A DNA stretch of 64,000 bases, from NCBI RefSeq assembly GCF_001552735.1, contig NZ_BCRT01000016.1, positions 186,001 through 250,000 on the forward strand, written 5' to 3'. Position 1 is the first letter of the stretch; the number at the start of each line of letters is the position of its first letter. The translations under genes and the position numbers were made by a program. The notes under the pieces are model-generated. The model was not told the DNA's origin. It did no database searches and saw nothing but the letters and a program-made list of their open reading frames with translations. This document shows, piece after piece, positions 1 to 64,000 of this stretch. The stretch is from Sanguibacter suarezii NBRC 16159. Lineage in GTDB: Bacteria; Actinomycetota; Actinomycetes; Actinomycetales; Cellulomonadaceae.

Positions 1-608
1 AGACCCGTGTGGCACAGGGTGGGTGCGGCCGCCGCGAGCGCGGCCGGGTCCAGCCCCGCCAGCTCGAGGGACTCGTTCTCCCACAGCGCTGCCATCTGCT
101 GCTCGGCGAGGGCCAGCTCGCCCATGCCGGTCCAGCCGGAGTCCACGGCGAGCTCGGCCCGGTACTCCTCGGCGCTCAGGCCCACAGCCGAGGCCTTGAC
201 CCGCATCGGCAGGTCCTTGGACACGACCGTCACCTCCGCCCCCTCGGCGGCGAGGTTGGCCGCGACGGCGAGGATGCGGGTGTCGTTGTCCCCGAGGCGG
301 AAGCCGTCCGGCAAGCTCCGCGGGTCGGTGTGGTTGAGCTCGACGCGCAGCGTCCCGCCGGCCTCGCCCACCGGGATCGGTGAGCTCAGCCCGCCGTGGG
401 CGACCCGGAGGTCGTCGAGCATGCGCAGCGCGCCGCGGGCGAAGTACCCCAGCTCGGCGTGGTGGCGCTTGGCCTCCAGCTCGGTGATCACCACGATCGG
501 CAGCACCACGTCGTGCTCGGCGAAGCGCAGCGGCGCGGTGGGGTCCGAGAGCAGGACCGAGGTGTCCAGCACAAAAGTTCGACGAGCTGCGGTTCGACGA
601 GCTGCCAT
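1..608 (-). CDS. PhoH family protein with N-terminal PIN domain (partial)
   Basis: N-terminal 202 residues of a gene that runs off the left edge. The visible part is a PIN ribonuclease domain: Asp15 in [11 protein letters not shown], Glu43 in VITELEAKR and the [12 protein letters not shown] segment match the PIN acidic active site, followed by [12 protein letters not shown]. In actinobacteria this PIN type is normally fused to a PhoH ATPase/helicase of about 430 residues in total; the PhoH half would lie outside the window. Likely role: RNA processing or decay in the cytoplasm. The start at 608 is an ATG. The first ten codons contain an in-frame 15-bp duplication (AARRT twice). Family call is firm; cellular role is inference. 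Confidence 0.85.
577..606 (-). repeat. 15-bp in-frame tandem duplication at the PhoH N-terminus
   Basis: Two adjacent copies, 577-591 and 592-606, of GTTCGACGAGCTGC plus one base, directly after the start codon. It adds five residues (AARRT) to the unstructured N-terminus. Confidence 0.75.
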
Positions 609-673
609 GACAGGCTCCCTCCGGCGCGCGTGCGCCTGGGTGTCAGGACGGCCGGATGCCGTCCGTCACGACG

Positions 674-693
674 AAACTACGCCCGCGTAGTTT
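674..693. terminator. Inverted repeat between the MFS and PhoH genes
   Basis: AAACTACG (674-681), CCCG loop, CGTAGTTT (686-693): a perfect 8-bp stem. It lies downstream of the leftward MFS gene and upstream of the PhoH gene, so it can be the exporter's terminator or an operator for PhoH. There is no long T-tract. Confidence 0.4.
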
Positions 694-776
694 GCAGCGC
701 CACGGCACACGCGCGAGGACCCACGACTGTCATACGGCGTTCACCTGCCGGATATCTCCGCAGACGCCGCGGCGTC

Positions 777-2387
777 TCAGCCCGCCACGTGCCCGGACTC
801 CCGGCGCATCGCGACCCCGGCGACCAGCCCGGCCAGCAGCACACCGGCCACGAGCAGCATCGTCTGACCTGCCGCCGTCGCGAAGCCGGTGTTGAAGGCG
901 TCCTGGGCGGCGGCGGCGAAGGAGGCGGCGACGTCGGCGGGCACCCCCTCGGGCACGCTCACCCCGGAGCCGCCGCCCGTGAAGGACCCGCCGGCGGCGG
1001 CGAAGGCGTCGACGAAGGGCTCGCGGAGCTGGGCCGGCAGCGCGGTCGCGGCCTGCGCAGCGGCGTCGGGCAGGGTGACGGCGAGGCGAGCCTGGAGCAT
1101 GGCGACCACGGCTGCCGAGCCGATCACGCCGCCCACCTGGCGGGTGGTGTTGAAGGCGCCGGCGCCCGCACCGGCGGTGGTGTGGTCCAGGCCCGCGGTG
1201 GCCAGGCTGGCCATCGGGGAGAAGACGCACCCGGTCCCCACCCCGAAGAGCACCATCGGCGCCACGATCGCCCACGGCGAGGCCCCCGGGGCGATGACGA
1301 GGTCCAGCCACACGGTGGCCAGGGCGAGGGCCGCGAAACCGGTGACCATGACCCACTTGGCGGGCACACGGTCGGACAGGCGTCCGGCGAAGGGCGCCAC
1401 CACGCCCGAGACCAGCGAGCCGGGCAGGCCGATGAGCGCGGCGTGCAGCGGCGAGAGGCCGAGGGTCGTCTGCAGGAAGATCGTCAGCGGGAAGAAGATC
1501 CCGATCATCGCGAAGGACACCGCCATCCCCGACACGTTGGCCAGGGAGAAGTTGCGGTGGTGGAACAGGCTCAGCGGCAGCAGGGCGTCCGCACCGAGGC
1601 GGTGCTGCCAGGCCACGAAGGCGGCGATGACCACGACGCCGAAGCCGATGATCAGCGGGACGGTGATCGGCCCCCACACCTGACCCCAGTCGAAGGTCTC
1701 CCCCTCCTGGACGCCGAAGACCAGCGCAGCCAGACCCACGACGGACAGCACCACGCCGACGACGTCGAAGGACTTCTTGTTCGTGGCCAGCGCGGGCAGC
1801 GTGCGCACGGCGAAGAACAGCGCGACCAGGCCCACCGGGATGTTGACGAAGAAGATCCACTCCCACCCCAGGGACTCCACGAACAGCCCGCCCAGCACCG
1901 GGCCGGTGATCGTGGCGATGCCCGCGACCGAGCCCCACAGGCCCATCGCCGCGCCGCGCTGGTGCGGGGGGAAGACCCGGGTGATGATCGCCATCGTCTG
2001 CGGGGTCATGAGCGCGGCGCCCACGCCCTGCACCGCCCGCGCGACCACGAGCATGGCGATGCTGCCGGAGAGCCCGCACCACAGCGAGGCCAGGGTGAAC
2101 ACCGCCAAGCCGATGACGAAGATGTTCTTGGGGCCGTACCGGTCCCCCAGCCGCCCGGTGACCAGCAGCAGGACGGCGTAGGTGAGCAGGTAGGCGCTCG
2201 TCACCCAGGCCACCGCGGACAGCCCGACGTCGAAGGTCTCCACGAGGGTGGGGACGGCGATGTTCACGATGGTCGTGTCGACCATGATCATGAAGAAGCC
2301 GAGCAGCAGGGCGGGCAGCACGCTCCACGGCGTGCGGCCACGCAGGTCGACGACGGGCGGTGCCCCGGCGGTGGTGGGTGCGCTCAT
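777..2387 (-). CDS. MFS transporter, DHA2 (EmrB/QacA) family drug exporter
   Basis: A 536-residue integral membrane protein with the 14-helix layout of the DHA2 family, which exports drugs or other toxic organic compounds by proton antiport. Visible hallmarks are the first helix with MVDTTIVNIAVPTL (DHA2 motif D1), motif A RLGDRYGPKN in the loop after helix 2, ARAVQGVGAALMTPQ, and the motif C-like helix GSVAGIATITGPVLGG. The ATG at 2387 is chosen because AGGAC lies six bases upstream and the protein then begins MSAPTTAGAPPV; upstream codons show no family similarity. A loop of about 65 residues rich in Gly/Ala (near residues 425-490) precedes the last helix. No regulator gene is adjacent, so the substrate cannot be named. 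Confidence 0.88.
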   Translation of the reverse strand: MSAPTTAGAPPVVDLRGRTPWSVLPALLLGFFMIMVDTTIVNIAVPTLVETFDVGLSAVAWVTSAYLLTYAVLLLVTGRLGDRYGPKNIFVIGLAVFTLASLWCGLSGSIAMLVVARAVQGVGAALMTPQTMAIITRVFPPHQRGAAMGLWGSVAGIATITGPVLGGLFVESLGWEWIFFVNIPVGLVALFFAVRTLPALATNKKSFDVVGVVLSVVGLAALVFGVQEGETFDWGQVWGPITVPLIIGFGVVVIAAFVAWQHRLGADALLPLSLFHHRNFSLANVSGMAVSFAMIGIFFPLTIFLQTTLGLSPLHAALIGLPGSLVSGVVAPFAGRLSDRVPAKWVMVTGFAALALATVWLDLVIAPGASPWAIVAPMVLFGVGTGCVFSPMASLATAGLDHTTAGAGAGAFNTTRQVGGVIGSAAVVAMLQARLAVTLPDAAAQAATALPAQLREPFVDAFAAAGGSFTGGGSGVSVPEGVPADVAASFAAAAQDAFNTGFATAAGQTMLLVAGVLLAGLVAGVAMRRESGHVAG

Positions 2388-2504
2388 GTGCAGTCCTAGG
2401 GTGAGGTCCGGATGGCGCGGTCGCGCGTGATGACAAACCATCGTCGAGCGGTTGATATTCCCTCCTCCGTTCCATCCTCGCCCCGAGGGCGCTACCGTGA
2501 CCGC

Positions 2505-3095
2505 ATGAACGCGCACGCCGCCCTGCTGCGGGGAGTCAACGTCGGCGGCCACCGGTCGGTGCCGGCCGCGGTCCTGCGGTCCCTGGGGGCCGACGCCGGC
2601 TTCGCAGCCCCGGCGACCCTGCTCACCAGCGGGAACCTCGTGCTGGGCGGCGCCCTCCCCGGGACTCCCGCGGCCTCCTGCACCTCGCCCGCGGACGTCG
2701 CGGACCTGGTCCGCGCGGAGCTGCGGTCCCGCCTCGACCTCGACGTGGACGTCGTGGCGGTCACCCTGGCCGATCTCGACGCGGTCGTGGCGGCCAACCC
2801 CTTCCCCGCGGAGAGCGAGGCCGCGCCGTCCACGGTCCTGGTGACCTTCTACCTCGACCCGCCCGAGCCGCAGCGGCTGGCCGGTCTCGACCTCACCGGC
2901 TTCCCCGAGCGGGTGGTCTGGACCGGCGGCGTGGCCTTCACCCACTACCCTTCGGGCGCCGGGACGAGCCGCCTCACCCCGGCCTACCTGCGCCGCGTCG
3001 TCGGGGTCGACGGGACGGCCCGGAACTGGTCGACCGTGCTCAAGCTCCGCTCTCTGCTCGCCGAGCGGGAGCACGCCGATCAGCCGAAGGACTGA
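2505..3095 (+). CDS. DUF1697 family protein
   Basis: A 196-residue cytoplasmic protein starting MNAHAALLRGVNVGGHR, the signature opening of DUF1697. The family has no established biochemical function. Further family hallmarks are LLTSGNLVL, the VVAANPFP segment and the C-terminal YLRRVVGVDGTARNW followed by STVLKLRSL. The ATG at 2505 is used because homology begins exactly there. It is transcribed divergently from the MFS gene; the roughly 117-bp gap must hold both promoters. Nothing in the context narrows its role. Confidence 0.85.
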   Translation: MNAHAALLRGVNVGGHRSVPAAVLRSLGADAGFAAPATLLTSGNLVLGGALPGTPAASCTSPADVADLVRAELRSRLDLDVDVVAVTLADLDAVVAANPFPAESEAAPSTVLVTFYLDPPEPQRLAGLDLTGFPERVVWTGGVAFTHYPSGAGTSRLTPAYLRRVVGVDGTARNWSTVLKLRSLLAEREHADQPKD

Positions 3096-3162
3096 CCCGA
3101 GGCGCACGAGTCCAGCCGATCGGCCGTCGCACCGGCGTCCTGCGGGTCCGTAGGCTGACGCC

Positions 3163-4509
3163 ATGCAGGTCAGCGACCGCCCCCTCCTCGATGCCCGGTG
3201 GGCCCTCCCCGGGCAGCTGGCGCGCGCCGTCGGCCCGGCGGGAGAGCCATCCTCCACCCGGCGTTCCCCACGCGACTGGGCGGTGGACGCCACCTTCTTC
3301 CTCGCCGCGACGCTGTTCTGGATGATGGGCACCGAGACGTCCGCCACCACGACCGTCGAGCTCTCGAGCGAGGTCGAGAACGGGCTGAGCATCGCCTCGC
3401 CGGTGGCCCACGACCCCTCGATCCTGCTCGACGTCGTCGACCCGGTGGTGGGCGCCCTGCTGTGCATCGCGTTGTGGTGGCGACGCCGGATCCCGGTCGT
3501 CCTCGCGGTCGCCGCCCTGGTCGCCTCGACCTTCTCCGTCACCGCCGCCGGCGCGATCTTCGTCATCGTCTTCACCCTCGCGGTGCACCGCCCGTGGCCG
3601 ATCTCGGTGCCACTGTCCCTGCTCCAGGTCCCCGCTGGCCTCGTCTACGACCGGGTCCATCCCGACACCTCCACGAACGCTGTGCACCTGTCCATCGCCG
3701 GGACCCTCCTCGTGGGCGCCGTCCTCGCCTGGGGCATCGCCGTGCGCGCCCGGCGTCAGCTCGTGCTCAGCCTGCGCACCAGCTCCGAGCAGGAACGGCG
3801 CGAGCACTCCCTCCTGCTGCACAACGCTCGCCGGGCCGAGCGCGAGCGCATCGCCCGCGAGATGCACGACGTCCTCGCCCACCGGATCTCCTTGCTGTCC
3901 GTGCACGCCGGAGCCCTGGAGTACCGCACCGACCAGGCCGAGGCCGGCACCGCACCGCCCCCCACGGCCGCGGAGGTGCGCGACGCCGTCTCGGTCATCC
4001 GGGAGAACGCCCACCAGGCTCTCGAAGAGCTCGCTGAGGTGCTCTCGGTGCTGCGCACCGCGGACCTGCCCGAGGATCCCGCCGACGCCCCCGCGGCGAC
4101 CGGCACAGCCGCACCGCAGCCTGACCTCGGCGACCTCGACGCCCTCGTCGCCGAGGCGCGCACCGCGGGGCAGCAGGTGCACCTGGACGTCCACGCCCCC
4201 GGCCTGGAGACCACCCGACCCCAGCTGCAGCGCACGATCTTCCGGGTGGCCCAGGAAGGCCTGACCAACGCCCGCAAGCACGCACCCACCTCGCTGGTGA
4301 ACATCACCCTGCGCGGCGACGCGGACACCGGCGTGGAGCTCGTCCTGACCAACGTCGTGGCGATGGACGCCGTCGAGTCCCAGATCCCCGGCGCCGGCGC
4401 GGGCCTGGCTGGGCTGACCGAGCGGGTCGCGATCGAGGGCGGGACGTTGGACCACGAGATCCGGTCCGGCGCGTTCCGGCTCCGCGTCCGGCTACCGTGG
4501 CGACCATGA
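3163..4509 (+). CDS. Sensor histidine kinase, NarL/DesK type
   Basis: A 448-residue membrane histidine kinase. Roughly residues 37-200 contain about five hydrophobic segments and little extracellular sequence, so it probably senses the membrane or an adjacent signal. A HisKA_3 dimerisation domain follows, with the phospho-acceptor His235 in RIAREMHDVLAHRISLL. The HATPase_c domain is recognised by the N-box QEGLTNARKHAP and G-box GAGAGLAGLTERV. The stop overlaps the start of the response regulator by four bases (ATGA), so the two form a translationally coupled pair. Target genes are unknown; the repeat protein downstream at 5468 is a candidate by position only. Confidence 0.9.
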   Translation: MQVSDRPLLDARWALPGQLARAVGPAGEPSSTRRSPRDWAVDATFFLAATLFWMMGTETSATTTVELSSEVENGLSIASPVAHDPSILLDVVDPVVGALLCIALWWRRRIPVVLAVAALVASTFSVTAAGAIFVIVFTLAVHRPWPISVPLSLLQVPAGLVYDRVHPDTSTNAVHLSIAGTLLVGAVLAWGIAVRARRQLVLSLRTSSEQERREHSLLLHNARRAERERIAREMHDVLAHRISLLSVHAGALEYRTDQAEAGTAPPPTAAEVRDAVSVIRENAHQALEELAEVLSVLRTADLPEDPADAPAATGTAAPQPDLGDLDALVAEARTAGQQVHLDVHAPGLETTRPQLQRTIFRVAQEGLTNARKHAPTSLVNITLRGDADTGVELVLTNVVAMDAVESQIPGAGAGLAGLTERVAIEGGTLDHEIRSGAFRLRVRLPWRP

Positions 4510-5219
4510 TCCGCACCCTCATCGTCGACGACGACGCCCTCGTCCGCTCCGGCCTGCGCCTCATGCTCGGCGGAGCCCATGACATCACCGTGGTCGGCGA
4601 GGTGGCCGACGGCGCGCTCGTGGCCGAGGCCGTCCGCGAGCTGAGCCCCGACGTCGTGCTCATGGACATCCGGATGCCCGTCATGGACGGCATCGCAGCG
4701 ACCGGGGCGCTGGCGGCGAGCGGGACGCCGGCCCAGGTCATCGTGCTGACGACCTTCGGCGGCGACGACATGATCCTGGCCGCCCTGCGGGCCGGGGCCT
4801 CGGGGTACCTGCTCAAGCACACCCCGCCGGAGGAGATCGTCGACGCCGTGCGCCGCGCCGCCGACGGCGAGCCGGTGCTCTCGCCGGCCGTCATGCAGGT
4901 GCTCATCGACCAGGCGACCAAGCTCCCGGTGGCTGCGAGCGCACCGACCGCACCGACAGCGCCGACGGCGCCGGCCCCTGTCGCCGAGCGCGCCGTCTCC
5001 GAGCGCGCTCTCGCCGCACAGACCCGCCTCGGCGTGCTCAGCGCACGCGAGCGCGAGGTCGCGAGCGCCGTCGCCCGGGGGATGACGAACGCCGAGATCG
5101 CCACGGAGATGTTCTTGTCGATGGGCACCGTGAAGTCCCACATCTCGAGCGCACTGACCAAGCTGGACATGACCAACCGGATCCAGCTCGCCCTGCTCGG
5201 TTACGAGGCCGAGCGGTAG
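4506..5219 (+). CDS. Two-component response regulator, NarL/LuxR family
   Basis: 237 residues. Receiver domain (1-120) with acidic pocket DDD at 8-10, phospho-acceptor Asp54 in VVLMDIRMP, the Thr of VLTTF and the conserved Lys in GYLLKHTP. A linker made of repeated P-T-A triplets (about residues 145-165) leads to a LuxR-type HTH (LSAREREVASAVARGMTNAE). The ATG at 4506, overlapping the kinase stop, is preferred to a GTG nine bases earlier. It should be phosphorylated by the kinase at 3163-4509 and bind DNA as a dimer. Confidence 0.9.
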   Translation: MIRTLIVDDDALVRSGLRLMLGGAHDITVVGEVADGALVAEAVRELSPDVVLMDIRMPVMDGIAATGALAASGTPAQVIVLTTFGGDDMILAALRAGASGYLLKHTPPEEIVDAVRRAADGEPVLSPAVMQVLIDQATKLPVAASAPTAPTAPTAPAPVAERAVSERALAAQTRLGVLSAREREVASAVARGMTNAEIATEMFLSMGTVKSHISSALTKLDMTNRIQLALLGYEAER

Positions 5220-5264
5220 CACGAGGCTCGCCCGGGCTCCGGGGAGCCGCCGCGCCACGCCGAG

Positions 5265-5280
5265 TGTGACCTACTTCACA
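5265..5280. promoter_or_regulatory. Crp/GlxR-type operator
   Basis: TGTGACCTACTTCACA is a perfect match to TGTGA-NNTANN-TCACA, the binding consensus known for actinobacterial Crp/GlxR (cAMP receptor protein family). It is about 188 bp upstream of the repeat protein at 5468 and about 45 bp after the response regulator stop. The rest of 5220-5467 shows only a GTTAAC palindrome and a possible TAGCCT -10 near 5299. Confidence 0.65.
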
Positions 5281-5467
5281 AAGAGCGTCCGGTTTGCTAG
5301 CCTTGCGGGGTAGTTAACCAAGACTTTGAGTTTCAGATAGTCGAGAGCGCTCATGGACGGACCAATGGCGGTCCGCCCTCAGGGCTCCCGCCCCGTCCAC
5401 ACCAGCCCGGCGCTGCGCCCGGCTGTTCACGCGCGCGCCGGAAGCTGCGGCGCGAGACAGGACTTCG

Positions 5468-7057
5468 ATGAGCTCGCACGAGACTGCCCGACTGCCCCGT
5501 TTCCCCTTCTTCACCGGGATCTCGATGATCCTGCTCGCTCTCGTAGCGATCGGGCTCATCGTCTACCTCCAGATCTTCAACACGAAGGTGCACAACGCCT
5601 CGATCAAGCTCAACGACGGGTCCGTCCAGGTGGCCGCCGGCGCGAGCGAGCTCGCCGCCGGATCAGGCAGCGCGGCCACCGGGGCGAGCGACCTGTCGAC
5701 CGGTGCCACGACCCTGCAGACCGGCGCCGCCGCGGTCGCCGACGGGGCGACCAGCCTCTCTGACGGTGCCGCCACGCTGGCCACCGGGGCCATCGCCCTC
5801 CAGACCGGCGCGAGCAGCCTCGACACCGGCGCCCAGGCCCTCGACGTCGGGGCCTCCAAGGTCGCCACCGGTGCGTCCGACGCCGCCACAGGTGCCCAGC
5901 GCCTCAAGGTCGGCGCAGCCGCGGTGGACACCGGCGCCAGCACGCTCGCGACCAAGACCGGCGAGCTGCGCGACTCCGTCGCGGTCCTGGCCGACAAGCT
6001 CCCCACCCTGGACACCGGAGCCGGAGCGATCGTGGACGGAGCCAAGTCCGTCTCCGACGGAGTCACCAGCGTGAAGACGAACGTCGAGGCCCTCAGCACA
6101 GGCTTGGGTCAGATCTCCCAGGCCGTGACCACCGCACCTCCGGGGGGCACCTCGCTCATGGCAGCCGCGAAGAGCGTCAGCGACGGAGCGGGCAACCTCG
6201 CGACACAGCTCGACACCCTCGAAGGCACTCTCGAGGCGCTCCGCACGAAGATCGCCGCCGGCGGCGTCGTGACCGACGCCGAGCTCGCGGCGCTCTCCGC
6301 GGGCGCGGGGGCCCTGTCCACGGGGGCGACCACCCTCCAGAACGCTGTGCTCGACTCGACGCCCGGCTCAGCACCGACGAGCCTGTCCGACGGTCTCCTC
6401 GTCATGCAGGCCACGATCGCCGGTGTCTCCACGAGCGCGAGCACCCTCGCGACCGGGATGGCTCCGCTCGTCACCGGGTCCGCCGCCGTGCACGCCGGGG
6501 CGAGCACCCTCAAGGAGGGCACCGCCGCGCTGGCCCTCGCCGGCCCCGCGCTCGTCGAGGGCACCACGCTCATCGCGGCCGGGGCGAGCACGCTCAGCGA
6601 CGGGACGACCAGTCTCGCGACGGGCACCACCTCCTTGGCCACCGGGACGCAGACCTTGGCCACCGGGGCGACCACCCTGGCCACCGGGGCAGGCACGCTG
6701 GCAGAGGGCACCACCGAGATGAGCACCGGGGCGACGACCCTGTCCCTGGGATCGCAGACGCTGGCCGCCGGGGCCTCGACCCTGGCCACCGGCGCCGGCG
6801 ACCTCAGCTCCGGCTCCGACACCCTCGCCGAGGGCGCCAGCACCCTCGCCACCGGGGCCAGCGCAGTCGCCGAGGGCGCCGACTCCATCGACGGCGGCAC
6901 CACCCAGATCTCCGCCGGGACCGCGAAGCTCCAGACGGACGTGGAGAACGGCCCGACCCTCACCCTGGCCTTCGTGGGGGCGGCCCTGGCGATCCTCGGG
7001 CTGATCACCGGAACCGTCGCGGTGGTGATCGGGATGCGCAGACGAACACTCGCCTGA
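5468..7057 (+). CDS. Membrane-anchored protein with long GA-x-x-L heptad-like repeats
   Basis: 529 residues. One hydrophobic helix near residues 15-36 (ISMILLALVAIGLIVYLQIF) and one near 498-522 enclose roughly 460 residues of degenerate seven-residue repeats, typified by GATTLATGA, GASTLATGA and GAQALDVGA. The repeated G-A-x-x-L pattern is like the heptads of YhgE/Pip (phage infection protein) and EsaA-type membrane proteins, but the flanking domains of those families are not evident, so this is a resemblance and not a family call. Expected topology: two membrane anchors with the repeat arm on the outside. A Crp/GlxR box upstream suggests cAMP-linked control. Only Arg/Thr-rich residues (MRRRTLA) follow the last helix. 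Function unknown. Confidence 0.75.
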   Translation: MSSHETARLPRFPFFTGISMILLALVAIGLIVYLQIFNTKVHNASIKLNDGSVQVAAGASELAAGSGSAATGASDLSTGATTLQTGAAAVADGATSLSDGAATLATGAIALQTGASSLDTGAQALDVGASKVATGASDAATGAQRLKVGAAAVDTGASTLATKTGELRDSVAVLADKLPTLDTGAGAIVDGAKSVSDGVTSVKTNVEALSTGLGQISQAVTTAPPGGTSLMAAAKSVSDGAGNLATQLDTLEGTLEALRTKIAAGGVVTDAELAALSAGAGALSTGATTLQNAVLDSTPGSAPTSLSDGLLVMQATIAGVSTSASTLATGMAPLVTGSAAVHAGASTLKEGTAALALAGPALVEGTTLIAAGASTLSDGTTSLATGTTSLATGTQTLATGATTLATGAGTLAEGTTEMSTGATTLSLGSQTLAAGASTLATGAGDLSSGSDTLAEGASTLATGASAVAEGADSIDGGTTQISAGTAKLQTDVENGPTLTLAFVGAALAILGLITGTVAVVIGMRRRTLA

Positions 7058-7140
7058 CGTACCCTGGGGTCATAGGATCTACCCCTTGGTGTGCCGGGAA
7101 GACTGGTCGGTGTTCTCGTCGTCGACCCCTTGGGAGCAGC

Positions 7141-8433
7141 ATGAGCACGCCCGCCAGCACACCGTCACACACCCCGCCCACCGGCCTGCAACGGCTCACG
7201 GCGTGGGTGACCCGCGAGACTACCGGCGGCCTGCTGCTGATCATCGCAGCGGCCGCCGCCCTCGTCTGGGCGAACTCTCCGTGGCGCGACGCCTACGCCT
7301 CGCTCGCCAGCACGACGATCGGGCCGGAGGCGCTGCACCTCGACCTCACCCTCGCCCAATGGGCTGCTGACGGGCTGCTGGCGATCTTCTTCTTCGTCGT
7401 CGGGCTCGAGCTCAAGTACGAGTTCGTCGCCGGGTCGCTGCGCCAGCCGCGACGGGCCGGCGTCCCGATCCTGGCGGCCGTGGGCGGCATGGCCGTCCCG
7501 GCGCTGCTGTTCGTGCTCGTCCTCAAACTCACCGGGGACACCTCCGCGATCGACGGGTGGGCGATCCCCACCGCGACGGACATCGCCTTCGCCCTCGCGG
7601 TGCTGGCGGTCTTCGGGCGGGGGCTGCCCGCCGCCATCCGCACCTTCCTGCTCACCCTCGCCGTCGTGGACGACCTGCTGGCGATCGTGGTCATCGCGGT
7701 CTTCTACACCGACAGCGTGTCCTGGGTGCCGCTGGGCCTGGCCGTCGTCGCCCTCGTGGTCTTCCGGATGCTGGTCACCGCACGCCGGGTGCACAGGTGG
7801 GCGCTGCTCCCCCTCGCCGTGGTCATCTGGGTCCTCGTGCACTCCTCCGGGGTGCACGCCACCGTCGCCGGCGTCCTCATGGGCTTCCTTGTCCCGGCTC
7901 TCCTCATCCACGGTGAGCACCACCCGCGCACGCACAGCTTCGAGCGCGTGTGGAGCCCGATCTCCTCGGGCATCGCCCTGCCGGTCTTCGCCTTCTTCGC
8001 CGCCGGGGTCTCCCTCGTCGACGACGGCGTCCTGGGTGTCCTCAGCCAGGGGGTCGCGGTGGCGATCATGGTGGCGCTCGTGGTCGGCAAGTGCCTGGGG
8101 GTGCTCGGGACCACGTTCCTGCTGACCAAGCTCACCCCGCTGCGCCTGGCGCCGGGCATCGGCCTGCGGGACCTGCTCCCGGTCGGTCTGCTGGCAGGCA
8201 TCGGCTTCACCGTCTCGCTGCTCATCGCCGAGCTGTCCTTCCCGCCGGACTCCGTGCACGCCCACGCCGCGAAGGCCGCTGTGCTCGCGGCGTCGGTCAT
8301 CGCGGCCTCGCTCGCAGCGCTCGCGCTGCGCGCAGACGCGCGCCGGGCCGACCGCAGCACCGACATGAACGAGGACGGCCTGCCCGACGACGTCACCGAG
8401 TTCATCGGAGGCGAGGACAGCCAAAGCCACTAG
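7141..8433 (+). CDS. nhaA: Na+/H+ antiporter NhaA
   Basis: 430 residues, 12 predicted membrane helices. Family marks: TTGGLLLIIAAAAALVWANS at the N-terminus, FFFVVGLELKYE, the ion-site aspartates in PTATDIAFALAVLAVFG (about residue 146, equivalent to E. coli Asp133) and VVDDLLAIVVIA (about 177-178, equivalent to Asp163/164), and LLAGIGFTVSLLIAELSF near the C-terminus. It exchanges cytoplasmic sodium for external protons, giving salt and alkali tolerance. The acidic C-terminal tail (about 30 residues) is an extension seen in actinobacterial members. The next gene begins nine bases after the stop, suggesting cotranscription. Confidence 0.95.
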   Translation: MSTPASTPSHTPPTGLQRLTAWVTRETTGGLLLIIAAAAALVWANSPWRDAYASLASTTIGPEALHLDLTLAQWAADGLLAIFFFVVGLELKYEFVAGSLRQPRRAGVPILAAVGGMAVPALLFVLVLKLTGDTSAIDGWAIPTATDIAFALAVLAVFGRGLPAAIRTFLLTLAVVDDLLAIVVIAVFYTDSVSWVPLGLAVVALVVFRMLVTARRVHRWALLPLAVVIWVLVHSSGVHATVAGVLMGFLVPALLIHGEHHPRTHSFERVWSPISSGIALPVFAFFAAGVSLVDDGVLGVLSQGVAVAIMVALVVGKCLGVLGTTFLLTKLTPLRLAPGIGLRDLLPVGLLAGIGFTVSLLIAELSFPPDSVHAHAAKAAVLAASVIAASLAALALRADARRADRSTDMNEDGLPDDVTEFIGGEDSQSH

Positions 8434-8442
8434 GCTCACAAC

Positions 8443-10179
8443 ATGGAGCGAAACGGTCACATCCTGTCGGGGCTCGGTGCTTCTCTCGCGCGGTACGGCC
8501 GCACCTTCTCCCCGACGGGTCTGGCCTTCGCGCTGACCTTCTACTGCATCTCCATGACGCCGTCCCTCATCCCGCGTGAGTGGCTCTACCAGGCCCTGCT
8601 CACCGGGCTGTCAGTGATCGGCGGCTACGCGATCGGGACCTTCCTGGGCTGGGTGCTGCGCCGCTTCGGCTTCCGGACCCCGTGGCCGCCGTCGGTGACC
8701 CGGGTGTTGTGGTGGGGACTGGCGCTGGCCACGGTGGTGCTCGTCCCGTGGTTCCTCGTGCTCGGCTCGCACTGGCAGAACGACCTGCGCACCCTCTTCG
8801 GGATGGAGCCCCCCGGCCCGTTGCACACCATCCCGCTGCTCGGGCTCGCTCTGCTGCTGGCTCTCGTCCTGCTGGAGATCGGGCGCACCCTGCGCAGGTG
8901 CACCCGGTGGGCCGCCCGTGTGCTGGGCCGGTGGGTCCCGCTGCGGGTGGCCCGGCTCGTCGCCGCGGTCGCGGTCACCGCGGTCACCATCGTGGTGGTC
9001 AACGGTGGCCTCATCGACGGGACGCTCAGCGCCCTCAACTCCGTCTACGCCAAGGCTGACGAGACCACTCCGGCGGGGGCGGTCCGACCCACCTCCCCCG
9101 AGCGGTCGGGATCGCCGGAGTCGCTCGCCTCCTGGGAGACCCTGGGCAAGCAAGGTCGCGGCTTCGTCTCCGGCGGTCCGTCGGTGGCCCAGATCCAGGA
9201 CTTCGTCGCGGGCGGGGACGTCATCGCCCCGGCGGACGTCATGGAACCCATCCGGGTCTACGCGGGGCTGGACTCCGCCGCCACCGACTCCGCTCCCGAC
9301 TCCGCCGAGTCCCTCCAGGCGACAGCCGAGCTCGTCGTGGCTGAGCTCGATCGCACCAACGCCTGGGACCGGGACATCCTCGTGGTCACCACGACGACGG
9401 GCACCGGCTGGGTGGACCCGTCCATGTCGCAGAGCCTGGAGTACATGCACGGCGGGAACACCGCGACCGCCGCCATGCAGTACTCCTTCCTCCCGAGCTG
9501 GATCAGCTTCGTCTCCGACATGTCCACTCCCCCGGCCGCGGGCAAGGCGCTCTACGAAGCCGTCTACGCGGCGTGGTCGGCCAAGCCCGCCGACGACCGG
9601 CCGTTCCTCCTGGCCTTCGGCATCTCTCTGGGCAGCTACGGCGCGCAGGGTGCGTTCAGCGGCCTGCAAGACATGAGCGCCCGCACTGACGGCGCGCTCT
9701 TCGTCGGCACTCCCAACGCCACCGCGAACTGGCAGTTCTTCACCGACAACCGCGACCCCGGCAGCCTCGAGTACAGCCCCGTCTACGAGGAGGGCCGCCA
9801 GGTCCGCTTCGGGACCGAGGTGGGGAGCGCGGCAAACATCTGGGACTTCCCGGGCACCTGGCAGACGCCGCACATCGTCTACATCCAGCACGCCTCCGAC
9901 GCCATCGTCTGGTGGTCCCCGGACCTCCTGTGGCGCGAGGCCGACTGGATCTCCCAGCCCGGCCCGGACCGGATGGAGATGACCTGGGTGCCGATCGTGA
10001 CCTTCTGGCAGGTCACCTTCGATCTCTTCGTGGCCGGCGACGTGCCCTCCGGCCATGGCCACGACTACCGCGAGGCGTACGTGGACGGGCTCGCTGCGCT
10101 CGGCGCTCCCGAAGGGTGGGACACCCAGGAGACCACGCGGCTGCGTGATCTCCTGGGGCCCCAGGCCAGCCAGGGTTAG
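8443..10179 (+). CDS. Membrane alpha/beta-hydrolase family protein (Abhydrolase_9 with its N-terminal membrane domain)
   Basis: 578 residues. Residues 1-200 hold five or so helices with the characteristic opening SLIPREWLYQALLTGLS; residues about 260-570 form an alpha/beta-hydrolase domain. The nucleophile elbow is FGISLGSYG (Ser near residue 395); HASDAIVWW and SGHGHDYREAY supply likely acid and His residues. This matches the actinobacterial paired family Abhydrolase_9_N/Abhydrolase_9, whose substrate is not established. It probably sits in the membrane with the hydrolase domain outside. It follows nhaA by nine bases and converges on the GH127 gene. Confidence 0.85.
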   Translation: MERNGHILSGLGASLARYGRTFSPTGLAFALTFYCISMTPSLIPREWLYQALLTGLSVIGGYAIGTFLGWVLRRFGFRTPWPPSVTRVLWWGLALATVVLVPWFLVLGSHWQNDLRTLFGMEPPGPLHTIPLLGLALLLALVLLEIGRTLRRCTRWAARVLGRWVPLRVARLVAAVAVTAVTIVVVNGGLIDGTLSALNSVYAKADETTPAGAVRPTSPERSGSPESLASWETLGKQGRGFVSGGPSVAQIQDFVAGGDVIAPADVMEPIRVYAGLDSAATDSAPDSAESLQATAELVVAELDRTNAWDRDILVVTTTTGTGWVDPSMSQSLEYMHGGNTATAAMQYSFLPSWISFVSDMSTPPAAGKALYEAVYAAWSAKPADDRPFLLAFGISLGSYGAQGAFSGLQDMSARTDGALFVGTPNATANWQFFTDNRDPGSLEYSPVYEEGRQVRFGTEVGSAANIWDFPGTWQTPHIVYIQHASDAIVWWSPDLLWREADWISQPGPDRMEMTWVPIVTFWQVTFDLFVAGDVPSGHGHDYREAYVDGLAALGAPEGWDTQETTRLRDLLGPQASQG

Positions 10180-10199
10180 CAGGGGGGGCTTGGCTGGCC
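10164..10199. terminator. Bidirectional hairpin between convergent genes
   Basis: GGCCAGCCA (10164-10172) pairs with TGGCTGGCC (10191-10199). The left arm covers the last codons and stop region of the hydrolase gene; the right arm lies just past the stop of the GH127 gene (10211). Confidence 0.45.
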
Positions 10200-10210
10200 G
10201 GCTCAGGGGG

Positions 10211-12214
10211 TCAGGACACCGGCATCCACACCCGCATGGTCGACGGTCCGCGGTTGGCCCAGGCGTGGTACGGGACCAGCTGGACGAGTCCGCGGTCGGT
10301 GACCCGCTCGGGAGCCACGGCGTCGGCGTCCGGGCCGAAGGGCCACGGGGTGTCGTGGGGGTCCACCGTGGTCGCCGAGACGAGCACGGCGCCGTCCAGC
10401 TCGACGGGGGGCAGGCTCGTGTCCACCGAGACGGTGTTGACCGAGGCGCCCAGGTCCGTGGACTCCAGGCACAGCACGAGCGGACCGCGCTCGACCGCGA
10501 CCTGGCCGCGGACGGCGTCGACGCGGGCGTCCGGCCAGGTCCACCGGGCCACCACGGGCAGCTCGAGCTCGACGACGTCGCCCACTGCGAAGGCGCGTCG
10601 CACCTGGGCGTAGCCGGCGTCCACGCTCGTGGAGACGCCGCCGGTCCGCAGCACGGCGCGCTCCGCCCAGGCGGGCACCCGCAACGAGAGCGTCCACTCC
10701 GCGTCCTGGTCGGCCTCGGGCACCTGGGTGATCGTCACCCGGACCAGCCCGTCGTGGGGGTAGTGCGTGGCCACGCTCACCCCGACCGTGCGGCCATCCC
10801 CGAGCGGGGCCACGACCTCGGCCGAGGCGTACTGGTGGAGCTGGGTCCCGGCGTCGTCCGCGGAGGCGAGGTAGGACCCGAGGGAGGCCACGGTGCGAGC
10901 CACGTTCGTGGGGCAGCAGGACACCTCGAACCACGGGGCGCGCAGGCTGGAGGAGGCGCGGGCGCTCGGCTCGGTGGCGTCCGGGACGGTGCCCGGGACC
11001 CGCTGGTGCAGGGTGTTGGTGTAGTAGAAGGCCTTGCCGTCCTGGGCGGGCGACGTCGCGACGACGTTGTAGAGGGTGCGCTCGACGGCGTCGGCGTGGG
11101 CCGCCTCGCCCGAGGCCAGCAGCAGGCGCTGGTTGAGCATGACCGAGGCCACGCCCGCGCAGGTCTCGGAGTACGCGCGGTCGGAGGGCAGCTCGTAGTC
11201 GGCCCCGAAGGACTCCCCCTCGTGGTGGGCGCCCATCCCGCCGGTGAGGTAGGTGCGGCGGGCCAGGGTGGCCAGGGTCTGTGCGGTGATCGCTGCGAGC
11301 AGCTCGTCGTCGCCCTCCTCGATGGCGAGGTCGGCGGCACCTGCGGCGAGGTAGAGGGCGCGGACGGAGTGACCGGTCATGATCGCCGTCTCGCGGACGG
11401 GCTGGTCGTCCTGGAAGTACTGGGCGCCGAACTCGATCTGCCCGAGCCGCCCGTGGCCGCGGCGGTCGACGAAGAGCTGAGCCTGGTCGAGGTACCGGCG
11501 GTCCCCGGTGTAGCGGTACAGCTCGACGAGGGCGACCTCGATCTCCGGGTGCCCGCAGACGTTGTCGATGCCGTCAGGGCCGAAGGCCTCACAGACGTGG
11601 TCGGCCGCGCGCACGGCGATCTCGACGAACTGGTCCGCACCCGCGGTCCGGCCGCGCGCCACACCGGCCTGGATGAGGTGGCCGTAGCAGTAGAGCTCGT
11701 GGCCCCACTCCAGGTCGGAGTACCGGGGCTGCTGGCCCGGGCGGCCGAACTTCGTCGACAGGTAGCCGTCAGCCTCCTGGACCGGGGCGATCCGTGCCAC
11801 GAGCGCCTCGAAGCGGGCGTTCATCGCCTCGTCGCCGGTGCGCCCGATCTCCCAGGCCATGGCCTCCATGAGCTTGTAGACGTCGGAGTCGGAGAACTCC
11901 CGCCCCCGCCGGGTCTGAGCGATGGTGCCGGCCACGACCGCGTCGAAGTTCGTGGTCCAGCCCATCTGCTCGACCCACGCCTCGCAGTGCTCGATCATCG
12001 CGGAGGAGTTGAGGGCCTGCAGGTCAGCCCAGAACCCGCCGGTGATCTGCACCTCGCCCAGGCCGAGCGGGCGCAGCCGGCCCGCGGACGGCGCGATCGG
12101 CAGCCCGCGGTCGGCGCCGGAGTAGACGAGGCTGGTGCGGCGGGCGGCGGCGGTGGCTGTGCTGGCGGTGGCAGCCAGGTCGCCCAGGTTCTGGGCGCGA
12201 TCGGAGGAAGACAT
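10211..12214 (-). CDS. Glycoside hydrolase family 127, beta-L-arabinofuranosidase
   Basis: 667 residues, the usual size for GH127; cytoplasmic, as no signal peptide is seen. The zinc/catalytic residues known from Bifidobacterium HypBA1 are all present: the E-T-C of YSETCAG (Glu about 350, Cys about 352) and the vicinal cysteines of SCCPTN (about 433-434), one of which is the nucleophile. MGAHHEGESFG carries the likely second glutamate. It releases beta-L-arabinofuranose from arabino-oligosaccharides such as those on plant hydroxyproline-rich glycoproteins. ATG at 12214 with TGGAG upstream. It is the last gene of the operon SBP-permease-permease-GH127, so the importer probably brings in its substrate. 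Confidence 0.92.
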   Translation of the reverse strand: MSSSDRAQNLGDLAATASTATAAARRTSLVYSGADRGLPIAPSAGRLRPLGLGEVQITGGFWADLQALNSSAMIEHCEAWVEQMGWTTNFDAVVAGTIAQTRRGREFSDSDVYKLMEAMAWEIGRTGDEAMNARFEALVARIAPVQEADGYLSTKFGRPGQQPRYSDLEWGHELYCYGHLIQAGVARGRTAGADQFVEIAVRAADHVCEAFGPDGIDNVCGHPEIEVALVELYRYTGDRRYLDQAQLFVDRRGHGRLGQIEFGAQYFQDDQPVRETAIMTGHSVRALYLAAGAADLAIEEGDDELLAAITAQTLATLARRTYLTGGMGAHHEGESFGADYELPSDRAYSETCAGVASVMLNQRLLLASGEAAHADAVERTLYNVVATSPAQDGKAFYYTNTLHQRVPGTVPDATEPSARASSSLRAPWFEVSCCPTNVARTVASLGSYLASADDAGTQLHQYASAEVVAPLGDGRTVGVSVATHYPHDGLVRVTITQVPEADQDAEWTLSLRVPAWAERAVLRTGGVSTSVDAGYAQVRRAFAVGDVVELELPVVARWTWPDARVDAVRGQVAVERGPLVLCLESTDLGASVNTVSVDTSLPPVELDGAVLVSATTVDPHDTPWPFGPDADAVAPERVTDRGLVQLVPYHAWANRGPSTMRVWMPVS

Positions 12215-12242
12215 GACTAGCTCCAGTTCAGTGGTTCAGGGG

Positions 12243-13058
12243 TCACTTGACCGCGCCGACGGTCAGTCCGTCGCGCAGCAGCTTGTAGGTGGAGGAGAAG
12301 ACGATGAGGACCGGGATCGAGGTCAGGACCGCCAAGGCCATCAGGCCGGGCCAGTTGATGCCGAAGGCCGACACCTGCTGGGAGAGCAGAGCGCTGAGCG
12401 GGTAGCTGCCCGGGGAGAGGAAGAAGTTGACCGCGTAGAGGAACTCGCCCCAGGACATGAGGAGCACGAGGGTCCCGGCGGTGAAGATCCCGTTGCGGGC
12501 GATGGGCAGCACGATCGAGAAGAAGGTGCGCATCATGCCCGAGCCGTCGATGGACGCGGCCTCCTCGAGCTCGGGGGGCACCCCACGGAAGAAGGGACGC
12601 AGCAGGATGATCGCGAAGGGGGCGAGCAGCGCGGTGTCCGCGACGATCACACCGGCGACGGAGTCGAGCAGCCCCCAGTTGCCGAAGACCTGGAAGAGCG
12701 GGATGACGTTGGCCGTCTGCGGCATCATCTGGAAGACGATGAGCAGACCGAGCCCGATGGTCGTGATGTACCCGGAGGTCCGGGCCAGGCCGTAGGCGGC
12801 GGGGATCGCGATGAGCATCGTCAGGGCGGTGGTGCCCACCGCGATGGTCACGGACTGTCCCAGCGCGGTGAACAGCTCTCCGTTGAAGGCCTCGACGTAG
12901 GCCGTGGTGACCGGCCGGAAGAAGATCGAGGACTGCGTCGACATGACGTCGGCCGAGCTCTTGAAGGAGGTGAGGATGATCCAGAACAGCGGGACGCCGT
13001 ACAGGAGGGTCAGGAGGACCTTGATCGTGGTGGTCACGGGTCCGGCGGTCTGCTTCAC
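12243..13058 (-). CDS. Carbohydrate ABC transporter permease, MalG type
   Basis: 271 residues with six membrane helices. The EAA loop reads EEAASIDGSGMMRTFFSIVLP, the contact site for the ATPase. GTG start at 13058 overlaps the stop of the upstream permease by four bases (GTGA). It works as a heterodimer with the MalF-type permease at 13055-14011. No ATPase gene is present in the window, so a shared MsiK/MalK-type ATPase elsewhere must energise it, as is common in actinobacteria. Start of the next gene (GH127) is 28 bases downstream. Confidence 0.92.
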   Translation of the reverse strand: MKQTAGPVTTTIKVLLTLLYGVPLFWIILTSFKSSADVMSTQSSIFFRPVTTAYVEAFNGELFTALGQSVTIAVGTTALTMLIAIPAAYGLARTSGYITTIGLGLLIVFQMMPQTANVIPLFQVFGNWGLLDSVAGVIVADTALLAPFAIILLRPFFRGVPPELEEAASIDGSGMMRTFFSIVLPIARNGIFTAGTLVLLMSWGEFLYAVNFFLSPGSYPLSALLSQQVSAFGINWPGLMALAVLTSIPVLIVFSSTYKLLRDGLTVGAVK

Positions 13059-14011
13059 GATTCCGACTCCTCACGGCGGATGCTGCGGGCGTAAACGACC
13101 GCAAGGACGATGACGAACAGCACGGTGAACACCGACGTCGCCGAGCCCAGGCCAAAGTCGTACCGGACGAAGGCCTGCAGGTAGCCCAGGAAGGGCAGGG
13201 TGTTGGTGGCCGTGCCGGGGCCGCCGTAGGTCATGACGTAGATGAGGTCGAAGCTGCGGAAGGCGAAGACGACGGTCAGCACGAACAGCACGAGCGTCGT
13301 CGGGCGGGCGGCGGGGATCATGATGTGGCGGATCTCCTGCCACTTGTTCGCCCCGTCCAGGGCTGCGGCCTCGAAGGTCTCCGGCGCGATGCCCATGAGC
13401 GCAGCGCGGAAGACGAGGGCGTTGAAGGGGATGACCGACCAGGAGTTGACGAAGGCCACCGAGGCCAGCGCCCAGTGCTGGTCGTAGAGGAACGGGATCG
13501 CGGTGTCGGTCAGCCCGGTCTTGAGGATGATCGTGTTGATCAGCCCCGCGTCACCGAGCAGGAACTTCCACACGCTGCCGTTGACCACGGGGGGCAGCGC
13601 CCACACGAAGACCATGACGGCGAGCACGACGCCGGACCACCGCCCGGTGGTCCGCAGCGCGATCGCGGCGGCGAGGCCGCCGGCCATGCCCACGACGGTG
13701 ACGACGACGACGAAGAGGCCGGTCCGCCACAGCGCCTGGGTGGTCTCCCCCGAGGCGAAGCCGGTGCGGAAGTTCTCCAGGCCGGTGAAGACCCAGTCGC
13801 CGTTGAGCGTCGCGGCGTTGACCGCGGACATGCTCATGCGCACCAGGGTGATGAGGGGGTACACGCTGAACAGGGCGAGGAAGATCGCGGCCGGGGCGAG
13901 GAAGGCGAGCTTGTTCCCTCGCTTGAGGCCGGTGCGCGCTCGAGGGGCCGGGGCGCGCGTCCCGGGGGTCAGGGTGGTCGGCGAGGGCGCCGACGCCAGT
14001 GGTGCTGTCAT
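13055..14011 (-). CDS. Sugar ABC transporter permease, MalF type
   Basis: 318 residues; a Pro/Ala/Arg-rich cytoplasmic start, then six membrane helices beginning KLAFLAPAAIFLALFSVYPL. The EAA loop PETFEAAALDGANKWQEIRH and downstream IMIPAARPTTLVLFVLTVVF are typical. ATG at 14011. It pairs with the MalG-type permease to form the pore for the sugar delivered by the lipoprotein encoded upstream. A small GC hairpin lies between the binding-protein gene and this one. Confidence 0.92.
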   Translation of the reverse strand: MTAPLASAPSPTTLTPGTRAPAPRARTGLKRGNKLAFLAPAAIFLALFSVYPLITLVRMSMSAVNAATLNGDWVFTGLENFRTGFASGETTQALWRTGLFVVVVTVVGMAGGLAAAIALRTTGRWSGVVLAVMVFVWALPPVVNGSVWKFLLGDAGLINTIILKTGLTDTAIPFLYDQHWALASVAFVNSWSVIPFNALVFRAALMGIAPETFEAAALDGANKWQEIRHIMIPAARPTTLVLFVLTVVFAFRSFDLIYVMTYGGPGTATNTLPFLGYLQAFVRYDFGLGSATSVFTVLFVIVLAVVYARSIRREESES

Positions 14012-14047
14012 TCGATGGGCCTTGTCTGTCTCGAGGTGACCTGGCGT

Positions 14048-14064
14048 CGGCGCCTGCGGCGCCG
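14048..14064. terminator. Small hairpin between binding-protein and permease genes
   Basis: CGGCGCC (14048-14054), TGC, GGCGCCG (14058-14064). Such intercistronic hairpins often leave the binding protein expressed above the permeases. No T-tract, so partial termination or mRNA 3'-end protection is more likely than full termination. Confidence 0.35.
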
Positions 14065-14071
14065 TCCGGGC

Positions 14072-15355
14072 TTACTTCTTCAGGAGTCCGTCAAGGGTGG
14101 AGACGGCGGAGGTGGCGGCGTCGGCGGGAGACTTCTGTCCACCGATCGCCGCGCTCCAGGCCTGTCCCACGGTCAGCTGGACGTCGGCGACGGCAGCGGC
14201 GGGGATGACCGAGGCGGGGTAGTTCGCACCGAAGCGGGCGATCGTCTCCGAGAACGGCTGGAGCAGCGCGTTGCCGGTCACGGCCTCGTCCTGGCCCGCG
14301 TCCGCGCGGCTGGGCAGCGACCCCACGTTGTTGACGGCCACGAGCTGTCCGTCCGCGCTGTAGTAGGTCTCAGCCAGGTACTCCCAGGCGAGGTCGGGGT
14401 TCTTGCTGAAGGCACCGATGCCCTCGCCCTCGCCGCCGAGGTAGACCTGGCCGTCCGCGCCCAGCGGGAGCGGCACGACGCCGTACTCGAAGTCCGCGTC
14501 GGAGGCCGCGGTGCCCATCTGCCAGTTGCCGTTCTGGGCAAAGGCCACCCCGCCGGCGGCGAACTTCTGGAAGGGGACGGTCTGGTCCCAGGTGACGGCT
14601 TCCTGGGTGAGGTAGCCGTTCTCCACCCAGCTGCGCACGCGGGTCAGGCCGGCCTCGAGGGCTCCGGCGTCCGGGGCGTCGTAGGTGAAGCCCTCGGTCG
14701 AGAGCCACGGGAAAGCCTGCCACTCACCCTGGGACTGCGGGAGCCCGGAGAGGGTCATCCCGGCGTAGCCCGCGTCCTTCGCAGCGGCCATGGCCGCCTC
14801 GAGCTCGTCGATCGTGGTGGGCGCCTCGACGCCGATCTCGTCGAGGATGTCCGCGTTGTACCAGAGGCCGAGCAGGTTGACGTAGCCCTGGACGGCGTAG
14901 GTGGTGTCGTCGATCGTGTGCACGACCGAGTCGGGGAACTGGTCCTTGTCTGCGAAGGCGTCCCACTGCTCGTCGAGGGGTGCCAGCGCGCCGCCGAGGG
15001 CGAGCGTGCCGGCGTCGGCGCCGTTGAAGACGACGACGTCGGGGCCGGTCTTGGCGCCGGCGGCGGAGATGAGCTTGGAGTTCATCTGGTCGTAGGGGAC
15101 GAAGACGTTCTCGACGGTGACGCCGTCGTGGCTGGCCTCGAACATGTCCGCGTAGTCGGTCATGATCTTCACCTGGTTGGCGTCGCTGAAGTAGTGCCAC
15201 ACGGTGAGCGTGTCTGCCGAGGCTGCTGAGTCGTCGGCGGACGAGCCGCAGGCCGCGAGGGCGAGCGAACCGACAACAGCGAGGGAGAGGGCGGCGGTCA
15301 GGCGCCGGGCGGGTCGGGGGGCGGTCCGGCGTAGGCCGGAGGTCAGGATGCTCAA
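14072..15355 (-). CDS. Extracellular sugar-binding lipoprotein of an ABC transporter
   Basis: 427 residues, solute-binding protein family 1. A twin-Arg/Lys-free signal peptide ends in the lipobox LALAAC (Cys36), so it is anchored outside the membrane. The mature part begins DTLTVWHYFSDANQVKI, with GPDVVVFNGAD, the GLWYNADILDEIGVEAP hinge segment and FAQNGNWQMG typical of oligosaccharide binders. A TTG start at 15355 is used: GGAG lies about six bases upstream and the signal peptide starts there. It heads the operon with two permeases and the GH127 enzyme, so arabino-oligosaccharide is the probable ligand (inference from context). Confidence 0.9.
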   Translation of the reverse strand: MSILTSGLRRTAPRPARRLTAALSLAVVGSLALAACGSSADDSAASADTLTVWHYFSDANQVKIMTDYADMFEASHDGVTVENVFVPYDQMNSKLISAAGAKTGPDVVVFNGADAGTLALGGALAPLDEQWDAFADKDQFPDSVVHTIDDTTYAVQGYVNLLGLWYNADILDEIGVEAPTTIDELEAAMAAAKDAGYAGMTLSGLPQSQGEWQAFPWLSTEGFTYDAPDAGALEAGLTRVRSWVENGYLTQEAVTWDQTVPFQKFAAGGVAFAQNGNWQMGTAASDADFEYGVVPLPLGADGQVYLGGEGEGIGAFSKNPDLAWEYLAETYYSADGQLVAVNNVGSLPSRADAGQDEAVTGNALLQPFSETIARFGANYPASVIPAAAVADVQLTVGQAWSAAIGGQKSPADAATSAVSTLDGLLKK

Positions 15356-15528
15356 CGGATCTCCTCAAGGGGTGTGCGACCGGGAGCCATGGCGAACCTC
15401 TTCTTTGAGTCCCGAGCGCACGTGGATGAGATGTGCGAGTGCTGCAGGCCGCGCGCGTAGTTGCGTGCCGATGGCGCGGTCGGCAACGACCAGCCACTGT
15501 CGAAAAGCACCCCGTGAGGCAACATTCC

Positions 15529-15540
15529 GAAACCGTTTTC
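15529..15540. promoter_or_regulatory. Putative LacI-family operator GAAACCGTTTTC
   Basis: Imperfect palindrome centred on CG, in the divergent gap between the ABC importer and the LacI gene. Its first ten bases, GAAACCGTTT, recur exactly before the paralogous LacI gene at 52591-52600. Confidence 0.5.
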
Positions 15541-15594
15541 TGACCGTAGCCTCGGCGTGACGGCGTGGTCAAGGCCACATTTCCTGGGCTACAG

Positions 15595-15606
15595 TTCGGT
15601 AACGAA
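15595..15606. promoter_or_regulatory. Second palindrome before the LacI gene
   Basis: TTCGGTAACGAA, near-palindromic (TTCG-GTAA-CGAA), 25 bases upstream of the LacI start; a possible autoregulatory site. The rest of 15356-15630 shows no other clear element. Confidence 0.3.
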
Positions 15607-15630
15607 TCAACAGTTTTCGCTGGGAGACCC

Positions 15631-16665
15631 ATGCCTGTCCATGACGACGTCGCCGCACGGCCGAGGAACGCCACGCTCAAGGACGTCGCCGCTCTCGCCG
15701 GGGTCTCGGTGGCCACCGCCTCCAAGGCGCTCAACGGCAAGGGCAACGTCCACCCGGACACTCGCCGCAGGGTGGTCGAGGCGGCTGAGCGCATCTCCTT
15801 CACGCCCAACCAGCTCGCCCGGGCCATCGTCGGCAAGCAGACCGGGACCGTGGGGCTGCTCACCCACGACCTCGAAGGACGGTTCTCCCTGCCCATCCTC
15901 ATGGGTGCCGAGGACGCCGTCGGCGCGGACCAGATGTCGGTGTTCCTCTGTGACGCCCGCGGCGACACGATCCGCGAGCAGCACCACCTGCGGGCGCTGC
16001 TCTCGCGCCGCGTCGACGGTCTCATCGTCGTCGGCGGGCAGACCGACGCGCGCCCCACCCTCGGGCGCAACCTGCCGGTCCCGGTGGTCTACGCCTACGC
16101 GCCCTCCCTCGACCCCGCTGACGCCTCGGTCATCCCTGACAACACCCACGGCGGCACCCTCGCCGCCCAGCACCTCGTGGCGACCGGCCGGCGTCGCATC
16201 GCCCACATCTCTGGCGACGTCGCGTACCTCGCGGCTCGCGAGCGCAGCGAGGGCGTGCAGCTGGCGCTGACCGCCGCGGGGCTCTCGCTCGCCGGGGGCG
16301 AGGTCCTCTACGGCAGCTGGTCGGAGGCCTGGGGCCGCAGCGCCGCTCTCACCCTCCTCGACCGCGACCCCCACATCGACGCGATCGTCTGCGGCTCCGA
16401 CCTCATCGCCCGCGGCGCCCTGGAGGCGCTGCGCGGGCGCGGCGTCGACGTCCCCCGCGATGTCGCAGTGATCGGCTTCGACAACTGGAAGGTCCTCGTC
16501 GAGGGCTCACGCCCCGCACTGACCAGCATCGACATGAACTTCGAGGCCCTGGGCCGCCGCGCCGCCGAACGCCTCATCGACGCCATCGCCGGCCGAGAGC
16601 GCCCCGGCATCGAGACCCTCGACTGCCGGTTGGTGGTGCGGGGTTCTACAACGTACGACGGCTAG
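15631..16665 (+). CDS. LacI family transcriptional regulator (arabinoside cluster)
   Basis: 344 residues: N-terminal HTH (NATLKDVAALAGVSVATASK, residues about 13-33) with hinge helix FTPNQLARAIVGKQT, then a periplasmic-binding-like sugar domain (VGLLTHDLEGRFSLPILMG to the C-terminus). ATG at 15631 with GGGAG eight bases upstream is preferred to earlier codons that precede the HTH. It is divergent from the ABC/GH127 operon, which it most likely represses until an arabinoside-derived inducer binds. About four fifths of its residues match the LacI protein at 52689-53723, which has the same length; the HTH helices are nearly identical, so both may bind the same operators. Confidence 0.92.
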   Translation: MPVHDDVAARPRNATLKDVAALAGVSVATASKALNGKGNVHPDTRRRVVEAAERISFTPNQLARAIVGKQTGTVGLLTHDLEGRFSLPILMGAEDAVGADQMSVFLCDARGDTIREQHHLRALLSRRVDGLIVVGGQTDARPTLGRNLPVPVVYAYAPSLDPADASVIPDNTHGGTLAAQHLVATGRRRIAHISGDVAYLAARERSEGVQLALTAAGLSLAGGEVLYGSWSEAWGRSAALTLLDRDPHIDAIVCGSDLIARGALEALRGRGVDVPRDVAVIGFDNWKVLVEGSRPALTSIDMNFEALGRRAAERLIDAIAGRERPGIETLDCRLVVRGSTTYDG

Positions 16666-16720
16666 GACGGGATCCCGACCAGCCCCCTGCCGGGCCGAGA
16701 TCCCGCCTCCCCTTCCGCCG

Positions 16721-16740
16721 CGTCAGACGGCTGCCTGACG
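16721..16740. terminator. Hairpin between convergent LacI and membrane-protein genes
   Basis: CGTCAG (16721-16726) pairs with CTGACG (16735-16740). A longer imperfect repeat (CGGGATC...GATCCCG) also lies at 16669-16705. Confidence 0.35.
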
Positions 16741-16751
16741 TCCGGAGACGC

Positions 16752-17486
16752 TCAGGTCGTGGCGGCCGTAAAGAACACCGGGTCACTCCACCCTGCGCTG
16801 ACCGTCCAGAGTCCGTCGGCGCCCGCCGGGACCGCGACGCACGTGTTGCCCACGGCAATCCCGCCGGCGTAGAGCTCACCAACGTCGTTGAGCGAGTCGG
16901 GGATCACGCCGCAGCTGTCGGAGTACGTCACGCCGTCCGACCCGACGAAGGCGACCCGCAGGTCGAGCCACGCGGTGCCGGTATCCGCCCCCGTGTAGGT
17001 CGCCGACACCGGGACGATGTAGAACTCGAAGCCCGCGGTGGGCGGAGAGTTGAACTGGTTCTCGGCCGAGACCTCTGCCGCCGCTTCACGCGGGGCGGAG
17101 AGGACTACGGACCAGTCGTCGTTCCCGACCGTCTCACCGATCGCATACGGGTTGGCACGAGTCCCTTCCGCGGCCGCTGGCGTCGCGGAGGGCTCCGGGG
17201 TGGGTTCGACCGTATCCACGGTCTCCTGCTCGGTCGTTTCCTCCGTGCCCGAGGTCGTTGCGGCAGCCGATGAAGTGGCCGTCACCTTCCCCGAGTCGGT
17301 TTCTCCCCCGCCGGCTCCGCCGATGCCGATCCCGATGACGAGGCCGACAGCTCCGCTGATCGCGCCCACAAGCACGGGCCGTGACTTCTTGGGCTTCTTC
17401 GCGGGAGGGGCAGGGAACTGTGGTGCAGGCGTCAAGGGCTGTGAGGCCGGCGGGCCGGGCTGGGGCAGGTGATCAGTCATGGTCAT
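16752..17486 (-). CDS. Single-pass membrane protein with DUF4352-like extracellular domain
   Basis: 244 residues: proline-rich cytoplasmic part (residues 1-35), basic KKPKKSR, one glycine-rich helix (VLVGAISGAVGLVIGIGIGG), a Thr/Glu/Pro linker, and a C-terminal domain of about 130 residues with two cysteines (SDSCGVIP and GNTCVAVP) that could form a disulfide. The domain resembles DUF4352-type immunoglobulin-like lipoprotein domains (VYIVPVSATYTG, VGNTCVAVPAG), which is a tentative call. Two in-frame ATGs (17486 and 17480) are possible starts; GAAGAG is better spaced for 17480. Function unknown; it lies at the left edge of the R-M island. Confidence 0.7.
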   Translation of the reverse strand: MTMTDHLPQPGPPASQPLTPAPQFPAPPAKKPKKSRPVLVGAISGAVGLVIGIGIGGAGGGETDSGKVTATSSAAATTSGTEETTEQETVDTVEPTPEPSATPAAAEGTRANPYAIGETVGNDDWSVVLSAPREAAAEVSAENQFNSPPTAGFEFYIVPVSATYTGADTGTAWLDLRVAFVGSDGVTYSDSCGVIPDSLNDVGELYAGGIAVGNTCVAVPAGADGLWTVSAGWSDPVFFTAATT

Positions 17487-17540
17487 CTCTTCTCTTCGAG
17501 AGTCTGTGTGCGGACGGGCAGCCGGACGGTAGCGACAGCC

Positions 17541-17822
17541 TCAGAACCGCGGCAGGCCCAGGAGGTTGTTGCTCTCCCGCCCGTCCGCGACCGTCGTGAT
17601 GTACGGCCGGCCAGATGAGCTGGTTGCGGCGATGACCGGAGCCTCGGCCCCTGTCTGGTCGTTGTGTGTCCGGTAGGTGTGTCCGGCACGGATCTCGGCG
17701 GCGACTCCCTCACGGGTGGCGGTGAATACCGCGCCCGAGGTCGAGAACGCGTATTTGACCGAGCTGATGTGTTCGTTGCGGGTACCGGGTGAGTCGACGT
17801 GGACCGCACGGATGTACCTCAT
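17541..17822 (-). CDS. DUF3892 family small protein
   Basis: 93 residues starting MRYIRAVHVDSPGTRNEHIS, the typical DUF3892 opening, with VKYAFSTSG, an AGHTYRTHN segment and the C-terminal YITTVADGRESNNLLGLP. ATG at 17822 has AGGAG eight bases upstream; the codons before it are not conserved. The function of the family is not established. It is divergent from the R-M operon, separated by about 180 bp that hold an inverted repeat. Confidence 0.8.
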   Translation of the reverse strand: MRYIRAVHVDSPGTRNEHISSVKYAFSTSGAVFTATREGVAAEIRAGHTYRTHNDQTGAEAPVIAATSSSGRPYITTVADGRESNNLLGLPRF

Positions 17823-17917
17823 GGGTTGCTCCTTGCCTGTGTTGGAAGACCACGCTGCGGGCCTTCTCACTGGTCATGAAGGTAGAGAGACTCTGGACCG
17901 GCGACAAGAGAATCGGC

Positions 17918-17933
17918 GATAAGCCCCCTTATC
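17918..17933. promoter_or_regulatory. Inverted repeat GATAAG-CCCC-CTTATC before the R-M operon
   Basis: Perfect 6-bp arms around CCCC, 69 bp upstream of the first R-M operon gene and between it and the divergent DUF3892 gene. A plausible operator for control of the operon; no regulator is identified, though the HTH of the adjacent 704-residue protein is a candidate. Confidence 0.4.
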
Positions 17934-18001
17934 ATCGACAGCGCCTCTGGGGCTCCGACCTCCCGTACGATCAACCCACAGGCCAACGAGAGGAGACCGC
18001 A

Positions 18002-20116
18002 GTGACCAGCACGTCCGCCTCCTCCACGACACTGACCCCCGCCACGATGTCACTGTCGGACGTCGCTCGTCTGGCCCGCGTCCAGCGTCCGGTCGTCACC
18101 ACGTGGCGCAGGCGCAAAGCGCACACCACCCAGCCCTTCCCCGCACCGATCGACCCGACCAGCTCACGCCCACTCTTCGACGCCCTAGAGGTCGTGGAGT
18201 GGTTGGAGGAGACGGACCTGGGCAACAACCGGGAGGTCCGCGCGGATGCTGCTGCCTTCACCCAGCTGCCGGTCCCCTTCGCAGGACCGGACGGTGCAGG
18301 TCACCTCGCCTCGCTCTTGTGCCTCAAGGCACTGACCGGAGAGCTCCTGGCCGGCATGACAGGCCCCGACCTGCTTGACCTCGCTGATGAGTGCGATCCG
18401 GGCGACCACTTCCTCTATACCGAGATCGCGGCCGTTGCAGGGCTGACCGCGACGGCACTGGCCACCGCGACAGCTCACGCCGACGCCCTCGCGGACGCCT
18501 GCTTCACCCCTACCGCTGCACTGGAGACTCTTGAGAGGACCGAGCGCATCCGCCGCGGCGACGAGGAGGCGCTCTCCTTCGCGGCCGCGACGCTCATGGG
18601 TGACCTTGCGATCGCGTTGCTCACCAATGACACCGGCGACGCCACGGATTCCGCTGAGGCGTCCTTCATCGATGTCTCTCCTGGCAACGGGGACGTCCTG
18701 CTCGCCGTACGAGACCGCCTGCCCGAGAACATCGAGATGGTCGCCTATACACCGGCCGCCCAGACCGGCCCTGCCTCGCGAGGTGCCATCAGGCGTCTGC
18801 GCTCTCGCGGGATCGGCCACCGTCAGCTGGCCGACGACGCCCAGCCGGGTCTCCTCGCACATTCCGTGGTCGTGGCCCACCTACGCGGCGCTGCGGGTCC
18901 AGGGTCCGTCCTGGACGCAGTCGACAATCTGCTCCTGGAGCTGGGATCCGCCCAGCGTGCAGTCGTTCTTGCCCCCGCCGAGGCTCTGGTCGATCGTCTG
19001 CGAGACCACGCAGACACCAACGCACGGGCTGAGATCTTGCGCTCCGACCGCATCCGGTCGATCGTCACGCTCCCGGCCGGCGGGCTCCCCGGCCGACCGC
19101 GCCAGCATCTAGCCCTGTGGGTGCTTGGCGACGCACACCCGGACGTTCCGAGCGAGCGTCAGTGGACCACGACGGCCGACCTGCGTGACCGCACGTTGTC
19201 CGGCGACGTCACGACCGACCTGGTCAACGACGTCCTGGCCGCACTCGGCAACGAAGACACTGTGCGCTCGCATGCCTTCCGCTTCTCCCGTCGGGTGGCC
19301 GCTCACTCCGTGCGCGCACGCTCACAGCACCTCGTGGACGCACGGCCCCGCCCTCTCGCCTGGACGACCGGAGCAGCCGCTCTGCAGACCGGACCAGATC
19401 TCGCCCTGCGTATCGGCGACCTGGCTCGTCATCTCGACGAGGCCACCCGAACCCTGGTGGCACCGGCTCTCATGGTCGAGACGACTCATGCCGCCGGCGC
19501 GGCTCCCGACATGGGGCCCCGGGGGTCTGTCGAGACCATCGAGGGCCTGCTCGCGTCGGGCGCCCTCGTCCTCGTACCGGGGCACCGACTGGCCTCCGAC
19601 CATCTCACGCCTGGCCGTGGTGCACGGGTCGTCGACGACTCGCTCGACCTCGCGTCGGACCTGTCCATCGACCACCTCACGCTGGCGGCCACGTACCCGC
19701 GGAGCCAGTTCACCGAACCGGGTGACGTGATCTTCGTCGCCGCCGGCAGCCTCCGTGCGGTCGTCGATCCCGACGGCGCATCCCTGGTCCGGTTTCCGGC
19801 TAGGGTTCTGCGGGTGCGCAGCCGAGACGACAAGCAAGGGCTGCTCCCCGACCTGATCTGCCGTGCGATCAATGCCCACGGAGTCGAGCCCAGCCAGCGC
19901 TCGTGGAAGACCACGCCTGTCCCGGTCCTCCCTCGGGACCAGCTCGCTCCGGCAGCGCGCGCCGCACTAGCGGTCGACGACGCACTCGAGGCGTCCCAAC
20001 GCCAGGTCGAGCTGCTGCGCGAGCTCAAAGACCTTGTCCTCGAGGGCACGGCCCGCACCCTGCTCACCTTCGAGCCCACTGCTGACGTCACCGAAGAATC
20101 AACGGAAAGTAGCTGA
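18002..20116 (+). CDS. HTH protein with degenerate N6-adenine methylase fold and HsdS-like C-terminus
   Basis: 704 residues, GTG start at 18002 with GAGGAG upstream. Three parts are visible. Residues 17-40: an HTH (LSDVARLARVQRPVVTTWRR). Residues about 110-420: sequence with the layout of an N6-adenine methylase, where motif I survives as FIDVSPGNGDVLLAV (about 220) but motif IV, normally NPP[FYW], reads VVVAHLRGAAG. Residues about 530-700: a module like a type I specificity/TRD domain (FTEPGDVIFVAAGSLRAVVD, then a C-terminal helix VDDALEASQRQVELLRELKD). It is thus probably catalytically dead. The stop is one base before the HsdM start, so it is part of the operon. Role is unknown: a DNA-recognition or regulatory subunit is an inference. 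Confidence 0.7.
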   Translation: MTSTSASSTTLTPATMSLSDVARLARVQRPVVTTWRRRKAHTTQPFPAPIDPTSSRPLFDALEVVEWLEETDLGNNREVRADAAAFTQLPVPFAGPDGAGHLASLLCLKALTGELLAGMTGPDLLDLADECDPGDHFLYTEIAAVAGLTATALATATAHADALADACFTPTAALETLERTERIRRGDEEALSFAAATLMGDLAIALLTNDTGDATDSAEASFIDVSPGNGDVLLAVRDRLPENIEMVAYTPAAQTGPASRGAIRRLRSRGIGHRQLADDAQPGLLAHSVVVAHLRGAAGPGSVLDAVDNLLLELGSAQRAVVLAPAEALVDRLRDHADTNARAEILRSDRIRSIVTLPAGGLPGRPRQHLALWVLGDAHPDVPSERQWTTTADLRDRTLSGDVTTDLVNDVLAALGNEDTVRSHAFRFSRRVAAHSVRARSQHLVDARPRPLAWTTGAAALQTGPDLALRIGDLARHLDEATRTLVAPALMVETTHAAGAAPDMGPRGSVETIEGLLASGALVLVPGHRLASDHLTPGRGARVVDDSLDLASDLSIDHLTLAATYPRSQFTEPGDVIFVAAGSLRAVVDPDGASLVRFPARVLRVRSRDDKQGLLPDLICRAINAHGVEPSQRSWKTTPVPVLPRDQLAPAARAALAVDDALEASQRQVELLRELKDLVLEGTARTLLTFEPTADVTEESTESS

Positions 20117-20117
20117 G

Positions 20118-21746
20118 ATGCCCCCCAAGAAGAAGGACTCCGCCCCGGCAGTCCCCTCGACCATGAAGGAGCTCAAGGACACACTCTGGAAGGCCGCCGA
20201 CAAGCTCCGCGGGTCGATGGACGCCTCTCAGTACAAGGACGTCATCCTCGGCCTCGTCTTCCTCAAGTACGTCTCCGACGCCTTCACCGAACGCCGCGAG
20301 CAGATCACCGCCGAGCTCACGGCCGAGGGCATGACCCCCGAGCAGATCTCCACCTTCGTCAACGACATGGACGAGTACACCGGCAGCGGCGTGTTCTGGA
20401 TCCCGATCACCGCCCGCTGGGACTACCTCGCAGAGAACGCCAAGGGCCGCCCGGCCCAGGGAAGCGAACCGTCCAAGACGATCGGCGAGCTCATCGACGA
20501 CGCGATGGACCTCATCATGGGCTCCAACTCCGCTCTCCGTGGGACGCTGCCGCGCCTGTTCAACAAGGACAACGTCGACCAGCGGCGCCTGGGCGAGCTC
20601 ATGGACCTGTTCAACAGCGCCCGCTTCACCGGCCAGGGCGCTACGAGGGCCCGCGACGTGCTGGGTGAGGTGTACGAGTACTTCCTCGGCAAGTTCGCCA
20701 GCGCCGAGGGCAAGCGCGGCGGGGAGTTCTACACGCCCCCCGGCGTGGTGCAGGTCCTCGTCGAGGTGCTCGAGCCGCACCAGGGCCGGGTGTATGACCC
20801 GTGCTGCGGATCAGGTGGGATGTTCGTGCAGACCGAGAAGTTCCTCGAGAGCCACGACCGGGACCGCACAGCGATCTCCGTGTTTGGCCAGGAGAACAAC
20901 GAGCGCACATGGCGGATGGCGAAGATGAACCTCGCCATCCATGGCCTCAACGCCAACCTCGGCACCATCTGGGGCGACACCTTCGCCCGGGACCTTCACC
21001 CCGATGTCCAGATGGACTACGTGCTGGCAAACCCGCCGTTCAACATCAAGGACTGGGCCCGGTCCGAGAACGACCCCCGGTGGAAGTTCGGCGTGCCGCC
21101 GGCCGGCAACGCGAACTACGCCTGGATCCAGCACATCATCTCCAAGCTCGCCCCGGGCGGCTCAGCTGGCGTGGTCATGGCAAACGGCTCCATGTCCTCG
21201 AACTCTGGCGGTGAGGGAGAGATCCGTGCCCAGCTCGTCGAGGCCGACCTCGTCTCCTGCATGATCGCCCTGCCCACCCAGCTGTTCCGGTCCACAGGTA
21301 TCCCGGTGTGCACGTGGTTCTTCGCCAAGGACAAGACCGCTGGGCCCAAGGGGTCGGTCGACCGCACCGGTCAGGTGCTCTTCATCGATGCGCGCGAGCT
21401 GGGGCACATGGTCGACCGCGCCGAGCGCGCGCTGTCCGACGAGGACATCGCCAAGATCGCTGGCACCTTCCACGCCTGGCGGGGTACCCCCTCGGCAGTC
21501 GCTGCTGGGTCGATGTACGAGGACGTGCCGGGTTTCTGCAAGTCCGCAACGCTCGCGGAGATCAAGGCGGCTGGCTATGCCTTGACACCGGGTCGGTATG
21601 TTGGCGCGGCTGAGGTGGCCGACGACGGCGAGCCGATTGAGGAGAAGATTGCGCGGTTGTCCGCGCTGTTGTTGGAGCAGTTCGATGAGTCAGCACGACT
21701 CGAGCAGGTCGTGCGCGAGCAGTTGGAGCTGATCGAACGTGGCTGA
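20118..21746 (+). CDS. hsdM: Type I restriction-modification DNA methyltransferase subunit M
   Basis: 542 residues. N-terminal HsdM helical domain (LKDTLWKAADKLRGSMDASQ, then YKDVILGLVFLKYVSDAF), then the N6-adenine methylase domain with SAM-binding motif I DPCCGSGGMFVQ (about residue 227) and catalytic motif IV LANPPFNIKDW (about 305). Together with HsdS it transfers methyl groups from SAM to adenines at the target site, protecting host DNA. ATG at 20118, one base after the preceding stop; its end overlaps hsdS by eight bases, so M and S are translationally coupled. All catalytic motifs are intact. Confidence 0.96.
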   Translation: MPPKKKDSAPAVPSTMKELKDTLWKAADKLRGSMDASQYKDVILGLVFLKYVSDAFTERREQITAELTAEGMTPEQISTFVNDMDEYTGSGVFWIPITARWDYLAENAKGRPAQGSEPSKTIGELIDDAMDLIMGSNSALRGTLPRLFNKDNVDQRRLGELMDLFNSARFTGQGATRARDVLGEVYEYFLGKFASAEGKRGGEFYTPPGVVQVLVEVLEPHQGRVYDPCCGSGGMFVQTEKFLESHDRDRTAISVFGQENNERTWRMAKMNLAIHGLNANLGTIWGDTFARDLHPDVQMDYVLANPPFNIKDWARSENDPRWKFGVPPAGNANYAWIQHIISKLAPGGSAGVVMANGSMSSNSGGEGEIRAQLVEADLVSCMIALPTQLFRSTGIPVCTWFFAKDKTAGPKGSVDRTGQVLFIDARELGHMVDRAERALSDEDIAKIAGTFHAWRGTPSAVAAGSMYEDVPGFCKSATLAEIKAAGYALTPGRYVGAAEVADDGEPIEEKIARLSALLLEQFDESARLEQVVREQLELIERG

Positions 21747-22920
21747 CTACACAGCACTCGGCGAACACGTGAAACTTCAGCGCGGCCAGTCCTACAAGAG
21801 CGCACTTCTTGGAATGGATGGTCCAGTCCTCCTAGGGCTCGGAACGATCCAACGGAATGGCGGTTTTCGAGGCGACAATCTCCGCACCTACGGAGGTGAC
21901 ACTCCAGCACGCACGCGAGTCAATCCTGGCGATTTCTACGTTTCTCTTAAGGACGTGACCCACTCTGCCGATCTCCTTGGAGCTGTCGCCCGGGTCCCTA
22001 TCAGCGTGCCAGCCGGTCGTCTCACTCAAGACACGATGCGCCTTGACATTTCGGAGTCGAACATCGATCGAGACTATCTCTACTGGGCACTCCGAGCTCC
22101 GAATTACAGGGCATACTGCCGAGCTCGAGGCACTGGCACTACAAACCTTGACTTGAGCCAAGCCGATTTCCTGGCGTATCGCCTACGCACGCCTCCTCTC
22201 TCCGAGCAGCGCGCGATCGCTGAGGTGCTGGGCGCACTCGACGACAAGATCGCCGCCAACACCAACCTCGCCACCACCTCCGACGAGTTGGTGCGCGCAT
22301 GGTATATGGGGACATCCGCGAGCGCGGACTCGACGGCGACAATTGCCGAACTGGCAACCCAGCCTCGCGCACTGATAGCACCGTCAGAATTCACCAAAGA
22401 CTTGGCCTATGTCGGCCTCGAGCACGTTCCGCGCCGACAGATGTGGCTGAGTGAATTCGGACCTGCGGAGAGCGTGACAAGCACGAAAACACGGTTCTCC
22501 AAGGGTGACGTGCTCTTCGGGAAACTCAGACCGTATTTTCACAAGGTCGCGGCAACTCCGTTCGACGGCGTCTCATCTACCGACATTCTCGTCGTGCGAG
22601 CTTCAGACACGCTACTCAAGGGCTTCCTCCTTGCCGCACTCGCCTCCGATGCAGTAGTCGAGCGATGTGCCGCCGCGAGCGAAGGGACACGTATGCCCAG
22701 AACGAGTTGGGCGACCCTCTCGTCCATCGAGGTGCCCTGGCCCGGCGAGCAGGCTGCACGAGCAATGAGTAAGCAGATTGACGCCGTGCGCGATCGTGTG
22801 GAAGCCGCACTTGCGGAGAACCGCACCCTCGCTGCAACCCGCGACGCACTCCTCCCCGCCCTCATGTCCGGCACCCTCCGGGTCCGCGATGCCGAACGGG
22901 TCGTCGAGTCCGCGCTCTGA
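21739..22920 (+). CDS. hsdS: Type I restriction-modification specificity subunit S
   Basis: 393 residues, two target-recognition domains each followed by a conserved helix: TRD1 about 1-155, then LSEQRAIAEVLGALDDKIAA; TRD2 about 185-340, then EQAARAMSKQIDAVRDRVEA. GTG start at 21739 inside the end of hsdM. It sets the bipartite target sequence and holds M and R subunits. The DNA of both TRDs (roughly 21760-22170 and 22330-22720) is clearly richer in A/T than the surrounding genes, while the helices return to the local composition, as expected if TRDs were exchanged by transfer. Confidence 0.94.
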   Translation: MADYTALGEHVKLQRGQSYKSALLGMDGPVLLGLGTIQRNGGFRGDNLRTYGGDTPARTRVNPGDFYVSLKDVTHSADLLGAVARVPISVPAGRLTQDTMRLDISESNIDRDYLYWALRAPNYRAYCRARGTGTTNLDLSQADFLAYRLRTPPLSEQRAIAEVLGALDDKIAANTNLATTSDELVRAWYMGTSASADSTATIAELATQPRALIAPSEFTKDLAYVGLEHVPRRQMWLSEFGPAESVTSTKTRFSKGDVLFGKLRPYFHKVAATPFDGVSSTDILVVRASDTLLKGFLLAALASDAVVERCAAASEGTRMPRTSWATLSSIEVPWPGEQAARAMSKQIDAVRDRVEAALAENRTLAATRDALLPALMSGTLRVRDAERVVESAL

Positions 22921-22959
22921 CCTTCCACCTCACGTCACCAGCCTCCAAGGAGTCCCCGC

Positions 22960-23484
22960 ATGTCCGCCCTGCCCCCAGTCCCGCCAGCACCGCCCACCGC
23001 GGAGTCAGCGCCCGCGAGTGCCATTCGCGGCGGATGGGTTCCTGCGTCTCCTGCTTCCCCCTCCCAGCGTCCCGCCTGGCTACTCCCGGTAGCGACCGGC
23101 GTCGTCGGTGCGATCTTCGGGGCGACTGGGATGTTCGTGGTCACCTCGCTCCAGGACTCGTCCAGCGCCCGCGCGGACCGGGCGGTGCTGCTGGATGCGG
23201 CGACGGCTTGCGAGCTCACGAGCACCCCAGGGATCACCCTTGCCGACAAGAACTTGAGCCTGACGTTTAACCACAAGGGCGAGGAAGATTACACAGGTGT
23301 TGAGTTCTCTGACATCGCCTGCCTGCTCGGTGAGCTCAACACGCCGTCCGCGGTGATCTCCCACATGGACCAGACCACCTCACAGGACGGCCGCCAGACC
23401 GAGACGTGGGACAACATCACGGTGTCATGGTCCTACCACCCCAACCGCGGCATGGACGGCGTCCTCGCTGTCACCGCGAACTAG
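22960..23484 (+). CDS. Small single-pass membrane protein in the R-M operon
   Basis: 174 residues: Pro/Ala-rich cytoplasmic segment (1-42), one helix (WLLPVATGVVGAIFGATGMFV), and an extracellular domain of about 100 residues containing two cysteines (TACELTSTPG and IACLLGEL). No recognised family. It lies 39 bp after hsdS and two bases before the nucleotidase start, so it is part of the operon. Function unknown; the layout resembles the DUF4352-like protein at 16752-17486 (Pro-rich tail, helix, two-Cys domain), though the sequences differ. Confidence 0.75.
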   Translation: MSALPPVPPAPPTAESAPASAIRGGWVPASPASPSQRPAWLLPVATGVVGAIFGATGMFVVTSLQDSSSARADRAVLLDAATACELTSTPGITLADKNLSLTFNHKGEEDYTGVEFSDIACLLGELNTPSAVISHMDQTTSQDGRQTETWDNITVSWSYHPNRGMDGVLAVTAN

Positions 23485-23486
23485 AC

Positions 23487-24515
23487 ATGGGATACGACCT
23501 CAGCGAGCGCCTCGTCATCGGCGTAGCGTCTAGCGCGTTGTTTGACCTGACCGAGTCCCACGCGGTCTTCGAGCAGGGCATCGAGGAGTATCGGGCGTTC
23601 CAGGACACACACGTCGGCGACCCACTCCCGCCGGGTGTCGCGTTCCCCTTCATCAAGCGGCTCCTCGGCCTGAATGACCTCCGGTCGGGGAGCAAGCTCG
23701 TCGAGGTCTTCATCCTCTCCAAGAACGACCCGACAACGGGCCTGCGGCTCATGCGGTCGATCGAGCACTATGACCTGGCGATCGAGCGTGCCGCCTTCAC
23801 TCGGGGACGTGCACCGTTCGAGTACATCCCGGCTCTCGACATCTCGCTGTTTCTCTCAGGCAACGAGAACGACGTCAAGGAGGCGATGGCCCTGGGCCAC
23901 CCTGCCGGTTTGGTGCTCGGGTCAGCGGCCGTGGACCACGGCGACGCGGACGACGATGACTCTTTGCGGGTGGCCTTCGACTTCGACGGTGTCATCGCGG
24001 ACGACGGCTCGGAACGCATCTACAAGTCAGGGGACCTCACGTCATTCCTTGAGCATGAGGTCGCCAACCGGTTCACACCACTGCGCCGCGGACCGCTCCG
24101 TGACTTTCTCACCGCACTCAGTCGAGTGCAAGAGATCGAGCGGGTACGTGCCGATTCTGACGGGGGATACTCACCCCGGGTGCGCGTCTCCGTCGTCACC
24201 GCCCGACAGGCGCCCGCCCACGAACGGGCCATCAAGACCCTGCGGAGCTGGAACGTCGAGATCGACGACGCGTTCTTCCTCGGCGGGGTCGACAAGGGAC
24301 GAGTGCTTCGTGTGCTCAAGCCGCACATCATGTTCGACGACCAGCTTGGCCACCTGGACCCGGTAGCCAAGGAGGTTGCCAGCGTCCTTATCCCGTACGG
24401 CGTCTCCAACGAGAGCCCACCGACACCCGGCGAGGGAACGCCCGTCCTGAACGTCGGTGTCGCCGTGGACAGGCCATCACTTCCCACATCCGCTACCGAA
24501 GCAGCCCTCGGGTAG
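23487..24515 (+). CDS. 5'-nucleotidase (cytosolic cN-I-like, PF06189 type)
   Basis: 342 residues. It matches the bacterial cN-I-like 5'-nucleotidases over its length: LVIGVASSALFDLTESHAVFE, PLPPGVAFPFIKRLLGLN, VEVFILSKNDPTTGLRLMRS, the HAD-type acidic motif RVAFDFDGVIADD (about residue 164), VVTARQAPAHERAIKTLRSW and IDDAFFLGGVDKG ... MFDDQLGH. Such enzymes remove the 5' phosphate from nucleoside monophosphates in the cytoplasm. ATG at 23487 follows the preceding stop by two bases. Its position between hsdS and hsdR makes a link to restriction or nucleotide-depletion defence plausible, but this is inference. Family call is strong; substrate unknown. Confidence 0.85.
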   Translation: MGYDLSERLVIGVASSALFDLTESHAVFEQGIEEYRAFQDTHVGDPLPPGVAFPFIKRLLGLNDLRSGSKLVEVFILSKNDPTTGLRLMRSIEHYDLAIERAAFTRGRAPFEYIPALDISLFLSGNENDVKEAMALGHPAGLVLGSAAVDHGDADDDDSLRVAFDFDGVIADDGSERIYKSGDLTSFLEHEVANRFTPLRRGPLRDFLTALSRVQEIERVRADSDGGYSPRVRVSVVTARQAPAHERAIKTLRSWNVEIDDAFFLGGVDKGRVLRVLKPHIMFDDQLGHLDPVAKEVASVLIPYGVSNESPPTPGEGTPVLNVGVAVDRPSLPTSATEAALG

Positions 24516-24618
24516 CTCACACCGACGTCAAGGGTCACTCGACTCCGACAACAACGGTTGGGCAAGAGCGAGACGCGAACCACTGGACCCGATCACCGAA
24601 CCTGCCGATGGAGACAGC

Positions 24619-27600
24619 ATGAACCTCACTGAAGACGCCTGGGAGCAGATGGCGCTCGAGACCCTGGGCGAGCTCGGGTGGGCCCCGCTCCACGGTGCGG
24701 CGATCGCTCCGGGCGGAGCCACGGCGTCGGGCACGGTGGAGCGGGAGTCGTGGGACGAGCTGCTCATCCGGCCTCGGCTGCGCGCGGCGCTCGTGCGGCT
24801 CAACCCGGACGTTCCGCGGGAGTTCCTCGACCAGGCGCTCGACATCATCGCCTCTCCCACCTCCCAGGATGCGATGGCGGAGAACCACCGCATCCACACC
24901 TCCCTCGTGGACGGCTTCCGCGGTGTCACGTACATCGACCACACCGGCACCGAGCAGACACCCACGATCCGCCTGATCAGCACCTCTCCGCACGAGAACG
25001 ACTGGCTCGCCGTCAACCAGGTCACCATCGTCTCCGGGGACCACACGCGCCGCTTCGACGTGGTGCTCTACCTCAACGGCATGCCGGTCGCCGTCGTCGA
25101 GCTCAAGAACGCCGGCAGCGCGCACGCCGATGTCGCCGCCGCGCATGCCCAGCTGCAGACGTACCTGCGCGAGTTCCCGCTCGCCTTCCGCTTCGCGGTG
25201 CTCACCCTGGCCTCGGACGGGATCACCGCCAAGTACGGGACGCCCTTCACCCCGCTCAACCACTTCTCCCCCTGGAACGTCACCGAGGGAGGGGAACCGC
25301 TGTCCGCAGGTGGGGATGCATCCGGCGCTGGCGACACAGATGAGGACACCGGCGCCGAGGACGGCTACGGCGTGCCCACCACCCCGCTCGACCACGCGCT
25401 CTACGGGCTGTTCAACCAGGAGCGGTTCACCCAGCTGCTCATGAGCTACGTCGCCTTCGACCAGAACTCCGGCGGACTGGCCAAGCGGATCGCCAAACCG
25501 CACCAGTACTTCGCGGTGTCCAAGGCCGTGGCCAAGACCGTGCTCGCCGTGGAGAGTAACGGCAAGGCGGGCGTCGTGTGGCACACGCAGGGCTCGGGGA
25601 AGTCGATGGAGATGGAGCTCTACGCCAACCTCGTCATCCGCCACCCCAAGCTGCGCAACCCCACGATCGTGGTGATCACCGACCGCAACGAGCTCGACGG
25701 TCAGCTCTACGAAACCTTCGCCCAATCGCTGCTGCTGCCCGAGGCACCTCGCCAGATCCTGCGCCGTGAGGAGCTGCGCAGCGAGCTCAGCGAACGCACC
25801 ACTGGCGGGATCTACTTCACCACCTTGCAGAAGTTCGGGCTGAGCAAAGCCGAACGGGACGCTGGCGCGGCGCACCCGGTGCTCTCCGAGCGGCGGAACA
25901 TCGTCGTCGTCGTGGACGAAGCGCACCGCAGCCACTACGACAACCTCGACGGCTACGCATGGCACCTCAAGACCGCCCTGCCGCATGCGACCCTCATCGC
26001 CTTCACCGGGACGCCGATCTCCTTCGACGACCGCAACACCCGCGACGTGTTCGGCGACTACATCGACGTCTACGACCTCTCCCGTGCGGTCGACGACGGC
26101 GCAACCGTGCCGGTGTACTTCGAGAGCCGGCTGATCAAGGTGCAGCTCGCCGACGGGCTGACCGAAGAGGATATCGACCGGGCGGCCGACGAGGCGACCG
26201 AGGGTCTCGACGACACCGAGCGGGACCGGATCCAGCAGAACGTTGCGGTGGTCAACGCCGTCTACGGCGCCCCCGCCCGCATCGCCGAGCTGGCATCCGA
26301 TCTGGTCACGCACTGGGAAGCCCGGCGCGCGGCGATGTTCGAGGCGCTCGGGACGTCCGACCGGCCGGCAACTCCCGGCAAGGCGATGATCGTCGGCGCC
26401 ACCCGGGAGATCTGCGCGAATCTCTACGCGGCGATCGTCGCACTGCGCCCTGACTGGCACAGCGACGACCTCACGGCCGGGCGGATCAAGGTGGTGTACT
26501 CCGGGACCGCGAGCGACGCTCTCCCGGTCGCCGACCATGTCCGCCGCGACTCCCAGAACGCACTCATCAAGGGGCGGCTCAAGAACGTTGACGACGAGCT
26601 CGAGCTGGTGATCGTCAAGGACATGATGCTCACCGGCTTCGATGCTCCGCCTCTGCACACCCTGTACCTGGACCGGCCGATCAAGGGCGCGCTGCTCATG
26701 CAGACCCTGGCCCGGGTCAACCGGACCTTCCGCGGGAAGCAGGACGGGCTGCTCGTGGCGTACGCGCCGGTGGCGGACAACCTGGCGCGAGCACTCGAGG
26801 AGTATGTCTCTTCCGGTTCCGGCGATCCGGAGATCACGACCCAGGGCCGGAACCTCGAGGAGGCGGTGGCCCTCGCCCAGACCTTGGTGGAGTCCCTGCG
26901 GGCGATGCTCGACCCGACGAGCTGGCGTGCGCGACTTGCCCGCCCCAGCCCACGGGCCTACATCTCCGCAGTGACAGCGGCAGTCAACTTCCTCCGCGAT
27001 CCGGCCACGCCCGGGAACCAGGTCGCCGAGGGTGAGGAAACCCTCACCGCGCGGTTCCGCAAGCTCTCCGGCCAGCTCGGTCGCGCCTGGGCACTGTGCG
27101 GGCGCGCTCCCGCCCTCGAGAACGTCGCAGACGACGCGCGCTTCTTCGAAGAGGTCCGCGTCTGGATGGCCAAGTTCGACGCCGAGGAACGCCAGGCCCG
27201 CGGTGAGCCCGTACCCGACGACGTCCAGCGCACCCTCAACCGGCTCATGGCCACCGCCGTCGTCTCCGGCGAGGTGCTCGACATCTACGGGGCAGCGGGC
27301 ATGCCCAAACCCTCACTGAGCGACATCAACACCGACTTCATCGCTCGGACCAAGGCCGCCGCGAACCCGCACCTGGCGATCGAGGCGCTGCGTCAGCTCA
27401 TCATGTCCGAGACCCGCGCGGTCACCCGCCACAACGTAGTGCGCCAGCGGGCGTTCTCGCAGCGGCTGCAAGAGCTCATGGTCAAGTACACCAACCAGCA
27501 GCTCACCTCGGCCGAGGTGATCGCCGCGCTGATCGAGGTGGCCAAGGAGGTCGCCGTCGAGGCCGACCGAGGGGCTACGTTCTCCCCTCCCCTGGACTCC

Positions 27601-27888
27601 GACCAGCTGGCGTTCTACGACGCAGTCGCGACCAACGAGTCCGCCGTCGCCGAGCAGGGCTCGGGCGTGCTCGCGGACATCGCGCGTGACCTGGTCGCCG
27701 TCATGCGAGCCGACATCCGCACCGACTGGACCGTTCGCGACGACGTCAAGGCGAAGCTGCGATCGTCGATCAAACGGCTGCTGGTGCGACACGGGTACCC
27801 GCCGGACCAGCAGCCTGAGGCGATCAAGCTCGTCATGGAGCAGATGGAGTCGATCGCTCCGCGGTTCGCGGTGGCGACGACCTCCTGA
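24619..27888 (+). CDS. hsdR: Type I restriction-modification endonuclease subunit R
   Basis: 1089 residues. N-terminal nuclease of the PD-(D/E)xK type (FDVVLYLNGMPVAVVELKNA, about 145-165), then an SF2 translocase: Walker A HTQGSGKSMEME (about 323), DEAH-type box VVVDEAHRSHYD (about 432), motif III FTGTPI, and motif VI QTLARVNRTFRGK. The C-terminal helical region contacts the M2S core. ATG at 24619 with GGAG upstream; 103 bp separate it from the nucleotidase. It cuts unmodified DNA after ATP-driven translocation. The gene appears intact, so the restriction system should be functional. Confidence 0.95.
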   Translation: MNLTEDAWEQMALETLGELGWAPLHGAAIAPGGATASGTVERESWDELLIRPRLRAALVRLNPDVPREFLDQALDIIASPTSQDAMAENHRIHTSLVDGFRGVTYIDHTGTEQTPTIRLISTSPHENDWLAVNQVTIVSGDHTRRFDVVLYLNGMPVAVVELKNAGSAHADVAAAHAQLQTYLREFPLAFRFAVLTLASDGITAKYGTPFTPLNHFSPWNVTEGGEPLSAGGDASGAGDTDEDTGAEDGYGVPTTPLDHALYGLFNQERFTQLLMSYVAFDQNSGGLAKRIAKPHQYFAVSKAVAKTVLAVESNGKAGVVWHTQGSGKSMEMELYANLVIRHPKLRNPTIVVITDRNELDGQLYETFAQSLLLPEAPRQILRREELRSELSERTTGGIYFTTLQKFGLSKAERDAGAAHPVLSERRNIVVVVDEAHRSHYDNLDGYAWHLKTALPHATLIAFTGTPISFDDRNTRDVFGDYIDVYDLSRAVDDGATVPVYFESRLIKVQLADGLTEEDIDRAADEATEGLDDTERDRIQQNVAVVNAVYGAPARIAELASDLVTHWEARRAAMFEALGTSDRPATPGKAMIVGATREICANLYAAIVALRPDWHSDDLTAGRIKVVYSGTASDALPVADHVRRDSQNALIKGRLKNVDDELELVIVKDMMLTGFDAPPLHTLYLDRPIKGALLMQTLARVNRTFRGKQDGLLVAYAPVADNLARALEEYVSSGSGDPEITTQGRNLEEAVALAQTLVESLRAMLDPTSWRARLARPSPRAYISAVTAAVNFLRDPATPGNQVAEGEETLTARFRKLSGQLGRAWALCGRAPALENVADDARFFEEVRVWMAKFDAEERQARGEPVPDDVQRTLNRLMATAVVSGEVLDIYGAAGMPKPSLSDINTDFIARTKAAANPHLAIEALRQLIMSETRAVTRHNVVRQRAFSQRLQELMVKYTNQQLTSAEVIAALIEVAKEVAVEADRGATFSPPLDSDQLAFYDAVATNESAVAEQGSGVLADIARDLVAVMRADIRTDWTVRDDVKAKLRSSIKRLLVRHGYPPDQQPEAIKLVMEQMESIAPRFAVATTS

Positions 27889-27918
27889 CGTCCTGTCCCT
27901 ACGAACAATGGAGTCCTC

Positions 27919-29732
27919 GTGTCGAATGAACCGATCTTGCTGCTCTTGCACGGCGTGGGACAGGGCGACCGGGACGGGACGTGGCAGGCCACCTGCTCCG
28001 AGGCTCTGGTCCGCCTCGGGTACCCGGACCTGGAGAACGTGCAAGTCATTGCTCCCCAGTTCGCGCACGCCCTGAAGGGTGTCGATGAGCCGCGGCCGCT
28101 CCCGCCCGTGACGACAAAGCAGCTCTCCCGGGAGGCAGCCAAGAAGAACCGGCGAGGCTTCGAACGCCGCATGGGAGCCATCGAATTCCGACTGGGGCGC
28201 CCTGACCGCGGTCAGGGCCGGGTGGGCGGCGACGCCGCGGTACGCGCGGCCTACGAACATCTCAAGGCTGTCGAACAAGCGAAGACTACCTCGAAAATCC
28301 AGAGATTCGCGCGCAGGTCCTGCACCGCGTTCTCGCCAAGCTTCCGGAGTCAGGCCGGGTCGTCATCATCGGCCACAGCCTCGGCTCCGTGATCGGCGCT
28401 GACCTCCTGCGTCACCTGCCCGCGTGGCTCGACGTCGCCGGCATGGTGACGATCGGCAGCCCGTTGGCTCACGGAACCTTCGACGTCGACCGCCTCCGAG
28501 AGTCCCTCACAGAGCCGCCGACGAACCTAGCCTGGTGGGTCAACTTCTGGAACCCCCAGGATCCCGTGGCCGCACGCCGAGGCGTGTCATCCGTCATTCC
28601 GTGGATGACTGATTTCCGGATATCGACGAAGAAGGTGCTCATAGCCGCCCACGCGGCGACGGAGTACCTCAGCAATGAGTCCGTAGCTACCGCCGTCGGG
28701 TTCGCTCTGTTTGGCTCCAGGTCCAAAGAGATCGCGGTCCTCGACAGGGGGGTCGATATTCCCTTGGAAGACACAGAACACTGGGCTCTCATGGCCCTGC
28801 GGTACGCGCACCTTGTGATGGCGGAGCTGACAGGCGATCAACGAGATCGGTTCGCCGGAGCCCTTCGTCAGGCGCAAGCGGAAACCATCGAGAAGATCAA
28901 GACCCGCAATGCCAGCGAGCACAGGCCGATGCCCTCCCCCGTTGCACGACTCGCATTCGATCTGTCCGATCCACAAGCAACTGTTCCGGTGCCGCTTCCG
29001 GTGAGCCATATCGCAAAGGACGACGCCGCTCTCCTGTTGACGGTCCTCGCGGCAGCGAATGTCGTTCAACCGTATGAACTCTCGATCTCACCGGCGATCC
29101 GGCAGCAAGCCATGGAGCATCTCACGGCCGAGATGGGGTTGGGCCACCAGTACGGCACCGATGTCTTCACAGCCGCCAAGCGCGCACGGGAGGCCCTGAG
29201 CAGCAACGGTGGAGTGAACTGGATCAAGTGGGGCGCCCTCGGCGTGGGTGCATTCGCGATTGTCGCCGCGACCGGAGGGTTGGCTCTGGCAGCCGCCCCC
29301 GGTGTTGCCGGGGGCGCAGTGATCACCAGTGCACTGGCGAGCTTTGGCCCCGGAGGGATGATCGGAGGACTGCTCACAGCAGGCACTCTCGTCACTGCGG
29401 GTGGCAGCGGCATCACCTATGGTCTCGCCAGTTCCGGAACCACAGCACAGGCCCTCGAAGAGGTCGTCGTGGGCCGGTTGGCCGCGGCAATCCTGCGGCA
29501 GCTGCAGCACCTCGAACCGGACCCGAGCGTGTACAGCGCCTTGATCGAGCTCGAGATCGAGGTCCGCCGGAACCACCAGCGGCTGAGCGCATTCTCCGAT
29601 GAGTCGGCGCCCGCGCTGGGAGAGCTCCAGCGCAAGATCAGAACTGTCGAGCGCGCACTGAAGTACTTGACGGACAACGATCTAGCGCCAGCTGTTCGCT
29701 CCGAGCCTCCCGCACAGCAGGTACTCGTCTAG
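27919..29732 (+). pseudogene. Alpha/beta-hydrolase with C-terminal membrane segment, split by a -1 frameshift
   Basis: Two reading frames together make one protein of about 604 residues. The first (GTG 27919 to 28392) begins NEPILLLLHGVGQGDRDGTW, the oxyanion-hole strand of a lipase-like fold. The second continues from about 28281 (EDYLENPEIRAQVLHRVL) through the nucleophile elbow VVIIGHSLGSVIGAD and VTIGSPLAHG to 29732. Inserting one base near 28280 (GC to GCN) joins AVEQ-A-EDYLENP smoothly, so a single base is missing here. A Gly/Ala-rich hydrophobic stretch of about 70 residues (near 29232-29445) is probably a membrane hairpin, followed by a helical tail. It sits 30 bp after hsdR. Either inactivated or a sequencing error; substrate unknown. 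Confidence 0.75.
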
Positions 29733-29771
29733 GGCCGCGCTGGCGCACGCTGGCTGAAACCATATCCACAG

Positions 29772-29794
29772 TTGACACTTCAGAACATGTTCTG
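29772..29794 (+). promoter_or_regulatory. Promoter -35 box with perfect palindrome before the Phd-like gene
   Basis: TTGACA (29772-29777) is a consensus -35 box. CAGAACATGTTCTG (29781-29794) is a perfect 14-bp palindrome in the spacer, 12 bases before the start codon. This is the arrangement expected for autorepression by a Phd-type antitoxin. Confidence 0.6.
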
Positions 29795-29806
29795 ACTGCT
29801 CGAAGC

Positions 29807-30352
29807 ATGTCCACCACCCGGATCCGCGCCGACGTCGTCCAACGCACCGTCGCATCGTCGGACCTGGCCCGATCGCCCGCGGCTGTCTTCGCTTCAGCCG
29901 AGGACGGGCCGGTCACCATCACCCGCCGTGACGGTGAACCGTTCGTCTTGACCACCAAGAAGCGTGACGACGAGACCACAGCGATCCTCCACCTCGCAGC
30001 CCAGCTCATCGCGGTGTCCCTCGCTGAGAACTCAGCCCCGTTCACAGTGAGGCTGCGCACCCCCTTCCCGTGGATCGCGGTGCTCAGCCCCGAGGACCAG
30101 GACTCTTTTGCGGACGAGATCCTCACGACGGCACGCGCCTGCTTCAGCCTCGGGCAGATGGACTCTCTACTCCACACGGTGCACGCCTGGCATGAGACTG
30201 CCGCTGCGGTCGCCGAGGGCTGGGACAGAGCGCCTGTCGACTGGCTCGATGAGTCCACACCGGTTGACGACCCGCGGGGACTAAGGACGCACAACGACAC
30301 CACCCACACAGGTCACCCCAACCCACTGCCCTCCACCCTCCGCCTCCACTGA
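29807..30352 (+). CDS. Phd/YefM-like antitoxin-domain protein
   Basis: 181 residues. The first 50 (SSDLARSPAAVFASAEDGPV, then TITRRDGEPFVLTTKK) match the DNA-binding fold of Phd/YefM antitoxins; the remaining 130 residues are helical with no recognised family and are much longer than a usual toxin-binding tail. The ATG at 29807 has only a weak ribosome site, so the mRNA may be nearly leaderless. No toxin gene follows: the next gene, kdpE, is convergent. It may be an orphan antitoxin or a regulator built on the Phd fold. Confidence 0.7.
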   Translation: MSTTRIRADVVQRTVASSDLARSPAAVFASAEDGPVTITRRDGEPFVLTTKKRDDETTAILHLAAQLIAVSLAENSAPFTVRLRTPFPWIAVLSPEDQDSFADEILTTARACFSLGQMDSLLHTVHAWHETAAAVAEGWDRAPVDWLDESTPVDDPRGLRTHNDTTHTGHPNPLPSTLRLH

Positions 30353-30408
30353 GTGCGCGAATTTGTACGCGACACGCAGGTGCGACACGCGCGTTTTCGT
30401 ACACTCAG
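30349..30408. repeat. Inverted repeat enclosing a direct repeat between convergent genes
   Basis: Arms CTGAGTGCGCGAA (30349-30361) and the complement of CTGAGTGTACGAA (30396-30408) match at 11 of 13 positions. Inside, GCGACACGC occurs twice (30369-30377 and 30382-30390). The left arm includes the stop codon of the Phd-like gene. Confidence 0.55.
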
Positions 30409-30410
30409 CG

Positions 30411-30457
30411 GAGGGCGGGAGGGGCTGGAGGGGGTGGGGGGTGGGGGTGGGTCAGGG
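30411..30457 (+). other. G-rich tract, potential G-quadruplex, at the kdpE 3' end
   Basis: At least seven runs of three or more G on the plus strand within 47 bases (for example GAGGGCGGGAGGGG and GGTGGGGGGTGGGGG), reaching the kdpE stop codon at 30452. It is C-rich in the kdpE mRNA and G-rich in the transcript of the Phd-like gene, and lies where both convergent transcripts should end. Confidence 0.6.
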
Positions 30458-31147
30458 TTCGAAGAGGTAGCCCATCCCGGGTTGGGTGATGATGTGGCGG
30501 GGGGCTGACGGGTCGGCTTCGAGCTTGCGGCGGAGCTGGGCGGTGTAGACGCGCAGATAGTGCGTCTCCGCTGAGTACGCGGGGCCCCAGACCTCGTGGA
30601 GCAGCTGGACGCGGCCGACCATCCGGCCGCGGTTGCGCACGAGCACCTCCAGCAGCGCCCACTCGGTGGGGCTCAGGCGCACGTCGGCGCCCTGGCGCTG
30701 CACCTTGCGGCGGGCGAGGTCGATGCTCAGCTCACCGGCCACCACGACCGGCTCACCCAGCTCCCCCTCGACCGGGGCGGCGCGGCGCACGGCCGCGCGC
30801 AGGCGGGCGAGCAGCTCGTTCATCGCGAAGGGCTTGGTCACGTAGTCGTCCGCGCCGGCGTCGAGGGCGTCGACCTTGTCGTCGCCGAGCTGGCGCGCGG
30901 ACAGCACGACGATCGGCACCCGGCTCCAGCCGCGGATGCCCGCGATGACGTCGAGGCCGCTCATGTCCGGCAGCCCCAGGTCCAGCACGACGACGTCCGG
31001 CTGGGACGCGGCCACCGCGTCCAGGGCGTGGGCGCCGTCGGGCGCGGTGGTCACCACCCAGCCGTGGGCGCGCAGGTTGATGGTCAGGGCGCGGACCAGG
31101 CCGGCGTCGTCGTCGACGACGAGCACCGTGGTGCCCGGCGCGGTCAT
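30452..31147 (-). CDS. kdpE: Response regulator KdpE
   Basis: 231 residues, OmpR family. Receiver with DDD near residues 12-14, phospho-acceptor Asp in VVVLDLGLPDMSG, and Lys in DDYVTKPF; C-terminal winged helix (VRLSPTEWALLEVLVRNRGR and HYLRVYTAQLRRKLE, ending MGYLFEP). Its ATG overlaps the kdpD stop (ATGA). It should be phosphorylated by KdpD and activate the kdp promoter when potassium is scarce; phased TTGAC repeats upstream of the operon (38559-38606) are candidate sites. Confidence 0.95.
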   Translation of the reverse strand: MTAPGTTVLVVDDDAGLVRALTINLRAHGWVVTTAPDGAHALDAVAASQPDVVVLDLGLPDMSGLDVIAGIRGWSRVPIVVLSARQLGDDKVDALDAGADDYVTKPFAMNELLARLRAAVRRAAPVEGELGEPVVVAGELSIDLARRKVQRQGADVRLSPTEWALLEVLVRNRGRMVGRVQLLHEVWGPAYSAETHYLRVYTAQLRRKLEADPSAPRHIITQPGMGYLFEP

Positions 31148-33696
31148 CGCGTCACCTCGGCCGCGAGCTCGGGCGCCGGAGCGGTCGGCACTGTCAGCAC
31201 CATCGTCAGCCCTCCCCCGGGTGTGTCGTCGACGACCAACGTAGCCCCCACAGCGTGCGCGAGCCCCTGCGCCACGGCGAGACCCAGGCCCAGACCTTCC
31301 GGCGACGCGTCACCCAGACGCTGGAAGGGCTCGAACATCCGCTCCTTGCGGGCCTGGTCCAGGCCCGGCCCGCGGTCCACCACCCGCAGCTCGACCTCAC
31401 CGGACCGGGCCGACGCGGTGACCAGCACAGGCTCCCCGGCGGAGAACCGCACGGCGTTCGCGGTCACGTTGGCCACCACCCGCTCGAGCAGCCCGGGGTC
31501 GGTGAGCACGAGCGGCAGGTTGTCCGGCACGTCCATGACCACCTGGGCGGCGGTGAACGGCTCGATGGCGAAGGGCACGAACTCGTCGACGGAGACGGCG
31601 CGGACGGCCGGTCGCACGCTGCCGGTCTGGATCCGGGAGAGGTCGAGGAGGTTGGCGATGAGCCGCTCCAGGCGGGTGGTGGACTCCGCGATCGTCTCCT
31701 GCAGCACCGCCCGGTCCTGAGCGTCCACGCGCACGTCGGCGGCGCTCAGCCCGTCGATCGCGGCCCGGATGGAGGCGAGCGGGGTCCGCAGGTCGTGGGA
31801 GACCGCAGCGAGCAGCGCTGTGCGCGTCGCATCGGCCTGCTCCAGCACCGCCGCGGCCGCGGCCTGCTCCCGCAGCCGGCGGTACTCGATCACCAGGCCC
31901 GCCTGCGCTGCGAAGGCCTCGAGCACCTGCTGGTCGCTCGCCGCCAGCACCCGCCCGACGACGAGGCGCCGGTCCGCGGAGATCGCCACGATCGTCGCGG
32001 GGCCGTCGTCGGGAGTCGGGCGCGGACGCAGGCTCGCCTGCGCGAGCACGGTCCACGCCTCCCCCGGTCCGGTGCGTTCCTCGAGGCGGACCTCGGGCAC
32101 CGAGAAGGTCTCTGCGAGCCGGGCCACGAGCGCCTCGGCGGTGTCCTCGCCGGACATGACCGACCGGGACAGCGCTGCCAGCGTCGCGGCCTCCGCACGG
32201 GACCGGTAGGCCTGGACGGTGCGGCGGGCGGCGAGGTCCACCACCGAGGCGACCGCGGCGGCCACCACGAGGAAGACGACGAGGGAGAGCAGGTTCTCCG
32301 GGTCGGCGACGGTGAGCATGCCGGTCGGCTCGGTGAAGAACCAGTTGACGCACACGAAGGACACGAGGGCAGCCAGCAGTGCCGGCCACAGCCCGCCGAC
32401 GATCGCGACGCCGACCGTCCCGGCCAGGAAGAGCATGAGCTCGGTGGGCAGCGACACCCTGCCCTGCATGGCCGAGAACACCCCGGTGAGCAGCGCGGGG
32501 ACCACGACCGCGAGCGCCCACCCGGCGATCAGCCGCGGCCGCGGCAGCGCTGACCAGCGTCCGCGCAGCAGGGAGCCGGACCGTGCCCGGTCGTGGGTCA
32601 CCAGGTGCACGTCGATGGTCCCGGCGAGCTGGGCCATCTGGGTGCTCGAGGATCCCAGCAGCGCCTCGCGGACGCGGGAGTGCCGGGAGACGCCGACGAC
32701 GATCATCGTCGCGTTGACCCCCTGGGCGAAGTCGACGACCGCGCTCGGCACGTCCTCCCCCACCACGGTGTGAAAGGTCCCGCCGAGGGCCTCGACCAGC
32801 TCGCGGTCCACCGCGATGGCCGACGCCGGAGCGCTCGGCAGCCCGTCGGTGGCGAGCACGTGCACCGCCAGGAGCTCCGACCCAGCAGCCCGCTGGGCGA
32901 TCCTGGCGCCGCGGCGCAGCAACGTCTCCCCCTCGGGCCCGCCGGTCACGGCGACGACGATGCGTTCACGTGCGGGCCACGTGCCCTCGATCGCGTGGTC
33001 GCTGCGGTAGCGGGTGAGGGCGTCGTCGACGCTGTCGGCCAGCCAGAGCAGTGCCAGCTCGCGCAACGCCGTGAGGTTGCCGACGCGGAAGTAGGAGGAG
33101 AGGGAGGCGTCGATCTGCTCGGCGCGGTAGACGTTGCCGTGCGCCAGCCGTCGTCGCAGCGCGTCGGGAGCGAGGTCGACGAGCTGGATCTGGTCGGCGC
33201 TGCGCACCACGCGGTCCGGGACGGTCTCACGCTGACGCACCCCGGTGATGGTCTCCACGTCGGCGCTGAGGGACTCCAGGTGCTGGATGTTCACCGTGGT
33301 GACGACGTCGATCCCGGCGGCCAGGAGCTCTTCGACGTCCTGCCAGCGCTTGACGTGCGGCGACCCGGGGGCGTTGGTGTGGGCGAGCTCGTCGACGAGG
33401 ACCACCTCGGGGGCGCGGGCCAGGATCGCGCCGGTGTCCATCTCGCCGAGCTCGGTCCCGCGGTAGCTCGTGACCGTGCGCGGCACGATCTCCAGGTCGG
33501 CGATCTGGGCCGCGGTGCCCTCTCGGGCGTGCGTCTCGACGAGGCCGATGACGACGTCGGTCCCGCGGGCTCGGCGCCGGTGCGCCTCCCCGAGCATGGA
33601 GAAGGTCTTGCCCACGCCGGGGGCGGCGCCCAGGTACACGGTGAGGCGTCCTGGGCGCCGGTCCTCAGGCGAGGACGAGCCGGGTCGATCAGACAT
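31144..33696 (-). CDS. kdpD: Osmosensitive K+ channel histidine kinase KdpD
   Basis: 850 residues. KdpD domain first, with Walker A LGAAPGVGKTFSML (residues 22-35) and VVLVDELAHTNAPGS; a Usp-like domain around 240-360; four closely spaced membrane helices around 395-500 (LPTELMLFLAGTVGVAIVGG and following); a GAF-like region; HisKA with His near residue 634 in AAVSHDLRTPLASI; HATPase_c with NVTANAVRFSAG and GLGLGLAVAQGLA. It senses low K+ or osmotic stress and controls KdpE. ATG at 33696, nine bases after kdpC. Confidence 0.96.
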   Translation of the reverse strand: MSDRPGSSSPEDRRPGRLTVYLGAAPGVGKTFSMLGEAHRRRARGTDVVIGLVETHAREGTAAQIADLEIVPRTVTSYRGTELGEMDTGAILARAPEVVLVDELAHTNAPGSPHVKRWQDVEELLAAGIDVVTTVNIQHLESLSADVETITGVRQRETVPDRVVRSADQIQLVDLAPDALRRRLAHGNVYRAEQIDASLSSYFRVGNLTALRELALLWLADSVDDALTRYRSDHAIEGTWPARERIVVAVTGGPEGETLLRRGARIAQRAAGSELLAVHVLATDGLPSAPASAIAVDRELVEALGGTFHTVVGEDVPSAVVDFAQGVNATMIVVGVSRHSRVREALLGSSSTQMAQLAGTIDVHLVTHDRARSGSLLRGRWSALPRPRLIAGWALAVVVPALLTGVFSAMQGRVSLPTELMLFLAGTVGVAIVGGLWPALLAALVSFVCVNWFFTEPTGMLTVADPENLLSLVVFLVVAAAVASVVDLAARRTVQAYRSRAEAATLAALSRSVMSGEDTAEALVARLAETFSVPEVRLEERTGPGEAWTVLAQASLRPRPTPDDGPATIVAISADRRLVVGRVLAASDQQVLEAFAAQAGLVIEYRRLREQAAAAAVLEQADATRTALLAAVSHDLRTPLASIRAAIDGLSAADVRVDAQDRAVLQETIAESTTRLERLIANLLDLSRIQTGSVRPAVRAVSVDEFVPFAIEPFTAAQVVMDVPDNLPLVLTDPGLLERVVANVTANAVRFSAGEPVLVTASARSGEVELRVVDRGPGLDQARKERMFEPFQRLGDASPEGLGLGLAVAQGLAHAVGATLVVDDTPGGGLTMVLTVPTAPAPELAAEVTR

Positions 33697-33705
33697 CTGT
33701 GTCGC

Positions 33706-34410
33706 TCATGAGGACATCTTCTCAAGGCTCAGCGCTTCCACGGCCAGGTTGAGCTCGAGCACCGTGACGCGGTCCTCGCCGAGGACACCGAGGTCACGAC
33801 CCTGGGTATGGGCGGACACCAGGGCCTCGACCTCCGCCGGGTCCAGGTCACGAGCCGCAGCGACCCGGTCTACCTGGAGCTCGGCATAGGCCGGGGAGAT
33901 GTGCGGGTCGAGCCCCGAGGCCGAGGCGGTGAGCGCGTCGGGGGGCACCTCCCCCGGCGCCACGCCGTCGGCTGCGGCGATGGCGGCCCGGCGCTCTTCG
34001 ATCGCCGCGACGAGGTCGGGGTTGAGCGGGCCGAGGTTGGACCCGGCCGACGCGAGGGTGTCGTAGCCGTCGCCAGCCGCCGAGGGGCGGGGCTGGAACC
34101 ACTCGTCACCGGTGAGCTGCTGCCCCACGAGCGCGGAACCGATCACCGGGTTGTCGGTGCCAGCCCCGGCCGAGACGCTCTCTGCGCGGCTGCCGTCGGC
34201 GCGCAGCAGCGACCCGTTGGCCTGCCAGCGCAGCCCCACCTGCCCGACGGCGAAGACGGCCAGCGGGTAGGCCACACCGAGCAGGAGGGTCAGCACGAGC
34301 AGGACCCGCAGGCCCGCCATGGTCTGGCGGCCGAGGGACACCGTCCCGCGGCGCAGCCCCAGCGAGCGTTGCCCGGCCGGGCGGACAGAGGAGTAGTTGT
34401 CGTGCGCCAT
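33706..34410 (-). CDS. kdpC: Potassium-transporting ATPase subunit KdpC
   Basis: 234 residues. One membrane helix (LRVLLVLTLLLGVAYPLAVF, about 34-53) followed by an extracellular domain with the family marks GSALVGQQLTGDEWFQPRPS, SNLGPLNPDLVAAIEER and DPHISPAYAELQVDRVA. It stabilises the KdpFABC pump and assists potassium binding. ATG at 34410, one base after the kdpB stop. The N-terminal 30 residues before the helix are somewhat longer than in E. coli. Confidence 0.95.
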   Translation of the reverse strand: MAHDNYSSVRPAGQRSLGLRRGTVSLGRQTMAGLRVLLVLTLLLGVAYPLAVFAVGQVGLRWQANGSLLRADGSRAESVSAGAGTDNPVIGSALVGQQLTGDEWFQPRPSAAGDGYDTLASAGSNLGPLNPDLVAAIEERRAAIAAADGVAPGEVPPDALTASASGLDPHISPAYAELQVDRVAAARDLDPAEVEALVSAHTQGRDLGVLGEDRVTVLELNLAVEALSLEKMSS

Positions 34411-34411
34411 G

Positions 34412-36565
34412 TCAGCCGATCCCGGGGAGAAGTGAGGTGAGCAGGTCGATGAGCTTGATCCCGATGAAGGGGGCCACGAGGCCGCCGAGGCCGTAGACGA
34501 GGAGGTTTCGCCGCAGTAGCGCAGAGGCGGCCACCGGCCGGTAGGTCACGCCGCGCAGCGAGAGCGGGATGAGCGCGACGATGATGAGGGCGTTGAAGAT
34601 CACCGCGGACAGGATCGCCGACTCTGGGCTCGACAGGCGCATGATGTTGAGCACCTCGAGCTGGGGGAAGACCACCATGAACATCGCCGGCAAGATCGCG
34701 AAGTACTTCGCGATGTCGTTGGCGATCGAGAAGGTGGTCAGCGCGCCCCGGGTGATGAGCAGCTGCTTGCCGATCCGCACGATCTCGATGAGCTTGGTCG
34801 GGTCGGAGTCCAGGTCCACCATGTTCCCGGCCTCCTTGGCCACCGAGGTACCGGTGTTCATGGCCACCCCGACGTCGGCCTGGGCCAGAGCCGGGGCGTC
34901 GTTGGTGCCGTCCCCGGCCATCGCCACGAGTCGCCCGCCGGCCTGTTCGCGCCGGATGAGGGCGAGCTTGTCCTCCGGTGTCGCCTCGGCGAGCACGTCG
35001 TCGACGCCGGCCTCGGCGGCGATCGCCCGAGCGGTGATCGCGTTGTCTCCGGTGACCATGACGGTCCGGATCCCCATCGCGCGCAGCTCGTCGAAGCGTT
35101 CCCGCAGTCCCTCCTTGACCACGTCCTTGAGGTGGATCACCCCGAGCACCCGCGCCGGGGCGGTGCCCCGCTGCTCGGCGACGACGAGCGGGGTGCCGCC
35201 GGTCACGGACACACCGTCGACGAGGGTGTCCACCTCGTCGGGGACGGTGCCCCCGGTCGAGCGCACCCAGCGGGCGACGGCGCTCGTGGCGCCCTTGCGG
35301 ATGTGCAGGCCGTCGGCGCCGGGCAGGTCGATCCCGGACATCCGCGTGTGCGCGCTGAAGGCGACGAGCTCGGCGCCCGCGACGTCGGCATCGGTGGCGT
35401 CGGGGGCGTCGGTGCTGCTGAACCGCTCCTCGACCAGCGCCACCACGCTGCGCCCCTCAGGTGTCTCGTCGGCGAGGGAGGCCAGACGGGCCGCCTGGGC
35501 CAGCTCGGCCGCGGTGGAACCGGGGGCGACGAGCAGGTCGGTCGCCCGGCGGTTGCCGTAGGTGATCGTGCCGGTCTTGTCGAGCAGCAGGGTGTCGACG
35601 TCCCCGGCTGCCTCGACCGCCCGCCCGGACATCGCCAGGACGCCCCGCTGGACGAGGCGGTCCATCCCCGCGATGCCGATCGCGGAGAGCAGCGCCCCGA
35701 TCGTCGTCGGGATGAGGCACACGAGGAGAGCCACGAGCACGAGCAGGGACTGCGGGGACCCGGAGTAGATCGCGAAGGGCTGCAGCGTCACCACGGCCAG
35801 CAAGAAGATGATGGTCAACGAGGTGAGCAGGATGTTCAGGGCGATCTCGTTGGGGGTGCGCTGCCGCTCGGAGCCTTCGACGAGGGCGATCATCCGGTCG
35901 ACGAAGGTGGACCCGGCCGGTGCGGTGATCCGCACAGCGATGGTGTCCGAGAGCACGACGGTGCCTCCGGTCACCGAGGACCGGTCACCGCCGGACTCCC
36001 GGATCACCGGGGCTGACTCACCGGTGATGGCCGACTCGTCGACCGAGGCCGCGCCTTCCACGACGTCGCCGTCCCCGGGGATGGTCTCCCCCGCTCCCAC
36101 GAGCACGACGTCGCCGACGGCGAGGCTCGCGGAGGGCACCTCCTCGGTCGCCATCGTGGTGTAGCCGGCCTTCGTGGTCATGGTGGAGCCGCTCGCGACC
36201 ACCTTGTGCGCCGTCGTCTGGCGCTGCGTGGCGCGCAGGCTGGAGGCCTGCGCCTTGCCGCGGCTCTCGGCGATCGACTCCGCGAGGGTTGCGAAGACCA
36301 CCGTGGCCCACAGCCACACCGTGATGAGGGTGGCGAAGAGGGACGGGTCGGTGATGGCCAGCCCGGTGGTGAGCACGGCGCCGACCTCGACGACGAAGAG
36401 CACCGGGGAGGCGATCATCTCTCGAGGGTCGAGCTTGCGCAGCGCACCGGGCAGAGCCCCGCGGACTTGAGCCCAGCTGAGGGCAGAGCCGGTGCGCGGC
36501 GGGTGGGCAGGCGGGGTAGGCGGCTGAGGTGCTGCAGCGACGCTGGTCAGCGTGGGTGCGCTCAT
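34412..36565 (-). CDS. kdpB: Potassium-transporting P-type ATPase subunit KdpB
   Basis: 717 residues. P-type ATPase with phosphorylated Asp about 329 in [12 protein letters not shown], actuator motif [12 protein letters not shown], nucleotide-domain [31 protein letters not shown] and hinge [18 protein letters not shown]. It hydrolyses ATP to drive K+ uptake through KdpA. ATG at 36565 overlaps the kdpA stop by four bases. The first 35 residues are Pro/Ala-rich and precede the conserved [20 protein letters not shown]. Confidence 0.97.
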
Positions 36566-38226
36566 GACAGGGACTCCACAATCGGGCCGAGGGAGAGAAC
36601 AGGGATGAAGGTGAGGCCGACGACCACGACAGTCACCGCGGCGACCAGGCCGACGAACAGCGGCTGGTGGGTGGGCAAGGTGCCCACCGTGGCCGGTGTC
36701 GTGCGCTGGCTGGCGAAGCGGCCGGCGAGGGCGAGCACGAGGGCGATCGGGATGAAGCGCCCGGCGAGCATCGCCACGCCCAGCAGCGTGTTGTAGAAGG
36801 GGGTGGCCACGGTCAGCCCGGCGAAGGCTGAGCCGTTGTTGTTGCTCGCCGAGGCGAAGGCGTAGAGGACCTCGGACAGGCCGTGCGGGCCCATCTCCTG
36901 GATCCCCGCCTGCCCGGCGGGCGTCGCGACGGCGATCGCCGTGCCGACGAGCACGAGCAGCGGCATGGTGAGGATGTACAGGGCGACGAGGGTCATCTCC
37001 TGTCGCCCGATCTTCTTGCCGAGGTACTCGGGGGTGCGCCCGACCATGAGCCCGGCGACGAAGACCGCGACGATCGCGAGCATGAGCAGGCCGTAGAGGC
37101 CGGTGCCCACGCCGCCGGGGGCGACCTCACCGAGCAGCATGCCGAAGATCGCCACGCCGCCGCCGGGGGCGGTGAGGGAGTCGTGCATGGCGTTGACCGC
37201 ACCGGTCGAGGTGCCGGTGGTCGCCGCGGCGAAGAGCGCGGATCCCGCCGTGCCGAAGCGCAGCTCCTTGCCCTCGAGGGCTCCGCCGGCGGCCTGCGCC
37301 GCGAGGCCAGGACCAGACATCTCTGCCCAGGTGAGCAGCATGACGGCGGAGATCCACAGGGTCCCCATGACGCTGACGATGGCCCAGCCCTGGCGCCGGT
37401 CGCCGACCATGATGCCGAAGGTGCGCGGCAGGGTGAAGGGGATGACGAGGATGAGGAAGATCTCGATGAGGTTGCTCACCGGAGACGGGTTCTCGAAGGG
37501 GTGGGCTGAGTTCGCGTTGAAGAACCCGCCGCCGTTGGTGCCGAGCTCCTTGATGGCCTCCTGGGAGGCGACCGGGCCACCGAGCACGTGCTGCGTGGCT
37601 CCGTCGAGGGTCTGGACGGCGGTGTGAGCGTCGAAGTTCTGGATCACTCCCGTGGCGAGCAGGGCGAGCGCACCGATGAAGGCCATCGGCAGGAGCACGC
37701 GCACGCAGGTCCGGGTGAGGTCGGACCAGAAGTTGCCCAGGCGTCCGTCGGTCCCCGAGCGCTGGAAGCCGCGGATGAGCGCGATGGCCACCGAGATGCC
37801 CACCGCAGCGGAGACGAAGTTCTGGACGGCGAGGCCCACCATCTGCAGGAGGTGACCAGCCGCCGCCTCACCGGAGTACCACTGCCAGTTCGTGTTCGTC
37901 ACGAAGGAGACAGCGGTGTTCCACGCCCCCGCGGGGTCGAAGGGGCTCACGCCCAGGCTCATCGGCAGGTGCTGCTGCAGGCGACCGAGGGCGTAGAGCA
38001 CGAGGACCGAGGCCATCGAGAAGCCGAGCAGCGAGAAGAGGTACGAGGTCCACTTCTGCTCCGCGTCGGCGTCGACCCGCATGAGGCGGTAGCCGGCTCG
38101 CTCGACGCGCAGGTGGCGAGGGCTGGTGTAGACCCGGGCGAGGTAGGCGCCCAGGGGAAGGTGCACGGCGGCGAGCGCCGCCAGCAGGACGATGATCTGG
38201 CCGGCGGCCATCCAGGGCGCGCTCAC
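36562..38226 (-). CDS. kdpA: Potassium-transporting ATPase K+-binding subunit KdpA
   Basis: 554 residues, ten helices. The four selectivity-filter-like loops are recognisable in [51 protein letters not shown] and [13 protein letters not shown]. It forms the potassium channel of the Kdp pump. GTG start at 38226 overlaps the kdpF stop (GTGA). Length and motifs are normal for the family. Confidence 0.97.
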
Positions 38227-38330
38227 GGTCGCCGCCCCTTTCCGGAGCCGGCGGAGCGGATCAGCTCGGCGAAGAGATAGACGAGCAGGGCGCCGGCGAC
38301 CACCAGGCCGACCCAGTCAGCGGCGCTCAT
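38223..38330 (-). CDS. kdpF: Potassium-transporting ATPase subunit KdpF
   Basis: 35 residues: [20 protein letters not shown], then [15 protein letters not shown]. One membrane helix with the KdpF pattern ([19 protein letters not shown]), normally a lipid-like stabiliser of KdpFABC. ATG at 38330 overlaps the preceding small gene by four bases (ATGA) and its stop overlaps the kdpA start. Confidence 0.88.
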
Positions 38331-38431
38331 GGCCGGTCCTGGGGCGCGTCGGTGTCGCCGAGGCGACGGGCGAGCACGGCGATCGCGGTGAAGGACGCGA
38401 TCGTGAGGAGGATGAAGGCCACGTCGGCCAT
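38327..38431 (-). CDS. Small membrane protein heading the kdp operon
   Basis: 34 residues starting MADVAFILLTIASFTAIAVL, one helix then a charged tail ([13 protein letters not shown]). ATG at 38431 is preferred because AGAAGG lies nine bases upstream; an in-frame ATG at 38440 is possible. The stop overlaps the kdpF start. Small MADV-type membrane proteins occur in this position in other actinobacterial kdp operons; function unknown. The four-base overlap indicates translational coupling to the pump. Confidence 0.65.
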   Translation of the reverse strand: MADVAFILLTIASFTAIAVLARRLGDTDAPQDRP

Positions 38432-38558
38432 GGGTGTCATGCCTTCTGACGTCGGGCGGCGTGGCGGTCGTCGTCTCCCTCGAGACGGCGCCGACGCCGG
38501 CGCACCTGTGGGTGTGCACCCTCAGGTCTACGCGTCCGTGACCTCGCCAGACGTGGTG

Positions 38559-38606
38559 TTGACGGCTTCTTGACAGCAGGGAGGCCAGCGTTGACGCAAC
38601 CCTGAC
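38559..38606. promoter_or_regulatory. Phased TTGAC repeats upstream of kdp, candidate KdpE sites
   Basis: TTGAC at 38559, 38570 and 38591 and CTGAC at 38602: spacings of 11, 21 and 11 bp put all four on one helical face. They lie about 130-175 bp upstream of the first kdp gene. OmpR-family regulators such as KdpE bind direct repeats with about 11-bp spacing. The rest of 38441-38558 shows no further clear element. Confidence 0.5.
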
Positions 38607-38610
38607 GAGG

Positions 38611-38645
38611 TGAGCCCCGGTGCGCAGGAGGCGCACCGGGGCTCA
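38611..38645. terminator. Strong hairpin terminator after the KDG kinase gene
   Basis: Perfect 15-bp stem TGAGCCCCGGTGCGC (38611-38625) with GCGCACCGGGGCTCA (38631-38645), loop AGGAG, 24 bases past the kinase stop. It insulates the kdp promoter region from leftward transcription. No T-tract, as is common in high-GC actinobacteria. Confidence 0.75.
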
Positions 38646-38668
38646 CGGGAGCTCACGACGGAGTGACG

Positions 38669-39790
38669 TCAGCGCTGGACGCGCGCGCTACCTCCGCCGG
38701 CGAGCTTGGCGACCTCGGCCAGGCTTGCGGTCGACGTGTCTCCCGGGGTGGTCATCGCGATGGCGCCGTGCGCGGCTCCGTACTCGACCGCCGAGGCGAT
38801 GTCGCCGATCTCCATGAGCCCGTAGGCCAGGCCCGAGGCGAAGGAGTCTCCGCCGCCCACCCGGTCGAGGATCTCCAGGTTCGCCCGGTGGGTCGCCTCG
38901 GCGAAGCCCTGCGTGCGGCTCCAGGCGATCGCGCCCCAGTCGTTGTCCGAGGCCGAGTGCACCCCGCGCATCGTGGTGCCGATGACCTGGAAGTTCGGGT
39001 AGGCCGCCGCGGCCTTCTCGATCATGGTGCGGAAGGCTGCGGTGTCCAGGTCGGTGAGGTTCTCGTCCACTCCCTCGATCTCGAAGCCGAGGCTCGCGGT
39101 GAAGTCCTCCTCGTTGCCGATCATGACGTCGACGTACTGGGCCAGGCGCTGGTTGACCTCCTGCGCGCGGGCCGATCCTCCGATCCCCTTCCACAGCGAG
39201 GGGCGGAAGTTGAGGTCGTAGGACACGACCGTGCCGTGCTCGCGGGCCGAGCGCATCGCGGCCTCGGCGACGTCGGCCGCGGACTCCGAGAGCGCGGCGA
39301 AGATGCCGCCGGTGTGCAGCCAACGCACTCCGCGCCGGCCGAAGAGGTCGTCCCAGTCGACGTCACCAGGCTGCATCTGGGCGATCGCGGTGTTGCCGCG
39401 GTCAGAGACCCCGACCGCCCCGCGCACACCGAAGCCGCGCTCGGTGAAGTTGAGGCCGTTGCGCACGGTGCGGCCGATGCCGTCGTACTCGACCCACTGG
39501 ATGTAGCTCGTGTCGAGGCCGCCGGTGAGGATGAAGTCCTCCACGAGCCGGCCGATCTCGTTGTCGGCGAGGGCGGTGACGATCGCCCCGCGCAGTCCGA
39601 AGCAGCGGCGCAGGCCACGGGCCACGTTGTACTCCCCGCCGCCCTCCCAGGCGTCGAAGGAGCGGGCGGTCTTGATCCGGCGCTCACCCGGGTCGAGGCG
39701 GAGCATGACCTCGCCGAGGGAGACGATGTCGAAGTCGCAGTCCGCGGCGGCCTTGACCTCGATGGCGCGGGACAGGTCGGTGGTGGTCAT
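38669..39790 (-). CDS. kdgK: 2-keto-3-deoxygluconate kinase, PfkB family
   Basis: 373 residues. PfkB sugar-kinase fold: N-terminal SLGEVMLRLDPGERRIKTAR, sugar-site GGGEYNVARGL, and C-terminal ATP/catalytic motif DRVGGGDSFASGLAYGL with the base Asp. It phosphorylates 2-keto-3-deoxygluconate (KDG) to KDPG with ATP. ATG at 39790, three bases after the KDPG aldolase stop, so the two form an operon carrying the last two steps from KDG to pyruvate and glyceraldehyde-3-phosphate. The substrate is inferred from the aldolase partner and the sequence type. Confidence 0.88.
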   Translation of the reverse strand: MTTTDLSRAIEVKAAADCDFDIVSLGEVMLRLDPGERRIKTARSFDAWEGGGEYNVARGLRRCFGLRGAIVTALADNEIGRLVEDFILTGGLDTSYIQWVEYDGIGRTVRNGLNFTERGFGVRGAVGVSDRGNTAIAQMQPGDVDWDDLFGRRGVRWLHTGGIFAALSESAADVAEAAMRSAREHGTVVSYDLNFRPSLWKGIGGSARAQEVNQRLAQYVDVMIGNEEDFTASLGFEIEGVDENLTDLDTAAFRTMIEKAAAAYPNFQVIGTTMRGVHSASDNDWGAIAWSRTQGFAEATHRANLEILDRVGGGDSFASGLAYGLMEIGDIASAVEYGAAHGAIAMTTPGDTSTASLAEVAKLAGGGSARVQR

Positions 39791-39793
39791 GGC

Positions 39794-40450
39794 TCAGGCT
39801 CCGATCGATGCGGTGGCGGGCGCCGCGAGCGCGACGGCCTCGGCGGTACGGCGGGTGATCTCCGCCCAGTCCTCGGCCTCGATGAGGGCGCGGTCCACCA
39901 TCCAGGACCCGCCCGCGGCCAGCACGGCCGGGATGGCGAGGTAGTCGCCCACGCTCGCAGCGCTGATGCCGCCGGTGGGGACGAAGCGCAGCCCCGGGAA
40001 GGGCGCGGAGAAGGCCTTGATCGCGGACGGCCCGCCGAGGGTCGCCGCAGGGAAGAACTTCACCGTGGACAGTCCCAGTGCGAGGGCGGTCATGATGTCC
40101 GACGGCGTCGCGATGCCCGGCAGGATCGGGATGCCGACGGCCTGGGCGCGCTGGACGACCTCGACGCTGAGGCCCGGGGAGACGAGGAACTGCGCGCCGG
40201 CTGCGACGGCGGAGTCGACCTGGTCGGGGCGCACGACGGTGCCGGCGCCGACGATGAGCTCGGGAAGCTCCTTGAGCGCGGTGAGCGCTGCCTGCGCACC
40301 GGCGGTGCGGTAGGTGACCTCGATGACGTCGAGGCCGCCGTCGAGCAGGGCCTTGCCGAGCGGGAGGGCGTGGTCGGGGTTGTCGATGACGACGACGGGG
40401 ACGATCCGGGCCGCTGCCAGGGCGTCGATGATCTGGTTCTCGGTTGACAT
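39794..40450 (-). CDS. eda: KDPG/KHG aldolase (Entner-Doudoroff)
   Basis: 218 residues. Class I aldolase with Schiff-base Lys131 in LSTVKFFPAATLGG, Glu in DVIEVTYRTAGA, and FVPTGGISAASVGDYLA. It splits 2-keto-3-deoxy-6-phosphogluconate into pyruvate and glyceraldehyde-3-phosphate. ATG at 40450 gives the usual length; an in-frame ATG at 40462 is an alternative. It is divergent from an IclR regulator that probably controls it together with the kinase. Confidence 0.93.
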   Translation of the reverse strand: MSTENQIIDALAAARIVPVVVIDNPDHALPLGKALLDGGLDVIEVTYRTAGAQAALTALKELPELIVGAGTVVRPDQVDSAVAAGAQFLVSPGLSVEVVQRAQAVGIPILPGIATPSDIMTALALGLSTVKFFPAATLGGPSAIKAFSAPFPGLRFVPTGGISAASVGDYLAIPAVLAAGGSWMVDRALIEAEDWAEITRRTAEAVALAAPATASIGA

Positions 40451-40473
40451 GACCGCCTGCATCTCTGCTAGAG

Positions 40474-40509
40474 TTTCGTTATAGTGAACGCACGTTGCTG
40501 GTTGCGAAA
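40474..40509. promoter_or_regulatory. Divergent promoter/operator region of eda and the IclR gene
   Basis: TATAAC on the minus strand (40478-40483) is a good -10 box for eda, placing its start near 40471. TTTCG (40474-40478) and CGAAA (40505-40509) form inverted arms, and CTCTGCTA (40463-40470) is nearly mirrored by CTTTGCTA on the other strand (40515-40522). This is the likely IclR operator zone. Confidence 0.45.
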
Positions 40510-40533
40510 TCACCATAGCAAAGGACCTCCCCG

Positions 40534-41328
40534 ATGAACACCACCGAGAGCCCCACCTCCCCCATGGGCAGCGTGGACAAGGCGCTGCTCGCTCTGCAGG
40601 AGCTCAGCGCCGCCGGGCCGGCCGGCGTGGCGCTCGCCCCCCTCGCCGAGACCCTCGGCCTGAACAAGACCTCCTTGCACCGGACCTTGGCCGCCCTGCG
40701 CTTCCGCGGCTTCGCCGACCAGGACCCGGCCACCGGCAACTACGTGCTCGGCGCCGCCGCCGCGGCCCTGTCCTCGGCCTTCTTCTCCCACGAGAACCTG
40801 CCGCGCCTGCTGCAGAACGCCCTCGTGGCGCTGTGCGCGCGGGCCGACGAGCTGGTGCACCTCGGTGTGCTCTCGGGCGCGGAGATCCTCTACCTCGACA
40901 AGGTCGAGCCGGCGCGCCCGGTCCGGGTGTGGTCGGCCGTGGGGCGGCGCCAGCCGGCCGCGACCACCGCGCTGGGCCGCGCCCTGCTCTCCCAGCGTCA
41001 GGTCGATCCCACGACCTTGGCCTGGTACGCCGGGGACCACCTGCCCCCGGACCGCCTCGCCGAGATCCTGGAGACCGCACGCGAGCGCGGCTACGCCACC
41101 GAGACCGAGGAGAACGAGGCGGGGATCAGCTGCCTGGCCGTCCCGGTCCTGCGCGACGGCGCCCCGGTCGCCGCGGTGAGCATCACCGCCCCCTCGGACC
41201 GGATGACCGCGGACCGGCGCGCCGAGCTCACCCGGATCATCGCCACGGACCTGCCCGCGCTGCTGCCGGTCGGCGTCGAGCTGCCGGCCGCCCTGGCCGC
41301 ACCGCCCTCATCTGCGCAGTTGCCCTAG
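40534..41328 (+). CDS. IclR family transcriptional regulator
   Basis: 264 residues. Winged HTH (SVDKALLALQELSAAGPAGV, then LAETLGLNKTSLHRTLAALR), followed by the IclR effector domain with LYLDKVEPARPVRVWSAVGR, TTALGRALLS and EENEAGISCLAVPV. Divergent from eda-kdgK; likely a KdgR-like regulator that responds to KDG or KDPG, by analogy with proteobacterial KdgR and by context. ATG at 40534 with AAGGAC upstream. Confidence 0.9.
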   Translation: MNTTESPTSPMGSVDKALLALQELSAAGPAGVALAPLAETLGLNKTSLHRTLAALRFRGFADQDPATGNYVLGAAAAALSSAFFSHENLPRLLQNALVALCARADELVHLGVLSGAEILYLDKVEPARPVRVWSAVGRRQPAATTALGRALLSQRQVDPTTLAWYAGDHLPPDRLAEILETARERGYATETEENEAGISCLAVPVLRDGAPVAAVSITAPSDRMTADRRAELTRIIATDLPALLPVGVELPAALAAPPSSAQLP

Positions 41329-41382
41329 GCTAGGGGCAGCCCGCACACGGCACGTACCCAGACAGGCAGGGAGCAAGGCACC

Positions 41383-41763
41383 ATGACGGTTCTCGTGGCT
41401 TACAACGAATCACCGCAGGGCGAGGCCGCCTTCGCCGCCGCAGCCGACGAGGCCCGCCGCCGCAGCACCTCCCTGACGGTGCTCGTCCTCACCCCGCAGC
41501 CGGAGACCTCACCAGTCCCCGCCCACCTGGCCGGCCTCGTCGAGACCGCCGGGGCGGGCGTCATCGTCGACATCGCCTTCCGCAGCGACAAGATCGACGT
41601 GGCCGACGCCATCCTCGACCACGCCGAGCGCACCGACGCCGAGATCATCGTCATCGGCTCGCGCAAGCGCTCCGCCGTGGGCAAGTTCCTGCTCGGCTCC
41701 ACCACCCAGCGCGTCCTGCTCGACGCCGCCGTCCCCGTCCTGGTCATCAAGGCCGCGGACTAG
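41383..41763 (+). CDS. Universal stress protein (UspA family)
   Basis: 126 residues, a single Usp domain. Starts TVLVAYNESPQGEAAFAAAA and ends with the ATP-binding motif GSRKRSAVGKFLLGSTTQRV and VPVLVIKAAD, fitting the G-2x-G-9x-G-(S/T) pattern; the first Gly is followed by Ser-Arg-Lys. Probable ATP-binding stress protein. It is somewhat shorter than the usual 140-150. Its TAG stop overlaps that of the convergent gene within a shared CTAG. Confidence 0.88.
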   Translation: MTVLVAYNESPQGEAAFAAAADEARRRSTSLTVLVLTPQPETSPVPAHLAGLVETAGAGVIVDIAFRSDKIDVADAILDHAERTDAEIIVIGSRKRSAVGKFLLGSTTQRVLLDAAVPVLVIKAAD

Positions 41764-43985
41764 CCGATCACCGTCCGTCCGGCGCCTTCGCGCAGGGAGG
41801 ACTCCGTCAGGTCGGTCATGGCGCCGACCAGCCGCGCCGGGCTGCCCGCCTCGTTGAGGACGGTCACGGCCCGGCACAGCATCCATCGGTAGGTGCCGCT
41901 CGCGTCCAGGACGCGCTGCTCGAGGGTGAAGGGCTCGTCGACCCCGGCGAGCTGGGCCGCGATCGCCATGGACAGCTCGTCCCGGTCGTCCGGGTGCACC
42001 CGCCCGGTCCACTCCTCCAGGGTCGAGCCGATGTCCGCCTCGGCGTACCCCAGGGCAGACTTCCACCGCGGTGAGAAGTACACAGCCCCGCTGAGCACGT
42101 CCCAGTCCCAGACGCCGTCGGAGACCGCCCCGGCCGCGAGCATGTAGCGCTCCTCGCTGGCACGGAAGTCGTCGGCGAGGCGACGCTCCCGCTCGGCGGC
42201 GACCTGCAGCGCCGTGCGCTGCTCCCGCAACGAGCCCACCATCCGCTCGTGGTCGAGGGCCACGGCGAGCATCGCCGCCCAGTGGTTGTACTTGTCCCGG
42301 GAGCTCGTCGACCGTGTGTCGACCGGGCCGCCGATCGTCAGGTAGCCCCAGTCGCTGTCGGCGTAGGTCACCGGGATGACGAAGGTCAGGTCCGGGCGTG
42401 CGCTCCCGGCTGCCCGGGTCAGGGCAGCCGGCGGGAACTCCCGCTCGGAGAAGGACATCCCGGCGAGCCGGCTCCCGGTGGCCCCCACGTCCCGGGTCCC
42501 CACGACCTCCAGCTGGCGGTCCCCGCTCGGCGTCCGCCGGCCGGTCCACAGCGCGAGCGACGCCGGCCCGCGGTGGGCGCTGGGCAACCAGCTCAGCGTC
42601 CGCGGGCTCGCTCCACCCGGACGCATGAGCTCGAGGTCGATCTCGTACTGGGTGATCAGGGTCTGCTCGAGCCCGCCCGAGCGGGCCAGCAGCGCCCGCG
42701 TGCACCCCTTGGTCAGCGCGACCGTGATCCCGGTGACCGCCGAGCGCAACGCGCTCGCGTGGGAGGGCGAGGCCGGCGGCAGCTCGGCGCCGGCCTCCGT
42801 CTCGAGCGCCCGCAGCACCACGAGCAGCTGCTCGAGGGCCTCGGGGTGCGGGTTGAGCGCGGCCGTGGCGTCCGCGAGCCGGTTGAGCACCACGCTGGGC
42901 GGGACGACGGCACGCTGAGCAGCGGTGACCATGAGCTCGACGATGGTGCGGACCCATGATCGGGCGTCCAGGGAGGCGGGGCGCTCGGCTCCGGAGCCAA
43001 GGAACACCGCACGGGTGAGCTCACTGAGCTGGGCCGCTGCCGAGCCGGACGGCAGCGGCGCGCGGCTGCCGCTGCCGTCGACGAGCAGACCAGCGTGCGC
43101 CGACGTCAGGCAGCCGCACGACTCCCGCGCCACCAGGGTCGTCTGGCTCAGGTGCGTGCCCGCTCCCACGTCCTGCCCGCTCAGCTGGGCGAGCAGCAGC
43201 GTGACCGCGAGCTCTCCCACCCGGTCGTGGTGGGGGTCCACGCTGGACAGCCGCGGCCTGGCGCGCGCACCGTTGTCGCTGTGGTCGAAGCCGATCACCG
43301 CATGGTCGGCCGGGACGGACAGGCCGCGCGTGCGCAGCATCCGCATGAAGCCGAGGGCGTTGCGGTCGGTCGCGGCGATCGTGGCGGTCGTGGGCATCCC
43401 CCGCTCGAGCAGCTCGGTCGCCGCGGCCGAGCCGCTCACCTCCTGGTTGTCGCTCGTGGTGAGGATCCAGCTGTCCTGGGTCTCGATGCCGTTGGCCTGC
43501 ATCGCCGACCGGTAGGCCTCGTAGCGCTCACGGATGTCGAGCTGCTGCGGGTTGCCCAAGAACCCGATCCGGGTGTGCCCATGAGAGACGAGGTGCTCGA
43601 CGGCGGCCCGCAGGCCGCCGCGGTTGTCCGGGGTCACCACGGGGGCGCGCAGCCCGGCCTCATGCTCGCTGACCACCACGAGCGGCTTGGCCGAGGCGTC
43701 GAGCTCACGCAGGGTGTCCCGGTCGACGGCGGAGGTGATGACGATGAAGCCGTCGAGGGCGTCCATCCCGGCCGGCACCTCGACCCGGGACCGGTCCGGG
43801 AACCGCTCGCGGTCCAGGTCCGCCGCGTAGGTCTGGATGGCAACCACCTGGTGACCGCCGGAGCGGGCAGCCCGGGCGATGCCCGACAACAGCTTGCCGA
43901 AGTAGAAACCTCCGACGACTGGCGAGAGCACCCCGATCGTGAACGGCCCCGCTCCAGCGCCACGTGCACCTGCGGTTGTCGTCAT
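41760..43985 (-). CDS. LacI-type sugar-binding sensor fused to a PAS domain, no DNA-binding or output domain
   Basis: 741 residues. Residues about 15-290: a LacI/GalR-type periplasmic-binding domain (TIGVLSPVVGGFYFGKLLSG, FLGNPQQLDIRERYEAYRSA, HAVIGFDHSDNG) with no HTH in front. A middle region of about 300 residues is helical and GAF-like. Residues about 610-735: a PAS domain with PAC (EERYMLAAGAVSDGVWDWDV, TGRVHPDDRDELSMA). In related actinobacterial proteins this arrangement usually continues into GGDEF/EAL; here the gene stops after PAS. No signal peptide, so it is a cytoplasmic sugar sensor. The way it signals is unclear. It is divergent from the LacI gene at 44074. Confidence 0.8.
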   Translation of the reverse strand: MTTTAGARGAGAGPFTIGVLSPVVGGFYFGKLLSGIARAARSGGHQVVAIQTYAADLDRERFPDRSRVEVPAGMDALDGFIVITSAVDRDTLRELDASAKPLVVVSEHEAGLRAPVVTPDNRGGLRAAVEHLVSHGHTRIGFLGNPQQLDIRERYEAYRSAMQANGIETQDSWILTTSDNQEVSGSAAATELLERGMPTTATIAATDRNALGFMRMLRTRGLSVPADHAVIGFDHSDNGARARPRLSSVDPHHDRVGELAVTLLLAQLSGQDVGAGTHLSQTTLVARESCGCLTSAHAGLLVDGSGSRAPLPSGSAAAQLSELTRAVFLGSGAERPASLDARSWVRTIVELMVTAAQRAVVPPSVVLNRLADATAALNPHPEALEQLLVVLRALETEAGAELPPASPSHASALRSAVTGITVALTKGCTRALLARSGGLEQTLITQYEIDLELMRPGGASPRTLSWLPSAHRGPASLALWTGRRTPSGDRQLEVVGTRDVGATGSRLAGMSFSEREFPPAALTRAAGSARPDLTFVIPVTYADSDWGYLTIGGPVDTRSTSSRDKYNHWAAMLAVALDHERMVGSLREQRTALQVAAERERRLADDFRASEERYMLAAGAVSDGVWDWDVLSGAVYFSPRWKSALGYAEADIGSTLEEWTGRVHPDDRDELSMAIAAQLAGVDEPFTLEQRVLDASGTYRWMLCRAVTVLNEAGSPARLVGAMTDLTESSLREGAGRTVIG

Positions 43986-44073
43986 GGAACCAGCACCATC
44001 ATTGACCTACCTCGCCCCTTCGGTGGAGTCGAGCAGATGCGCGCACGCGCTCCGTCGAGCATGCTGTGGTCTC

Positions 44074-45123
44074 GTGACACCCGAAACTTCACCCGAATTT
44101 ACGCATGCAGCGACGAAACGTCCAACGATCACGGATGTCGCCCGTGCAGCAGGTGTGTCGATCGCGGTCGTCTCCTATGCGCTCAACGGCCGCCCCGGTG
44201 TCTCGGCGGCCACCCGCGACCGGGTGCTGCGCATCGCCGACGAGCACGGCTGGCGCCCGAACGCCGCGGCTCGGTCGCTGCGCACCAGCAGCCGTACGGT
44301 GGGCCTCGCGCTCGTGCGCGGCGACTCCGCGGCGACCCACCCCTCCTACTTCGTGGACCTCCTCAGCGGCATCCAGGACGCCCTCGCCGCGAGCGGCCTG
44401 GCCCTGGCGCTCCAGCTGGTGGACGACCACGAGAGCGCAGCAGCGCTGTACAAGTCCTGGTGGGCCGAACGCCGCTTCGACGCCGTGCTGGTGACCGACG
44501 TCCAGACCGAGGACCCGCGGATCAAGACCCTGCGCGCCCTGCGCATCCCGGCCGTCGCCCTCTGCCACCCCCGGGCAGCCCGCGGGCTCGCCTGCGTGTG
44601 GGTGGACGAGGAAGAGGCCTACCGACGGGTCGGGGACTACCTGGTGAACCTGGGGCACACCCGCGTCGGCACCGTCACCGGACCTGCCAACCTGGACATG
44701 TCCGTGCGCCGCTCGGCGGCGCTGCGCGAGGCCGTCGAGGACCGGGGGGCGAGCATGATCCTCGCACCGTCCCTGGCGTCCCACGAGGCGGGAGCGGGCG
44801 CGACGCGGCGTCTGCTCATCGACGCCGAGCCTCCGTCGGCCATCGTCTTCGACACCGACCTGTGGGCGGTCACCGCCCTGGACGTCGCTCGCCGCCTGCG
44901 CAAGGACGTCCCCTGGGACCTGTCGATCGTGTCCGCCAACGACTCTGCGGCCTGCCGCCTGACCACCCCGTCGGTGACCACCCTGCCGCACCCCGCCGTC
45001 GCGCTCGGGGCGGCCGCGGCCACCGCCGTGCTCGACCTGCTCGACGGCGCCCAGGACATCCAGCGCATGCTCCCGGTGGGGCCACTGACGGTTCGTGGGA
45101 CGACTGCACCTTTTGGTCGATGA
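44074..45123 (+). CDS. LacI family transcriptional regulator (cellulase cluster)
   Basis: 349 residues with GTG start at 44074. HTH PTITDVARAAGVSIAVVSYA (residues about 13-32) and hinge RPNAAARSLRT, then the sugar-binding domain (TVGLALVRGDSAATHPSYFV onward). Its recognition helix (AVVSYALNG) differs from the two paralogous LacI proteins. It lies 175 bp before the GH6 gene and is codirectional, so it is the obvious candidate for the CCTAAACGTTTCA boxes before GH6 and GH74. It would respond to a cellulose or xyloglucan breakdown product; this is inference. Ribosome site is weak. Confidence 0.88.
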   Translation: MTPETSPEFTHAATKRPTITDVARAAGVSIAVVSYALNGRPGVSAATRDRVLRIADEHGWRPNAAARSLRTSSRTVGLALVRGDSAATHPSYFVDLLSGIQDALAASGLALALQLVDDHESAAALYKSWWAERRFDAVLVTDVQTEDPRIKTLRALRIPAVALCHPRAARGLACVWVDEEEAYRRVGDYLVNLGHTRVGTVTGPANLDMSVRRSAALREAVEDRGASMILAPSLASHEAGAGATRRLLIDAEPPSAIVFDTDLWAVTALDVARRLRKDVPWDLSIVSANDSAACRLTTPSVTTLPHPAVALGAAAATAVLDLLDGAQDIQRMLPVGPLTVRGTTAPFGR

Positions 45124-45165
45124 CGCAAGACATCCGACCATCACGGTCTGGTAACGGGACCATCG

Positions 45166-45178
45166 CCTAAACGTTTCA
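45166..45178. promoter_or_regulatory. LacI-type operator CCTAAACGTTTCA before GH6
   Basis: Contains the palindrome AAACGTTT (45169-45176), close to the classic LacI-family box TGAAACGTTTCA. The same 13 bases occur before the GH74 gene at 49738-49750. It is 121 bp before the GH6 start. Confidence 0.65.
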
Positions 45179-45298
45179 TCCATATGTCCTCAACGGTCCC
45201 GCATGTCAGATTTCACCCGGTGCCACACTCCGTCGCACCCCCGTTCCTCAGGGCCGTTGCGCCCGAGGACCTGACATGCTCGACCTTTGGAGGACCTC

Positions 45299-47614
45299 GT
45301 GTCTCACGTCTCAGAACGGCTGCGCAAAGGCGCGACAGCCGTCACTGTGGGAGCGCTCCTATCCGCGCCCATGATCCTTGGCACCACGACCGCCGCTGTC
45401 GGCGCCGAGGGCCACGTCGACAACCCCTACGCCGGAGCCACCCAGTACGTCAACGACAAGTGGAGCGCGGCGGTCACCGCTGAGGCTGCTGCCGTCGCGG
45501 CCACCAACCCCACGCTCGCCGCTCAGATGCTCGCCATCAAGGACCAACCCACAGCGGTGTGGATGGACCGCATCGGCGCCATCAACGGCAATGTGGACGG
45601 CCCGGGCCTGAAGTACCACCTGGACGCTGCGCTGGCGCAGAAGGGCGCCGCCCCGATCGTCCTCAACGTGGTCATCTACAACCTGCCCGGACGCGACTGC
45701 TACGCCCTCGCCTCCAACGGCGAGCTCCCTGCGACCGCCGCCGGCCTGACCCGCTACAAGACCGAGTACATCGACCCGATCGCCGAGCTCCTGGCCAAGC
45801 CGGAGTACGCAGGCATCCGCATCTCCGCGACCATCGAGCCCGACTCGCTGCCCAACCTCTCGACCAACATGAGCGAGCCTGCCTGCCAGACCTCGGCGCC
45901 GTACTACAAGGAGGGCGTGACGTACGCCCTCGACAAGCTGCACGCGATCACCAACGTCTACACCTACGTCGACGCGGCCCACTCCGGGTGGCTGGGCTGG
46001 GAGAACAACGCCAGCCACGCCGTCCAGACCTTCGTGGACGTCGCCACATCGACGAAGGCGGGCTTCGCCTCGATCGACGGCTTCGTCACCAACACCGCCA
46101 ACTCCACCCCGCTGACCGAGCCGTACCTGCCCGACTCCACGCTCTCGCTCAGCGGCACGCCGATCCGGTCGTCCAGCTTCTACGAGTGGAACTTCGACTT
46201 CGACGAGATCGACTGGACCGCGAACCTCTACACGCGTCTCGTCGCGGGGGGCTTCCCGTCCACCGTCGGGATGCTCATCGACACCTCCCGCAACGGCTGG
46301 GGCGGCCCCAACCGCCCCACGGCCACCAGCACCTCCTCGGTCCTGGAGACGTACATCGCCGAGTCCAAGGTGGACAAGCGCACGCACCGCGGCGCGTGGT
46401 GCAACCCGGCGGGCGCAGGGATCGGCGAGCGCCCCCAGGCGACCCCGGCCGGCTACACCTCCTCCCACCTGGACGCCTTCGTGTGGATCAAGCCTCCGGG
46501 AGAGTCTGACGGCTCGTCGAGCCTCATCCCCAACGACGAGGGCAAGGGCTTCGACCGCATGTGCGACCCGACCTTCAGCTCACCCAAGCTGTCGGGCAAG
46601 CTGACCGGCGCGCTCCCCGGGGCCCCCGTCTCCGGGAAGTGGTTCTCCACCCAGTTCCAGCAGCTCGTGACGAACGCCTACCCGGCGATCCCCGCCACCG
46701 GAACCCAGCCCCCGGCCGACACCGTCGCCCCGTCTGTCCCCACGAACCTCGTGGCCGGCGCGACGACCTTGTCGAGCATCGCCGTGTCGTGGACCGCCTC
46801 GACCGACAACGTCGCAGTCACCGGCTACGACATCTCCTCCGGCGGCGTCGTCGTCGGCTCGTCGCCCACGACGTCCTTCACCGTCGCCGGTCTGGCGACA
46901 GACACGGCGTACACCTTCACCGTCCGCGCCAAGGACGCGGCCGGCAACGTCTCCGCCGCCTCGGCGCCGCTGACCGCCCGGACGGCCACCGACGTGGTCA
47001 TCCCGGGCCCCGACACCGTCGCACCGACCGCTCCCACGAACCTCGTGGCGGGCACGACGACGACGTCGGCCGTGCCGCTGACGTGGACCGCGAGCACCGA
47101 CAACGTCGGCGTCACCGGCTACGACGTCTACTCCGGCACCACCAAGGTCGGGTCCTCCACGACCACCAGCCACACGGTCACGGGCCTGACCGCGGGGACC
47201 AGCTACACCTTCACCGTCCGCGCCAAAGACGCGGCCGGCAACGTCTCGGTCCCGTCCGCGGCGGTCACCGCCACGACCCAGACGGTCCCGGTCACCCCCG
47301 CCGGCTCCTGCCAGGTCACCTACTCGACCAACGACTGGAACTCCGGGTTCACCGCGACGGTGAAGATCAAGAACACCGGCACCGCCGCCATCAACGGCTG
47401 GTCGCTCGGCTTCGCCTTCCCCGCCGGGCAGACCATCACCAACGGCTGGTCCGCCGTCTACACCGCCGCCGGCGCCGCCCAGACGATCACCAACCAGTCC
47501 TGGAACGGCACCATCGCCGCCGGCCAGACCGTGGAGATCGGCTTCAACGGCTCTCACACCGGCACCAACACCCGCCCGACCGCCTTCACCCTCAACGGAG
47601 CCGCCTGCAGCTGA
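45299..47614 (+). CDS. Glycoside hydrolase family 6 cellulase (cellobiohydrolase-like) with two FN3 and a CBM2
   Basis: 771 residues, secreted. GTG start at 45299 with GGAGGA four bases upstream; signal peptide ends near residue 36 (TTTAAVGA). GH6 domain about 40-460, with proton-donor Asp182 in ATIEPDSLPN and YVDAAHSGWLGWENN; the length and insertions fit exo-acting Cel6B/CbhA-type enzymes. Two fibronectin III modules follow (starting VPTNLVAGATT and APTNLVAGTTT), then a C-terminal CBM2 with paired Cys (AGSCQVTY ... GAACS). It releases cellobiose from cellulose chains. First gene of the cellulase group; an operator box lies upstream and a CelR-like box lies inside its signal-peptide codons. 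Confidence 0.93.
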   Translation: MSHVSERLRKGATAVTVGALLSAPMILGTTTAAVGAEGHVDNPYAGATQYVNDKWSAAVTAEAAAVAATNPTLAAQMLAIKDQPTAVWMDRIGAINGNVDGPGLKYHLDAALAQKGAAPIVLNVVIYNLPGRDCYALASNGELPATAAGLTRYKTEYIDPIAELLAKPEYAGIRISATIEPDSLPNLSTNMSEPACQTSAPYYKEGVTYALDKLHAITNVYTYVDAAHSGWLGWENNASHAVQTFVDVATSTKAGFASIDGFVTNTANSTPLTEPYLPDSTLSLSGTPIRSSSFYEWNFDFDEIDWTANLYTRLVAGGFPSTVGMLIDTSRNGWGGPNRPTATSTSSVLETYIAESKVDKRTHRGAWCNPAGAGIGERPQATPAGYTSSHLDAFVWIKPPGESDGSSSLIPNDEGKGFDRMCDPTFSSPKLSGKLTGALPGAPVSGKWFSTQFQQLVTNAYPAIPATGTQPPADTVAPSVPTNLVAGATTLSSIAVSWTASTDNVAVTGYDISSGGVVVGSSPTTSFTVAGLATDTAYTFTVRAKDAAGNVSAASAPLTARTATDVVIPGPDTVAPTAPTNLVAGTTTTSAVPLTWTASTDNVGVTGYDVYSGTTKVGSSTTTSHTVTGLTAGTSYTFTVRAKDAAGNVSVPSAAVTATTQTVPVTPAGSCQVTYSTNDWNSGFTATVKIKNTGTAAINGWSLGFAFPAGQTITNGWSAVYTAAGAAQTITNQSWNGTIAAGQTVEIGFNGSHTGTNTRPTAFTLNGAACS
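45348..45361. promoter_or_regulatory. CelR/CebR-like box inside the GH6 signal-peptide codons
   Basis: TGGGAGCGCTCCTA matches 13 of 14 bases of TGGGAGCGCTCCCA, the operator known for the cellulase regulators CelR (Thermobifida) and CebR (Streptomyces). It is 49 bases inside the coding region, where V-G-A-L-L codons could also produce it by chance. Confidence 0.4.
47471..47598 (+). repeat. CBM2-coding repeat, copy 1 (in GH6)
   Basis: 128 bp that differ at only two bases from 52363-52490 in the GH74 gene. The surrounding CBM2 DNA is less alike. Confidence 0.85.
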
Positions 47615-47632
47615 CCTGACCGGCACAGACCA

Positions 47633-47672
47633 CCGGCCGCCCGTGCTCCTCCCCCGGGGCACGGGCGGCCGG
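47633..47672. terminator. Hairpin terminator after GH6
   Basis: Perfect 14-bp stem CCGGCCGCCCGTGC (47633-47646) with GCACGGGCGGCCGG (47659-47672), followed by CCCTTT. It lies 19 bases past the GH6 stop and 36 before the GH5 start, so it may cut GH5 expression or end the transcript. Confidence 0.75.
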
Positions 47673-47708
47673 CCCTTTCACCCACTTCCTGCGCCTTGGA
47701 GGATCCAC

Positions 47709-49724
47709 ATGCCTGACACCTCTGCCCGTCGCTCGGTGATGCACCGCCTGCGGTACGCCACGACGACCCTCGCAGCCACCTCGCTGCTCACAGTCCCCAT
47801 CCTTGCTGCCCCAGCCGGCGCAGCGACGAGCCTTGCTGCTGCCCCCACCGCGATCTCCCTCGCCGGAGCACTCACCTCCGACGGCACGGACTGGTTGCAC
47901 ACCGACGGGAACCGGGTGGTGGACGCCTCGGGCAAGGAGGTGTGGCTGACCGGGGCCAACTGGTTCGGTTTCAATGCGAGCGAGCGGGTCTTCCACGGGC
48001 TGTGGTCGGCCAACATCGAGACGACGACCAAGGGCATGGCGGACCGCGGCATCAACGTCGTGCGGGTCCCGGTCTCCACCGAGCTGCTGCTGGAGTGGAA
48101 GAAGGGCCAGACCGTCACCGCCCCCAACGTCAACACCTACGCCAACCCCGAGCTCGTCGGGATGAACAACCTGCAGATCTTCGACTACTGGCTCGAGCTG
48201 TGCAAGAAGTACGGGCTCAAGGTCATCCTCGACGTGCACAGCGCCGAGGCCGACAACTCCGGGCACGTGTATCCCATGTGGTTCAAGGGCGCCATCACCA
48301 CCGAGGATGTCTATGCCGGCTGGGAGTGGGTCACCGACCGGTACAAGAACAACGACACGATCGTCGGGGCGGACCTCAAGAACGAGCCGCACGGCAGCCA
48401 GGGTGACAGCGAGCGCGCCAAGTGGGACAGCACCACGGACAAGGACAACTTCAAGCACTTCGCCGAGACGGCGGCGTCACGCATCCTGGCGATCAACCCG
48501 AACATGCTCATCCTCGTCGAGGGCGTGCAGATCTATCCCAAGGCCGGTAAGAGCTGGACGTCGACGAGCGTCGGCGACTACGACAACTACTGGTGGGGTG
48601 GCAACCTGCGCGGCGTCGCCGAGCACCCGGTGAACCTGGGCGCGAACCAGGACCAGCTCGTGTACTCCCCGCACGACTACGGCCCTCTCGTCTCTCCCCA
48701 GCCCTGGTTCGAGGGCACCGCCTGGAACCGCACCTCCCTCGAGCGCGACGTCTGGGGACCGAACTGGCTGTACATCCACGACCAGGAGATCGCACCGCTG
48801 CTCATCGGCGAGTGGGGCGGCTTCCTGGACGACGGTCCCAACCAGAAGTGGATGCTCGCCCTGCGCGACCTCATCCAGGAGGAGCGGATCCATCACACCT
48901 TCTGGGTGCTCAACCCGAACTCCGGGGACACCGGCGGGCTGCTGACCAACGACTGGGTGAGCTGGGACGAGGCCAAGTACGCGCTCCTCAAGCCGGCACT
49001 GTGGTCCGAGGGCGGCATGTTCGTCAGCCTCGACCACGAGGTCAAGCTCGGCGGCGCCACGTCCACGACGGGGATCAGCCTGTCCCAGGCGCCCGGCGGG
49101 ACGACGAACCCGCCGGCCGACACCACTGCACCCTCGGCGCCGGTGAACCTGGTGGCCGGGGCAACAACAGCCTCGTCGATCTCCCTGACCTGGGCACCTT
49201 CGACCGACGACGTCGCAGTCACCGGGTACGACGTGTACCGGGGAGCGACGAAGGTGGGGTCCACTGCGACGACGAGCTACGCGGTGACGGGCCTTGCTGC
49301 CGGGACGGCGTACACCTTCACCGTCCGTGCCACGGACGCGGCAGGCAACGCCTCCCCCTCGTCCGCGCCGGTGACCGCATCCACCCAGACCGTCGTCGTC
49401 CCGGCGGGCACGTGCCGGGTCACGTACTCGACCAACGGCTGGAGCACCGGTTTCACCGGGTCCATCACGATCGCCAACACCTCGGCGGCGGCGATCAGCT
49501 CGTGGTCGCTGGGCTTCACCCTTCCCGCCGGTCAGACCATCACCAACGGCTGGTCGGCGCTCTACACCCAGTCCGGCTCTCAGGTCACGGTGACCAACCA
49601 GGCGTGGAACGGCTCGATCCCGGCCGCCGGGACGGTGGAGGTCGGTTTCAACGCCAACCACACCGGCTCTCTCGCTGCCCCGGCGTCGTTCACGCTCAAC
49701 GGGTCGTCCTGCACGACACCCTGA
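47709..49724 (+). CDS. Glycoside hydrolase family 5 endoglucanase with FN3 and CBM2
   Basis: 671 residues, secreted; signal peptide ends near residue 40 (AAPAGAATS). GH5 domain about 50-450: WLTGANWFGFNASERVFHGL, acid/base Glu226 in DLKNEPHG, HDYG near 320, and nucleophile Glu368 in LIGEWGGF. One FN3 module (APVNLVAGATTASSISLTWA) and a C-terminal CBM2 (AGTCRVTY ... GSSCTTP) follow. It cuts internal beta-1,4 bonds of cellulose. ATG at 47709 with GGAGG upstream. No operator box precedes it, so it may depend on readthrough from GH6. Confidence 0.93.
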   Translation: MPDTSARRSVMHRLRYATTTLAATSLLTVPILAAPAGAATSLAAAPTAISLAGALTSDGTDWLHTDGNRVVDASGKEVWLTGANWFGFNASERVFHGLWSANIETTTKGMADRGINVVRVPVSTELLLEWKKGQTVTAPNVNTYANPELVGMNNLQIFDYWLELCKKYGLKVILDVHSAEADNSGHVYPMWFKGAITTEDVYAGWEWVTDRYKNNDTIVGADLKNEPHGSQGDSERAKWDSTTDKDNFKHFAETAASRILAINPNMLILVEGVQIYPKAGKSWTSTSVGDYDNYWWGGNLRGVAEHPVNLGANQDQLVYSPHDYGPLVSPQPWFEGTAWNRTSLERDVWGPNWLYIHDQEIAPLLIGEWGGFLDDGPNQKWMLALRDLIQEERIHHTFWVLNPNSGDTGGLLTNDWVSWDEAKYALLKPALWSEGGMFVSLDHEVKLGGATSTTGISLSQAPGGTTNPPADTTAPSAPVNLVAGATTASSISLTWAPSTDDVAVTGYDVYRGATKVGSTATTSYAVTGLAAGTAYTFTVRATDAAGNASPSSAPVTASTQTVVVPAGTCRVTYSTNGWSTGFTGSITIANTSAAAISSWSLGFTLPAGQTITNGWSALYTQSGSQVTVTNQAWNGSIPAAGTVEVGFNANHTGSLAAPASFTLNGSSCTTP

Positions 49725-49737
49725 CCGATGTCGTGGA

Positions 49738-49750
49738 CCTAAACGTTTCA
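49738..49750. promoter_or_regulatory. LacI-type operator CCTAAACGTTTCA before GH74
   Basis: Identical 13-mer to 45166-45178, 111 bp before the GH74 start; AAACGTTT palindrome at 49741-49748. Confidence 0.65.
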
Positions 49751-49764
49751 CATGTTCCTTTCGT

Positions 49765-49776
49765 CGAAGCGCTTCG
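49765..49776. promoter_or_regulatory. Palindrome CGAAGCGCTTCG before GH74
   Basis: Perfect 12-bp palindrome centred on GC/GC, 84 bp before the GH74 start and 14 bp after the AAACGTTTCA box. A possible second regulator site. Confidence 0.4.
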
Positions 49777-49860
49777 CTAACCTCCAGACCAGCCGCGACA
49801 GACCCCTCGGAGGTGGTCAGTCTCCTGCGGCACACCGTCTGACACAAGGGAGTGACACGG

Positions 49861-52506
49861 ATGCGTGCTCTATCTGCTGTGGTACCGCTCACGGCCTTCG
49901 GCCTGCTGGTGAGCGGCCTGGGGACGGCCTCCGCCGCCCCCGATGCCACCCCCGCCGCGGCCCCGGCCGTCTCGTCGAGCTACGACTGGGGCAACGTCGA
50001 GGTCGTCGGCGGGGGCTTCGTCCCCGGCATCGTCTTCAACCAGAGCGAGAAGGATCTGGTCTACGCCCGCACGGACATCGGCGGGGCCTACCGGCTGGAC
50101 GCGGCCACCCAGCGCTGGGTCCCGCTGCTCGACCACCTCGGGTGGGACGAGTGGAGCCACACCGGCGTCCTCAGCCTGGCCACCGACGCCGTGGACCCGG
50201 ACCGGGTCTATGCCGCGGTGGGGACGTACACCAACAGCTGGGATCCCAACAACGGCGCCATCCTCCGATCGCAGGACCGCGGGGCGACCTGGCAGAAGAC
50301 CGAGCTGCCGTTCAAGGTGGGCGGCAACATGCCGGGCCGGGGCATGGGCGAACGGCTGCAGATCGACCCGAACAACAACGCGATCATCTACTTCGGCGCC
50401 AGCAGCGGCAACGGACTGTGGAAGAGCACCGACTACGGCGAGACCTGGGCGCAGGTCACCCAGTTCCCCAACGTGGGCACCTACGTCCAGGACCCGGCCT
50501 CGGCCGAGTTCGGCGGCTACCTCGCTGACAACCAGGGCGTCGTCTGGGTCACCTTCGACCCGACCACCGGGGCGGGCGGATCGACCACCCAGACCATCTA
50601 CGTCGGCGTCGCCGACAAGGAGAGCTCGGTCTACCGCTCGACCGACGGCGGCGAGACGTGGTCGGCGATCCCCGGGCAGCCGACCGGCTTCCTCCCCCAC
50701 AAGGGCGTGCTCGACGCGGCCGGCCAGCAGCTCTACATCTCCACCTCAGACACCGGAGGCCCCTACGACGGCGGCTCCGGTCAGGTGTGGCGCCTGGACG
50801 TGGCCTCAGGGGTGTGGACGGACATCAGCCCGGTCAAGACCTCCGACCCGGACCTGTTCTACGGCTACTCCGGCCTGACGGTCGACCGTAGCGACCCGGA
50901 CACGATCATGGCCGTCAGCCAGGTCGCCTGGTACCCGGACATCATCATCTTCCGCAGCACCGACCGCGGGCAGACGTGGCAGCGGATCTGGGACTGGGAC
51001 GGCTTCCCGGACCGGACCCTGCGCTACACCCTCGACATCTCCGGCGCCCCCTGGCTCACCTTCACCAAGCCGGCCGCCGACCCCGAGCCCAGCCCCAAGC
51101 TCGGCTGGATGACGGAGTCCTTCGAGATCGACCCCTTCAGCTCAGACCGCTTCTACTACGGCACGGGCGCCACCCTCTACGGCGGCACCAACCTCACCGA
51201 CTGGGACACCGGCGGGACGGTCGACATCTCCGTCAAGGCCCAGGGGATCGAGGAGACCGCGGTGCTGGACCTCATCGCCCCGCCGGCAGGCGCTGAGCTC
51301 GTCTCCGGGCTCGCGGACATCGGTGGCTTCGTGCACACCGACATCACCGAGGTCCCCTCGATGATGTTCACCGAGCCGTACCACGGCGCCGTGCACAGCC
51401 TCGACTACGCCGAGCTCGAGCCGACGACGATGGTCCGCGTGGGCCAGGGCGTCGACGGCGCCGTCGAGTCCCACATCGGGGTGTCCACCTCGGGCGGGTC
51501 CTCATGGTTCGCCGGCCAGGAACCCGCAGGGGTCACCGGGGCCGGGACCGTCGCGGTCAACGCCACCGGGACCACCATCGTGTGGAGCCCGGCGGGGACC
51601 GGGGTGCACGTGTCCACGACGCACGGGTCGAGCTGGACAGCCTCGACCGGCCTCCCCGACGGCGCGCGGGTCGAGTCCGACCGCGTGGACCCCGCCATCT
51701 TCTACGGCTACGCGGGCGGGCGGTTCTACGTCTCCACCGACGGCGGCGCGAGCTTCACCGCCTCCGCCGCGACCGGCCTGCCCGAGGACGGGAACGTCAG
51801 GTTCGCAGCCGTCCCCGGCCACTCCGGCGACGTCTGGCTCGCCGGCGGCATGACGGACAAGACCTATGGCATGTGGCACTCGACCGATGCGGGCGCCACC
51901 TTCACTCGGGTCGACGCCGTCGACGAGGGTGACTCGATCGGATTCGGCAAGGCGGCTCCGGGCTCGAGCTACCCGACGATCTTCACCTCCTCGAAGATCG
52001 ACGGGGTCCGCGGCATCTTCCGCTCCGACGACGCGGGCGCGACGTGGAACCGCATCAACGACGACGCCCACCAGTGGGCGTGGACGGGCGCTGCCATCAC
52101 CGGGGACCCGGACGTCTACGGGCGGGTCTACATCGGCACCAACGGCCGCGGGATCATCGTCGGCAGCACGAGCGAGCCGGTCACCCCACCGGCCGGCTCC
52201 TGCAAGGCGACCTACTGGACCAGCGACTGGAACACCGGGTTCACCGCCATGGTGAAGATCACCAACACCGGCACCACCGCCATCGACGGCTGGTCCCTCG
52301 GCTTCACCTTCCCCGCCGGGCAGACCATCACCAACGGCTGGTCCGCCCACTACGCCGCAACCGGCGCCGCCCAGACGATCACCAACCAGTCCTGGAACGG
52401 CACCATCGCCGCCGGCCAGACCGTGCAGATCGGCTTCAACGGCTCCCACACCGGCACCAACACCCGCCCGACCGCCTTCACCCTCAACGGGGCGACCTGC
52501 ACCTGA
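49861..52506 (+). CDS. Glycoside hydrolase family 74 xyloglucanase with CBM2
   Basis: 881 residues, secreted; signal peptide ends near residue 26 (GTASAAP). GH74 domain (about 38-770) of two seven-bladed propellers with sortilin/BNR-type repeats such as STDGGETWSAIPG; catalytic aspartates Asp72 in YARTDIGGAYR and Asp486 in LADIGGFVHTD. C-terminal CBM2 (AGSCKATY ... GATCT) with no FN3 linker. It hydrolyses the xyloglucan backbone. ATG at 49861 with GGGAG nine bases upstream is preferred to a GTG at 49852. The end of its CBM2 is nearly identical in DNA to that of GH6. Confidence 0.94.
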   Translation: MRALSAVVPLTAFGLLVSGLGTASAAPDATPAAAPAVSSSYDWGNVEVVGGGFVPGIVFNQSEKDLVYARTDIGGAYRLDAATQRWVPLLDHLGWDEWSHTGVLSLATDAVDPDRVYAAVGTYTNSWDPNNGAILRSQDRGATWQKTELPFKVGGNMPGRGMGERLQIDPNNNAIIYFGASSGNGLWKSTDYGETWAQVTQFPNVGTYVQDPASAEFGGYLADNQGVVWVTFDPTTGAGGSTTQTIYVGVADKESSVYRSTDGGETWSAIPGQPTGFLPHKGVLDAAGQQLYISTSDTGGPYDGGSGQVWRLDVASGVWTDISPVKTSDPDLFYGYSGLTVDRSDPDTIMAVSQVAWYPDIIIFRSTDRGQTWQRIWDWDGFPDRTLRYTLDISGAPWLTFTKPAADPEPSPKLGWMTESFEIDPFSSDRFYYGTGATLYGGTNLTDWDTGGTVDISVKAQGIEETAVLDLIAPPAGAELVSGLADIGGFVHTDITEVPSMMFTEPYHGAVHSLDYAELEPTTMVRVGQGVDGAVESHIGVSTSGGSSWFAGQEPAGVTGAGTVAVNATGTTIVWSPAGTGVHVSTTHGSSWTASTGLPDGARVESDRVDPAIFYGYAGGRFYVSTDGGASFTASAATGLPEDGNVRFAAVPGHSGDVWLAGGMTDKTYGMWHSTDAGATFTRVDAVDEGDSIGFGKAAPGSSYPTIFTSSKIDGVRGIFRSDDAGATWNRINDDAHQWAWTGAAITGDPDVYGRVYIGTNGRGIIVGSTSEPVTPPAGSCKATYWTSDWNTGFTAMVKITNTGTTAIDGWSLGFTFPAGQTITNGWSAHYAATGAAQTITNQSWNGTIAAGQTVQIGFNGSHTGTNTRPTAFTLNGATCT
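52363..52490 (+). repeat. CBM2-coding repeat, copy 2 (in GH74)
   Basis: Same 128-bp segment as 47471-47598 with two substitutions, about 4.9 kb away in the same orientation. Confidence 0.85.
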
Positions 52507-52523
52507 GCGACGACCTGGCTACC

Positions 52524-52558
52524 AGCCGGCCCTGCGCTCCCCGGGCGCGGGGCCGGCT
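52524..52558. terminator. Hairpin terminator after GH74
   Basis: AGCCGGCCC (52524-52532) pairs with GGGCCGGCT (52550-52558), 18 bases past the GH74 stop, with partly paired GC-rich bases inside the loop. Confidence 0.6.
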
Positions 52559-52590
52559 GTCGTCTCCCGTCCCCCCTCGGAGGTGATGCT

Positions 52591-52608
52591 GAAACCGTTT
52601 GCAACGGT
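52591..52608. promoter_or_regulatory. Putative LacI operator GAAACCGTTTGCAACGGT
   Basis: Contains GAAACCGTTT, shared with 15529-15538, and a perfect inverted repeat ACCGTT-TGC-AACGGT (52594-52608). It is 81 bp before the LacI gene; likely autoregulation. Confidence 0.5.
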
Positions 52609-52688
52609 GCTCACGTGCGTATCTGCTCCACTAGGATGGGGTCACCATCAACGCGACCTTTACGGGGTTTCGGGCAGAGAGGCTCACC

Positions 52689-53723
52689 GTGGCACCGCAC
52701 GACGACGCGACCGCACGTCCCCGCACGGCCACCCTCAAGGACGTGGCGCAGCTCGCCGGGGTGTCGATCGCCACCGCCTCCAAGGCCCTCAACGGCCGTG
52801 ACAACGTCCACCCCGACACCCGGCGCCGCGTCGTGGAAGCCGCCGAGCGGATCTCGTTCACCCCCAACCAGCTCGCTCGCAGCATCGTCGCCAAGCAGAC
52901 CGGCACGATCGGCCTGCTCACCCACGACCTCGAGGGCCGGTTCTCCATCCCCATCCTCATGGGCGCCGAGGACGCGGTGGGAGCAGGTCAGATGTCGGTG
53001 TTCCTGTGCGACGCCCGCGGCGACTCCATCCGCGAGCAGTACCACCTCAAGGCGCTGCTCTCCCGCAGGGTGGACGGACTCATCGTCGTCGGCGGCCGGA
53101 CCGACCCCCGCCCGTCCATCGGCCGCGCGCTGCCGGTTCCCGTGGTCTACGCCTACGCCCCGTCCCTCGACCCGGCCGACTGCTCCGTGATCCCGGACAA
53201 CACGAGCGCCGGGTCGCTCGCCGTCCAGCACCTCGTCTCGACCGGGCGGCGGCGTATCGCCCACGTCTCCGGCGACGTCACCTACCTCGCGGCGCGTGAA
53301 CGCGCCGCAGGAGCGGTGCACGCCCTGGCCGGCGCGGGTCTCGAGCTGGCCGGGGGCGAGGTGCTCTACGGCAGCTGGTCTGAGGCCTGGGGCCGGTCCG
53401 CCGCGCACACCTTGCTCGAGCGCGACCCTGAGATCGACGCGATCCTGTGCGGCAGCGACCTCATCGCCCGGGGCGTCCTGGAGACGTTGCGGGACCGCGC
53501 GGTCGACGTGCCGCATGCCGTGGCGGTCATGGGCTTCGACAACTGGGACGTCCTGGTCAGCGGCGCCCGCCCGCCGCTGACCAGCGTGGACATGAACTTC
53601 GAGGCCCTCGGCCGCCGCGCAGCGCTGCGGCTGCTGGAGTCCATCGCCGGCGAGCACCACTCCGGCGTCGAGCAGCTCGACTGCCGGGTGGTGGTCCGCG
53701 GCTCCACCGCCTTCGACGGCTGA
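52689..53723 (+). CDS. LacI family transcriptional regulator (paralogue of the 15.6-kb LacI)
   Basis: 344 residues, GTG start at 52689. HTH TATLKDVAQLAGVSIATASK, hinge FTPNQLARSIVAKQTG, then sugar-binding domain (IGLLTHDLEGRFSIPILMG to VVRGSTAFDG). Same length as, and about four fifths identical to, the regulator at 15631-16665; the differences cluster in the ligand domain. It stands directly after the GH74 gene, so it may control glucan genes, while its twin serves the arabinoside cluster; shared operators would let them cross-regulate. It ends six bases from the convergent phosphatase gene. Confidence 0.92.
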   Translation: MAPHDDATARPRTATLKDVAQLAGVSIATASKALNGRDNVHPDTRRRVVEAAERISFTPNQLARSIVAKQTGTIGLLTHDLEGRFSIPILMGAEDAVGAGQMSVFLCDARGDSIREQYHLKALLSRRVDGLIVVGGRTDPRPSIGRALPVPVVYAYAPSLDPADCSVIPDNTSAGSLAVQHLVSTGRRRIAHVSGDVTYLAARERAAGAVHALAGAGLELAGGEVLYGSWSEAWGRSAAHTLLERDPEIDAILCGSDLIARGVLETLRDRAVDVPHAVAVMGFDNWDVLVSGARPPLTSVDMNFEALGRRAALRLLESIAGEHHSGVEQLDCRVVVRGSTAFDG

Positions 53724-53729
53724 GCAGCC

Positions 53730-55196
53730 TCAGGGCGGGTCGGCGCGGGTGAAGACCCGCTGGGAGTCGCGCGTCCAGTGCATGAGCAGCACCGTGCAGT
53801 CGTCCGAGAGCATGCCGTTCTGCCAGGTGGACACGGTCCGGCACAGGGTCCGGGCGATCTCCGGGAGCGAGTCTGCGAGCGCGGCCTCCCGCTCGAGGAA
53901 CTCCACCAGCCCGCTCGTGCCGAACATGACCTTGGAGGCGTTGCGCGCCTCGGTGATGCCATCGGTGAACAGCACGAGACAGTCCCCCGGCTCCAGCCGC
54001 TCCTCCCCGACGGTCAGCTCCGTGGCCTCGATGCCGAACAGCGGTCGCCGTCCCGCGCGCAGCGACCGCACCACGTGCCGGTCACGCAGCACGAGGGGGT
54101 AGGGATGCCCTGCCGCGAGGTACCGCAGGTGCCCCGTGTCCAGGTCGAGGTGAGCCAGCACACCGGTCACGTAGCTCCCCGGACCGAACTGGTCAGACAC
54201 CGCGCGGTCCACCGCCTCGGCCTGGGCGAACAGCGACCGCCCTTCGCGTCGGGCGTTGCGGTAGGAGGTCAGCGCCGTCGCCGCCACCAGGCCGGATCCC
54301 AGGTCGTGGCCGGTCGCGTCGAAGATCGCGACGTCGGCGCTGTGCTCGGAGACGGCGACGTCGAACACGTCTCCGCCCACGTCGTTGTTCGGCTCGACCC
54401 GCCCGGTGATGACCACCTTGTCAGTCCCGGTCGTCAGCGGCGGCAGCAGCGCCCAGACGAGCTCGGCGGCGACGCTGCGTCCTTCCTGGCGACGCAGCCG
54501 GTCGATCCCGTCGCCGTGCCGCCCCACCACGGTCACCAGGTGCCCGGCGAGCTGGGCCAGGAGCTGGATGTGCTCACGCAGCGCGGCCTCCTGGATGCGG
54601 GCCGGGTCGACCGTCACCTCGAGCACGCCGACCCGTACGACGCCGTCCGCGACCGGTACCCACAGGCGGGCCCCGCCCCGCTCGGTGGACTCCACGGTGA
54701 AGTGCCGGAAGGCGCGACCAGCCAGCGTCGAGTCGACCTCGAGCCGGGAGCGTTCGACCGCGTGGGCGCCTGGAAAGGCGACGAGCACGCTGGAGGTGTA
54801 GTCCACGACGTAGAGCACCACCTGGACACCGAGCATGTCAGCGGCGGCGTCGAGCACCCCGGGCAGGCCGTCCGGGGACGTCAGACGAGACCCGCGCAAC
54901 ATCTCGACCATGGCTGCGAGCGGCTCCTGAGACCGGGACGTCGTGCGCAGCGGTCCGGTGTAGGCCGCACGGTGCCGGGTGCGGTGCGCCTCGAGCCGCT
55001 CGTTGACGACCTGCGCCACGAGGTCCTGCTCGTCGGGCTCGAGGCGGGCCTTCCCCGCGACGAAGTCCGCCAGGACCGCCGGCCCCTCGGTCCCTCCCAC
55101 GCAGAAGTAGAGCAGCCACAGCTCATCCAGGCTCAGACCGGACTGCGTGAACGCGTGCACCACCGAGCTCGCGGCACGGTCCTTGGCCGGGGCCAC
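53730..55196 (-). CDS. SpoIIE-type PP2C serine phosphatase
   Basis: 488 residues. A helical N-terminal region, a GAF-like sensor region (about 105-235), then the SpoIIE/RsbU phosphatase domain with metal-site motifs GGDVFDVAV, IFDATGHDLGSGLVA, LRYLAAGHPYPLV, CLVLFTDGITEARN and the final LSDDCTVLLM. Such enzymes dephosphorylate anti-sigma-factor antagonists in stress signalling. GTG start at 55196, nine bases after the GAF-ANTAR gene, so the two are cotranscribed. No anti-sigma or antagonist gene is nearby. Confidence 0.88.
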   Translation of the reverse strand: MAPAKDRAASSVVHAFTQSGLSLDELWLLYFCVGGTEGPAVLADFVAGKARLEPDEQDLVAQVVNERLEAHRTRHRAAYTGPLRTTSRSQEPLAAMVEMLRGSRLTSPDGLPGVLDAAADMLGVQVVLYVVDYTSSVLVAFPGAHAVERSRLEVDSTLAGRAFRHFTVESTERGGARLWVPVADGVVRVGVLEVTVDPARIQEAALREHIQLLAQLAGHLVTVVGRHGDGIDRLRRQEGRSVAAELVWALLPPLTTGTDKVVITGRVEPNNDVGGDVFDVAVSEHSADVAIFDATGHDLGSGLVAATALTSYRNARREGRSLFAQAEAVDRAVSDQFGPGSYVTGVLAHLDLDTGHLRYLAAGHPYPLVLRDRHVVRSLRAGRRPLFGIEATELTVGEERLEPGDCLVLFTDGITEARNASKVMFGTSGLVEFLEREAALADSLPEIARTLCRTVSTWQNGMLSDDCTVLLMHWTRDSQRVFTRADPP

Positions 55197-55205
55197 CGTC
55201 GATCC

Positions 55206-55949
55206 TCAGCGCCGCGTCTGGCGTGAGACGGTGGCGACCACCTTGCTCGCCACCTCATGGACAGGTTTGCCGTCGCGTTCAGCGATCCCCACCAGTCGGG
55301 CGAAGGCCATGTCAGCAGGGACGGTGTCGCGGGACATGAGGATCCCGGTGGCCCGGTTGATCACGTCCCGGCGCCGCAGCGCGGCGCGGACCCGCTGGCT
55401 GACCCGGCCGGCCTGCTCGGCCACCCGGTCGTTCTTGAGCAGGAACGCCGCCTGCGCGGCGAGCAGCGTGAGCAGCTGCTCCTCCCGGTCACCGAAGACC
55501 GCGGCCTGGTGGGAGTACAGGCAGATGGCGCCGAGCACCTCGTCACCGGCGACGATCGGAGCGCTCATCACCGAGAGCACCCGCAGCTCGACCGCGGTGG
55601 GCGACCACTGCGGCCACCGGTCCTCGTGGCGCAGGTCGTCCGAGCGTGCGGTGGTCCGTCCCGCCCAGGCGGTGAGGCCGGGGCCGGCCCCGGCAGAGGA
55701 CTGCGTCTCCTGGAGCCGCTCGGCGACGGCGTCGGTCGCTGCCACAGCGTGGGCCGCGCCGTCGGCGTCGATCACCGTGAGGGCCGCGCCGCTGGCCGTG
55801 TCGGTGCTCGCCACCGCGACCGAGGTGACGAGCAGCACGGCGGCGCTCAGCGCGTCGTGGGTGAGCAGCCCACCCGTCGTCCCGGCGAACACGACGCCCA
55901 GCTCGTCGGAGACTGACGTGGTCGGTTCTGCTGGCTGTGTCTGGACCAT
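55206..55949 (-). CDS. GAF and ANTAR domain protein
   Basis: 247 residues. GAF sensor domain about 30-170 (VMSAPIVAGDEVLGAICLYS) and a C-terminal ANTAR RNA-binding domain about 185-235 (RRDVINRATGILMSRDTVPA, then AFARLVGIAERDGKPVHEVA). ANTAR proteins prevent transcription termination by binding paired hairpins in mRNA leaders. First gene of a two-gene operon with the SpoIIE phosphatase, a pairing that suggests a shared stress signal. ATG at 55949. Targets are not visible in the window. Confidence 0.9.
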   Translation of the reverse strand: MVQTQPAEPTTSVSDELGVVFAGTTGGLLTHDALSAAVLLVTSVAVASTDTASGAALTVIDADGAAHAVAATDAVAERLQETQSSAGAGPGLTAWAGRTTARSDDLRHEDRWPQWSPTAVELRVLSVMSAPIVAGDEVLGAICLYSHQAAVFGDREEQLLTLLAAQAAFLLKNDRVAEQAGRVSQRVRAALRRRDVINRATGILMSRDTVPADMAFARLVGIAERDGKPVHEVASKVVATVSRQTRR

Positions 55950-56029
55950 GACGCTCCCCTCGTCGGGATCTCCGTTTTCTGACGGTATACCCGGCGCGCA
56001 CAGGTGGCACGGCCGCAGACCGAACCTCT

Positions 56030-57223
56030 CTACGAGGTGCGCTCAGCGGCGATCGGTGCGTGGGGGTAGTCCGGGGTGCGCCCCTGGAAGGTGAGGATGG
56101 TCGGGTTGAGGACGCGGCCGTCGCGGATCTCGGTCGCGCGGCGGATGGTCGCGTTCTCCTCCCACGCGAGCGGCCCCTCCAGGACGGTCCGCAGGAAGGG
56201 CATGAGCGCCTCGCTGATCTCCCACGTCGCGGAGTTCCACAGGTAGGACGGGCTGTGGTCCACGCCGTAGTAGTTCGTGCTGCCGCCGACGGTGAGCATG
56301 GGGTGGGCAAAGGTCGTGGGACGTGCCCACTCGAAGCCCATCCCCTCGTCGCAGGAGACGTCGACGATGATGCTCCCGGGGCGGAAGGCCGCGAGGTCCT
56401 CGGTCCGCAGGTAGGTCAACGGCGCCTGCGGGTCTTGGAGCGTGCAGTTGACCACGATGTCGACGGCGGCCAGGAAGGGCGCGAGCGGCACGGTTCCCTC
56501 ATCCGTGTGGACGGCGCTGCGGAACGGAGCGGTCTGGTCATGGTCGAGCTGGACGATCCTGGCGGAGTGGATCGGGGAGGCGACGGCCGCGACCTCGCGG
56601 TGGGCAAGCACCTGGACATCGTGGATGCCATGGGCGTTGAGGGCGGTGACTGCCCCGCGCGCGGTCGCCCCGAAGCCGATGACCACGGCACTGAGCCGCC
56701 GGCCATAGTCCCCGGTCGACCCGCAGAGCTGCAGGGCGTGCAGCACGGAGCAGTACCCGGCCAGCTCGTTGTTCTTGTGGAAGACGTGCAGGCTGAAGCC
56801 TCCGTCGCTGGCCCAGTGGTTCATCGCCTCGAAGGCGATGAGGGTGAGCCGGCGGTCGATCGCGAGCTGGGTGATCTCCTGGTCCTGGACGCAGTGCGGC
56901 CAGCCCCACAGCACCTGCCCCTCGCGCAGGTCGGCGAGGTCGCTCGCCTGGGGCTTGGGGAGCAGGACGACGTCGGCGTCGGCGATGAGTTCGGCGCGGG
57001 AGACGATCCGCCCCACCAGCGGTGCGAGCTCGGCGTCGGTGACACCGAACTCGGACCCGTAGCCGCTCTCGAGGATGATCTGCGCGCGCAGGTCGGCGTC
57101 GATCTGGCCGAGGTGCGCCGGGTGCAGCGGCAGACGTCGCTCGTCCGGCTTGCGGGAGGTGGCCATGCCCCCCAGGCGGAGCAGGCCGGTCGTCGCGGAC
57201 GGTGGTGAAGACCTGACGGTCAT
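56030..57223 (-). CDS. Alanine dehydrogenase / N5-(carboxyethyl)ornithine synthase-like enzyme
   Basis: 397 residues. It resembles the alanine-dehydrogenase/transhydrogenase superfamily group that includes N5-(carboxyethyl)ornithine synthase: TSRKPDERRLPLHPAHLGQI, VLLPKPQASDLADL, GQVLWGWPHCVQDQEITQLA, AFEAMNHW, HVFHKNNELAGYCSVLHALQ, Rossmann segment AVVIGFGATARGAVTAL and VDVSCDEGMGFEWARPTTFA. It should be an NAD(P)-dependent imine- or keto-acid-reducing enzyme in the cytoplasm. ATG at 57223 has GAGGGAG upstream; an in-frame ATG at 57166 starts nearer the conserved region. It stands alone; the substrate is not certain. Confidence 0.75.
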   Translation of the reverse strand: MTVRSSPPSATTGLLRLGGMATSRKPDERRLPLHPAHLGQIDADLRAQIILESGYGSEFGVTDAELAPLVGRIVSRAELIADADVVLLPKPQASDLADLREGQVLWGWPHCVQDQEITQLAIDRRLTLIAFEAMNHWASDGGFSLHVFHKNNELAGYCSVLHALQLCGSTGDYGRRLSAVVIGFGATARGAVTALNAHGIHDVQVLAHREVAAVASPIHSARIVQLDHDQTAPFRSAVHTDEGTVPLAPFLAAVDIVVNCTLQDPQAPLTYLRTEDLAAFRPGSIIVDVSCDEGMGFEWARPTTFAHPMLTVGGSTNYYGVDHSPSYLWNSATWEISEALMPFLRTVLEGPLAWEENATIRRATEIRDGRVLNPTILTFQGRTPDYPHAPIAAERTS

Positions 57224-57308
57224 CGTGGCTCCCTCAAGGGTCACCACACTGGCGACCCACGTGCAAGACTAACGCACGAAACCGTCAAGAATTCATAAAG
57301 CGGTCACA

Positions 57309-58301
57309 TCACGCGATGCGGAACCGCTCGACGAGGTCATCCATCACGCCGTCCATCCGTGCATCGACCACGCGGCGAGCGGGATCGCCGTCGTACCACT
57401 CGACGATCTCCCGCGCACCACGCTCGAAGGGGATCGTCGCCCGGTACTCCGGGACGAGGGAACGGACCTTGGCGTTGTCGAAGACCATCGAGTGCGCCTT
57501 GTCACCGAGCAGACCGGCGCCCCACCCCGGGTCCGCCGCCGCGATCGCGTCAGAGGGCACGTGCACGATGCGCGCCTCGACCCCGGCCGCCCGCGCCAGC
57601 GTCTCGACGATGTGGTTCCAGGTCGGCGCGTCGTCGGAGGTGATGTGGAAGGCGTCGCCCACAGCGCGGGCGTGCCCCAGCAGCGGGACGAAGGCTTTGG
57701 CGAAGTCCGCGGTGTGGGTGAGCGTCCACAGGGAGGTCCCGTCGCCGTGGACCACGACCTCCTTGCCCTGACGCATCCGCTCCACGACGGTCCACCCGCC
57801 GTCCATGGGCACCGACGTGCGGTCATAGGTGTGGGACGGTCGCACGATCGTGGCCGGGAAGCCCGCGTCGCGGTAGGCCGCCACAAGCAGGTCCTCGCAG
57901 GCGATCTTGTTGCGGGAGTACTCCCAGAACGGGTTGCGCAGCGGCGTCGACTCCAGGACCGGCAGGCGGGCCGGGGGCGTCTGGTAGGCCGAGGCCGAGC
58001 TGATGAAGACGTACTGGCCGGTCCGCCCGGTGAACAGGTCGATGCCCGCCTGGACATGGTCAGGGGTGAAGGCCGTGAAGTCGACGACGGCGTCGAAGTC
58101 GTGGCCGGCGAGGGCGTCGCGGACGGCTGCGGCGTCGCGCACGTCGGCGCGGTGGACGACGGCCTCGGGTGGCAGGGGCCTGGGCGAGGCGGAGCCGCGG
58201 TTGAGGACGTGCAGCTCGACCCCCCGCTCGACGGCGAGCTGCGCGCTCGCCGAGCTGATGATGCCGCTGCCGCCGATGAAGAGGACTCTCAGTGCGCTCA
58301 T
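57309..58301 (-). CDS. NAD-dependent epimerase/dehydratase family protein
   Basis: 330 residues, extended short-chain dehydrogenase. N-terminal nucleotide site FIGGSGIISSASAQLA (GGSGxxS), catalytic YSRNK about residue 128-132, SSASAYQ, IVRPSHTYD, and a C-terminal substrate half. It probably acts on a nucleotide sugar or sugar-like compound. ATG at 58301. It is in line with, and ends 86 bases before, the dehydrogenase-like gene; a promoter for that gene must lie between. Its exact substrate is unknown. Confidence 0.85.
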   Translation of the reverse strand: MSALRVLFIGGSGIISSASAQLAVERGVELHVLNRGSASPRPLPPEAVVHRADVRDAAAVRDALAGHDFDAVVDFTAFTPDHVQAGIDLFTGRTGQYVFISSASAYQTPPARLPVLESTPLRNPFWEYSRNKIACEDLLVAAYRDAGFPATIVRPSHTYDRTSVPMDGGWTVVERMRQGKEVVVHGDGTSLWTLTHTADFAKAFVPLLGHARAVGDAFHITSDDAPTWNHIVETLARAAGVEARIVHVPSDAIAAADPGWGAGLLGDKAHSMVFDNAKVRSLVPEYRATIPFERGAREIVEWYDGDPARRVVDARMDGVMDDLVERFRIA

Positions 58302-58351
58302 CTGGTCACCTTAGCCACCCCGGGCAGCCAGCGGGGGCAGCCACACCAACA

Positions 58352-58391
58352 CCAGAGGCCCTCCGGATCCGAAGATCGGGAGGGCCTCTGG
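58352..58391 (-). terminator. Terminator of the first initiator tRNA gene
   Basis: CCAGAGGCCCTCC (58352-58364) pairs with GGAGGGCCTCTGG (58379-58391), a perfect 13-bp stem 22 bases past the tRNA 3' end. Confidence 0.7.
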
Positions 58392-58412
58392 GTCGAACAT
58401 CTACTTCACAAG

Positions 58413-58486
58413 TAGCGGGGACAGGATTTGAACCTGCGACCTCTGGGTTATGAGCCCAGCGAGCTACCGAGCTGCTCCACCCCGCG
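58413..58486 (-). tRNA. Initiator tRNA-fMet (CAT), copy 1
   Basis: Reads CGCGGGGTGGAGCAGCTC onward on the minus strand with anticodon CAT in GGGCTCATAACCC. Three G-C pairs next to the anticodon loop and an unpaired first base (C1 opposite T72) mark it as initiator rather than elongator tRNA. No CCA is encoded. It starts 15 bases after the DUF2975 gene ends and may share its transcript. Confidence 0.95.
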
Positions 58487-58501
58487 TCGGTAAACACCAC
58501 T

Positions 58502-59023
58502 CTACGCCATGTCGCGCGCACTCTCGACCACCCGTCGGCGAGCAAGCTCCGCCGCCAGCTCGGTCCGCCCCAGGGCCAGCACGAGCGCGACCGCCGCGGA
58601 GAGCGTGGCCCCGCCCAGGATCATCAGCGGCAAGCCGCCACCGTTGGCCTCCGCGAAGCCACCCAGATAGACCGCGACACCCGCCACCACGACCGTGGCG
58701 CCGCACACGCAGATCGTCGCGACCTCCAGGAGACGCCGAGCACGGACGGAGACGATCTCGCCGGCGGCCAGGAGTGTGAGCAGCCGCCAGACGATGACGA
58801 GCACGACCTCCCCGAAGGCGATCGCGACGATGGCAGCGAGCGAGTACGGGACGACCAGATGGGTGACCTCGGGGTTCACGTCGGCGATCTCAGCGGCCCC
58901 GAGAGGCAGGAGGACCTGCGTCGCCGCCGCCCCGAGGAACAGCACCACCAGGGCCACCCGCAGCATCGCGATGAGCACTGCGCGAGCACGTGCTGGCCGT
59001 GCGGGAGTCCCCTGAGGCATCAT
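58502..59023 (-). CDS. DUF2975 family membrane protein
   Basis: 173 residues, four membrane helices (LRVALVVLFLGAAATQVLLP; VVPYSLAAIVAIAFGEVVLV; ICVCGATVVVAGVAVYLGGF; LPLMILGGATLSAAVALVLA) in the DUF2975 pattern. Function unknown; members are often next to a small Xre-type regulator, which is absent here. Two consecutive ATGs (59023, 59020) are possible starts, both inside or next to a 21-bp inverted repeat. The gene sits between the two initiator tRNA genes, all in the same direction. Confidence 0.75.
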   Translation of the reverse strand: MMPQGTPARPARARAVLIAMLRVALVVLFLGAAATQVLLPLGAAEIADVNPEVTHLVVPYSLAAIVAIAFGEVVLVIVWRLLTLLAAGEIVSVRARRLLEVATICVCGATVVVAGVAVYLGGFAEANGGGLPLMILGGATLSAAVALVLALGRTELAAELARRRVVESARDMA

Positions 59024-59042
59024 CCATCGAGTATCGATGGAT
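59022..59042. promoter_or_regulatory. 21-bp inverted repeat over the DUF2975 start codon
   Basis: ATCCATCGA (59022-59030), GTA, TCGATGGAT (59034-59042): perfect 9-bp arms. Its position at the start codon suggests an operator at or just past the transcription start, or a translation-blocking hairpin. Confidence 0.55.
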
Positions 59043-59060
59043 TGCTGTCGAAAAACAAGA

Positions 59061-59069
59061 GGGGGGGGG
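59061..59069. repeat. Run of nine G residues
   Basis: Homopolymer G9 about 19 bp upstream of the inverted repeat before the DUF2975 gene, between it and the tRNA terminator; such runs slip easily in replication. Confidence 0.7.
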
Positions 59070-59102
59070 ACGGCAACCGAGGGCGCACCCAGCGATATGC
59101 AA

Positions 59103-59140
59103 AAAGACCCTGGTTCGCATGTCTGCGAACCAGGGTCTTT
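59103..59140 (-). terminator. Rho-independent terminator of the second initiator tRNA gene
   Basis: Perfect 17-bp stem (59103-59119 with 59124-59140), tetraloop, and T5 on the minus strand (59101-59105). It lies eight bases past the tRNA. Confidence 0.85.
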
Positions 59141-59147
59141 CTCTGAG

Positions 59148-59221
59148 TAGCGGGGACAGGATTTGAACCTGCGACCTCTGGGTTATGAGCCCAGCGAGCT
59201 ACCGAGCTGCTCCACCCCGCG
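59148..59221 (-). tRNA. Initiator tRNA-fMet (CAT), copy 2
   Basis: Identical in all 74 bases to 58413-58486, with the same initiator features (CAT anticodon, three G-C pairs in the anticodon stem, unpaired position 1). The five bases before each copy are also the same (CCGAC side on the minus strand), the rest of the flanks differ. Confidence 0.95.
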
Positions 59222-59240
59222 TCGGTAGATACAACGTTAC

Positions 59241-59278
59241 GTCACGGGGGCGCCCACGCCAACTCGGCGGCCCGTGAC
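59241..59278. terminator. Hairpin after the aldose-epimerase-like gene
   Basis: GTCACGGG (59241-59248) pairs with CCCGTGAC (59271-59278), 32 bases past the stop of the gene and 20 bases before the tRNA. Confidence 0.45.
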
Positions 59279-59309
59279 TCCCGTCACAAGGCCAGCCGCA
59301 GGGAGCAGA

Positions 59310-60323
59310 TCAGCGGGTGATCGTGTGAGCTCCGAAGGCGAAGGTCTTCTCCTGGCCGACGGCGAGGCGGACCTCGTCCTGGCGGTCAGGGCGGTTGAAG
59401 GCATCCGTGGTCGTCTCCAAGGACTCGATCGCCGCAGACTCCCGAGGACGGGTCAGCGCGTCACCGGTGAAGGCGAGCAGCGTGCCGCGGTCCTGCCACA
59501 CGGCCACGCCCTCCCCCGTCTCCGGGTCGGTGAGCAGGGTGCGGATGCGCCCGTCGGCGTCGGGCACCAGGCGGTCCCAGGCGTGGTCGTAGACCACACC
59601 TGCGAGGGTCTCGTGGACGAGGTCGGAGTCCATGGGGGCGTAGGCGGCGTCGCCGGCGAGCGGGACGAGCCTGTCGTCGGTGACGATCGCGGCACGCGCG
59701 GGGACCCGCAGGGACAGCGTGTCGATCGTCGCGTGACCGGGGACCCGGAAGTACGGGTGCCAGCCTGCGGCGACCGGGGCGTCGGTGTCGCCGACGTTGC
59801 GGTAGGTGAGCAGCACGTCCAGGGAGGACTCGGTGAGCTCGAAGCGCACCGTCGCGTCGACGGAGAAGGGGTAGCCGGCGATGTCACCGGGGCGGATGGA
59901 GTATCCGAAGGTGATGCTCACCGCGCGCGGGTCGCTGACGTCCTCGTCGACGACGGTCCAGTCGGCCATGCGCGCCGACCCGTGGATGACCTCCTTGTCG
60001 ACCGGGAACTGCAGGCCCACCTCGTGAGTCACCCCGTCGAAGGTGTACTGGTTGTTGCGCAGGCGGTTGGCGAAGGGGAAGAGGATCGCGCTGCGACCGC
60101 CGAACTGCCCGGCGAAGTCCGCCTCGTCGACGTACCCGTCGATGAACTCGCCCAGTCCGCCGTGCCACGGCGCGGCCCAGGACAGCACCGTCGCCCCACG
60201 GACGAGGATCTCCGCCTGGGCGCCGCTGGCACCGTGGCGCAGGATCTTCGTCGGCAAGGATCCGAAGGTGCCGTCGGTGATGGTGTTCGCGACGGTGGCC
60301 GCAGGGGATTTCATCGTTGTCAT
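59310..60323 (-). CDS. Aldose 1-epimerase family protein
   Basis: 337 residues, galactose-mutarotase-like fold. Recognisable segments are GGRSAILFPFANRLRNNQYT, a catalytic His in VIHGSARMADW, GWHPYFRVPG with the second His, and a conserved Glu near the end (AAIESLETTTDAF). It would interconvert alpha and beta sugar anomers or hexose-6-phosphates; the sugar is not known. ATG at 60323 (MTTMKSP); 60314 is an alternative. It is a single-gene unit with its own terminator. Confidence 0.85.
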   Translation of the reverse strand: MTTMKSPAATVANTITDGTFGSLPTKILRHGASGAQAEILVRGATVLSWAAPWHGGLGEFIDGYVDEADFAGQFGGRSAILFPFANRLRNNQYTFDGVTHEVGLQFPVDKEVIHGSARMADWTVVDEDVSDPRAVSITFGYSIRPGDIAGYPFSVDATVRFELTESSLDVLLTYRNVGDTDAPVAAGWHPYFRVPGHATIDTLSLRVPARAAIVTDDRLVPLAGDAAYAPMDSDLVHETLAGVVYDHAWDRLVPDADGRIRTLLTDPETGEGVAVWQDRGTLLAFTGDALTRPRESAAIESLETTTDAFNRPDRQDEVRLAVGQEKTFAFGAHTITR

Positions 60324-60373
60324 GGGCACTATCGTCCACGCTGCACGCCACCGGGAGCAAACCCGCCACGTGC

Positions 60374-60418
60374 GACGACGGCGGCGACGCACCTCGAAGG
60401 TGCGTCGCCGCCGTCGTC
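60374..60418. terminator. Very strong hairpin terminator after the UPF0182 gene
   Basis: Perfect 20-bp stem (60374-60393 with 60399-60418), loop TCGAA, starting 26 bases past the UPF0182 stop and before the next leftward gene. Confidence 0.8.
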
Positions 60419-60443
60419 ATGCGTCCTGGCCGGGACCTGAGTC

Positions 60444-63400
60444 CTAGCCGAGCTCGGCCTCAGCCGCCAGCGCCGCCTCGACGGCCGCCTGCAGACGGGC
60501 CTGCGCCTCGCCGTAGGCGGCGAAGTCACCATCGGTGAGCGCGGCCTGGCTGGCTTCCAGGGCCGACCTCGCCTCGGTCAGCGCCGCGGTCAGGCGCGCC
60601 TGGGCGTCACCGACCGGGGCCTGGGTCGGGGTGTCGGTCGGCGTGTCCGTCGGAGCGTCGGTCGGCGTGTCCGTCGGTGTGTCGGACGGGGCGTCGATCG
60701 GCGGGGTCGGTGCCACGGGCACGTCACCCTCGTCCGGTGCGGTCGCGTCTCCGGCGTTGGCGCCGGAATCACCGGCGAACACCTGGTCGAGCGCCTCGTC
60801 GAGGGTGTCGGCGAAGCCCACCTGGTCACCGAAGGCCACGAGCACCTTGCGCAGCAGCGGGAAGACCGTGCCGGTCGAGGACTGCACGTAGACGGGCTGC
60901 ACGTAGAGCAGACCGCCACCCATGGGCAAGGTCAGCAGGTTCCCGTTCTTCACGACCGACTTGCCCTGACGCAGCAGGTTCAGGGCACTGCCGATCTCCG
61001 GGTCGGAGTCGAAGTTGTTCTGCACCTGACCCGGTCCGGGCACGGTCGACCCGCGTGGCAGCTCGAGCAACCTGAGCTTGCCGTAGTCCGCATCGGGCTT
61101 GCCCGCGACGTCACCCGCCTCGGCGTTGACCGCCAGGTACCCGGTCATGACGTTCCGGTCGCTGGTGCCGCCCGTGATGAAGGACGACGACAGGGAGAAC
61201 GTCGGGGTGTCCTGACCCGGCATCTGCAGGGTCTGGTAGTACGGCGGCTGCAGGGTGTTCGGGTCCTCAGCCTTGAGGGTCGGCTCGTCCGGGCTGCGCC
61301 AGAAGTCCTGGCCGGAGAAGAACTCGCTGGCCGTGGTGACGTGGTACTGGGTGAGCAGCGACCGCTGGACCTTGAACATGTCCTCGGGGTAGCGGATGTG
61401 GCTCATCAGCTCGCTGGAGATCTCCGAGATCGGCTGGATGGTGTTGGGGAACACACCCTGCCAGGCCTGCAGGACCGGGTCCTCGGTGTCCCAGGCGTAG
61501 AGCGTGACCGAGCCGTCGTAGGCGTCGACCGTGGCCTTGACCGAGTTGCGGATGTAGTTGACCTCCTGCGGGGCCTGCGCCTGGATGCTCAGCGACGCCT
61601 CGGTGAGCGAGTCGGTCGTGGCGTCCTCGAGGGACTCCGACGCCGAGTAGGGGTACTCGTCAGAGGTGGTGTACCCGTCGACGAGCCAGACGACCTTGCC
61701 GTCCACGACCGCCGGGTACACCCGGCCGTCGAGGGTCAGGTACGGGGCGACCTTCTTGACGCGCTCACGCGGGTCACGGTCGTAGACGATCTGCGACACG
61801 TCGGTGACGCGGTCGGAGAAGAGGATCTCCTCGGACTGGAACTTCAGCGCGAAGAGGGTCTTGTTGAGGAAGGAGCCTACCGACGGGCCGATCGCGATCT
61901 CCTCGGTCGGGAAGGTGTTGTTCACCTGGCCGCCGGTGTCGTCGGTCGGGTAGTCGAGCTCCCACGCCGGGGTGTCCTCGGGGGCACCGACGATGGAGAA
62001 GCTCGGCGACGACGGGGAGAAGTAGATCCGCGGCTCGTAGCCCTCGGTGTTGAGATCGGTCAGCGCACCCACGGAGGGGATGCCGCCCTCGAAGAAGGCC
62101 GGGCGGCCGTCGGGGCCGATCTGGTTGCCGTAGGCAGCCACCACACCGAAGCCGTGGGTGTAGACCGTGTGGTCGTTGACCCAGTTGCGCTGGTCGGCGC
62201 TCAGTCCGTCCAGCTCGAGCTCGCGCACGGCGATGACGGTGTCGCGGCTCTCCCCGTCGATGACGTAACGGTCGACCGAGAGGGTGTCGGCGAAGTTGTA
62301 GTAGCCACGGTTCTGCTGGAGCTGGCGGAAGGACGGGCTGACGATGGTCGGGTCGAGGAGGCGGATGGACGCCGTGGTCTGGGCGTCTGCGCGCAGCGCG
62401 CCCTGCTCAGCCGTCGTCTTGGCGTCGTAGGCCTGGACCTCCATGCCATCCAGGCCGAAGGCCGTCCGGGTCGCGTCGATGTTGCGCTGGATGTACTCGG
62501 CCTCCTTCACCTGGGCGTCCGGGTTGACCTGGAAGCGCTGGACGACAGCCGGGTAGACCCCGCCGACGACGATCGCCGCGACGACCATGAGGCCGACGCC
62601 GATCGCCGGCAGGCGCCACGTGCCGCGCACCGCCGTGACGATGAAGAGCGCAGCGACGAGCACTGCGACGCCGGCGAGGATGGCCTTGGCCGGGATGACC
62701 GCGTTGACGTCCGCGTAGGAGGCGCCGGCGAACTTCTCACCGTCGGTCTTGAGCAGGGAGTACCGGTCCAGCCAGTAGTTGAGGCCGATGAGTGCCATGA
62801 GCAGCGCGGCGATGACGGCGAGCTGGATCCGTGCGGCGCGGGTGGTCCGGACGCCGCCCTCGGCGATGCGCACGCCCCCGTAGAGGTAGAGCGTGGCGAG
62901 CGCGGCGATGCCGGCGATGATGACGACGGCGACCAGGAACCCTGCCACGAAGCGCAAGGCCGGCAGCGTGAAGATGAAGAAGGACAGGTCGATGCCGAAC
63001 TGCGGGTCGTCGGTGCCGAAGGGCACCGAGTTCAGCGCCAGCAGCACCGTGGTCCACTGCGAGGACGCCGCGACGCCGGCGAACAGGCCCACGAGGATGG
63101 GTGCCGCGATCATGACCAGCTTGCGCAGCGGCTCGATGGCCTCGCGGTACTGGTCGAGGGTCGCCTGCTCAGGGGTGGACGGGGCGTAGATCGGCCGGTT
63201 GCGGTAGGCGAGCTGCAGGCTCCCCCAGACCGCTCCGCCCATGACGAGGAAGCCGGCGGCGAAGAGCGCCGCTCTGGTCCCCCACTGGGTCCAGATGACC
63301 TTCTCGTACCCGAGCTGGTCGAACCACAACACCTCCGTCCAGAACTGCGCGAGCAGGAACAACGCCACCACGACCACGCCGACGGCGATGGCGGTGATGG

Positions 63401-63473
63401 CGAGCGGACTCGGCCTGCGGCCGCCCTTGCCCCGCACGGGGGCTGGACGGCGTGGAGGTGCTGCTGAAGACAC
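60444..63473 (-). CDS. UPF0182 family membrane protein
   Basis: 1009 residues. About seven helices in residues 20-300 (LAITAIAVGVVVVALFLLAQ, VEVLWFDQLGY-like segment WTEVLWFDQLGYEKVIW), then a large extracellular domain with DTPAWELDYPTDD and WRSPDEPTLKAEDPNTLQPP. The last 110 residues hold a Thr/Pro/Asp repeat tail (DTPTDTPTDAPTDTPTD) and an Ala-rich helix (ARLTAALTEARSALEASQAA). Function of the family is unknown; it is conserved in actinobacteria next to PPA1309-type genes, as here. GTG start at 63473. An ECF-type promoter lies upstream. Confidence 0.9.
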   Translation of the reverse strand: MSSAAPPRRPAPVRGKGGRRPSPLAITAIAVGVVVVALFLLAQFWTEVLWFDQLGYEKVIWTQWGTRAALFAAGFLVMGGAVWGSLQLAYRNRPIYAPSTPEQATLDQYREAIEPLRKLVMIAAPILVGLFAGVAASSQWTTVLLALNSVPFGTDDPQFGIDLSFFIFTLPALRFVAGFLVAVVIIAGIAALATLYLYGGVRIAEGGVRTTRAARIQLAVIAALLMALIGLNYWLDRYSLLKTDGEKFAGASYADVNAVIPAKAILAGVAVLVAALFIVTAVRGTWRLPAIGVGLMVVAAIVVGGVYPAVVQRFQVNPDAQVKEAEYIQRNIDATRTAFGLDGMEVQAYDAKTTAEQGALRADAQTTASIRLLDPTIVSPSFRQLQQNRGYYNFADTLSVDRYVIDGESRDTVIAVRELELDGLSADQRNWVNDHTVYTHGFGVVAAYGNQIGPDGRPAFFEGGIPSVGALTDLNTEGYEPRIYFSPSSPSFSIVGAPEDTPAWELDYPTDDTGGQVNNTFPTEEIAIGPSVGSFLNKTLFALKFQSEEILFSDRVTDVSQIVYDRDPRERVKKVAPYLTLDGRVYPAVVDGKVVWLVDGYTTSDEYPYSASESLEDATTDSLTEASLSIQAQAPQEVNYIRNSVKATVDAYDGSVTLYAWDTEDPVLQAWQGVFPNTIQPISEISSELMSHIRYPEDMFKVQRSLLTQYHVTTASEFFSGQDFWRSPDEPTLKAEDPNTLQPPYYQTLQMPGQDTPTFSLSSSFITGGTSDRNVMTGYLAVNAEAGDVAGKPDADYGKLRLLELPRGSTVPGPGQVQNNFDSDPEIGSALNLLRQGKSVVKNGNLLTLPMGGGLLYVQPVYVQSSTGTVFPLLRKVLVAFGDQVGFADTLDEALDQVFAGDSGANAGDATAPDEGDVPVAPTPPIDAPSDTPTDTPTDAPTDTPTDTPTQAPVGDAQARLTAALTEARSALEASQAALTDGDFAAYGEAQARLQAAVEAALAAEAELG
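60625..60690 (-). repeat. Short tandem repeats coding the T-P-T-D tail of UPF0182
   Basis: Reiterated GTCGGCGTGTCC-type 12-bp units (plus strand) giving alternating T-P-T-D and A-P-T-D in the protein; a site where repeat number could vary. Confidence 0.7.
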
Positions 63474-63540
63474 GACGTGGGATCCTCGCTGTTGGTGACA
63501 CTTCGTCTGTGAGGCGCCAAGCTGCGGCCCTCACCCGGTC

Positions 63541-63567
63541 CAACGCTTATGAACTTCCTTAGGTTCC
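63541..63567 (-). promoter_or_regulatory. ECF sigma-factor (SigE-type) promoter of the UPF0182 gene
   Basis: On the minus strand GGAACC (63567-63562), 16 bases, then CGTT (63545-63542), preceded by a further G. This fits the GGAAC-N15/16-CGTT pattern of actinobacterial envelope-stress sigma factors. The implied 5' leader is about 60 bases. Confidence 0.5.
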
Positions 63568-63625
63568 CACAGTTGGTCCGCCCGGCGCACTGCCACTGGT
63601 GAGCGCATCTGACATCCTGGTGACC

Positions 63626-64000
63626 ATGACTGCCCCTTCCTCCTCCCCCGCGCCCGCGGGGTCCCCGCTCTCCCCGTCCCAGCGAGCCCTGGCCGACGCC
63701 GTCATCGACGTCGAACGCCACGTCGCCAGCACCGGGTGGGACGCACCCACCCGCGTCTTCGCCCTCGTCTCCACCCAGGCTGCGCTGGAGGCGGAGCCCG
63801 AGCTGGCGACGGTGCTGCCGCCCACGACCGTGGAGGCTGCGCTGGCCGACCCGACGCACCTGACGTCGGTCGAGCAGGACGACCTGCCCGAGACCGACTC
63901 GCTGGAGGACCTGCTCGCCTCGATCGTGTGGCCGGAGACCGTCACCGGCGCTGCGGTGGTCGTCGAGCGCAGCATCTTGCCGCCGTCGGCCGAGGCCGAC
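63626..64000 (+). CDS. PPA1309 family protein (partial)
   Basis: N-terminal 125 residues; runs off the right edge. After a Ser/Pro-rich start it reads ALADAVIDVERHVASTGWDA, then PTRVFALVSTQAALEAEP, LTSVEQDDLPETDSLEDLLA, SIVWPETVTGAAVVVERSIL and PPSAEAD, which matches the PPA1309 family of actinobacterial cytoplasmic proteins of unknown function. Divergent from UPF0182, the usual partner. ATG at 63626. Confidence 0.85.
   Translation, partial: MTAPSSSPAPAGSPLSPSQRALADAVIDVERHVASTGWDAPTRVFALVSTQAALEAEPELATVLPPTTVEAALADPTHLTSVEQDDLPETDSLEDLLASIVWPETVTGAAVVVERSILPPSAEAD

Follow-up and report, generated by a model that had tools for sequence, protein, structure and literature searches.

A four-gene type I restriction-modification lineage with a candidate dead-methylase controller, an operator-like palindrome and an exchangeable cargo slot

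We analysed a defence island in a 64,000-nucleotide stretch of DNA from Sanguibacter suarezii NBRC 16159 (hereafter the window) and propose that it belongs to a four-gene lineage of type I restriction-modification (R-M) systems with a candidate controller derived from a dead methylase, P1, a palindromic operator and a slot for exchangeable cargo, a reading that we consider likely. P1 is probably a control part of a new kind for a common bacterial defence. According to the proposed mechanism, the lineage would be distinct and mostly actinobacterial, with P1, hsdM, hsdS and hsdR as its standing genes, and P1 would descend from a type I methylase that lost its catalytic motifs, kept half of an HsdS and carries an N-terminal helix-turn-helix (HTH). 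Between P1 and the divergent genes lies the bipartite palindrome YGATAA-N6-TTATCR, to which P1 would bind as a dimer and so set the expression of the P1-hsdM-hsdS unit; where cargo separates hsdR from this unit, a second copy of the site would let P1 set hsdR expression as well. The gap between hsdS and hsdR, together with the space after hsdR, would serve as a slot for the exchange of toxin, Abi and nuclease genes. We infer that P1 binds the palindrome and that the effect is transcriptional, either repression or activation. What looks like a controller role for P1 with its own operator was missed by the original prediction, which had read the locus as an R-M island whose extra genes form a coupled defence module. 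The features of the island are as follows (positions in the window):

16752..17486, minus strand, Lpp, a small exported or membrane-anchored protein, divergent from P1
17541..17822, minus strand, DUF3892 protein, divergent from P1 (PF13031, E 1e-11)
17918..17933, operator-like palindrome GATAA-N6-TTATC, 84 bp 5' of the P1 start
18002..20116, plus strand, P1, with an N-terminal HTH, an HsdM-like domain without catalytic motifs and a half-HsdS
20118..21746, plus strand, hsdM, intact (PF02384, N6_Mtase, E 3e-112; HsdM_N, E 4e-27)
21739..22920, plus strand, hsdS, intact (Methylase_S, E 4e-8; PADLOC Specificity_I, E 2e-78)
22960..23484, plus strand, Mem, a slot gene (174 aa, two Cys, one hydrophobic segment)
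23487..24515, plus strand, 5'-nucleotidase (NT5; HAD), slot cargo (PF06189, E 7e-117)
24619..27888, plus strand, hsdR, intact (TIGR00348, E 1e-130; PADLOC REase_I, E 8e-231)
27919..29732, plus strand, alpha/beta-hydrolase, split by a frameshift in the assembly (GHSLG motif; hydrophobic glycine-rich stretch)
29807..30352, plus strand, Phd-like protein, a weak call at the island edge (PF02604, E 0.012, below the Pfam cut-off)

The observed gene content agrees with the original prediction, all of whose genes around hsdM, hsdS and hsdR are in place. HsdM, HsdS and HsdR are intact with their domains and HsdM keeps its motifs, the marks of a type I R-M system, which if active would methylate and cleave a bipartite target. 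The original prediction was right to place the additional genes inside the operon; the spacings from P1 through the hydrolase (1, -8, 39, 2, 103 and 30 bp, in order) fit a single operon, which these genes apparently form. Pattern scans of the locus gave no promoter-like sites and nine terminator-like sites, against 4.8 in shuffled sequences, two of them on the plus strand, inside hsdM (21651) and inside the nucleotidase gene (24254). The G+C content of the island is 63-69%, compared with mostly 68-74% elsewhere in the window, where a second low-G+C stretch lies at 45-50 kb (67-68%). The predicted DUF3892 flank was confirmed; for the Phd-like flank on the other side the open reading frame is present, whereas the family match falls short of the Pfam cut-off. 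A homologue of Lpp, 84% identical, occupies the equivalent position in the sister species and nearest relative, Sanguibacter gelidistatuariae (L129).

For comparison, 107 loci were gathered, from which 8 duplicates were dropped, as were 6 loci in which no hsdM could be called. Their genes were called by our own codon-usage script, which makes gene starts and short genes approximate. The linkage of P1 to hsdM was observed in all 26 loci (window included) that reach 61% HsdM identity, where P1 precedes hsdM, and in none of the 11 loci whose HsdM is 52-57% identical; the median distance between the two genes is 2 bp (92 loci). The importance given to the degenerate methylase in the original prediction was thus well placed, and, judged from these neighbourhoods, P1 is a core, fixed fourth hsd gene of the lineage. 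One locus, L190, carries P1 with no hsd match within its 22 kb. When the nearest two divergent genes upstream of P1 were compared in 90 loci, 17 of them matched DUF3892. Lpp-like and Mem-like proteins are also found repeatedly on this divergent side, and proteins with a hydrophobic segment are moderately enriched upstream of P1 (first gene 42/86, second gene 46/78, control 191/535).

P1 is 704 aa long. Searches of Pfam, NCBIfam and PDB sequences with P1 yielded no family above threshold, and its single PADLOC match was weak (PDC-M06B, E 0.0013, residues 6-83). The AF2 model (pLDDT 82.4, pTM 0.62) consists of an HTH, a methylase-like domain and half an HsdS, the placement of the domains being unsure because of the pTM value. 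In a Foldseek search with this model, ranks 1-8 were type I or similar methylase chains (E 3e-13 to 5e-10), the PacII structures 7vru and 7vs4 were among the closest folds, and a viral fold library likewise listed mainly methylases. P1 matched the HsdS profile (E 3e-5), and its hhalign score against HsdM was weak (probability 0.5%, E 0.13), so the P1-HsdM relation rests on the model and the observed fold resemblance. N6-adenine methylases carry a motif IV of the pattern [NSD]PP[FYW] and a motif I pattern, both of which were checked on HsdM. Motif I was present in 0/91 P1 copies compared with 101/103 HsdM copies of the set, and aligned motif IV in 0/91 compared with 103/103; SPPW lies a few residues past the motif IV place in two P1 copies (L074, L172). 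With motif I and aligned motif IV lost, P1 does not qualify as an active N6-adenine methylase. The HTH-type helices of the model constitute a DNA-binding domain in an R-M-linked protein; an HTH_17 profile matched only 1 of 24 P1 family members, conservation within P1 peaks in the HTH core (0.67 versus 0.23-0.50), and the half-HsdS is likewise conserved, so that either part might be the one to bind DNA. Membership of the classical C-protein family, small single-domain Xre HTH proteins, was rejected on account of the 704-aa length and because HTH_3 matched neither P1 nor any of the 24 members (E 0.01).

P1 could instead be a non-catalytic structural subunit, an M2-like partner of HsdM on HsdS, with the palindrome read by another regulator. 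This would account for the HsdM-like and half-HsdS parts that P1 keeps, and two-M systems exist, PacII M1M2S being one (PMC9613975). We regard it as unlikely, since the PacII M1 and M2 are assigned m6A and m4C in the cited account whereas P1 has lost these motifs and bears an HTH, and since the palindrome is still present in L190 without hsdM. Less probable again is a decoy methylase, in which the dead HsdM-HsdS protein would still read its ancestral bipartite target, preserved in the genome as one exact operator copy, and sense restriction inhibitors. Ocr and ArdA are phage DNA-mimic proteins that bind type I methylases, and as a decoy P1 would be pulled off its operator by them, whereupon the R-M genes and toxin cargo would be switched on.

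In the controller reading that we prefer, P1 would act through the 16-bp palindrome. The site was counted in 94 of 99 non-duplicate loci; L071 was left out for want of upstream DNA, and L086, L087, L149 and L203 for being below the P1 label threshold, these last four all carrying the exact site. An exact palindrome was observed upstream of P1 in 84/94 loci (shuffles 0.0) and one with at most one mismatch in 90/94 (shuffles 0.1), and when half-site spacers of 0-11 were scanned, a spacer of 6 was seen in 84 regions, one of 5 in a single region and no other length anywhere. A clear site was not found in four of the 94 upstream regions (L080, L179, L183, L185); L183 has the palindrome 502 bp from the called P1 start and L179 a one-mismatch palindrome at the operon start. 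The R-M genes are thus preceded by a conserved operator-like site, as would be expected for an R-M controller. AT-rich in GC-rich DNA and situated within a divergent promoter region, the palindrome might alternatively be a promoter element or the site of a global regulator, which we consider very improbable because the window's 3.8-Mb genome holds a single exact copy, the one before P1, and because the site is strongly linked to P1 across genomes. The same genome contains two further one-mismatch sites, one of them 76 bp before a 125-aa gene. The palindrome occurs in 21/25 P1-bearing genomes versus 27/272 others, these 27 being without a strong P1 match (Fisher 2e-15). None of 13 type I loci that encode HsdM relatives but lack P1 contains it, which also speaks against a promoter element or a global regulator.

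The site was also observed to recur before some hsdR genes. With at most one mismatch, a second copy precedes hsdR in 10/48 loci with a filled slot versus 0/28 with an empty slot, and the same search found the palindrome before 3/1037 control genes, a set without genes that start up to 1200 bp from P1 or up to 700 bp from hsdR; two of the three flank one site, which lies at the start of a rearranged hsd operon in L179. The second copy was not found before hsdR in 38/48 filled-slot loci, the window included.

Exchange of cargo between hsdS and hsdR was observed across the loci. The slot is filled in 46/74 closed loci, and its content differs among them, with NT5, HipA, Fic, YhcG, Schlafen-type genes and others. 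In the window the slot holds Mem and the 5'-nucleotidase, and the hydrolase follows hsdR; in L129 a HigBA-like, toxin-antitoxin-like pair replaces the nucleotidase. The gap is a hotspot of repeated cargo exchange, and the cargo presumably acts against phage. Some slots hold apparently metabolic (L081) or unclassed genes (5/46), and cargo frequently lies on the opposite strand, as would suit passengers that gather, whatever the gene, at a permissive position of a mobile defence island and have no functional link to R-M. We find this doubtful, because 38/46 filled slots hold toxin, Abi, nuclease, GTPase or NT5 families (36/46 with GTPase and NYN set aside) and hsdR has its own site copy in some of the filled loci.

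Among the extra genes that the original prediction had grouped into one module, P1 is constant, whereas NT5 (slot of 10/92 loci), Mem (slot of 7/92) and the hydrolase (4 loci) stand beside hsdMSR in a minority of loci. Mem has a hydrophobic segment barely above the cut-off, no family above threshold in profile searches, and a 79% identical counterpart at the equivalent position in L129. NT5 keeps the HAD motif VAFDFDG and matches PADLOC PDC-S08 almost end to end (profile positions 15-317 of 323, E 1.4e-127). Its slot occurrence requires 9 changes on the HsdM tree, and it is absent from the slot of L129; as a fixed part of the system it was rejected on the 10/92 count. NT5 matches were found in 27 genomes, within a P1 locus in 3 and outside P1 loci in the 22 examined, 2 weak matches being left out of the neighbourhood check; none of the 22 sites has a match to the window's HsdM, HsdS or HsdR nearby, and NT5 elsewhere thus appears mostly stand-alone. 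On a quick tree of 32 sequences the slot nucleotidases require 3 changes, all forced by starred branches, so they are not one clade; 0/500 shuffles were as low, and this clustering suggests that some may travel between hsd loci.

The hydrolase is encoded in the window by two overlapping frames (27919-28392, then 28389-29732 with the GHSLG motif) and is intact as a single frame in L129, L063, L109, L110, L111 and L163. It occurs in two slots and directly 3' of hsdR in two more loci, the window being one. It had been called a lipase-fold protein, a putative assignment based on the GHSLG motif and sub-threshold alpha/beta-hydrolase matches (Abhydrolase_6, the best in Pfam, E 0.0012; PGAP1 for an intact relative, E 2e-4). 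Its structure model is poor (pLDDT 58). Given their scattered occurrence, NT5 and the hydrolase are not fixed parts but two of many exchangeable cargo genes.

By analogy with PrrC in EcoprrI and with DarTG2, the two could nevertheless be effectors coupled to R-M, whose action after a block of restriction would kill or starve the cell, much as the original prediction had supposed with nucleotide depletion or membrane damage. Both are encoded within the hsd operon, NT5 in the hsdS-hsdR gap and the hydrolase directly 3' of hsdR, and may be co-transcribed with the hsd genes; prrC is likewise embedded in an hsd operon (PMC3874165), and DarTG2 occupies the same hsdS-hsdR position (PMC12255303). The PDC-S08 match, slot cargo elsewhere rich in toxin, Abi and nuclease genes, the two NT5 matches in P1 loci besides the window (rough expectation 0.012) and a HEPN/helicase/nuclease protein (PADLOC PDC-S37) adjoining the hydrolase in L110 and L111 also speak for such a role. 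Set against these are the scattered, often-changing occurrence of NT5 and its absence from the sister-species slot, its mostly solitary state elsewhere and the split hydrolase, and we hold coupled effectors to be possible, on the improbable side.

Transcriptional control of type I R-M is little known according to a 2025 review (PMC12707154), and no description of P1 was recognised in the literature searched, in which the palindrome was not a query and subscription papers were mostly outside the scope. Because P1, as the fourth core gene, is found together with the 16-bp palindrome in about ninety loci, the question of control becomes directly testable. If the controller reading is true, a methylase has been reduced to a regulator, which suggests how restriction could stay coordinated despite toxin and defence genes being swapped in mid-operon, and P1 with its palindrome offers a simple marker for cargo slots in actinobacterial genomes.

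Among known systems, the methylases M.SsoII and M.Ecl18kI are described as autoregulating through their N-terminal region (PMC3978073). M.SsoII shares with P1 a methylase or methylase-like body and an N-terminal DNA-binding region, and its site is a 15-bp quasipalindrome between the R-M genes; it belongs to a simple R-M pair and is active as a C5-methylase, whereas P1 is type I-like, without catalytic motifs, and encoded next to a separate HsdM that is intact. C proteins, HsdC of Mollicutes (PMC5282649) and RptR (PMC12255303) are, like the proposed P1, dedicated regulators encoded with R-M genes, and the RptR gene also comes first, before hsdM; RptR is given as a 9-kDa protein and the C proteins are described as small (PMC3978073), in contrast to the roughly 700 aa of P1 with its HsdM/HsdS-like body. 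PacII, a non-canonical type I system, similarly has two HsdM-like proteins, with modification assigned to each M in the cited account, whereas P1 has its own half-HsdS. As here, extra genes lie between hsd genes in EcoprrI with PrrC, in the DarTG2 system and in Campylobacter with rlo/mlo (PMC5183652); compared with these systems as described in the cited sources, the present cargo changes between loci that belong to a single R-M lineage (74 closed slots).

The genome holding the window is that of a high-GC actinomycete of 3.80 Mb, and on re-examination of the window the gene list and spacing originally described for its type I R-M island hold. The alpha/beta-hydrolase gene after hsdR (27919-29732) is in two frames in the window and in a single open frame in relatives. 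In G197 and G299, two genomes of the same genus, kdpE immediately adjoins the homologue of the window gene 8443-10179; therefore the stretch ~10211-30352, which in the window consists of a sugar-uptake cluster and the R-M island, is missing at this site in both. A second LacI-type regulator at 52695-53720 is 81% identical to the regulator beside the island (15631-16665). The sister species (G298) has its R-M locus at the same site as the window, followed by four homologues in the position of the window's Phd-like gene and kdpE:

L212 (G298, contig C9), 7713-14819: homologues of ZorA, ZorB, ZorC and ZorD (Zorya type I), directly 3' of the hydrolase gene

We examined the linkage of hsdM to P1, the degenerate methylase-like gene 5' of it (18002-20116, forward strand), by an HsdM search run independently of P1 in 297 genomes of the order. 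P1 lay upstream, with no gene called between, in 26/26 loci with HsdM of at least 61% identity, window included, and in 0/11 loci with HsdM at 52-57% identity, whether by gene calls or with 100 P1 sequences as queries. Scanning named genomes turned up 213 stretches encoding a P1 relative; Sanguibacter gelidistatuariae has the closest named P1 (79% identity). The best 80 of these 213 were kept, and 75 showed an HsdM match downstream of P1, the others being L190, L192, L203, L194 and L207 (the last two with a contig end). The P1-hsdM distance has a median of 2 bp and is at most 120 bp in 87 of 92 gaps, the largest being 3112 bp (L185). P1 is a fixed fourth gene of the R-M system. One P1-hsd locus (L188) stands in a record titled Sporosarcina, a genus of Bacillota; its HsdM is 80% identical to that of the window, indicating recent transfer or a mislabelled record. 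Another P1 locus (L062) has a JetC (Wadjet) gene 3' of hsdR, at 17741-19900.

A Pfam scan of 24 P1 members returned no describing family; one matched HTH_17 and one an unrelated family. In the AlphaFold model (pLDDT 82.4, pTM 0.62), a winged HTH at the N-terminus is followed by a helical region and a methylase-like domain, and the C-terminal part contains a long helix. Its top Foldseek matches are methylase chains, mostly of type I (E values of 3e-13 for 7eew, 2e-11 for 3lkd and 7e-11 for PacII 7vru), and the low TM-scores of the first ten (0.28-0.36, normalised to query length) leave the whole-chain arrangement unmatched. By profile, the C-terminal part matched HsdS (E 3e-5, probability 72%) and P1 matched HsdM poorly (probability 0.5%). 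Motif I is present in 0/91 P1 copies versus 101/103 HsdM copies, and motif IV at its place in 0/91 versus 103/103. We read P1 as a dead methylase joined to half an HsdS and an HTH.

A word count over P1 upstream regions surfaced GATAA and TTATC at constant separation. GATAA-N6-TTATC is exact in 84/94 of these regions and present with at most one mismatch in 90/94, whereas Markov shuffles gave 0.0 and 0.1 per set, respectively. Among other spacers of 0-11, spacer 5 occurred in one region and the rest in none. Exact copies number only 87 across the 1.86 Mb of compared loci and are absent from 13 loci that encode HsdM relatives but not P1; the genome of the window carries a single one (17918-17933), plus two sites elsewhere with one mismatch each. 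The extended consensus, YGATAA-N6-TTATCR, is found exactly in 21/25 P1-bearing genomes of the order (P1 match E < 1e-10) versus 27/272 others, some of which have weak P1 matches. The palindrome might simply be the methylation target of the system; this is probably not so, since the HsdS sequences diverge (window HsdS is only 25-31% identical to 14 other aligned HsdS) and the site is constant. The putative operator is also kept before an orphan P1, which would help to separate P1's own function:

L190 (Mumia quercus), 10004-12055: orphan P1 with operator; hsdM, hsdS and hsdR matches absent in the 22-kb locus

The first gene upstream of P1 is divergent in 86/90 loci, and in 68/90 at least one of the first two genes is divergent and has a product with a hydrophobic segment; this product may be an exported partner sharing the putative operator. 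Away from P1 loci, an identical 18-bp palindrome occurs in seven genomes and is probably another regulator's site:

G037, G096, G110, G124, G269, G279 (genus g31) and G183 (contig C26): TGATAAAACGTTTTATCA

The gap between hsdS and hsdR, which in the window holds a gene for a putative membrane protein (Mem) and a 5'-nucleotidase gene (NT5), is a slot with both ends visible in 74 of 99 non-duplicate loci; 28 of these gaps are at most 300 bp and 46 are filled. Representative slot genes were named by Pfam and PADLOC and the remainder by BLAST against them. The cargo of closed slots includes YhcG nuclease (15), NT5 (8, plus 2 in open loci), Mem (7), HipA (5), Schlafen AlbA_2 (4), Fic (4), Abi_2 (3), HigBA-like pairs (2), T5orf172 (2) and others. 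Of the 46 filled slots, 38 include one or more genes of the toxin, Abi, nuclease, GTPase or NT5 kind; three more have Mem-type genes alone or lack any such family, and five are unclassed. NT5 requires 9 changes for 10 loci on a quick HsdM tree of 92 P1 loci; on the NT5 tree, the copies from slots cluster despite requiring 3 changes. The sister species has an HsdR of 93% identity and the same Mem, and there a HigB/HigA-M78-like pair occupies the NT5 position. The hydrolase was also found in the slots of L063 and L163, and in L110 and L111 it adjoins a Swt1-HEPN/DUF4011/MTES_1575 protein. The original interpretation of the extra genes as one coupled defence module was half correct: genes are indeed built into the operon, but NT5 and the hydrolase are exchangeable cargo, and the constant, more surprising built-in gene is the dead methylase P1 with its putative operator. 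In four slots (L142, L153, L145, L064), YhcG (DUF1016) retains only its C-terminal nuclease part or still less, as if decaying in place.

A second copy of the site (at most one mismatch, within 400 bp upstream of hsdR) is present in 10/48 filled-slot versus 0/28 empty-slot loci, and is missing in 38 filled-slot loci, window included. The shuffle expectation was 0.05. Control genes were preceded by the site in 3/1037 cases, two of which flank one site at the start of a rearranged hsdR-P1-hsdM-hsdS operon (L179). These copies link the palindrome to restriction-gene expression.

We infer P1 binding to the palindrome, the sign of its effect and the signal. A P1 dimer would bind the palindrome, and bound P1 would set the expression level of hsdMS and, in a subset of loci, separately that of hsdR, such that modification and restriction would stay balanced during cargo change. 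Such control is most likely how the system works. Precedents for control are M.SsoII (PMC3978073), HsdC (PMC5282649) and RptR (PMC12255303), and those for embedded genes are PrrC (PMC3874165), DarTG2 (PMC12255303) and the Campylobacter rlo/mlo genes (PMC5183652).
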